From: a virus | Length of the DNA: 27,467 nt | Strand: one strand, 5' to 3' | Virus record (IMG/VR): IMGVR_UViG_3300037198_000069 | Coordinates: 1 to 27,467 of that record | Position numbers and translations under genes: made by a program | The notes under the pieces: generated by a model | Databases searched by the model: none | Told to the model about the DNA's origin: nothing | Seen by the model: the letters and a program-made list of their open reading frames with translations, nothing else | Part shown: piece by piece, positions 1 through 27,467 of the stretch | Layout of the letters: each line of letters begins with the position of its first letter | How positions within the stretch are numbered: the stretch's first letter is position 1

Positions 1-306
1 GGGCCTGCACTCTCTGTAGACTGCAGCTGCTAGTTCATCTGGCCAATTTGGATCAACTGAGGGAATGTTAGCCTTGTACTTCTCTACGAAACCCTCAGCT
101 ATGAACTTTGGAAACCACCAGACTTGCATTGGGGCTCCATTTTTCAAATGACCCTGAGGCTCGTATATCGGCTTCATACTGAACTCGCCCTTGTGTAGTT
201 CTAGGTAGAAGTTTATCAGATTGTCTATAACCAACAGACACTTCTCCCGGAAATTCTCCCATGTGACTTCCGGCACTGTGGGTTCAATGATTCCAGAGTA
301 CTTCAT
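1..306 (-). CDS. Unknown phage protein, partial (C-terminus beyond window)
   Basis: The reading frame starts at ATG 306-304 and stays open to the window edge, giving 102 residues. The start is well supported: a near-perfect Shine-Dalgarno AAAGGAGGT lies about 7 bases upstream. The protein begins MKYSGIIEPTVPE, is rich in aromatic residues (for example QVWWFPKF around residues 62-69, and a later NWPDEL) and has a mixed charge with no signal peptide or membrane segment. I do not recognise a family. It is the last visible gene of a leftward group with 390-824 and 888-1022; a hairpin at 358-384 separates it from the gene before it. It has no TATAAG promoter of its own, so it is probably transcribed by read-through from the promoter near 1110. 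Confidence 0.8.
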   Translation of the reverse strand, partial: MKYSGIIEPTVPEVTWENFREKCLLVIDNLINFYLELHKGEFSMKPIYEPQGHLKNGAPMQVWWFPKFIAEGFVEKYKANIPSVDPNWPDELAAAVYRECRP

Positions 307-357
307 TATTGTACCTCCTTTCTGATTGAGCGAGTTTGTTGATATGATCTAGATGAT

Positions 358-384
358 AGGCAGCCCACATTGCGTGGGCTGCCT
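358..384 (-). terminator. Intergenic hairpin, possible weak terminator or processing site
   Basis: A perfect 11-bp inverted repeat (AGGCAGCCCAC / GTGGGCTGCCT) around a 5-base loop lies 5 bases after the stop codon of the leftward gene ending at 390. No T-tract follows on the minus strand, so it may slow rather than stop transcription, or protect the 3' end of the message. The next gene has a strong Shine-Dalgarno but no visible promoter, which fits partial read-through. Confidence 0.55.
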
Positions 385-389
385 CATCT

Positions 390-824
390 CTAATCTCCCG
401 CTTCCAAAACATCTAGAAGGCAGCCTCTGCATAAGATCATGGGCTTAGCAGAGCCATCTTCCATGAACACTTCTTCTTCCAGATCTATGCGACCTAGAGT
501 TACCTGATTCCCGTACGGGTTCCTATCGAAGTCCTGCCCGCAGACAGAACAGTATCTAGTACTGTAAGCATGTTCTTCCCTATCTATTGCTCCATAGCTT
601 TGAAGGAAGCAATCAGCGTGGCAGACTCTGATCTCAACATCAATCCCCTCAGGTAGTTCTTCTGAGGGTACATCTGCCCATGCATGGAATACGAAAAAGC
701 TTGGGTCCTTCTGCATGGGCAGTACTTTTCCGTTCTCTATCACTACTATTTCTGCATTACCTAGAACGGCAGCACAGCGTAAGATCTCACAAGGAGAGTT
801 CGGTCTGACGATTAGTGCGCACAT
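390..824 (-). CDS. Unknown small phage protein with Cys pairs
   Basis: The frame can start at TTG 854 or at ATG 824. I prefer ATG 824 (144 residues, MCALIVRPNSPCEIL) because the ten extra residues rest on a TTG; neither start has a clear Shine-Dalgarno, so this is uncertain. The C-terminal half carries a pattern suggesting a metal site: HADC, then CSVCG and finally CRGC near the C-terminus. These could form a zinc ribbon of the CxxC...CxxC type. The N-terminal half looks like a beta-rich domain. There is no membrane segment. The gene follows the acidic 44-residue gene 888-1022 on the same strand and probably shares its promoter. The function is unknown. Confidence 0.7.
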   Translation of the reverse strand: MCALIVRPNSPCEILRCAAVLGNAEIVVIENGKVLPMQKDPSFFVFHAWADVPSEELPEGIDVEIRVCHADCFLQSYGAIDREEHAYSTRYCSVCGQDFDRNPYGNQVTLGRIDLEEEVFMEDGSAKPMILCRGCLLDVLEAGD

Positions 825-887
825 GTCTGACCGGAAGCATAAGTACTGCCACAAACGCAGTTATGAGACTGAAAACAAAATGCCAGA

Positions 888-1022
888 TCATTTGCTCTTT
901 TCTTCCTGCTCTTCTAGATCTCTCGGAGTTTCCTCCTGTTGACTTTCGATCTCAGACATGACGTCGTCTGCGAAATTATCCGAAGCATTCTTTTCCTTCT
1001 CGGGATCGTCGGACTTGACCAT
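888..1022 (-). CDS. Small acidic protein, 44 residues
   Basis: This short frame runs from ATG 1022 to TGA 888. The sequence starts MVKSDDPEKEKNASDNFADD and continues with many Glu, Asp, Lys and Gln residues (ends EEKSK); it is highly charged, net acidic and probably disordered or a single helix. A moderate Shine-Dalgarno (AGGTGG) sits about 8 bases upstream of the ATG. It is the first gene after the leftward promoter at 1108-1136, which supports it being real. Small acidic early phage proteins often bind and inhibit host proteins, but nothing here shows a specific target. Confidence 0.55.
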   Translation of the reverse strand: MVKSDDPEKEKNASDNFADDVMSEIESQQEETPRDLEEQEEKSK

Positions 1023-1053
1023 TTCTGGAACCACCTGTACTTAGGGGTTTGTC

Positions 1054-1076
1054 TCTGTGTCAGGATAGAACACAGA
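1054..1076 (-). promoter_or_regulatory. Leader hairpin of the leftward transcript
   Basis: A 7-bp inverted repeat (TCTGTGT / ACACAGA) around a 9-base loop lies between the leftward promoter (-10 at 1108-1113) and the first leftward gene start at 1022. It would fold in the 5' leader of that RNA. It could also be an operator; sequence alone does not decide. Confidence 0.3.
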
Positions 1077-1107
1077 CAGAAGCGAATCGTCTTCCCTCTG
1101 TACTGTC

Positions 1108-1136
1108 CTTATAACGCTTACCAACATATAATTTCA
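1108..1136 (-). promoter_or_regulatory. Leftward promoter, TGAAAT-17-TATAAG
   Basis: On the minus strand, TGAAAT (1136-1131) is followed after 17 bases by TATAAGGA (-10 at 1113-1108). It belongs to the promoter family also seen near 14174, 16640, 17040, 17833 and 27168. It would start the transcript for the leftward genes 888-1022, 390-824 and 1-306. The TATTG extension of the stronger members is only weakly kept here (CAGTA). Confidence 0.55.
1127..1132 (+). promoter_or_regulatory. Possible rightward -10 element for the RNA polymerase gene
   Basis: A perfect TATAAT lies 67 bases upstream of the GTG start of the polymerase gene, but no good -35 is found 16-18 bases further upstream (TGTCCT at 17). 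It overlaps the -35 of the divergent leftward promoter, so the two would compete. No other promoter is visible for the polymerase gene inside the window. Confidence 0.35.
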
Positions 1137-1198
1137 TGGTCATCGAGCAGGGGGTTCTGGTAACCTGAGTAGTACCAATACACACATAGGAGATACTC

Positions 1199-4100
1199 GT
1201 GGCACGTCTTGTCCCGGAAGAGGGGTTTGATCTCCTCAAAGACCGAGTACAAAAGGCAGTCAGTGGTCTCTTTCCGATAGTAGGGAAGAAGAACACGCTA
1301 GAACTACATGATGTAGCTGTCAGAGACAATCTAGACAGTGATGATTTCAGGTCTCAGAAGGAGGCCAAGCTGGAGGGTAAGTCATGGGACGTACCACTAG
1401 AAGCTACAGTTTCCTTGAAGGACAATGCTACTGGTAGGGTGCTTGATAAGCAGAAGATCAAACTACTGAACTTGCCCAAGCCTACTCAGCGCTACAGTTA
1501 CATTGTAGACGGACAGGAAAATCAGATAGACAATCAATGGCGTTTGAAGCCTGGTGTATACACCAGAGTCACAGAAAGTGGAGTATTGAAGTCACATTTC
1601 AATGCTCCTGGAGGCGGCTTTCACATAGGTTTTGATCCGGCTACCCGTGCATTCATTATGGAATACGGGTCATCGAAAGTACCTCTCAAGCCTCTACTTC
1701 ATGCTATGGGGATTCCGGAAGAGGAGGTAGAGAAGCGTTGGGGCAAGGACATAGCTGCTGCCAATCATGCAGACATGCCAAAGGCACTGTCCAAGTTTTA
1801 CAAGGCTGATACAGGTCTCAAGCCTTCAGCTACCATGACTCCTGAAGATATGCGTACGCACTTCTGGCAGGTCATGGACAACACCAAGATGAATCCAGAT
1901 GTCAACATGCTCACGTTGGGCAAGGCACACTCTAACGTGACTGGTGCCACTCTGCTAGATGCTTCAGACAAGCTGCTCAAGATTTCACGTGGAGAAGCAA
2001 AACCAGATCCTAGGGACGCCTTGATGTTCAAGGACCTCCACTCGATGGAGGACTTCGCGGCTGAGAGAATAACCCGTGGTTCTAGAGACATCCTACGTAA
2101 GATCGGAAACACGGTAGACAAGAAAGACAAAGTTAGGGATATCATAGCCCCCGATACTTTCAACAAACATATACGACAGATGTTCTCCAAGAACTCTTTG
2201 TCTTCTCCTCCCAGTCAGGTCAATCCTCTAGATATGATCTCCTCTCAGTTCAAGACTACCATCATGGGTGAGGGCGGTATCAAGAGTGAGCAGGCCGTCT
2301 CTGATGAAGCAAAATTGATAGACCCTTCTCACTTGGGTTTCTTAGATCCCATTGAAACCCCGGAAGGAAGCGACACAGGTATAGTTTTGCGTTTGCCAGT
2401 AGGTGTACGCAAGAAGGGGCATGATGTCACTATCAGGATGTATAACTTACATACTGGCAAGAATGAAGATGTAAATCCCACTACTGCTTACAGGTCTCAC
2501 GTAGTTCTCCCAGATCAAGTTAGGTGGGTAAGTGGCAAGCCGGTACCCATAGGGCCTTCTATTAAGATCAGTGGTCTTGAGAATGAGATCTATGATGGGT
2601 CTATGAAGGGCGCAGACTATGTGATGAGTGACCCGATGCAGATGTTTTCGTTTGCATCGAACTTAATTCCTTTCATGCCTGCAGACCACCCTAACAGAAG
2701 TACTATGGCTGGAAGACAAATGGAACAGGCTGTCTCTCTACTCCATAGAGAAGCACCTTTGGTGCAAAGCTTGGCTGGTACTCATAGTTTTAATCATATG
2801 CTTGGCGGTCTTGCCAGTCAGCACACTAATGTAGATGGTACTGTTACTCAGATCAAATCAGACGCTGTAATTGTCAAAGGAACGGACGGAAAGAGACATG
2901 AGTATCAAATCTATGATCACTTCCCGTTGAATGAGGATAAAGCATTCCTGCATTCTACACCTATAGTAAAGGTGGGGGACAAGGTAACAGCTGGGCAGAC
3001 AGTTGCCGACACGAATTTTTCACGTAATGGTGTACTGGCTATGGGTACCAATCTTCGTGTTGGGTTTATGCCGTATAAAGGGTACAACTACGAAGACGGT
3101 ATCGTAGTTACAGACAGTGCGGCACGCAAATTAACTTCGGAGCACCTACATAGGCGTTCAATAGATAAGGATATAGCGCATGTATTGGATAAGCGTAAGT
3201 TCCAGGCATACGTACCGACTGGAATGAACAGAGCTCAAGCTGAGAAGCTGGATGAAGAGGGGGTGATCAAGTCAGGTACTGTGGTCATGCCTGGAGATAC
3301 TCTAATAGCTGCGCTTCGTGCTTCAAATGCATCCGAGAAACGTGAGGACATGCAGCTAGCCAAGTTGCACAAGTCGATAGTACGCCCATATAAGGATGAG
3401 AGTATCAAGTGGGACAATGACTATCCAGGAGTTGTGAAGGAGGTTGTAAAGACGGGGAAGAGTGTTGCTGTTCACATAAAGACGGAAGAGCCTCTAGAAA
3501 TCGGAGACAAGATTGCAGGTAGCCACGGCAATAAAGGAATTGTAGTTAAGATCATACCCGATCACGAGGCTCCACACACTAAGGATGGCAGGCCCCTAGA
3601 TGTAATTCTGAATCCGTTGGGTGTGACAGGCAGAACCAACCTAGGCCAGGTATTGGAGGTTGCTGCAGGTAAGATTGCGGAGAAGACAGGTAAGACCTAC
3701 TTCATCAAGAACTTCAAACCAGAAGCAGACCTACATGCCCAGGTTACACAAGACCTAGCTAAATACGACTTGACAGATAAAGAAACCGTTTACGATCCCG
3801 CTAATGGAAGACCTATGGGCGATGTCCTTATCGGCCCTATGCATGTGTTCAAGCTGCACCATCAGGTAGAGAAGAAGCTTAGCGCTCGAGCTCTAGGTTA
3901 TGGCTATGCCTACGACAGAAACAAAATACCTAAAGGCGGTGGTCCACACGGTGCTCAATCTCTAGGAGTGTTGGGTTTGTACTCTATGCTTGCTCACGGA
4001 GCTTTGGCTAACTTACGTGAGATGAACACGTGGAAAAGCGACTCAGGCCAGGGAGATCAATTCTGGGCAGCTCTTCAGGCTGGTGAAATGCTACCTACAC

Positions 4101-7100
4101 CGAAGCCTACGTTTGCATACAACAAGTTCATCAGTCTGATCAAGGGTTTGAATGTGAACGTAGAGAAGACTGGGAACAGTCTGATACTCTCTCCTATGAC
4201 GGACAAACAAGTTCATGAGATGAGCAACGGCGAGCTCAAAAACCCATCTAAGATGACAATAGCTAAGACCATGCGGCCTGAGCCAGGTGGTCTGTTTGAT
4301 CAGAAGATTACAGGAGGTATGGAGGGCGATAAATGGTCACACTTTAGGCTCCCAGAGGCATTCCCAAACCCAGTGTTTGAGGGGGCTATAGTAAAGCTGA
4401 CTGGTCTCAAGACCAGTCAGTATGATGGATTGATTGGAGGTACGCTGGCTTACGATCCTGACACTGGTAAGATTGGTGACCCACTGAAGATGAAGGGTAG
4501 CTTGGTGGGCGGTAAGGCTTTCAATGCATTACTCGGTAAGATAGATGTGAAAAGAGACTTAGCAGCTGCCTTGGAGAAGTTGCAAAAGCCGACCCTCAAG
4601 GGTGCTTACCTAGATGATACCAACAAGAGGGTCAAGTTCCTGAAGGTGCTGGATAGACTTGGTATCAGCCCAAAGGATGCATATATGATGCAGAGTGTAC
4701 CTGTGCTTCCACCATCCATGAGGTCACTGCCCATTCTTCCAAACGGTACGATTAGCGAAGAAGACATCAACGGCCTGTACAAGAATCTGCATCTGACTGC
4801 ATCCAGATATTCAAAGATGTCTCCTCTTATACCAGATGATGATCAGTCTAAGGTGGAGCTGAGGCAAGAGGTGTATGATGGTCTTCGTGCATTGGCCGGC
4901 ATAGGCAGTTATCCACGTGGTATTCGTAGAGGCATCTTGGACTACATTTCTGGCAAGCGATATGTAGAGGGGGCTAAGGTAGGTCCTCCAAAGGAAGGCT
5001 TCTTCCAAGAGCAGTTGGTTACACGTAAGCAAGACATGACGATGCGTGGAACTATTGTTCCTGAGCCCTCTCTTAGTTTGGACGAGGTTGGGATTCCAAA
5101 GTCTGCAGCTCTCGAGTTATACAAGCCTTTCGTGATTCGTGAATTGCGAAACTTGCTGGGTATTACTCCTCTTCAAGCACAGCAGAAGATGGGTGAAGGA
5201 GGAGAGATAGTAGATCGAGCGTTGGATAGGGTCATCCTTAGCCGTCCAATATTGCTGAAGCGAGACCCCGTGCTGCACAAGTATGGTATCCAAGCATTCA
5301 AGCCTCGTATAGTCAGTGGCAAAGCAATACAAATTCATCCGCTAGTTACCAGTGGTTTCAATGCTGACTTCGACGGCGATAGCGTCATAGGCGAGATTCT
5401 ACTTGCATCGGTACTTGATGAGAAGTATGCTGATGGCATGCCACACACTGGAAAACTCTTCTCATATAAGATCGTAGACCTTGCAAACTTCCCGCACTTG
5501 CCTGATCCAATTCGGACAACAGGAGCTGGTGTTAGTGTATATGAGGTACCACCTGGTACATTCGTACCCGCGTATAGTGATGGTGCATTTGAGATGTCAG
5601 AGGTGACTGAATACTCTGTGCATCCTGCGTGCGAAGAATGGAGGATAGAGACGGAGAGAGGCCGGGAGATGTTCGTCTCCGAAGATCATAGCCTGGCTCT
5701 TCTTAACCCGGCCACTTTAGAAGTTTATGATGCTGTGCCGGCAAGTGCTGAAGGTATGTGGTTACCAACTTTGCGATACTTGAATTCAGGACCAGCACCT
5801 ATACCCTCTTTACCCGGCGCCACAGCAAAGAGTAATAGAGCCACCGCCATGTTGGCGGATGTACCAGCTACATTTGATGTAGGTTGGTTTTTGGGTGCGA
5901 CTGTTGGAGATGGATGGGTGTCTGCTGGGATTAGTTATGGTTTTACAGGAAAGTTGAAAGACGAATCCACCTCGGAATGCAGAGCAGTATACTTGGCCTA
6001 TGGTGCGGAAGGTAGAGATGTTGCAGACAAGTGGGACTCCGTTGGTAAGTACATAGCACAGAATGCACATACTGGAGATATCTCAGCTCCGCACAAGTTT
6101 GGCGATTACAAGTGTCAGTCTTTCAAGTCTTCTGTACATTCTACAGCATTAGGTCTGTGGCTAGAGCCTTTGATCGGAAAGGGTGCTGCTAACAAACACC
6201 TACCTGATGGCTTTTTACATTTCCCTGTAGAGTTTCGCCAGGGGCTTTTCTGTGGTTTGATTGATACAGATGGTACTGTAAACTGGAGCAATGGTGTAAA
6301 TAGGGCTCCTCAGTTTACTATGTCTTACAGCACCATTAGCCCAGATTTGATGGAGAGTATACAACTTCTTGGTCTATCACTGGGGCTGGTGGCAAGTTGT
6401 ACACCTACCCATACCCCCGCCGGCAAACCATCTTGGGTTATTACATTTTCTATTCGTACTGTGCAGGATGCTGACTGGATCAAACTAGAACACACGGAAA
6501 AGAGAGTGGCACTTGCCAAGTTGCGAGATTCCAGCAAAATAGCACATGGCAGGGCAGATAAAGTACCACTTCCCGAGGCAGTTAAAGAGGAGTTGCTGGA
6601 ACATTTACGTAATTCGGGTGCGGCCAAACGTAATGGGCATGGTCATAATGCAGCAGCTTTTTCTAGCTATACCGTACTCAAGCAGTCTCGTGGTGGTGTA
6701 ACACGAATCACGACACAGAACTTAGATCGAATGATTGCAACGTCTGTACGTTCTGAGTATCTTTCTAAATGGTTCAATTTAGCTCTCAATGAAAACGTAG
6801 GTTGGGATAGAGTAGTATTATCCAAGGCGACTGGCGAGATCAAAACCATGTACGATCTCAAGGTCCCCGGCCCTTGGACATTTACTATGGCTAATGGTGC
6901 TGCAGTTTGGGACTGCATGGGGGCATTCGTTCCAGTTGGATCAGAGGCCGTAGCGGAATCATACAAGATGTTTCCTTCCAACAACTTGTTCAGTCCAGCT
7001 ACTGGTAAGTTGATGTACTCTCCTTCTGGTGAGAGTAGATTAGGGCTATACGGACTCACACGTGTAGGGGCTGCTACCAGTCATGAGTTCTCCAACATTC

Positions 7101-8905
7101 AGGATGTAGAGACTGCGGTAAGAAAGGGAGAGGTTAAGCTCACAGATCAAGTGAAAGTTGGTGGCCTGCGCTCTACAGTAGGCAGGTTCATGGTGGCTGG
7201 TGCTTTACCAGAAGCTATGAGAGGGCAGTACCTTGGCAAGAAGGACCCTCTCAATGCATCAGATCAAGAAGAGTTGATGACACGAATAGCGAAAGAGCAC
7301 AAGAACGAGTATGGGCAGTCCATCAACAAGCTCAAAGATTTAGGTAACATGTGGGCTACTCAAACTGCCTTTTCTATTGGGTTGTCGGAGTTAACTCCTG
7401 ATCGAGAAGCAAGGAATAGAATACTGACAAAGGCAGATGCTCAGGTATCCAAGTTGTCTGGCCCATCTAAAGATGCCAAGACCGTTGAAATATACACCAA
7501 GGCAACAGATGAGTTGGATGCACACTTTAAGGCTGTACCGGAAGAGGGCAACAACTTAATGCTGTTGCACAACATGGGGATGAAGGGAGGTATGAACACT
7601 ATTCGTCAGATACGTGCTGCGCCGATGCTTATGGCCAACCACAAAGGGGAGATCATACCTAACCCTGTACGAAAGTCTTATGCTGAAGGTCTAGACATTG
7701 CTGGTTACTGGACAGCCACTAGTGGTGGTCGTAAAGGTGTTATCCAGAAGGTTCAAGCAGTTCAAGAGCCTGGGCACATCACTAAGCAAGTGCTGAACTC
7801 TACGATGAATAATCTTATCATAGATCATGACTGTGGTACGGACAAAGGCATCTCCCTACCCATAGATGAGAAGGATATTTTAGACAGGTTCACAGCTGCA
7901 GATGTCAAACTTGGCAATAGGACAGTCAAGGCGGGGGCACTAATTACTCCAGAGCTCAAGAGTGCTTTCCGGAACAACAATGTAGGTAAGGTGGTCGTTA
8001 GATCTCCGCTGCGTTGCTTGCACGGACCAGGACTGTGCCAAAAGTGTTTTGGTTATACTGAAGATGGTCGGTTGCCGGATATAGGATTGAATGTAGGTAT
8101 ACTCGCTGGCCAGGCTATAGGTGAGCGTGCTACTCAGTTGGCCATGAAGGCATTTCACCAAGGTGGTACAGCCTCATCCAAGTCAGCACTCGTAGATCAA
8201 TTTGAGCAAGTGCAAGACTTACTGTGGTTCCCGAAAACTTTGCCAGGCTCAGCTACGTTAAGTACGTTATCTGGAAAAGTGACCAAGATTGAAAAAGATC
8301 CTGCTGGTGGTCACAACGTGTTCGTCGAAGGCGAGCGGCACTATGTACCCCAGAATAGAGGTGTGCCTATCTATGATAAGAAACATCTAGTAGTAGGTAC
8401 GGAGGTCAAGAAAGGTCTGCCTATTTCAGAGGGCCGTGTGAACCCACAGGAGATGTTGCCTCTGACTGGAATCGAACCAGTGCAGGCTCTGCTGGCTAGC
8501 AATCTAAATGACATGTACAAAGATCAGGGTATTCGTAGGCGTAATCATGAGGTCGTGATTAAAGCTCTTACCAATCTTACCAGGATCAAAGATGCAGGGT
8601 CTTCTACACACTTCATAAGAGGTGACTTCGCTCCAACTACATTCGTGTCGTCCTTGAATAGGAAGATGGCCAAAGGGGAACATCCTATAGTTCACGAACC
8701 CCTACTCAAAGGCGTAAATGTTTTGCCGCTAGATATGCAGGAAGATTGGATGGCCAAGCTCAACCACGAAGGTCTGGCAGAGACTGTAATCAACGCTGCT
8801 CAACAAGGGTGGAGATCAAATATACATGGTCTTCATCCTATCCCGGCGGTCGTTTACGCGGCGGAGCTAGGCAAGCCTCCTAAAGAACATCCGGAGTGGT
8901 ACTAG
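1199..8905 (+). CDS. Fused beta/beta-prime DNA-directed RNA polymerase with intein
   Basis: One 2568-residue chain holds both large subunits of a cellular-type RNA polymerase. Start is GTG 1199 with Shine-Dalgarno AGGAG. The beta half has RYSYIVDG and LKPGVY, IETPEG (about 385-390), GYNYEDGIVV, GDKIAGSHGNKG (769-780), KLHHQVEKK (885-893) and the beta C-terminal clamp with NTWKSD (about 943-948). The beta-prime half begins near residue 1000 (GELKNPSKMT, RPEPGGLFD), then LPVLPP-like VPVLPPSMR, PKEGFFQEQL, RPILLKRDP, the Mg-binding NADFDGD (1388-1394), bridge helix (EGLDIAGYW region) and trigger loop (LAGQAIGERATQLAMKAFHQGG, 2302-2323, here joined only to show limits by positions). The zinc site C2212, C2273, C2280, C2283 is kept; the N-terminal beta-prime zinc ribbon lacks all its cysteines. 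An intein occupies residues 1395-1905, leaving about 2057 residues after splicing, shorter than E. coli beta plus beta-prime. It probably transcribes phage genes; whether it is packaged is not shown. Confidence 0.97.
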   Translation: MARLVPEEGFDLLKDRVQKAVSGLFPIVGKKNTLELHDVAVRDNLDSDDFRSQKEAKLEGKSWDVPLEATVSLKDNATGRVLDKQKIKLLNLPKPTQRYSYIVDGQENQIDNQWRLKPGVYTRVTESGVLKSHFNAPGGGFHIGFDPATRAFIMEYGSSKVPLKPLLHAMGIPEEEVEKRWGKDIAAANHADMPKALSKFYKADTGLKPSATMTPEDMRTHFWQVMDNTKMNPDVNMLTLGKAHSNVTGATLLDASDKLLKISRGEAKPDPRDALMFKDLHSMEDFAAERITRGSRDILRKIGNTVDKKDKVRDIIAPDTFNKHIRQMFSKNSLSSPPSQVNPLDMISSQFKTTIMGEGGIKSEQAVSDEAKLIDPSHLGFLDPIETPEGSDTGIVLRLPVGVRKKGHDVTIRMYNLHTGKNEDVNPTTAYRSHVVLPDQVRWVSGKPVPIGPSIKISGLENEIYDGSMKGADYVMSDPMQMFSFASNLIPFMPADHPNRSTMAGRQMEQAVSLLHREAPLVQSLAGTHSFNHMLGGLASQHTNVDGTVTQIKSDAVIVKGTDGKRHEYQIYDHFPLNEDKAFLHSTPIVKVGDKVTAGQTVADTNFSRNGVLAMGTNLRVGFMPYKGYNYEDGIVVTDSAARKLTSEHLHRRSIDKDIAHVLDKRKFQAYVPTGMNRAQAEKLDEEGVIKSGTVVMPGDTLIAALRASNASEKREDMQLAKLHKSIVRPYKDESIKWDNDYPGVVKEVVKTGKSVAVHIKTEEPLEIGDKIAGSHGNKGIVVKIIPDHEAPHTKDGRPLDVILNPLGVTGRTNLGQVLEVAAGKIAEKTGKTYFIKNFKPEADLHAQVTQDLAKYDLTDKETVYDPANGRPMGDVLIGPMHVFKLHHQVEKKLSARALGYGYAYDRNKIPKGGGPHGAQSLGVLGLYSMLAHGALANLREMNTWKSDSGQGDQFWAALQAGEMLPTPKPTFAYNKFISLIKGLNVNVEKTGNSLILSPMTDKQVHEMSNGELKNPSKMTIAKTMRPEPGGLFDQKITGGMEGDKWSHFRLPEAFPNPVFEGAIVKLTGLKTSQYDGLIGGTLAYDPDTGKIGDPLKMKGSLVGGKAFNALLGKIDVKRDLAAALEKLQKPTLKGAYLDDTNKRVKFLKVLDRLGISPKDAYMMQSVPVLPPSMRSLPILPNGTISEEDINGLYKNLHLTASRYSKMSPLIPDDDQSKVELRQEVYDGLRALAGIGSYPRGIRRGILDYISGKRYVEGAKVGPPKEGFFQEQLVTRKQDMTMRGTIVPEPSLSLDEVGIPKSAALELYKPFVIRELRNLLGITPLQAQQKMGEGGEIVDRALDRVILSRPILLKRDPVLHKYGIQAFKPRIVSGKAIQIHPLVTSGFNADFDGDSVIGEILLASVLDEKYADGMPHTGKLFSYKIVDLANFPHLPDPIRTTGAGVSVYEVPPGTFVPAYSDGAFEMSEVTEYSVHPACEEWRIETERGREMFVSEDHSLALLNPATLEVYDAVPASAEGMWLPTLRYLNSGPAPIPSLPGATAKSNRATAMLADVPATFDVGWFLGATVGDGWVSAGISYGFTGKLKDESTSECRAVYLAYGAEGRDVADKWDSVGKYIAQNAHTGDISAPHKFGDYKCQSFKSSVHSTALGLWLEPLIGKGAANKHLPDGFLHFPVEFRQGLFCGLIDTDGTVNWSNGVNRAPQFTMSYSTISPDLMESIQLLGLSLGLVASCTPTHTPAGKPSWVITFSIRTVQDADWIKLEHTEKRVALAKLRDSSKIAHGRADKVPLPEAVKEELLEHLRNSGAAKRNGHGHNAAAFSSYTVLKQSRGGVTRITTQNLDRMIATSVRSEYLSKWFNLALNENVGWDRVVLSKATGEIKTMYDLKVPGPWTFTMANGAAVWDCMGAFVPVGSEAVAESYKMFPSNNLFSPATGKLMYSPSGESRLGLYGLTRVGAATSHEFSNIQDVETAVRKGEVKLTDQVKVGGLRSTVGRFMVAGALPEAMRGQYLGKKDPLNASDQEELMTRIAKEHKNEYGQSINKLKDLGNMWATQTAFSIGLSELTPDREARNRILTKADAQVSKLSGPSKDAKTVEIYTKATDELDAHFKAVPEEGNNLMLLHNMGMKGGMNTIRQIRAAPMLMANHKGEIIPNPVRKSYAEGLDIAGYWTATSGGRKGVIQKVQAVQEPGHITKQVLNSTMNNLIIDHDCGTDKGISLPIDEKDILDRFTAADVKLGNRTVKAGALITPELKSAFRNNNVGKVVVRSPLRCLHGPGLCQKCFGYTEDGRLPDIGLNVGILAGQAIGERATQLAMKAFHQGGTASSKSALVDQFEQVQDLLWFPKTLPGSATLSTLSGKVTKIEKDPAGGHNVFVEGERHYVPQNRGVPIYDKKHLVVGTEVKKGLPISEGRVNPQEMLPLTGIEPVQALLASNLNDMYKDQGIRRRNHEVVIKALTNLTRIKDAGSSTHFIRGDFAPTTFVSSLNRKMAKGEHPIVHEPLLKGVNVLPLDMQEDWMAKLNHEGLAETVINAAQQGWRSNIHGLHPIPAVVYAAELGKPPKEHPEWY
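5381..6913 (+). mobile_element. LAGLIDADG intein in the polymerase active site
   Basis: In-frame 511-residue insertion (residues 1395-1905) between NADFDGD and CMGAFVPVGSEA; removing it restores the beta-prime consensus NADFDGDxMxxxVP. It starts with Ser. Block B is present as VSEDHS (Ser1494, His1497; Ser replaces the usual Thr). Two LAGLIDADG motifs are clear: FLGATVGDG (1564-1572) and GLIDTDG (1686-1692), so a two-motif homing endonuclease is embedded. Block F/G reads MYDLKVPGPWTFTM then NGAAVWD followed by Cys+1. The usual block F His is Trp1893, the penultimate His is Trp1904, and the terminal Asn is Asp1905. Asp-ending inteins are known to splice (a class described by Pietrokovski and colleagues), so activity is plausible but needs testing. 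Both catalytic acidic residues of the motifs (D1571, D1691) are kept, so homing may still be active. Confidence 0.93.
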
Positions 8906-10143
8906 TGGCTGCTTCCTTCAAGAATTCCGCCGCTAGGACTGGCAATAGAACTGCTCGGTTCGAGACAGGTGTAGTTGCAAGTGTGAACGTACAGAACATG
9001 ACTGTGGACTGGACTGCACAGCACAGTGGCAAGCAGATGGCTGGAGTGCAGGTGATGTCACCATACCTGCACTACAACAACGGCGAGGGATACAACTGTT
9101 GCCCGGAGGTAGGTGCAATCTGTGTTCTATGTTGGCCTTCAGATGAAGAGTCCCCCTTCGTCATGGGATTCATCACAGCTCCTGAGATAGTGGGAGCTGT
9201 GTCTGGGGATGTACAGCAGGAGGCACAAGACCCGGACGTAGAGAGTTCTGATGACATGCCTCCAGCTCAGACTACCAACTCAGGTGGTACGACTACACCT
9301 AAGACTACGGATGCCAGCTATCGTGCTGGTCGTCCAGTGATGAACCCAGGAGACATCTGGATACAAGGTAGGGATGAAAACTTTTTGATCTTGAAGAGGG
9401 GCGGAGTTTTGCAGATAGGGTCTACGAACATTTGCCAACGTGCCTATGTTCCCATATCCAACTACATCCGTGACTTCTGTGAGAACTATGAACTCAACAC
9501 AGCTGCTGGTTCTTTGTCTTGGCTAGTACACCCAGTCGAGAAAGACCCTGGTGGCAATGCACCTACTGAGTTCACCCTTCTGACTAGAGAGTTTGCCCAG
9601 GACAAGAGCGCCTCTATTAAGGTAAGTGTGGGTTCGTTGGATTCAGAACCTACTGCAGACCCTAAGGCAGCTAAGACATACATAGAGGTTGTGATTGCAC
9701 CAGGGAACATAGACCCCGCAAGTGGTGAAGTATCAGGAGACCCAGCTTACGTACTAAGGATATCTAAGGACGGCTACTCCTATTCAATGCAAGCTGGCTG
9801 TCGTGCGGTGGAAGTGAAGAAGGATGATTCTTTGACTGTCGGAGGTGACCAGACCATTCAGGTAACTGGAGACCGTTCAGTAACTGTGAACGGTAAGGTT
9901 ACTGAGACCATCACAGGCGAACATAACATCACTGGGTCAGATGCAAGTACCGAGACTTGGGCTAAGATCAAGACAATCGACGCCCCCCTTACAAAAATAG
10001 GTGGTCCTGACGCTTCCGAGCCGCCCCCTCTTGGGTTACAGTTAGTGCAGTGGCTTGCTACTCATACACATTTGCCGTACGCTCCACCTACACAGGTAGG
10101 TACGTTGCAAGCTATTCTGGCCAAGAAAGTTGTGGTTAAATAG
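8905..10143 (+). CDS. Baseplate spike protein, gp5/gpV-like (OB domain plus beta-helix)
   Basis: I place the start at GTG 8905, giving 412 residues: GGAG (8893-8896) lies 8 bases upstream and the GTG overlaps the polymerase TAG stop by one base (TAGTG). A GTG at 8896 is also in frame. Residues about 15-95 look like the OB domain of gp5/VgrG spikes (VGAICVLCWPSDEESPFVMG: a gate-like strand set ending in a hydrophobic turn). An acidic Thr/Ser-rich linker follows (about 100-140). Near the C-terminus there are short beta repeats (LTVGGDQTIQVTGDRSVTV and on), typical of a trimeric beta-helix needle, then THTH, which resembles the HxH iron-binding tip of gpV-type spikes. It would pierce the outer membrane during contraction. 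No lysozyme domain is seen. Confidence 0.75.
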   Translation: MAASFKNSAARTGNRTARFETGVVASVNVQNMTVDWTAQHSGKQMAGVQVMSPYLHYNNGEGYNCCPEVGAICVLCWPSDEESPFVMGFITAPEIVGAVSGDVQQEAQDPDVESSDDMPPAQTTNSGGTTTPKTTDASYRAGRPVMNPGDIWIQGRDENFLILKRGGVLQIGSTNICQRAYVPISNYIRDFCENYELNTAAGSLSWLVHPVEKDPGGNAPTEFTLLTREFAQDKSASIKVSVGSLDSEPTADPKAAKTYIEVVIAPGNIDPASGEVSGDPAYVLRISKDGYSYSMQAGCRAVEVKKDDSLTVGGDQTIQVTGDRSVTVNGKVTETITGEHNITGSDASTETWAKIKTIDAPLTKIGGPDASEPPPLGLQLVQWLATHTHLPYAPPTQVGTLQAILAKKVVVK

Positions 10144-10148
10144 ATCAA

Positions 10149-10433
10149 ATGCCTCTTGTACCTTCCGTCATGTCTGATGCCATTTATGCTTTGCTGATAG
10201 CAAAACCTATCGGTTCAGCCCCTGCGATGTCTTTGGTAAAGACACCAAATGCGGATGGTACTGTGGATGTGAAGACATCCGTTACTGGGCAGACCTCGGT
10301 AACATTGGATCAAACTTTGGCACGTGCTATAGCGGATGCTGTAGCTACCGGTGTCTGTGCACAGCTTACTTCAGCAGCAGTGGTTATAGGTTCATCAGCT
10401 ACTGGCGGGCCGGTCACTGCAAAAATTACGTGA
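10149..10433 (+). CDS. Small baseplate-associated protein (unassigned)
   Basis: A 94-residue frame starts 5 bases after the spike gene's stop codon, with no clear Shine-Dalgarno, which suggests translational coupling. It begins MPLVPSVMSDAIYALLIAKP and has low charge, with Ala, Thr, Val and Ser-rich segments and SSATGGPVT near the C-terminus. Short proteins that start with a helix and end in a Gly/Thr-rich tail are common next to spike genes in myovirus baseplate modules, so a structural role is likely; this rests on position, not on a recognised domain. Confidence 0.65.
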   Translation: MPLVPSVMSDAIYALLIAKPIGSAPAMSLVKTPNADGTVDVKTSVTGQTSVTLDQTLARAIADAVATGVCAQLTSAAVVIGSSATGGPVTAKIT

Positions 10434-10443
10434 GGAGTTCATC

Positions 10444-12459
10444 ATGGACTTGTTTCTAGACAACGCACCTATTCAGATTGAAAAGACAGGCATGGAGGCA
10501 GGTCTAAGTGAGGATGCCAATGACTGGCCTCAGCAGATCTTAGATGAACTGTACAGGCAGGTGCCTTACGCCAGTGACTATGCACCAAAGGTTGTGCTTC
10601 GTTCTATAGATGCAGACCGGAGATATGGTCTTGGTCAGATAGAACTCCTCAACAAGATGGCGATCAATCCTCGGGATGATGATACCCCTGAGGTGCTGAA
10701 GGGTAGACAGAAGGCTCTGATTCCAGTCATCATCCAGGATGGTAAGCTCAAGCCCCTGGATGTATTGATGTACGACGGGAAGGTAGAACCTCTGACGGAT
10801 GAGCGTCTGAAGAAAGCCCTGTTCCGGCCCAACCTCTTCGAGGCAATCCGTGAACGCCCTGGTGATATCTCCTTGATCGAACAGCTATATCCACCACACA
10901 GGCAGTATGGTGGTGCACGTGGCCCCATCATGGCAGACATCGGTGCTGCGGGAATGGGCAAGGAGAGTAGTGCTCAGCCACTACTCCTAATCGACGCCAT
11001 TCTTCCGACTATCACAGAGGAGCAGGCTGCGGAAGTTATCGAGAAGATGGGTGCTGACAACTCAGTCACGTTCGCACAGGTGACAAAGAACCCAGTAGTT
11101 GGTGAGTTCCTGCATAAGCTAGGCCACGCCTCTCTACAGGAGGCTAGGGGCTCGGACTACCTGAATAAGGTAGCTGGAGCCATCAAACCCAATGTTATCC
11201 AGATTCAAAAGATTGAGGGCGGCTTCCGGGTCAAGACAGCAAATACTGAAGCTCTGATTCCAGACTCTCAGGATATCCCCCGTCCAGCAGCAGTAGGTGC
11301 ACTAGGTGGGGATATGGTATCTAGGGTGGAGGCTGATGGTACCACGACTATTACTACTCAACCGGTGGTCAAGGAGACACTGCTAGACATTCAGATTGAA
11401 GTGATCAATTCATTTGGTCTTTACAAGGTCAAGACACAGGACGAGAACCGAGAGTTGGTTGGGTGGGTGTTCCCGAAAGTCATGGACTTCAATGGAACTC
11501 TGTTACCGATGGCTCTGTTTACGAATGGTAGCGAGTCGGCAATGCAAGAAAACATTGCTGGTGTGTCTCTTGGTCGGCATACAGACCTGCTGGACACAGA
11601 CCCTGAAGGCTTTGGCTCCTTCTACTATGCCACTCCTGAAGGTGCTATCGCATTCATACCCATCAACATTCATGCGACTATCGAAACACCAGAGGGTACT
11701 GGTTTTAAGTGTGACACCGTCACTGGCGAGCAGTTGATCATAACTAAGCTGCCAGGACTCAAAGAGGTGTCCACTATTGAGGAAGGACACTACGGAATTC
11801 CTGATGACTGTGGCTTCTTGTCCTTCAATGAAGTAGTTGATCTAGCTTCGTCTCCGGATGAGTACACCAAAGTTGCTGAAGCTCGTGCTCTACCAACTGC
11901 TATCCGTGTGATCACGGATAGTGGAAAGAACTTCACCTTCCAGGGCGAGACCATAGACAAGTTGGCCGGGGTCATGGAGTCTGTGTGCTTGAGCAAGGAT
12001 GATGCCGTCTTCCTGGGTACTGTACTAGGGCAAGACCCAGTACAGTTTGAGAAAGACTTGGTAGGCATGCGGAAACAAGCAAGCCAAGAGCTGTGGTTCC
12101 CAGCTAGGCCGGTAACCCTATTCAAGGACTGCTTTCAGAAGGCTAAGTCAGCAGCTGCTGATTACCTGAAGAGTCTACCCAACCTCCGGGCCTACCTGCT
12201 CAAGGAAGCGGCCATGATCGAGGACCCGACAGCGGTAGACAAGATACTGTCAGTAGGGTTCATCAATTCCGAGAACGTCACTATCTTTGCCAGCTACGTA
12301 CCAGAGTTCGAGGCAGTTATACGGAAGTTAGCAGAGTTACTAGTGGCTACTCGTATGGGTCTCAACTCAGTAGATGAGGGTGCTCTACAGCGGTCCATGG
12401 TTCATTTGGATAAGGTAGTTGCTGGTTTGAAGACACTTGGTGCTCTACCGCAAGCATAG
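10444..12459 (+). CDS. Large unknown phage protein, 671 residues
   Basis: Start ATG 10444 has Shine-Dalgarno GAGGAG overlapping the end of the previous gene. The protein shows no motif I can assign. The first 250 residues are mixed alpha/beta with KALIPVIIQDGKLKPLDVL; the middle is beta-rich (TTTITTQPVV, GWVFPKVMDFNG, AIAFIPINIHATIETPEG), and the last 170 residues are helical (KSAAADYLKSLPNLRAYLL). It has K-x-A motifs (KVAGAI, VKTANT, TKVAEA, DKLAGV, RKLAEL) like the head-operon proteins. Position between baseplate and terminase genes suggests a virion protein. It does not look like a portal, although no other portal candidate is visible in the window. Confidence 0.85.
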   Translation: MDLFLDNAPIQIEKTGMEAGLSEDANDWPQQILDELYRQVPYASDYAPKVVLRSIDADRRYGLGQIELLNKMAINPRDDDTPEVLKGRQKALIPVIIQDGKLKPLDVLMYDGKVEPLTDERLKKALFRPNLFEAIRERPGDISLIEQLYPPHRQYGGARGPIMADIGAAGMGKESSAQPLLLIDAILPTITEEQAAEVIEKMGADNSVTFAQVTKNPVVGEFLHKLGHASLQEARGSDYLNKVAGAIKPNVIQIQKIEGGFRVKTANTEALIPDSQDIPRPAAVGALGGDMVSRVEADGTTTITTQPVVKETLLDIQIEVINSFGLYKVKTQDENRELVGWVFPKVMDFNGTLLPMALFTNGSESAMQENIAGVSLGRHTDLLDTDPEGFGSFYYATPEGAIAFIPINIHATIETPEGTGFKCDTVTGEQLIITKLPGLKEVSTIEEGHYGIPDDCGFLSFNEVVDLASSPDEYTKVAEARALPTAIRVITDSGKNFTFQGETIDKLAGVMESVCLSKDDAVFLGTVLGQDPVQFEKDLVGMRKQASQELWFPARPVTLFKDCFQKAKSAAADYLKSLPNLRAYLLKEAAMIEDPTAVDKILSVGFINSENVTIFASYVPEFEAVIRKLAELLVATRMGLNSVDEGALQRSMVHLDKVVAGLKTLGALPQA

Positions 12460-12473
12460 TTCTGGGGGCTGTC

Positions 12474-12563
12474 TTGGACGTTTTTAGATCTCCAGCAGAG
12501 TCCGCCAAGCAAAAGCGGCGACTGTATGATGCTGCCCACTACAAAAAGTGGGGTGTGTTATGA
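12474..12563 (+). CDS. Possible 29-residue coupled ORF
   Basis: From TTG 12474 to TGA 12563 a short frame encodes MDVFRSPAESAKQKRRLYDA and nine more residues ending in KKWGVL. A G-rich stretch (GGGGG) lies about 5 bases upstream, and its stop overlaps the next ATG (ATGA), a typical coupling arrangement. The frame fills the otherwise unexplained 100-base gap before 12560. Its DVFRSPAE resembles DVNRSPAE at the start of the next protein even though the DNA differs. A TTG start and the small size keep confidence low. Confidence 0.35.
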   Translation: MDVFRSPAESAKQKRRLYDAAHYKKWGVL

Positions 12564-13471
12564 GCGATGTAAATCGCAGCCCTGCTGAATTCTTCTGTAA
12601 GTTTCTGATCAGTCAGAAGCGGCATGATGTGGGCACTATTATCCATATCATGGAAGATCATGGTCTCTATGCGGTTCACCAGCGGTACATAGAGAAGTTA
12701 CAAGACAAGATGCTTCCTTTTCCAGAGCCTTGGGCACCCACGCCCAATCTAGGTACTGAGAAAGAGCAGTTAGCTACTCGTGAGTATCTACGTGTTCATG
12801 GCATTCACGACTTGTGGTATCCCAGTGCTGCTGCTCAGGAAGCTTTCCAGATTCTTGGTAATCCAAGGCTAAGAGAGAGCACAGAACAACTCCTGCTGTC
12901 TCCTCTCCGTGTGGAGGAGACAGTCAGGAGATTGAATGAGTACCACAAAGTCAAGCTGACGGCGGAGGGAGTAGAGGCATTTGGTCACTACTTCTGGAAT
13001 CGCAAGCTGCTCTCCATGGGAGAGTGGGTTTTCTTCATGGAGGATAAGCCTGCTGCTTATTCTCGTATTGTCACTCTGAAGGCATCGCCAGACACAGCAG
13101 ACATGGTTGTACCTTGGTTGGCAGGGATGTCGGGCCCTCCTTCCAGCATCAACACTGGAGCTGTGGCACGTCGTATGCGTGACGTAGCATTCTTGAAGGT
13201 GCTGGAGATCGAAAGAGAACCAGCGTCTTTAGATCATGCCAACATGATGAGCAAGTACATGTCCGTCATCAAGGCAGCTGAGGACGAGATGCGCCAGAGT
13301 GATGTAGCTTTGCGTGAAGTTCTGAATGCCTTTGAGAAGTTCCGCATGAAGAAGGATGATCGTCAGATTCCCGCTATTGAAGATGTGGCTGGTATAAACT
13401 ACAGTCAGTCTGGTGGCGGTACTGATGTGATGTCTGAGGCCGATAGATTACTGGAGGAAGCTGATGGCTGA
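12560..13471 (+). CDS. Unknown protein upstream of terminase
   Basis: The frame is open from GTG 12548, but ATG 12560 is the better start because it overlaps the upstream TGA as ATGA; the product is 303 residues (MSDVNRSPAEFFCKFL). It is mostly helical, with a run of short helices (STEQLLLSPLRVEETVRRLN, then LTAEGVEAFGHYFWNRK) that could include a helix-turn-helix, and a charged C-terminal part (AEDEMRQSDVALREVLNAFEK). Position two genes before the terminase large subunit and its helical make-up make a small-terminase-like DNA-recognition role possible, but I see no motif that proves it. The stop overlaps the next gene. Confidence 0.8.
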   Translation: MSDVNRSPAEFFCKFLISQKRHDVGTIIHIMEDHGLYAVHQRYIEKLQDKMLPFPEPWAPTPNLGTEKEQLATREYLRVHGIHDLWYPSAAAQEAFQILGNPRLRESTEQLLLSPLRVEETVRRLNEYHKVKLTAEGVEAFGHYFWNRKLLSMGEWVFFMEDKPAAYSRIVTLKASPDTADMVVPWLAGMSGPPSSINTGAVARRMRDVAFLKVLEIEREPASLDHANMMSKYMSVIKAAEDEMRQSDVALREVLNAFEKFRMKKDDRQIPAIEDVAGINYSQSGGGTDVMSEADRLLEEADG

Positions 13472-13991
13472 GATAGAAATAGTACCGTTTGTAGCAAATG
13501 AACATGAGCATGAGGCGGTAGACACACTGCCTACCAAGACTGTAACTACAGGAGCTATTGCCGATGCTGTGCCGAAGTTCAGGGAGTGGACTGTAGGTAA
13601 ACTGTTTGCTGAGTTTGGGGTTAAAGATGGGATATTGATCTACCACTTTTACCACACAGATCGAAAGACCATATTCGATGCTGCTACAAAGAAGCTGGAC
13701 GAGAAGCATCCAGCCGAGACAAGACAATCTATAGCAGAGTTGGCGAATGGTGCTCTAGAGAATACCCCTTGGTGGGCAGACACAGAGTCATGTCTTATGG
13801 CTGCCATCTCAGATCATTTCAGAGACACCCCATCTAGTGCGAAGTATGTACCTGAAGTAGACAGCTGGTCAGTGGCACTACCTATGGATGCCATGCCTCT
13901 TGGAGTACAGGACCCAGAGCATGTAGCTGCGTTTGTATTCAACGTGGCATACAGGCTGAGGCAGGTAGAGGTAGTAAAAGAAGAAGGGTAA
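13464..13991 (+). CDS. Unknown protein, 175 residues
   Basis: ATG 13464 lies inside the end of the previous gene (8-base overlap) with GGAGGAAGC just upstream, so the two are translationally coupled. The protein has an acidic, His-rich start (ANEHEHEA), then an alpha/beta region (WTVGKLFAEFGVKDGILIYHFYHTDRKTIFD) and ends in a charged tail. No family is recognised and there is no signal peptide or membrane segment. The gene is followed by the perfect hairpin 13996-14013. Being between 12560-13471 and terminase, it probably belongs to packaging or virion assembly. Confidence 0.8.
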   Translation: MAEIEIVPFVANEHEHEAVDTLPTKTVTTGAIADAVPKFREWTVGKLFAEFGVKDGILIYHFYHTDRKTIFDAATKKLDEKHPAETRQSIAELANGALENTPWWADTESCLMAAISDHFRDTPSSAKYVPEVDSWSVALPMDAMPLGVQDPEHVAAFVFNVAYRLRQVEVVKEEG

Positions 13992-13995
13992 GTTT

Positions 13996-14013
13996 AGCCG
14001 GCAAGTGCCGGCT
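13996..14013. terminator. Perfect GC-rich hairpin after gene 13464-13991
   Basis: AGCCGGC, AAGT loop, GCCGGCT: a 7-bp perfect stem starting 4 bases after the TAA. There is no T-tract on either side, so it is terminator-like at best; it could also stabilise the 3' end of the rightward message or end the leftward RNA predicted from the promoter at 14174. Confidence 0.45.
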
Positions 14014-14052
14014 CAGTTGTCGAGTTAGGGCCACCACAACTTTTGCACCTTT

Positions 14053-14080
14053 CTTAACTAGCAAAGATGGTTGAGTTAAG
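14053..14080. repeat. Inverted repeat in the gap before terminase
   Basis: CTTAACT and AGTTAAG pair as a 7-bp stem, extended by CAA/TTG inside a small bulge. It lies in the 220-base gap between 13991 and 14212 and may fold in RNA from either strand or act as an operator. Confidence 0.4.
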
Positions 14081-14173
14081 ATCCCCTCCTCGTTGTGTCC
14101 TTTTACGTTCGCTTTTTAGGCGAGGGAAACAGAAGGAATGGTGTGATGGCTATCTTCCACTCTCTTCAATATC

Positions 14174-14202
14174 CTTATATCAGATCATGATAACTTTTTT
14201 CA
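14174..14202 (-). promoter_or_regulatory. Leftward promoter, TGAAAA-17-TATAAGGATATTG
   Basis: On the minus strand TGAAAA (14202-14197), 17 bases, then TATAAG (-10, 14179-14174) and the extension GATATTGAA. This is a full match to the family, yet it faces away from the terminase gene and towards a gap with no leftward gene. Confidence 0.6.
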
Positions 14203-14211
14203 TGGATCATC

Positions 14212-16032
14212 ATGGCAACAATCACATTAGCAGAGGCTGAACTTCTTAGATCTGCGCACACTATCCCACTCTCATACTGCTTTGACGATCACGGAATAGT
14301 GGAACCCATTTTCGACTACGATGAAGATGGGGAAGCTGTAGACTTTGGTATTGACGAAGAACCAGAAGATCTTGTGGCCGCAAAGTCAACACTGTCAGAC
14401 TTGCTGGGAGTCTCTCCATCAGAGTTTGCAGAGACAGCTATTCGTATCCCGGAAGCTGGCCGTATCTCAGACTTCTCATTCGAAGGTCGTGAGTATCTTC
14501 GCAAAATCTATGACACCCCCGCTAACAAAGTGCTGTTGGTGTTCGGCCGGCAAACAGAGAAGACTACGACCCTCGGTAATAGAATGCTTTGTTACTCCGC
14601 CCTAGTTAGTAACTTCAGGTCCTTGTATGTAGCCCCCTCTGCCGAACAAGCTAAAGTCTTCTCCAATGACCGTATTAAGGATGCCATAGAAGCATCCCCC
14701 ATGCTCCGGGCTTACACGTCGTCAGCAATCAACCAGGCGGTCTTCTTCAAGAAGTTCATCAACTATTCTCAGATACGACTACGCTACGCCTACCTAACTG
14801 CAGACCGGGTGCGTGGTATTGCTTCTGATCAAATCTTGATTGATGAGATTCAGGACATTCTGATAGACAACATTCCTGTCATTGAGCAGTGTGCATTCCA
14901 CTCCAAGTACAAGATGTTTCTTTACTCCGGCACACCTAAGTCAGTAGATAACACCATAGAGTTCTACTGGTCCGAGTTCTCCACACAGAACGAGTGGGTA
15001 GTACCGTGTGAGAGGCATGGGTTACCCAGTGATTCGAGTACATGGCATTGGAATGTTCTGACGGAGAAGAACATAGGTTCCACTGGGCTCATTTGTGACA
15101 AGTGTGGAGAGACTATATCTGCCCGGCATCCTAAGGCACAATGGGCTGCCATGAATCCGATGCGGGAGGACAACAAGGACAAGGTGACGTTTGAGGGGTA
15201 TAGAGTTCCTCAGATCATGGTACCCTGGGTAGACTGGGAAGAGGTTCTCATCGCACAAGAACAGTACTCTCGTTCCCAGTTCATGAATGAGAAGCTGGGC
15301 AGGTCTTATGACTCCGGCGTACGTCCCCTTACCAGGGCTCAGTTACAGGCTGTGTGCAAGCCTGAGATTGTACTAGGTGATATTGAATCCTTCCGCCGAC
15401 TAGCACAAGGTATGTCAGTCTATGCTGGTATAGACTGGGGCGGAGGAACTGATCAAAGTTTTACCCACATATCATTTGGTGGATACTTTGGCACGGGTAA
15501 CTTCTCCATATTCTGGTGCCATAGATTCACTGGGCAAGACTTAGACCCAGAGAAGCAATTAGATCTAATCACACAGATGTTGGCTCAGGTCCACGTTAAG
15601 ATCATAGGCGTTGACTATGGAGGTGGTTTCTATCAGAACGACAAGCTCATCAAGAGGTTTGGTGCCAACAAGGTAATGAAGTACCAATACAATCCGCGGC
15701 AGAAAAAGAAGATCTATTGGGAGCCAAACCTGCGTCGTTGGATGTGCCACCGTTCGGAAGTTATGAGCGATATCTTCAATGCTCTGAAGGCTAAAAAGAT
15801 AGACTTGCCCAGATGGGAAGACTACCAGGACCCACACGGTACAGATTTACTCAGCATCTTCACCGAGTACAACGTGCGTCTCAGGATGAACGAATACAAG
15901 AAGCCGCCGGGAAAGACAGATGATGCATTTCATTCTTTGTTGTTGTGCTTACTGGCTTCTTGTATAGAGCGACCACGTCCAGACATTTTTGCACCTATGC
16001 AGGACAGTGGTCTCATGGAGAATTATGGCTAG
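14212..16032 (+). CDS. Terminase large subunit (packaging ATPase/nuclease)
   Basis: This 606-residue protein is the motor that translocates DNA into the prohead and cuts it. N-terminal ATPase: Walker A-like GRQTEKTT (112-119, with Glu before the Lys as in many phage terminases) and Walker B ILIDE (208-212; D211, E212). A zinc-ribbon-like insert has C266, H269, C295 and C298. C-terminal RNase H-fold nuclease: GIDWGGG (D408), GVDYGGG (D468) and the late acidic KTDDAFHS (D570/D571). Start ATG 14212 has only a weak Shine-Dalgarno (GGAT). The length is typical of the family. The gene is followed by two hairpins and then by a convergent gene. The small subunit is not recognised but may be one of the two preceding genes. 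Confidence 0.95.
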   Translation: MATITLAEAELLRSAHTIPLSYCFDDHGIVEPIFDYDEDGEAVDFGIDEEPEDLVAAKSTLSDLLGVSPSEFAETAIRIPEAGRISDFSFEGREYLRKIYDTPANKVLLVFGRQTEKTTTLGNRMLCYSALVSNFRSLYVAPSAEQAKVFSNDRIKDAIEASPMLRAYTSSAINQAVFFKKFINYSQIRLRYAYLTADRVRGIASDQILIDEIQDILIDNIPVIEQCAFHSKYKMFLYSGTPKSVDNTIEFYWSEFSTQNEWVVPCERHGLPSDSSTWHWNVLTEKNIGSTGLICDKCGETISARHPKAQWAAMNPMREDNKDKVTFEGYRVPQIMVPWVDWEEVLIAQEQYSRSQFMNEKLGRSYDSGVRPLTRAQLQAVCKPEIVLGDIESFRRLAQGMSVYAGIDWGGGTDQSFTHISFGGYFGTGNFSIFWCHRFTGQDLDPEKQLDLITQMLAQVHVKIIGVDYGGGFYQNDKLIKRFGANKVMKYQYNPRQKKKIYWEPNLRRWMCHRSEVMSDIFNALKAKKIDLPRWEDYQDPHGTDLLSIFTEYNVRLRMNEYKKPPGKTDDAFHSLLLCLLASCIERPRPDIFAPMQDSGLMENYG

Positions 16033-16079
16033 AGAAGAACCTTCAGGTTCTTCTTTAGGTAGTCACTGTGACTACCTAA
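16033..16079. terminator. Tandem hairpins, bidirectional terminator
   Basis: Two perfect hairpins fill the gap between convergent genes: AGAAGAACC-TTCA-GGTTCTTCT (16033-16054), then TTAGGTAGTCA-CTG-TGACTACCTAA (16055-16079). The first starts just after the terminase stop and the second just before the end of the leftward gene at 16082. Short pyrimidine runs follow the first stem. They should stop transcription from both sides. Confidence 0.65.
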
Positions 16080-16081
16080 GG

Positions 16082-16597
16082 TCAGTTCATGATCTGATTG
16101 ATTCCCTTCTTAGCCTGTAGGGCTTTACCAGCAGCGCTAGATTGGATATCAATGTACGGCTGTAGTGTTTCCCTTTCTAATTCCAGTCGATCCAGTCTGG
16201 CTACTACTTTGTCGAAGACTTCTCTGGACACATACTGAGACTTCATGTCTTCCAGCATCATGTCAATCATGACTTCTTGCACTTCTATGGCTCTCTTTGA
16301 TCTAGAAAGTATAGCAAAGCGCATTATTTCTCTTGCATTCCAGAAGTGAATGTCCTCCCTTATGCGTTTGATCTTGAATAGTTCTTGGTGTTCCCGAAGA
16401 AACTCCTTAGGGACTCGCTGTGAGGTCCTAAGCCCTTCTTCGAATCTATCAGGATTTCTATAGGCTATTGTACGCAGTACTTTACTCGGCACCCTCAATT
16501 CTTCGGCTACTTTCTGAGTTGGGCATACTGCTTCATTGGTGCCGTCTTTGATCATTGGAAAGCAGAGTCCGTGTCCTGACATAACTATTAACTTCAT
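16082..16597 (-). CDS. ORF6N/BRO-like phage antirepressor or regulator
   Basis: ATG 16597 has Shine-Dalgarno AAGGGG about 7 bases upstream, and a family promoter lies at 16640-16668. The 171-residue protein looks like the N-terminal domain of the ORF6N/BRO antirepressor group: after a beta start, VAEELRVPSKVLRTIAYRNP (about 30-49) matches the part where such proteins carry a helix then RNPDRF, and HFWNAREIMRFAILSRSKRA (about 84-103) resembles the NESGLYRLILRSR segment. The C-terminal third is a coiled coil (VFDKVVARLDRLELERETLQ). The group binds DNA and controls phage lysogeny or late switches. I cannot see a separate C-terminal KilA-C domain, and the match is by eye. Confidence 0.6.
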   Translation of the reverse strand: MKLIVMSGHGLCFPMIKDGTNEAVCPTQKVAEELRVPSKVLRTIAYRNPDRFEEGLRTSQRVPKEFLREHQELFKIKRIREDIHFWNAREIMRFAILSRSKRAIEVQEVMIDMMLEDMKSQYVSREVFDKVVARLDRLELERETLQPYIDIQSSAAGKALQAKKGINQIMN

Positions 16598-16639
16598 GCG
16601 ATTCCCCTTTGTTGGTTAGACAACATGTCTGGCGAAGTC

Positions 16640-16668
16640 TTTATAACAGGATAGCCGGGTAATTTTCA
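16640..16668 (-). promoter_or_regulatory. Leftward promoter, TGAAAA-17-TATAAA
   Basis: TGAAAA (16668-16663), 17 bases, TATAAAGA (-10 at 16645-16640) on the minus strand. It would start the antirepressor message 43 bases upstream of its ATG. It departs from the strongest members by TATAAA and no TATTG extension. The terminator hairpin of the preceding gene (16687-16729) ends just upstream of its -35. Confidence 0.5.
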
Positions 16669-16686
16669 GGGCTGATTTGCGGCTAA

Positions 16687-16729
16687 AGAGAAGCCAAACT
16701 CGGATCGGAGAATGGCGAGTGGCTTCTCT
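16687..16729 (-). terminator. Terminator hairpin of gene 16758-16985
   Basis: AGAGAAGCCA and TGGCTTCTCT form a perfect 10-bp stem around a 23-base loop, followed on the minus strand by a short T-run (TTTAGCC). It stands between the stop of gene 16758-16985 and the promoter for 16082-16597, next to the motif GATTTGCGGCTAAAG that recurs at 17061. Confidence 0.6.
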
Positions 16730-16757
16730 ACAGGTCTGCTCTTTCAAGCACCTGTGG

Positions 16758-16985
16758 TCAGGTTTGAGCGGCTGTCCAAACAATAGCGCCATCCAAGTCG
16801 TGGATGATGCGTATCTGAAACGCTCCTGTCAGGTACTTCATGAACTTTCTTGCATCCTCTATTGCTCGATCCATATCGCAGTATGGGAATGGCCATACAT
16901 CCCACTTGTCCTTCATCCAGTAGGACTGTTGGGCACCTGTGGAATGCTGCAAATGCTGGGGCACATTTATCACTACACAAAACAT
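16758..16985 (-). CDS. Small phage protein with borrowed antisense segment
   Basis: 75 residues, ATG 16985, Shine-Dalgarno AAGGAG about 5-7 bases upstream, own promoter (17040-17068) and terminator: a complete expression unit. The sequence is MFCVVINVPQHLQHSTGAQQ and then a C-terminal half with AIEDARKFMKYLTG and DLDGAIVWTAAQ that looks like a folded alpha/beta domain. Residues about 8-23 are encoded by the reverse complement of a 49-bp stretch (16917-16965) identical to part of the head gene 19707-20015. The frame stays open through that stretch. No family is recognised. A longer overlapping frame (16744-17013) uses an upstream start without a good site. Confidence 0.65.
   Translation of the reverse strand: MFCVVINVPQHLQHSTGAQQSYWMKDKWDVWPFPYCDMDRAIEDARKFMKYLTGAFQIRIIHDLDGAIVWTAAQT
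16917..16965 (+). repeat. 49-bp exact direct repeat, copy 1
   Basis: Starts CCAGTAGGACTGTTGGGCAC and ends GGGGCACA; identical base for base to 19789-19837. Here it lies antisense within gene 16758-16985. Confidence 0.95.
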
Positions 16986-17039
16986 GACTATCTCCTTGTA
17001 GGGGTTCGACCAAAAGGTTAGATTCCCTTGATCAATATC

Positions 17040-17068
17040 CTTATACCCTACTGGCTCGTTGATTTGCA
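17040..17068 (-). promoter_or_regulatory. Leftward promoter, TGCAAA-17-TATAAGGATATTG
   Basis: TGCAAA (17068-17063), 17 bases, TATAAG (17045-17040) and the extension GATATTGATCA. It drives gene 16758-16985. The -35 begins 1 base after the hairpin 17070-17102. The leader contains ACCCCTACAAGGAGA before the ATG, nearly the same as the leader of gene 17357-17743. Confidence 0.65.
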
Positions 17069-17069
17069 G

Positions 17070-17102
17070 CTAAAGAAGAACCCGTGTGGTTTTCTTCTTT
17101 AG
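17070..17102 (-). terminator. Terminator hairpin before gene 16758-16985
   Basis: CTAAAGAAGA pairs with TCTTCTTTAG, and ACC pairs with GGT across a small bulge. On the minus strand the stem is followed by CTGC, without a long T-run. It ends the RNA reading from 17357-17743 and 17112-17213 and abuts the -35 of the next promoter. Confidence 0.5.
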
Positions 17103-17111
17103 GGCTTTGAC

Positions 17112-17213
17112 CTAAGCCCCATTACTCTTCAAGATCAGCGCTATGATCATGAAGAGGATTTCGCCCAATGCTTCGCGATGCTTGTAGATGTAACTTAGGA
17201 ATTTCTTGAACAT
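17112..17213 (-). CDS. Possible 33-residue membrane micro-protein
   Basis: From ATG 17213 to TAG 17112 the frame encodes MFKKFLSYIYKHREALGEIL and then FMIIALILKSNGA. A positively charged start is followed by a hydrophobic helix (EILFMIIALIL), the pattern of a small single-pass membrane peptide. The Shine-Dalgarno is weak (AAGAAG). There is no separate promoter; it would be read from the promoter at 17833. Its position between two hairpins supports a real gene only moderately. Confidence 0.4.
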   Translation of the reverse strand: MFKKFLSYIYKHREALGEILFMIIALILKSNGA

Positions 17214-17264
17214 GGGTAGCTTCTTTCTATTGGTTGGGAAGGTTGGTGGCTCACATAACCCCTA

Positions 17265-17318
17265 GCGACCCGCTCTGGTTTGACCCCCAGGTTTTCACCT
17301 GAGCCCAGAACGGGTCGC
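17265..17318 (-). terminator. Long imperfect hairpin after gene 17357-17743
   Basis: GCGACCCG and CGGGTCGC form the base; TCTGG / CCAGA extends it after one mismatch, and CAGGT-TTTC-ACCTG forms an inner hairpin. It starts 39 bases after the stop of 17357-17743 on the minus strand. No T-run follows, so it may be an RNA-stabilising or partial terminator structure. Confidence 0.5.
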
Positions 17319-17356
17319 AAGGAAGACTTTGTGAAGTGCGAAGCAGGGTGATTTGA

Positions 17357-17743
17357 CTAGTACCACGCAGCAGTAGCTGTCATAGCCACTTCAGCAGAGT
17401 CCCCTACTTCCAATCCAGTCAGCTTGCTTGCCGCTTTTGCAGCAGCCTTCCTGGCAGCAAGCTTTACCAGGCACCACTTGCCGATGTCGTAGGCATCTCC
17501 AGCGACTACCCATACGAGGACAACATGTGACGCGCCGTTGACGAGTTGGCGGAACTTGCTGCCGGCAGTGGGGGCAAGGCTGATGTTTTTGAAATCTTGG
17601 AACAACCCCTTGCTACTGTAGAAGCCATGGGCTGCGAGCTCCTTGTCGCTGGGGAAGATCGCAGTCTCAGCCTCCTTGTTGTGGTGGGCAGTCTCGGACT
17701 TGGTCTCGGTCTTGGTTTCGGTCTTTTCGGATGTGGTGGTCAT
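17357..17743 (-). CDS. Unknown small phage protein with hydrophobic segment
   Basis: The longer frame starts at 17770, but ATG 17743 has AAGGAG 8 bases upstream, giving 128 residues (MTTTSEKTETKTETKSE). The first 30 residues are Thr, Glu and Lys-rich and probably disordered; GASHVVLVWVVAGDAYD in the middle is hydrophobic and could be a membrane helix, followed by a basic Ala/Lys stretch (KLAARKAAAKAASKL). The gene has its own promoter (17833-17862) and a structured leader (17765-17811). I do not recognise the family. Small opposite-strand units in structural regions of phages are often accessory genes. Confidence 0.65.
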   Translation of the reverse strand: MTTTSEKTETKTETKSETAHHNKEAETAIFPSDKELAAHGFYSSKGLFQDFKNISLAPTAGSKFRQLVNGASHVVLVWVVAGDAYDIGKWCLVKLAARKAAAKAASKLTGLEVGDSAEVAMTATAAWY

Positions 17744-17764
17744 GATGCTCTCCTTGTAGGGGTC

Positions 17765-17811
17765 GCCCAATTACAGGTCGGCCTGGTTTGTAGAAGCCAA
17801 CCCAATTGGGC
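17765..17811 (-). promoter_or_regulatory. Structured 5' leader of gene 17357-17743
   Basis: GCCCAATT (17765-17772) pairs with AATTGGGC (17804-17811), with GGTT/AACC inside. The stem ends about 10 bases before the Shine-Dalgarno, so folding could influence ribosome access. No known riboswitch is recognised. Confidence 0.4.
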
Positions 17812-17832
17812 TAGGTCTTCTTGATCAATATA

Positions 17833-17862
17833 CTTATACCAGGCTTGAGGCCCGTTTTTGCA
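17833..17862 (-). promoter_or_regulatory. Leftward promoter, TGCAAA-18-TATAAGTATATTG
   Basis: TGCAAA (17862-17857), 18 bases, TATAAG (17838-17833), then TATATTGATCA. It drives gene 17357-17743 and probably 17112-17213. It shares ATTGATCAAG downstream of the -10 with the promoter at 17040. Confidence 0.65.
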
Positions 17863-17908
17863 CCAAATATCCAGCTTTTGACTATATTAGGGGGTCAATT
17901 TCTGTCTT

Positions 17909-18427
17909 TCAGGAAATGCTGGCTAAGAGGTCATTGTCCTTGATCATAACCATGCCTCTCTTGGTAAGTGTGCCAGGATACTTCCTACACATGATCACAG
18001 CAGCATCTCTAAGATTCTTCCGGCCCTTGTCTAGTAGGGCGTATAGCTGCTGGATGCGAGCACTGTCCGGTAACTTAGTGTCTTGTCGTACCTGGGTCAT
18101 CATCTTGGTGCAGAGTAAGAAGAATGGCTCCCAAGTGTGATCGAAAGACACTATTGGCTGTAGTCTGGTGAATTCGTACTCAGAAAGCTGGATGAAGTAC
18201 TCTGCCCATCGATCTATTACCTCCAGGGCCAACCCTCTCTGTACTACTGATACTAGTTGGACCGCATCCTGGTATAGAGTTAGCAATGCATCATCCTTGA
18301 CGGTGCGGAAGTGGGATAGGTCCAATCCATTCACCCGGAGTAGAAAGGTTACTTGTTTCTCTAGACCATCTATCCTGGCATCGAGTAACCTTGTGGTGTG
18401 CTCGGCCTCGTCTGCTTTGCTTCCCAT
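17909..18427 (-). CDS. Unknown helical protein
   Basis: The frame runs from GTG 18478; I choose ATG 18427 (172 residues, MGSKADEAEHTTRLLDARID) because GGAG sits 9-10 bases upstream, but ATG 18442 or the GTG is possible. An N-terminal coiled coil (TTRLLDARIDGLEKQVTFLL) precedes an all-helical body with conserved-looking aromatic residues (DRWAEYFIQLSEYEFTRLQ) and ends MIKDNDLLASIS. No family is recognised. The gene lies on the strand opposite to the head operon and its 5' end faces the rightward promoter at 18472, with which a longer start would overlap. Its own promoter is not clear; GTATCATAC around 18495-18503 reads as a -10 both ways. Confidence 0.65.
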   Translation of the reverse strand: MGSKADEAEHTTRLLDARIDGLEKQVTFLLRVNGLDLSHFRTVKDDALLTLYQDAVQLVSVVQRGLALEVIDRWAEYFIQLSEYEFTRLQPIVSFDHTWEPFFLLCTKMMTQVRQDTKLPDSARIQQLYALLDKGRKNLRDAAVIMCRKYPGTLTKRGMVMIKDNDLLASIS

Positions 18428-18464
18428 GTCTTTGTGCTCCATGCTATCACTAGTGAAGTACGTC

Positions 18465-18484
18465 AGTTGCGTTGACACGCAACT
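18465..18484. repeat. Perfect 8-bp hairpin over the rightward promoter -35
   Basis: AGTTGCGT-TGAC-ACGCAACT. The loop lies inside the -35 TTGACA (18472-18477). It could be an operator for a dimeric regulator, or fold in the leftward RNA. Confidence 0.4.
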
Positions 18485-18501
18485 GGTGCACTCCGTATCA
18501 T
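18472..18501 (+). promoter_or_regulatory. Sigma70-like promoter of the head operon, TTGACA-18-TATCAT
   Basis: Consensus -35 TTGACA (18472-18477), 18-base gap, TATCAT (18496-18501). The first gene (18522) follows after a leader of about 12 bases, whose CCTCTAAGAGGAG includes both a small palindrome and the Shine-Dalgarno. This is the only near-consensus sigma70 promoter I see, so it may be read by host RNA polymerase. Confidence 0.6.
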
Positions 18502-18521
18502 ACCTCTAAGAGGAGAAATCA

Positions 18522-19466
18522 ATGAACGATTCTCTACCACTTGGTCTGGCTCTACAACAAGCAGCGAAACCTGTAGACCCAGAACAGCTGGAGTTGATGG
18601 GTAAACGTGCTGCCGCTGCGTATAGCGAGCATGGTACTAGGCTTTCTGATGCAGTAGTGGAGGTGGTGAAGGAGGCTAAGCTGTCCCCGGAACAGGTAAA
18701 GCGGGTATGTGAGTTTGCCAATACCAATGCCTACCTTTCAGAGTTTGAAAAGGCTGGGGAAATGCGGAATGTCACCTTTGAAGGTGGTCCCGCTAACCCT
18801 AGCGTGGTTCTCAAAGACCTGAACGATGGAGGCAACCCCATGCTCAGCAAGGTTGGATCAAGTGACTACGTGTATCATGAATCAGCTGGGCATTACAAGA
18901 CGGCTGGAGTTACTGATGAGGCTCTTGCTGAGGCATTCGGTATCAAGGCCGGGGACAAGGAAAAGACTGCTTCAGTACACTCAGAGGTAGTTAGAGATCA
19001 TATGAGCCACTACAACCCAATAGATGAGCTCAATGATTTGAGACTATGTCTGGAGGGAACTAGAGAGACTATGATCAGTAAGCTCTCTACTTCCGGCGTG
19101 GTCTATGATGATGTGTCTTCAGACCTCTGCAAGACAGCAGCACAAGAGCTTGAGACCGGTACACCTATGGGTGACATAGCTAGGGTGTGGGCTAGTCACG
19201 CACCCAATGCGCCTATATTCAAAGAAGCTATGGCCCTAGTGGTTAAACACCTTCAGTCTCGAGGTCACTCAGAAGAAGAGCTTTCCAAGTCACTCAACAA
19301 GACAGCCAGTGCAGGAGTACTACCCAATCCGACACATCCTTTGGTAGAGCAGTTTGTAGCCTTCACCAAGGTAGCGCATGGTCATCACATTCTTCAAAGA
19401 AGCATCGAGGTGTTAGACGAGCAGCTGACTACAGTTCGCTCCAAGTTACACGAGATGGTCCAATGA
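18522..19466 (+). CDS. Unknown virion-assembly protein with KxA motifs
   Basis: First gene of the head operon; ATG 18522 has AGAGGAG about 6 bases upstream. The 314-residue protein is mostly helical and acidic. It contains five K-[TV]-A motifs (KTAG, KTAS, KTAA, KTAS, KVAH), and a two-histidine segment (VAHGHHIL) near the C-terminus. I do not recognise a family; too small to be a usual portal. It overlaps the next gene by four bases (ATGA), so they are coupled. The neighbourhood (protease, scaffold, capsid downstream) suggests a head-assembly or internal head protein. Confidence 0.85.
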   Translation: MNDSLPLGLALQQAAKPVDPEQLELMGKRAAAAYSEHGTRLSDAVVEVVKEAKLSPEQVKRVCEFANTNAYLSEFEKAGEMRNVTFEGGPANPSVVLKDLNDGGNPMLSKVGSSDYVYHESAGHYKTAGVTDEALAEAFGIKAGDKEKTASVHSEVVRDHMSHYNPIDELNDLRLCLEGTRETMISKLSTSGVVYDDVSSDLCKTAAQELETGTPMGDIARVWASHAPNAPIFKEAMALVVKHLQSRGHSEEELSKSLNKTASAGVLPNPTHPLVEQFVAFTKVAHGHHILQRSIEVLDEQLTTVRSKLHEMVQ

Positions 19467-19729
19467 CCAATTGGCAGCACATAGTGCCTTGGGTAGTGGT
19501 TTTGTGTCTAATATCTTCGTCTTTTGGATCAGTCTTAGGTTCCATAGTGGGTATGAAGGTATGCTCTAAGCATTGGCAATGTCCTTTATACACACGTAAG
19601 CATGTAGAGGACTGGACGAAGGACATGGTCAAGGAGCGGGTCAGGAACAAGGTAGTTAGAGAAGACCCAGAAAGTCCACCAGAGAGACTACCTGGAGAGG
19701 AATTCCATGAATCCGTTCCAGTACGCTAA
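19463..19729 (+). CDS. Small single-pass membrane protein
   Basis: 88 residues; ATG overlaps the previous stop as ATGA. The start is MTNWQHIVPWVVVLCLISSS, followed by FGSVLGSIVG: one clear membrane helix at about residues 8-31. Then CSKHWQC (two Cys, about 34-40) and a highly charged helical tail (WTKDMVKERVRNKVVRED) ending in a Pro/Glu-rich segment. An N-in membrane anchor with a charged tail resembles an inner-membrane spanin or an assembly anchor; no lysis gene is next to it, so I do not assign spanin. The stop lies inside the next gene. Confidence 0.75.
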   Translation: MTNWQHIVPWVVVLCLISSSFGSVLGSIVGMKVCSKHWQCPLYTRKHVEDWTKDMVKERVRNKVVREDPESPPERLPGEEFHESVPVR

Positions 19730-20015
19730 GGCATTGAACATTTTGCGGACAAAGACAGCAGGTCTTGTGGGTAATGCTGCTGGTACAGCCAGTAGGACTG
19801 TTGGGCACCTGTGGAATGCTGCAAATGCTGGGGCACAAGCTACAGCAGGTCATCTAGGCAGTGTTGGGGCACCCTCGGCCCTAACTGGTTTGATCACAGC
19901 TGCACCTACTCTGGCAGCAGGATATGGGGTGTACAAGGGTGGCAAAGGTGTGAAAAACAAGATGGACGAGTGGAAGTACCAAAGGCAGCTAAAAGCACAG
20001 GGGTATGATCAATGA
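19707..20015 (+). CDS. Small Ala/Gly-rich head-operon protein
   Basis: 102 residues; ATG 19707 with GGAGAGG about 6 bases upstream overlaps the end of the preceding gene in another frame. A short start (MNPFQYAKALNILRTKTAG) has a KTAG motif at residues 16-19, followed by an Ala/Gly-rich stretch with an amphipathic hydrophobic segment (ALTGLITAAPTLAAGYGVY) and a charged end (KNKMDEWKYQRQLK). The piece 19789-19837 (residues about 28-44) is the same 49 bases as at 16917-16965. It overlaps the next start by four bases. A small internal head or ejection protein is a reasonable guess only. Confidence 0.75.
   Translation: MNPFQYAKALNILRTKTAGLVGNAAGTASRTVGHLWNAANAGAQATAGHLGSVGAPSALTGLITAAPTLAAGYGVYKGGKGVKNKMDEWKYQRQLKAQGYDQ
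19789..19837 (+). repeat. 49-bp exact direct repeat, copy 2
   Basis: Identical to 16917-16965. Here it is in the sense strand of the small head-operon gene 19707-20015, in which the reading frame is Ala/Gly-rich. Confidence 0.95.
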
Positions 20016-20674
20016 ACCCAGTAGAAGAATTCCTTCAAGATAAAACAGCAGGTGTAGTGCCCGAATTAGCTGAAAAGGCGCCCGGTTTCCTGGGTTCTTT
20101 GTGGAAGGGCATGCAGTTTGCCCCACTTCTCAAGAATGAAACACCAGAAGCATTGGCACAGATAACTGGTTCACAGAGGTTTGCTCATGGTCTGGGTGGT
20201 AATCTAACCGGTGCAGCTGCAATAGGGGTTGCAGGTATGACTCTAGACTCGGGTGTTCGTGGTGCACGAAAGATGCTGAGTTTGGGTGTGGACAAGGTCA
20301 GGAAGCCTATGGAGTACCAGGCTATGATTGAAGCACATCCTGAGCTTCGGAAAGAAGACGCTGGTAGAGTGCAAGCCTATTACAACTCTCTCCGGCATAT
20401 GTCTCCCCACATGGCTGCTGACCCGGTTATTGCTGGTTCTTTTGTACGAAACCTTCTGGATAGAGGTCCAGAAGGTAGCCCTGCGGTACCAATGGAGACC
20501 GCCAACATGCTGGCTGGAATTCAGAAATCGGTATCTGGTGTACAGAAAGATCAAGGCATGTTGCCTTCTCAATCACCTGTAATGGGTATGATGGGCAAGT
20601 CATTAGAGTCTCCATACATGCCAAATCCCACATCATCACCACCAGGTAAGGCAACCAAGGGTAAGGAGAAGTAA
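20012..20674 (+). CDS. Unknown head-operon protein with N-terminal KTAG
   Basis: 220 residues; the ATG overlaps the preceding stop (ATGA). The N-terminus MNPVEEFLQDKTAGVVPE is close in form to that of the preceding gene: Met-Asn-Pro, a short helix and KTAG at 11-14. The middle has a Gly/Ala-rich, possibly membrane-interacting segment (GGNLTGAAAIGVAGMTLDSG), then helices (HPELRKEDAGRVQAYYNSL), and a Pro/Ser/Lys-rich disordered tail. Function is unknown; the layout would suit an internal or ejected virion protein. Followed by a GTG-started protease gene only 6 bases away. Confidence 0.8.
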   Translation: MNPVEEFLQDKTAGVVPELAEKAPGFLGSLWKGMQFAPLLKNETPEALAQITGSQRFAHGLGGNLTGAAAIGVAGMTLDSGVRGARKMLSLGVDKVRKPMEYQAMIEAHPELRKEDAGRVQAYYNSLRHMSPHMAADPVIAGSFVRNLLDRGPEGSPAVPMETANMLAGIQKSVSGVQKDQGMLPSQSPVMGMMGKSLESPYMPNPTSSPPGKATKGKEK

Positions 20675-20680
20675 CGGGCT

Positions 20681-22663
20681 GTGATCGTAAAGGTCTGCCA
20701 GTACCAAGCTCACCAGCCTAGTGGTGAGCAACTCATACAAGTCTTCCAGCCGGGAGATATGGAGAAGGCTGCGTCTTTCTTTGGTATGGGTAAAACTGCA
20801 GCTCCCCTTCTTCCTTCCGTCCGCGATTTACTTGGGAAATTGAAGCCAAGCTCCAATAAGATTTACCTATTGGTGAACGCGCTAGGTGCTGGAGAGTTCT
20901 GGGGATCAAATATAAATGGGGATTGGTTTGGCGTTGCGTCATTGATCCACAGAGGGCCTGTTTATGGCTACGAGACATTCCAAACTGCAGGAATTTACAC
21001 TCACCATCAGAATAAGAGCCCGGAGAAAAGCCTAGGTAACATACTGTTGTCTGCTTGGAATGACCAGATGAAACGGGTGGAGTTGGTGATTGAACTTGAT
21101 AGAGACAAGGCAAATAGATTCGGTGGAACAAGTGTCTGTGACAAGATAGATCAGGGTATGTACCAGGATGTCAGCATGGGAACGAAAGTTCCTTTTGATC
21201 GATGTTCCGCATGCACCGATATGCCTAGATTTGAAGCTGCAGTAGCTACCTTTGATCCCGCCAGGCACAAGAGTCCTGGTGATGCTGTTCTAGAGGTGCA
21301 TAAGAAGAACCCTATACGTGGTGTCTCTATTACTAGGAACGACTATTGTCAGCATCTCCGTACCCAACTCAATAAGATCTTACCTAACGGTGTGAAGATA
21401 TACGCCATCAACGACTTCCCGCGATTCTTCGATATCTCGTTCGTCTTCATAGGTGCAGACAAGACGGCGAAGGTGATGGCTAAATTAGCATCAGTAGGGA
21501 CGGGGGAGACAGTACCATCATGGAGGGTGGCGGAAGATGAAGGATATCTTCCAGATGTGGAGGAGCAGATGGAGAAGGCAGCCTCTGTAGAGAAGTCTGC
21601 GGACATACACATCAGGGATAAAAATACTGGTGAGATCGTATCTACATGGAGGTTTGCTGACTTTTCAGGTCCGGGTGGAGCATCCATGCTTCAAGAGGTG
21701 AGGAAGGATGGTTCCTTAGGGCCAAAGGTAGACAGGATAACAAGTGGTGGTATTTCCAGTCGGCCAATAACGGAAAAGGCTGTAGGTCATCTTATTTCCA
21801 GAGCCAAGGTTGCTCAAATCAAAGCCGGTGAGATAGAAAAGGACATCACTCCTTCTCAGTTCGGTGGCAAAGCTATACCAGCTAGACCAGACCTACCTAA
21901 TGATGTTCTGGATAGGCTTGGTTCTTCTGATATGGGTGAAGCTCTTTCTACTCCCGCGATGATGGGGATGTTACTCAAGCCTCGGGAGTTTCAAAGAATC
22001 ACCATAATACACATGGGCAACAAGCCATTAGCTGATGAGCTAGACAGGCATAATATGGTGTTTGGGCCCACGGATGATGCAGAGAGCCCGGGGGAGATGG
22101 GTTCAGATCGAATGAGCGAGGTACTCAAGAAGATACTGTTACCCTTCATGGAGGACAAGAGTTTCTTGGAACCAGTAGCCAAGAGACGGATGGTCAAAAT
22201 CATCATAATGGGTGGTTCAAGGGGGCCGGAAGAGGGTGAAAAAATAGCTTCATCAGACCGCTTCCTACTAAAGATAAGTGCGGCTTATAATGGGTACTTA
22301 CAACAGCTAGCACACTGCCTACACGACATTCCCGATGTCATCAATTCCGACACAGAACTATGGAACAAGGTCCACGGCCAAGGGCTGGGGGATGGGTTCT
22401 ATAAGACGTCTGCTGAGGTTGCTCCAGTATTGGGAGCAATGGGGGCTGCTGAGATACTATCCGCTCTTGCAGAGCACAGCAGGAAAGAGTCAGATCGAAA
22501 GGGAGATTCTGTGGGCTTTTTGACTGACTTGATTGCAGAGCATCCTCATATACTGGCAGCTTTGGCCGGATTGGGTACGCTTCATGCAGAAGGATCTTCC
22601 CTTCCGGCCGATTTGATTGCTAAACTGACCAGTATGGGCAAGAAAGTAGTGACACCTCGGTGA
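20681..22663 (+). CDS. Prohead protease with long C-terminal extension
   Basis: 660 residues from GTG 20681 (GGAG about 13 bases upstream). The first 260 residues fit the HK97/T4 prohead serine protease fold: HHQNKSPEKSLGNIL has the candidate catalytic His (H108 or H109), then an ELVIELD strand, and VSMGTKV with Ser165; the 56-residue His-Ser spacing is close to that of HK97. A CSAC pair and ISFVFIGADKTAK follow. The rest (about 280-660) is an unassigned C-terminal region with a Lys-rich ending (TSMGKKVVTPR), much longer than typical proteases, so a second domain is fused. Such enzymes trim scaffold and capsid proteins. K-x-A motifs occur inside it too (KTAA, KLAS). Confidence 0.75.
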   Translation: MIVKVCQYQAHQPSGEQLIQVFQPGDMEKAASFFGMGKTAAPLLPSVRDLLGKLKPSSNKIYLLVNALGAGEFWGSNINGDWFGVASLIHRGPVYGYETFQTAGIYTHHQNKSPEKSLGNILLSAWNDQMKRVELVIELDRDKANRFGGTSVCDKIDQGMYQDVSMGTKVPFDRCSACTDMPRFEAAVATFDPARHKSPGDAVLEVHKKNPIRGVSITRNDYCQHLRTQLNKILPNGVKIYAINDFPRFFDISFVFIGADKTAKVMAKLASVGTGETVPSWRVAEDEGYLPDVEEQMEKAASVEKSADIHIRDKNTGEIVSTWRFADFSGPGGASMLQEVRKDGSLGPKVDRITSGGISSRPITEKAVGHLISRAKVAQIKAGEIEKDITPSQFGGKAIPARPDLPNDVLDRLGSSDMGEALSTPAMMGMLLKPREFQRITIIHMGNKPLADELDRHNMVFGPTDDAESPGEMGSDRMSEVLKKILLPFMEDKSFLEPVAKRRMVKIIIMGGSRGPEEGEKIASSDRFLLKISAAYNGYLQQLAHCLHDIPDVINSDTELWNKVHGQGLGDGFYKTSAEVAPVLGAMGAAEILSALAEHSRKESDRKGDSVGFLTDLIAEHPHILAALAGLGTLHAEGSSLPADLIAKLTSMGKKVVTPR

Positions 22664-22664
22664 T

Positions 22665-22714
22665 GTTAGGGGCTTCGTACCCCGAAGAAACAGAAACCGA
22701 TCACGAAACCTAAC
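22665..22714 (+). promoter_or_regulatory. Structured intergenic element before scaffold-like gene
   Basis: GTTAGG (22665-22670) and CCTAAC (22709-22714) pair over a long distance, with GGGG / CCCC in between. It occupies the 80-base gap after the protease gene and before the Shine-Dalgarno CAGGAG of 22744. It may set the relative amount of scaffold versus protease message. Confidence 0.35.
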
Positions 22715-22743
22715 GATCAACCGAGACACACAGGAGTTACCAA

Positions 22744-23541
22744 ATGAGCATGGACGCACAACTAGCAGAGATCTATGGCACTGGCCAAGAGGCTAATGCT
22801 GAAGATGATCAGGTGAAGTTGGCTGCTGCTGAGCTTCTTGTTAAGCTGGCAGGGGACAACAATGTGGACCTTAGCCAGTTCAGCGATCAAGAAGTAGCTG
22901 AGATGGTTCAAGAACTGCAGAAGGAAGCAGAACTTCCTCCACAGTTCCAGAAGAAGGAAGAGAGCGGAGAAGAGAAGAAGGAGACTCCAGAATCGAAAGA
23001 GTCTGGTGAGTCCTCTTCTGAGTCCCCAGAGGACAAGAAGGCAGAAGCTGCAGAGAAGGTAGCAGAGGCGGACTTCCTGGGCCGCGTGATGGCTCACTCG
23101 TTTGCACAAGAGTGCAAGGAAATCGAAAAGGAAGCCGGTCTCAAGGACAAGGCAGTTGGCGCTGCAAAGAATGTGGCTAAGAAGGGTAAGGCGTCATTCC
23201 TTAATCTGATCCATGGCAAGAAGGATGGTGCTATTGTAGCATTGAAGAACCATCCCAAGAGTGCGTTGGGTGGAGCAGCAGCTCTAGGGGCTGCTGGCGG
23301 AGCTGCTGCTATGCATAAGAAGAAGGAAGGTTCAGCAGATCAAGCAGCCCTTGACGCTCTTGCTGAACAGCGTGCTCTAGCTATGGCTAAGGAAGCCGGC
23401 TGGGTGGACCCAGAGGGTAACCTTGTTGCTCCTCCCGCCAAAGAAGAGACCAAGACAGCGTCCCCACTGGACCTGGCTGTAGAGCGTAGAGCTCTCGAGA
23501 TGCTGGAAGCTAACGGCTACCCAGTGACTTGGAACGAATAA
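22744..23541 (+). CDS. Scaffold-like or internal head protein with C-terminal repeat
   Basis: 265 residues; ATG with CAGGAG about 8 bases upstream. The N-terminal 60 residues are helical with KLAAAELLVKLAG, then a Glu/Lys/Ser-rich disordered stretch (EESGEEKKETPESK). A basic/Gly-Ala-rich stretch (GGAAALGAAGGAAA) follows. The C-terminal 70 residues contain two copies of a helical unit: ALDALAEQRALAMAKEAGW and PLDLAVERRALEMLEANGY, each ending in an aromatic residue. Disorder, high charge and position after the protease fit a scaffold or head-internal protein that is trimmed during maturation. No direct family match is claimed. Confidence 0.75.
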   Translation: MSMDAQLAEIYGTGQEANAEDDQVKLAAAELLVKLAGDNNVDLSQFSDQEVAEMVQELQKEAELPPQFQKKEESGEEKKETPESKESGESSSESPEDKKAEAAEKVAEADFLGRVMAHSFAQECKEIEKEAGLKDKAVGAAKNVAKKGKASFLNLIHGKKDGAIVALKNHPKSALGGAAALGAAGGAAAMHKKKEGSADQAALDALAEQRALAMAKEAGWVDPEGNLVAPPAKEETKTASPLDLAVERRALEMLEANGYPVTWNE

Positions 23542-23570
23542 CAACAACAACCCCAATGACCGGTATTTGC

Positions 23571-23828
23571 ATGTCGGCGTTTTTCGAAGAGTTGACCAAG
23601 GTGGCCGGAGAAGTCCGTGCCCCTGATAGTCCTTGGGTTTCCAAGACTGTCGGGGCTCCACGTGCCAAACTGACCAACACTCAATTCCCGAAAGCGCCGA
23701 CTGCACCCGGTCCATTGAATCTGAAGCTGGTGCAACCGGCGGCAAAGTTTGGGCCACGCCTTAACTATTCCCAACCAAATTTTGGGACTCCGGCAGGAGC
23801 CGATATAGGCATTGGGAGTATGGCATGA
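23571..23828 (+). CDS. Small Pro-rich virion protein
   Basis: The frame is open from 23529 with candidate starts TTG 23529, ATG 23556 and ATG 23571; none has a strong Shine-Dalgarno. I choose 23571 (85 residues, MSAFFEELTKVAGEVRAPDS) because its N-terminus follows the pattern of its neighbours: a short helix and a KVAG motif at 10-13. The remainder is Pro/Ala/Lys-rich with few charged clusters (APTAPGPLNLKLVQPAAKF) and ends in a Gly-rich tail, likely extended and structural. Possibly a small capsid-associated protein. Confidence 0.6.
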   Translation: MSAFFEELTKVAGEVRAPDSPWVSKTVGAPRAKLTNTQFPKAPTAPGPLNLKLVQPAAKFGPRLNYSQPNFGTPAGADIGIGSMA

Positions 23829-23868
23829 CAACAACCGCCACCTTTAGTACGATCCTTAGGAGGACCTG

Positions 23869-25005
23869 ATGAAGTTTTCGCTACATAGCATGGTTGCGGC
23901 AACGGTGTCTGAAGCCGAAAGGCGTGAGAAGCTTGCAGCTTCAGATGACGAAGCCGTACACAACGGAGAGAACACAGATATTTCGGATGCAAAGAGCAAG
24001 AGCCCCGGTGCATCCAATACACCACCCAATAACCCGGCTACTGTTCCAGAGAGGAATGACTCAGAACAGGCGGGTACCAAGACCTCTTCTGCTCTGGCCC
24101 TTAAACTGGCCAGTGCGATTGAGTATCTCAATGAAAACTTCTTGAAGGTCGCGGTGGGAGAGATTACTCCACCTACTCCTTCAGGCTCACCAGAAGCAAA
24201 GATAGGGCCGGGAGAGGGTGAAGGTGCCACACCTACTAACTTGGACACACCTACACCAGGTGTACAGTCTGAGGCGGTAGGACAAGCAACGGAGAAGAAT
24301 CAACCTCCAATGAAGCCAGGTACAGACCCTGCTTCACCTGGCCAGACCAACACTGGTACGGCTTTGGAGACTACGATCCATGACCCTCCGGGAGGAAATG
24401 AATCCTGGAAGGATAAGGACATTCTGAAGCAGAGTGCTGCTTTGCTTCAGAAGAGGGCAGCAGCTGCGAAGGTTACAGAGACTAAGCCTGCTGGAGCAAC
24501 AAAGACTGCTGCTCCAGTAAGTCAAGTAGATCGAGTTCTTGGTATCATGAAGAAACTGGCAGATGTTCCTCCTGAAGCTACTGCTTCTGAGGAAGGTGTG
24601 CCTTCTCTCCCTGGGCCGGCTGCAGCTCAGAGAAGAATGATCGATAGCAACGACGCAGCAAGAGACTATACTAAGCGTGAGGCGAAGGCAGAGCCAAAAG
24701 AACAGATGGGTGAGGTTCTTGATGAACCAGCTCAGAAGAAGTCGACGGACACTGTCCTTCAGAACAACCTTTCCCATACATCTGAAGCTGGGGTGAAAAT
24801 CTCAGCAGCTCAGGCTGTAGCGGCGAGGGCCCTACTCAGCAAGATTGCTGAAGAGGGTGGTGCTTCAGACGCATCGTCTGAAGCAAAGGCGAAGGCCGAG
24901 AAAGTTCGGTCTATCGTCGAGTCCAAGCAGAAAGAAAAAGAGAAAGATAGTCAGGGTGTAGGTGGGGGAACGGCATCACCGTTCAACACAGGATCGAGTT
25001 TCTAG
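23869..25005 (+). CDS. Acidic disordered scaffold-like protein
   Basis: 378 residues; ATG with a strong AGGAGG about 6 bases upstream. The protein is low-complexity: an N-terminal helix (MKFSLHSMVAATVSEAERRE) with KLAAS, then a Pro/Thr/Ser/Glu-rich region, and a C-terminal helical part with VKISAAQAVAARALLSKIAE before a charged tail (AKAEKVRSIVESKQKEKEK). It carries at least six K-x-A motifs. The segment KISAAQA recurs at the start of the next protein. High disorder and position just before the capsid genes fit a scaffolding or core protein digested by the protease, by analogy with T4 gp22. Confidence 0.75.
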   Translation: MKFSLHSMVAATVSEAERREKLAASDDEAVHNGENTDISDAKSKSPGASNTPPNNPATVPERNDSEQAGTKTSSALALKLASAIEYLNENFLKVAVGEITPPTPSGSPEAKIGPGEGEGATPTNLDTPTPGVQSEAVGQATEKNQPPMKPGTDPASPGQTNTGTALETTIHDPPGGNESWKDKDILKQSAALLQKRAAAAKVTETKPAGATKTAAPVSQVDRVLGIMKKLADVPPEATASEEGVPSLPGPAAAQRRMIDSNDAARDYTKREAKAEPKEQMGEVLDEPAQKKSTDTVLQNNLSHTSEAGVKISAAQAVAARALLSKIAEEGGASDASSEAKAKAEKVRSIVESKQKEKEKDSQGVGGGTASPFNTGSSF

Positions 25006-25016
25006 GAGGAACACAA

Positions 25017-25406
25017 ATGGACAACAAGACTAAGATCAGTGCAGCCCAGGCCGCTCAGGTCTATGCCGAAGTGCCTGGTGTCCTTCGGAAGCTTGCTTCT
25101 GAGAAGGACCAACTCCAGACAAAATTGGCGGAGGCAGAGAAGGCGCTAGAGGGGTACAAGTTGGCTGATAGGATCTCAAAGATTGCTCAGACAATGGAGG
25201 ACAAGAAGATCAATCTTGGCCTTTCGTTGGGTGAGCGTGTCTCTAAGATCAAGGAAGCCCATGCAAGCGGTCGGTCGCTCGATGCAATTGAAGAGGCGAT
25301 TGACATGACTGCACCAAATGGAGAGATGGCCAAAGTGGCGGGTGATTTGGATGGAAACGGGGAGAACGCACTCGAGTCATATCTGCTTGGGGGTCTAGCG
25401 CAGTAG
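25017..25406 (+). CDS. Coiled-coil scaffold-like protein
   Basis: 129 residues; ATG with GGAGGAAC upstream, 11 bases after the preceding stop. The start MDNKTKISAAQAAQVYAEV shares KISAAQA with the preceding protein. A coiled coil follows (RKLASEKDQLQTKLAEAEKA), then helices (KKINLGLSLGERVSKIKEAH) and a Gly/Glu-rich end (GENALESYLLGGLAQ). Five K-[LIV]-A motifs occur. It resembles a short scaffold or assembly chaperone and may act together with 23869-25005. No named family is recognised. Confidence 0.75.
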   Translation: MDNKTKISAAQAAQVYAEVPGVLRKLASEKDQLQTKLAEAEKALEGYKLADRISKIAQTMEDKKINLGLSLGERVSKIKEAHASGRSLDAIEEAIDMTAPNGEMAKVAGDLDGNGENALESYLLGGLAQ

Positions 25407-25449
25407 CTAGATACCGAAGGCAACAGTAGCATCACAAGGAGACACCCAA

Positions 25450-25902
25450 ATGCTCGTAAATCTTGAGATCATAACGGATGTTCAAAACATCATCCGTAGG
25501 GATTTTACTCTTGCCGATAAGCAGGATGTGAACCCTACTAACCCAAACTGCATCATTGACGGTGAGTTCGTAAGTCTGACCCTAGACTATAAGATCACGA
25601 GAGCCCTTGTAGGTACTCTCGGATTCGCAGTCTGGGCGGATAAGGGACGTGTCGATGTCCAGGCTATTGGCAAGCTGACAGTTCTGTTTGCCGGGTCTTA
25701 CGAAGCTGATACCCGTGTATTCACATCTGCTGGATTGGTCCTTGGTGGCCCGTTGTCCATCTCAGCATCAGTAGATGGTCCTCCAACTGGTACTACAAGG
25801 TCCGGTCTGATTGCATCCCCTGGTGGCATTGTGATCGGATATGTGACACGTATGCCGGCAAACAATGGTGGCAAGCTAAGGTTCCTCAGGACCTTCGGCT
25901 AA
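25450..25902 (+). CDS. Capsid decoration-like protein
   Basis: 150 residues; ATG with AAGGAG about 8 bases upstream. The protein is beta-rich with few charges: LVNLEIITDVQNIIRRDF at the start, repeated strands (FVSLTLDYKI, VDVQAIGKLTVLFAGSY) and a C-terminal VIGYVTRMPANNGGKLRFL. Small beta-rich proteins directly upstream of the major capsid gene are often decoration or stabilising proteins, and the last strand resembles those of gpD-like proteins. The call rests on position and composition. Confidence 0.55.
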   Translation: MLVNLEIITDVQNIIRRDFTLADKQDVNPTNPNCIIDGEFVSLTLDYKITRALVGTLGFAVWADKGRVDVQAIGKLTVLFAGSYEADTRVFTSAGLVLGGPLSISASVDGPPTGTTRSGLIASPGGIVIGYVTRMPANNGGKLRFLRTFG

Positions 25903-25941
25903 TTGGGTTATATCAACAGGCTCTAACAAGAGGTAATCAAC

Positions 25942-27063
25942 ATGAGCGTTCCTTCCAGAATTCTAAATGATCTCTTCACCCAGAAGCTGGATAGCAGCGA
26001 AGGCAAAGAGAAGATTGCAGAGTACGCTGGTACGTACATCCGTGACCGTTTGCGCGAAGTCTCCTTCGCACGGAAGATCATTCCGCCGCAACAGGTGACT
26101 AGGGCAGACTGCCAGAGGTCCGTACATCACGACACACTGTCGAAGATCGTAGACGTCGAGCCACAGAGCAAGGCGATGTCTTTGACCTTCCGCGGTCAAC
26201 CCACTGCACGTTTCATTCGTGGACCTCGTGCAGAGGTAGGGTTCTTCACCATCTCCTCGGAAAAGTTCGAGAAGACGGAGCAGGAACTTCTAGCATACGA
26301 GATGCCCATCACCAAGGTCATCGAAGACAACTCGGTGAAGGACATCCAGGAGATCGAAGACCGTGAGTTCTTGATCCATATCGAAGCTGCAGTACAGGCT
26401 CTTCAGCAAGAAGCCAATGGCGGCACTGTAAAGACCCTGAACTACGCTACGGTACAGGCAGGTACTACGGTTGAGTTCTCCGTACGTAAGGGCGAACTTG
26501 CTCGCACTGCAACTGTTCCTACATCAGCAGCTTTGCCTGTTCAGAAGACTGACTTCGTGAGCATGTTCAAGATGCTGTCTGGGAACCGCCTGCGTTGTGA
26601 GATGGTTCTGCTATCCGAAGTTGACTGGGATGACATCCTTCAGTGGACCGCGGAAGACGTAGGTAACAAGATTGTGTCTGAGACCACGGTCGAAGGATAC
26701 AAGTACAACCTGCTCTTGGGCAGGGCATATTGCCGCACGATCAAGACTGACATTCTTCGTCCAGGTAATATCTACTCGTTCACGAGACCAGACTTCTTCG
26801 GGAAGTTCTTCATCCTGAACAACACCAAGTTCTACATCGACAAGATTGCCAATCTGATCACATGGCAGTCCTGGGAAGACATTGCAGTATCTGTCATCAA
26901 CATTGCAGCCGTTCGCAAGTTGGAGCTATACTCCGCTGATGCAACGAGCAACGATGCTGACAGCTTGCTGTCGAACTTGATCCCGAAGGCAGAGGAAGAC
27001 TTGGGAGAATCCAATAATCGGGTTGATGAAGGTCTCGTCTTCCCGCAGCTGGAAATCTTCTAA
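25942..27063 (+). CDS. Major capsid protein
   Basis: 373 residues; ATG with AGAGGTAATCAAC upstream. Layout fits an HK97-fold capsid: a variable N-terminal arm (residues 1-60), an E-loop/spine region in which FTISSEKFEKTEQELLAYE is followed by ITKVIEDNSVKDIQEIEDRE (long spine helix start), a P-domain, and a central A-domain with SGNRLRCEMVLLSEVDWDD, FTRPDFFGKFFILNNTKF and a C-terminal Glu-rich tail. Strong expression is suggested by its position last in the operon, next to a strong terminator. There are few K-x-A motifs (KIAE, KIAN). The name is based on fold-like pattern and neighbours, not on a database hit. Confidence 0.75.
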   Translation: MSVPSRILNDLFTQKLDSSEGKEKIAEYAGTYIRDRLREVSFARKIIPPQQVTRADCQRSVHHDTLSKIVDVEPQSKAMSLTFRGQPTARFIRGPRAEVGFFTISSEKFEKTEQELLAYEMPITKVIEDNSVKDIQEIEDREFLIHIEAAVQALQQEANGGTVKTLNYATVQAGTTVEFSVRKGELARTATVPTSAALPVQKTDFVSMFKMLSGNRLRCEMVLLSEVDWDDILQWTAEDVGNKIVSETTVEGYKYNLLLGRAYCRTIKTDILRPGNIYSFTRPDFFGKFFILNNTKFYIDKIANLITWQSWEDIAVSVINIAAVRKLELYSADATSNDADSLLSNLIPKAEEDLGESNNRVDEGLVFPQLEIF

Positions 27064-27100
27064 CCAGGTAGAATCGTAGAGGTAAGTCTGTGATAGAGTA

Positions 27101-27136
27101 AGCGCCAGCGTTCCAATTGGGCGCTGGCGCTTTTTC
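27101..27136 (+). terminator. Strong rho-independent terminator of the head operon
   Basis: AGCGCCAGCG / CGCTGGCGCT, 10-bp stem, 11-base loop, followed by a T-rich run (TTTTTC). It ends the operon after the capsid gene. Confidence 0.9.
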
Positions 27137-27144
27137 TTTAGAGC

Positions 27145-27173
27145 AGTAAATCAGATGTCCTTGTGGGTATAAG
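27145..27173 (+). promoter_or_regulatory. Rightward promoter, AGTAAA-17-TATAAGGGTATTG
   Basis: AGTAAA (27145-27150), 17 bases, TATAAG (27168-27173), then GGTATTGTTCA. The only rightward intergenic member of the TATAAG family; it sits directly after the head-operon terminator and 40 bases before ATG 27213. Confidence 0.6.
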
Positions 27174-27212
27174 GGTATTGTTCAGGCCCAATATAACCCT
27201 AAAGGAGATCAA

Positions 27213-27467
27213 ATGAACGACAACATGCTTAAACACTGTTCCTACTGCGACCGCGATTTACCAAGGGATGCTTTCTATGCAGCCACTTTGGCAAGGAATG
27301 AAGGTCCGTGCAAAGAGTGTGTGAAGGTTCGTATGTCACGTCGATATAAAGCCCTCATAGGAGCGGGGCTGTGCATGGATTGTAGAAAGAAGGTAGGTAA
27401 GGGGCATAGCCGCTGTCCTAATTGCATGAAAATACAACGAGAAAGGTATCATAAAAACGGAGATCGT
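27213..27467 (+). CDS. Small zinc-finger protein, partial
   Basis: The frame starts at ATG 27213 with AAAGGAG about 6 bases upstream and remains open to the window end (85 codons). It carries three Cys pairs and other spaced Cys: CSYC (9-12), CKEC (about 33-36), CMDC (53-56) and CPNC (68-71), with GLCMDCRKK and GHSRCPNCMK resembling zinc ribbons often found before HNH-type endonuclease domains in phages. The sequence shown is basic (RRYKAL, QRERYHKNGDR). A nuclease domain, if any, would be beyond the window. Read from its own promoter. Confidence 0.75.
   Translation, partial: MNDNMLKHCSYCDRDLPRDAFYAATLARNEGPCKECVKVRMSRRYKALIGAGLCMDCRKKVGKGHSRCPNCMKIQRERYHKNGDR

Follow-up and report, generated by a model that had tools for sequence, protein, structure and literature searches.

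A K-x-A motif repeated in phage head genes is probably recognised by the phage's own prohead protease

The K-x-A motif in the head genes

The head genes of the analysed phage carry a recurrent K-x-A motif. Most probably (we put this at about 0.87) it is recognised by the prohead protease that the phage itself encodes (20681–22663) and is cut after the Ala; no cleavage has been observed. The motif is real, head-specific and lineage-wide. The sequence studied, called the window below, is a stretch of viral DNA of 27,467 nucleotides (IMG/VR record IMGVR_UViG_3300037198_000069), and all features of it given here with coordinates lie on the + strand.

The initial annotation had recorded about 30 copies of K-[TVLI]-A in the head operon by eye. 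Counting gave 28 copies between 18522 and 25406 against 5.0 expected (sd 2.2, maximum 15 in 5000 composition-preserving shuffles), and the six sites named there, RTKTAG (19707), QDKTAG (20012), LTKVAG (23571), REKLAA (23869), VKLAAA (22744) and GMGKTAA (20681), are all present. The comparison of head with non-head genes proposed as a check was also run, and the non-head genes proved to be at chance: the RNA polymerase of the window has three copies against 4.2 expected, and the large terminase none against 0.56. With any middle residue, K-x-A was found 42 times in the head genes (21.9 expected) and 28 times in the remaining genes of the window (29.0 expected). The middle position also accepts E, Q, S and A, and the excess with any middle residue indicates that [TVLI] is a preference and not a requirement. 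In a close relative (contig of 133 kb), the motif is significant in 8 of 206 genes, seven of which belong to the head block, and the other genes together hold 53 copies against 45.1 expected. The z value of the K-x-A pair within the single genome is 4.3, and in some sets of control genes the top pair reaches about 4 to 5; it is therefore not decisive, and the case is carried by replication over many loci.

The motif across related loci

The protease is carried by 343 loci in IMG/VR. About 1600 residue-pair patterns were scanned near the protease gene in 58 representative loci with the same protease, the expected counts being based on the composition of each protein. In the pooled loci, K-x-A was the most enriched pair pattern (2204 against 1014, z 37), followed by KxxS (z 18), which reflects Ser following the Ala. 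The loci are kin, so that the pooled z values overstate their independence. Taken separately, K-x-A was the top pair near the protease in 40 of the 58 loci, and in 48 sets of genes farther from it K-x-A never figured among the top pairs that recurred. No xxE pair ranked high in the pooled scan, although the same scan finds xxE in T4, whose core proteins, used as a positive control, gave IxE first and LxE third and thus recovered the known (L/I)xE. In the second control, SPN3US, AxE was enriched in propeptides (20 against 10.3, rank 12) but not in mature parts (8 against 12.6).

K-x-A is also enriched around the protease genes of Salmonella phage Arash, Vibrio phage D69 and Bacillus phage G. 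It ranks first in the head genes of Arash and D69, but not in the tail or other genes of either. No clear K-x-A signal was detected around the more distant proteases of mycobacteriophage I3, Yoloswag, Illi-2 and a Moorella phage; the specificity thus belongs to one clade. Preferences in the flanks of the motif fade past about P7 and P2'. A literature search turned up no K-X-A prohead motif.

The prohead protease

The gene at 20681–22663 precedes the capsid gene in the head operon and encodes a protein of 660 aa. This protein matches the head maturation protease family PHROG 18299 (E 1.9e-6; 2.6e-19 for the best relative). A Pfam search with this protein and the core-like proteins gave no relevant match, and a search of solved structures by sequence gave nothing relevant. 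The protein consists of a leader (residues 1–40), a catalytic domain (about 42–258), a disordered linker (about 256–400) and a C-terminal domain (about 405–650). The AF2 model of residues 42–262 alone reached a pLDDT of 92.5 and a pTM of 0.84. In Foldseek, T4 gp21 was the PDB entry with the highest probability (0.77–0.82), but with E values of 0.07–0.2 and TM scores of 0.3–0.4; the profile comparison with T4 gp21 was not significant, and the HCMV protease (1nkm) is only a very weak fold match. The conserved His and Ser occur in the order His...Ser and are invariant in A1 and A2: H109 (HHxNKD, 21005–21007) is the presumed catalytic histidine and S165 (VSMG, 21173–21175) the presumed catalytic serine. 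In the non-significant hhalign alignment, S165 falls on the VSS segment near residue 140 of T4 gp21. Several acidic residues, D81, E134 and D260, are also conserved and may include a third catalytic residue.

The catalytic domain is bracketed by two candidate self-cleavage sites. The first, K38-T-A40 (20792–20800), lies before the domain, and a K-x-A is kept there in nearly all 58 representatives, Arash, D69 and phage G included, with five exceptions. The second, K268-L-A270 (21482–21490), lies just after the domain and is kept in most representatives, with eight losses. The few relatives without an N- or C-terminal protease site are counter-evidence. Among the relatives, K-x-A is enriched 4.7-fold at the N-terminus (67 against 14.4), depleted to 0.57-fold in the catalytic domain (30 against 52.8) and enriched 2.8-fold in the linker that follows (268 against 96). 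Seven of the eight copies in the window protease are placed in blocks with a model confidence of 50 or less.

Leader-bearing proteins and the major capsid protein

It had been suggested that the motif follows a short N-terminal helix and marks cleavable targeting peptides. The helix is found in particular families and is not a general rule, as N-terminal enrichment is weak outside phage G. A general N-terminal enrichment was accordingly rejected, with ratios of 1.1–3.5 outside phage G and mostly p > 0.05. The reading as targeting peptides has good support for only a minority of sites, namely those of the 20012 family, 19707 and 23571, to which the phage G leader can be added by analogy; most copies are internal and located in core-like proteins. 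The leaders of the window are only single cases, conserved across relatives, and their role in directing proteins to the core is inferred.

The small head protein at 19707–20015 carries an N-terminal K16-T-A18, with K conserved at 0.95 and A at 0.86 (family mean 0.38). The head protein at 20012–20674, a homologue of Arash gp221, begins with NPVEEFL, a spacer and K-x-A-G, a candidate capsid-targeting leader. In 29 of 30 relatives that bear the conserved N-terminal helix, a K-x-A occurs within 22 aa (null mean 4.6, maximum 11); the spacer varies in length, there is only one site, and the body of the family is depleted in K-x-A (24 against 57.4). The longest ORF of the third gene (23529–23828) opens with TTG at 23529, and the likely start is the internal ATG at 23571, which gives a small protein (23571–23828) with the leader MSAFFEELTKVAG; FF[DE]EL-x-K-x-A leaders recur in its relatives.

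The major capsid protein (25942–27063; PHROG 2522, major head protein, E 1.7e-6) has a single N-terminal site, K24-I-A26. In 26 of 30 representatives the first K-x-A falls at residues 24–27. The family as a whole shows no enrichment (59 against 50), and avoidance in the capsid body is weak (31 against 40.6, p 0.07). The capsid protein of phage G has no N-terminal K-x-A.

A short motif repeated in disordered segments of many head proteins could also serve, uncut, as a docking or packaging signal for binding to the protease, portal or shell in the course of assembly, and the phage G and NPVEEFL leaders do resemble targeting signals. We consider this improbable, though it is the alternative that survives best. 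Copies of K-x-A flank the catalytic domain but are avoided within it, as they are in the 20012 protein body, and such avoidance in folded parts is expected of cutting, not of binding. A single copy is fixed at the N-terminus of the capsid protein, and the position directly after the Ala favours a small residue and avoids W, Y, I and K.

Sequence comparison cannot by itself assign a specificity to an enzyme, so that cleavage by a host protease or by another phage protease remains conceivable, but only just: the motif tracks the clade of the 20681 protease through phages of Salmonella, Vibrio and Bacillus as well as uncultured relatives, clusters around its gene and stands at the edges of its own domains. 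Recognition by the 20681 protease with a cut after Ala, as the initial annotation had inferred, is favoured by all comparative tests, without biochemical proof. It rests on the enrichment in head genes only, the almost universal sites on either side of the catalytic domain and the avoidance inside it, the N-terminal site of the capsid protein, the small residue after the Ala and the i,i+2 spacing known from other prohead-protease motifs.

Core-like proteins and the proposed maturation pathway

Most repeats occur in core-like proteins. The protein at 18522–19466 has five K[TVLI]A against 0.5 expected, and its family 495 K-x-A against 132; it is a homologue of the Arash virion protein gp220 (E 3e-38 for Arash, 1e-28 for D69), and no relatives were found in bacterial genomes. 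The protein at 22744–23541 (family 379 against 173) has its most conserved sites at K25, K34 and K105. The long, low-complexity protein at 23869–25005 repeats the motif at K21, K79, K229 and K325 (family 399 against 195), with K79/A81 conserved at 0.97/1.00. The small protein at 25017–25406 (129 aa) carries five K[TVLI]A (family 120 against 34) and resembles a coiled coil. Two members of the pattern lie beyond 18522–25406: the major capsid protein, at residue 24, and a protein of 671 aa and unknown function that is encoded away from the head operon (10444–12459), which has five K[TVLI]A against 1.1 (family 207 against 68) and no Pfam or PHROG match.

Several of these proteins have a high content of K, E and A, and one is coiled-coil-like, but a by-product of Lys/Ala-rich coiled coils or of basic DNA-condensing core proteins, without dedicated function, is very unlikely. 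The expectations take up the composition of each protein, and K-x-A and not AxK, KxxA or ExK leads in the 40 loci mentioned. In the 18522, 22744, 10444 and 19707 families, conservation is higher for the K and A within the motif than for those elsewhere, and the 20012 family keeps its one site after a variable spacer.

If K-x-A is cut by the prohead protease, the predicted site would be [MFLI]-x-K-x-A↓[SAG], in extended form approximately [ED]-x-[MFLI]-[EVT]-K-[TLIV, not G/P/D/W]-A↓[S/A/G]-A, where the arrow marks the inferred bond. For the domain of residues 42–262, an acidic S3 pocket and a shallow S1 pocket are expected on this reading. The order of events is likewise inferred. In the closed prohead, the protease would be released through cuts that it makes around its own catalytic domain (A40, A270 and linker sites). 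It would take about 26 residues off the major capsid protein and strip a few internal proteins of their short N-terminal leaders, and several core-like proteins may be cut at many sites into peptides able to leave before DNA packaging.

Comparison with known prohead proteases

Known prohead-protease motifs share a P3-x-P1 form (PMC5694885). T4 gp21 has such a motif, and N-terminal self-cleavage has been proposed for it (PMC9958956, PMC7411985). Its substrates are gp22, gp67, gp68, gp23, internal proteins and Alt. As in the phage studied here, its gene lies in the head operon, core proteins have many sites, the capsid protein has one site near its N-terminus, and internal proteins carry short leaders. 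Unlike the protease described here, T4 gp21 cuts after Glu at (L/I)xE; the present protease also differs by a CxxC...CxH cluster and a large C-terminal domain. SPN3US gp245 and phiKZ gp175 also act on many head substrates of large phages, with a P3-x-P1 motif (AxE, SxE) and C-terminal self-cleavage (PMC5694885, PMC10052503), but they cut after Glu, remove long propeptides and have no K-x-A.

The proteases Arash gp222, D69 0270 and phage G gp19 are homologous to that of the window and have H109, S165 and both flanking K-x-A sites in common with it; those of Arash and D69 are 32–37% identical to it over the aligned stretch. No specificity was assigned to any of the three in the papers found. Herpesvirus assemblin has Ala before and Ser or another small residue after the cut, and a release site directly after its catalytic domain; the herpesvirus protease consensus is not known to have a Lys at P3. 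Herpesvirus and phage proteases have a common Ser/His mechanism (PMC7411985).

Prohead proteases are known for few model phages, and the characterised sites of those compared (T4, phiKZ, SPN3US, P1) follow Glu, which makes a K-x-A specificity new among them. Such a specificity has no counterpart in the phages characterised to date and is inferred from the sequence alone, with cleavage still to be demonstrated. It would provide a testable maturation map for many uncultured phages, predict mature N-termini and flag internal, possibly injected proteins. The unbiased residue-pair scan around a protease gene, which recovers the known T4 motif, is a general method.

Arash virion data and the leader of phage G

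In Arash, an N-terminal [LMIFV]xKxA occurs in 13 proteins, 11 of which appear in the virion list; of all 252 proteins, 116 do so (p 0.004). Without the head operon p is 0.04, and without two further doubtful cases 0.14; as an independent test, the list is suggestive only. The published virion table gives 100% coverage for gp221 and gp223, that is, the residues predicted as removed would remain, and it also gives about 90–100% coverage for large proteins with two peptides (PMC10585845), so its coverage should not be taken literally. Trypsin cuts after the Lys of K-x-A, and the cut and uncut tryptic forms would therefore differ by two residues. The predicted cut and uncut peptides are GAAMSAFVR and EAGAAMSAFVR for the capsid protein gp226, GVTELSEDQTR and AAGVTELSEDQTR for gp221, and AAAEIDDFVK and QAAAAEIDDFVK for the protease gp222.

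Phage G differs in having an additional leader, RL-x(1,2)-K-x-[AS], which is carried by 25 proteins and common to 21 protein families (0.51 expected). In this it resembles T4-type targeting sequences, in which a short N-terminal leader on unrelated internal proteins ends at the cut motif. The leader is probably a capsid-targeting tag, and it is a candidate cargo tag for phage G. We see an even chance that these prohead proteases form a branch of their own, specific for Lys/Ala and, like the herpesvirus enzymes, with Ala before the cut, and that the K-x-A code and the N-terminal leaders mark the head-packed, injected proteins of these large phages. If so, at least 21 families of injected phage G proteins could be named from the sequence alone; they would include an HGTS-containing group that weakly matches an RNA 2'-phosphotransferase, as well as a ferritin-like protein and an acetyltransferase.

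Excess of K-x-A in the head genes

The window covers 27,467 bases from an uncultured tailed phage and carries genes for a fused RNA polymerase and a large terminase, along with a head operon and the gene of a major capsid protein. The recurrent K-[TVLI]-A motif reported for the head genes in the initial annotation was confirmed: the head block 18522-25406 carries 28 copies against a shuffled mean of 5.0 and a maximum of 15 (per-protein shuffling, 5000 trials), and the six named sites, RTKTAG (19707), QDKTAG (20012), LTKVAG (23571), REKLAA (23869), VKLAAA (22744) and GMGKTAA (20681), are each present. The control suggested there, motif frequency in non-head genes, gave chance level for the polymerase (3 vs. 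4.2 expected), the terminase (0 vs. 0.56) and the other window genes. With any middle residue (K-x-A), head genes have 42 copies where 21.9 are expected, and the rest of the window has 28 vs. 29.0. In a single-genome scan of about 1600 residue pairs, the best pair attains z 4-5 in control gene sets too, so the window alone is not decisive and the relatives supply the case.

A close relative is represented by a 133-kb contig with 206 genes. Eight of these show a significant motif excess, seven of them in the head block, and the others pooled come close to the expected count (53 vs. 45.1). A search of IMG/VR with an alignment of the protease from the window, Salmonella phage Arash, Vibrio phage D69 and Bacillus phage G yielded 343 relatives; 80 of them were retained. 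The excess was replicated over 58 representative loci: 2204 K-x-A occur in genes up to about 3 kb from the protease, where 1014 would be expected (z 37), and K-x-A is the top residue pair in 40 of these loci. The second-ranked pair in the pool, KxxS (z 18), corresponds to Ser right after the motif Ala. The excess is weaker in genes farther from the protease (649 vs. 492), in part because additional carriers, for instance the 10444 family, lie among them; among the recurrent leaders of 48 farther gene sets, where any pair leads at most four times, K-x-A is absent. It leads in the head genes of Arash (gp220-225, 30 vs. 13.8 expected) and D69 (0268-0274, 45 vs. 18.0), and not in the tail genes or other tested genes of these phages. 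The pooled statistics are drawn from related, non-independent sequences.

As a control, the same scan of T4 core proteins ranked IxE first and LxE third, which is the known specificity of gp21. The propeptide regions of SPN3US have an excess of AxE (20 vs. 10.3 expected, rank 12) that is missing from the mature parts (8 vs. 12.6). More distant protease relatives (mycobacteriophage I3, Phrappuccino, Moorella phage, Yoloswag, Illi-2) gave no clear K-x-A signal; the signal therefore tracks one clade of the protease.

The protease and its predicted cleavage site

The initial annotation read the motif as the site of a protease encoded at 20681, a reading supported by sequence comparison, with no cut observed. 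The 20681-22663 product is read here as a prohead protease with K-x-A specificity, most likely cutting after Ala, which sets it apart from the Glu-cutting phage enzymes compared. It has a hit to the head maturation protease PHROG (1.9e-6, and 2.6e-19 for the best relative), and H109 and S165 are invariant in the alignment. AlphaFold2 gave a confident domain at residues ~45-254 of the full-length protein, flanked by low-confidence stretches; residues 42-262 alone reached pLDDT 92.5 and pTM 0.84. In a fold search, T4 gp21 had the highest probability (0.82), but with a weak E-value.

Flank preferences were derived from 1763 K-x-A sites of seven head families. They comprise E/D at P7, M/F/L/I at P5 (2.2-3.1-fold), E/V/T at P4, K at P3, T/I/L/V at P2 (avoiding G, P, D, W), A at P1, S/A/G/H/E at P1' (avoiding W, Y, I, K) and A at P2'. 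Outside this stretch preferences are weak, and judged from these residues the span resembles the length of peptide that a protease cleft would contact. That the cut would follow Ala is inferred by analogy, because the known motifs (L/I)xE, SxE and AxE share the P3-x-P1 form and are cut after the second residue (PMC5694885).

Within the protease of the representatives, K-x-A is enriched 4.65-fold in residues 1-45, 2.8-fold in the linker and 1.8-fold in the C-terminal part, and reduced to 0.57-fold in residues 46-255 (p 5e-4); seven of the eight copies in the window protease lie in blocks with mean pLDDT <=50. Nearly all representatives, phage G included, retain K38-x-A40 directly before the domain, and most retain K268-x-A270 directly after it. 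Such edge sites, together with avoidance inside the fold, would be expected under self-cleavage. An N-terminal self-cleavage unblocking the active site has been proposed for T4 gp21 (PMC9958956), and SPN3US gp245 trims its own C-terminus (PMC10052503).

The domain also contains a CxxC...CxH cluster (C175, C178, C223, H225; window 21203-21355), probably a zinc site, of which two to four ligands are lost jointly in the protease-bearing loci L102, L115, L121, L125, L129, L141, L104, L116 and L114.

Putative substrates

The putative substrates, for which no cleavage was observed, appear to be of two kinds, with a single N-terminal site or core-like with many sites. For the major capsid protein (25942-27063), 26 of 30 representatives, Arash and D69 included, have their first K-x-A at residue 24-27; the total is not enriched, avoidance in the body is weak (31 vs. 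40.6 expected, p 0.07), and the phage G capsid protein lacks an N-terminal site. Of the N-terminal targeting leaders initially proposed for the window, that of 20012 is well supported, while those of 19707 and 23571 are only plausible. In the 20012 family, NP[VIL][ED]xFL and a spacer of 0-13 residues precede K-x-A in 29 of 30 members (null mean 4.6, max 11), and the body is depleted (24 vs. 57.4 expected, p 5e-7). As the spacer length varies, K-x-A is kept by selection on the motif and not merely by conservation of the sequence. The core-like families are 18522 (495 K-x-A vs. 132 expected), 25017 (120 vs. 34), 10444 (207 vs. 68), 22744 (379 vs. 173) and 23869 (399 vs. 195).

The published Arash virion table reports gp221 and gp223 as fully covered, which would be at odds with removal of their leaders; the coverage values of the table are inconsistent with its peptide counts.

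Leaders in phage G

Phage G gp19 is a homologue of the window protease. Within their first 20 residues, 25 phage G proteins carry RL-x(1,2)-K-x-[AS], which appears only five times elsewhere in the proteome; with the leader removed, these proteins form 21 families (expected 0.51). The p value is not literal because the pattern was picked after examples had been seen, though the difference is large. The leader typically reads MKRLxKK[AS], is not followed by a hydrophobic stretch, and fits, by its residues, the extended site predicted here (Leu P5, Lys P3, Ala/Ser P1). Among the carriers are several members of PHROG 13493 that have a YHGTS-like stretch and weakly match an RNA 2'-phosphotransferase; others are a ferritin-like protein and a GNAT acetyltransferase. 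The ADP-ribosyltransferase Alt of T4 is injected behind a comparable leader (PMC7411985); for the phage G proteins an ADP-ribosyltransferase role is no more than a guess.

Other observations

Abundant Arash virion proteins encoded outside the head operon (gp95, gp97, gp100; gp206) have K-x-A within the first 30 residues. The beta subunit, the most abundant Arash virion protein, begins with MPKSASEL (MPKKASDL in its D69 counterpart).

The longest ORF at 23529-23828 opens with TTG at 23529; ATG at 23571 (MSAFFEELTKVAG) is the likelier start, judging by relatives such as L011 and L010. An 88-aa ORF at 19463-19729, between the 18522 and 19707 genes, has a hydrophobic N-terminal segment and no K-x-A, and could encode a small membrane protein in an alternative frame. 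Between the terminase and the head operon lie three small genes of the - strand (16082-18478); relatives have such genes in the same position with varying content (e.g. L004).

The polymerase (1199-8905) is a single 2568-aa protein with fused beta- and beta'-type domains. A LAGLIDADG domain between its Rpb1 domains 2 and 3 is probably an intein following the NADFDGD motif. Inserts lie inside the protease gene in loci L008 (2165-5128), L137 (6735-9467, exactly at the VSMG catalytic motif), L130 and L100; L005/L006 belong with these loci for their terminase, and the insert of L006 lies within the gene of the large terminase. L008, L137 and L006 gave Pfam matches to intein and LAGLIDADG domains.
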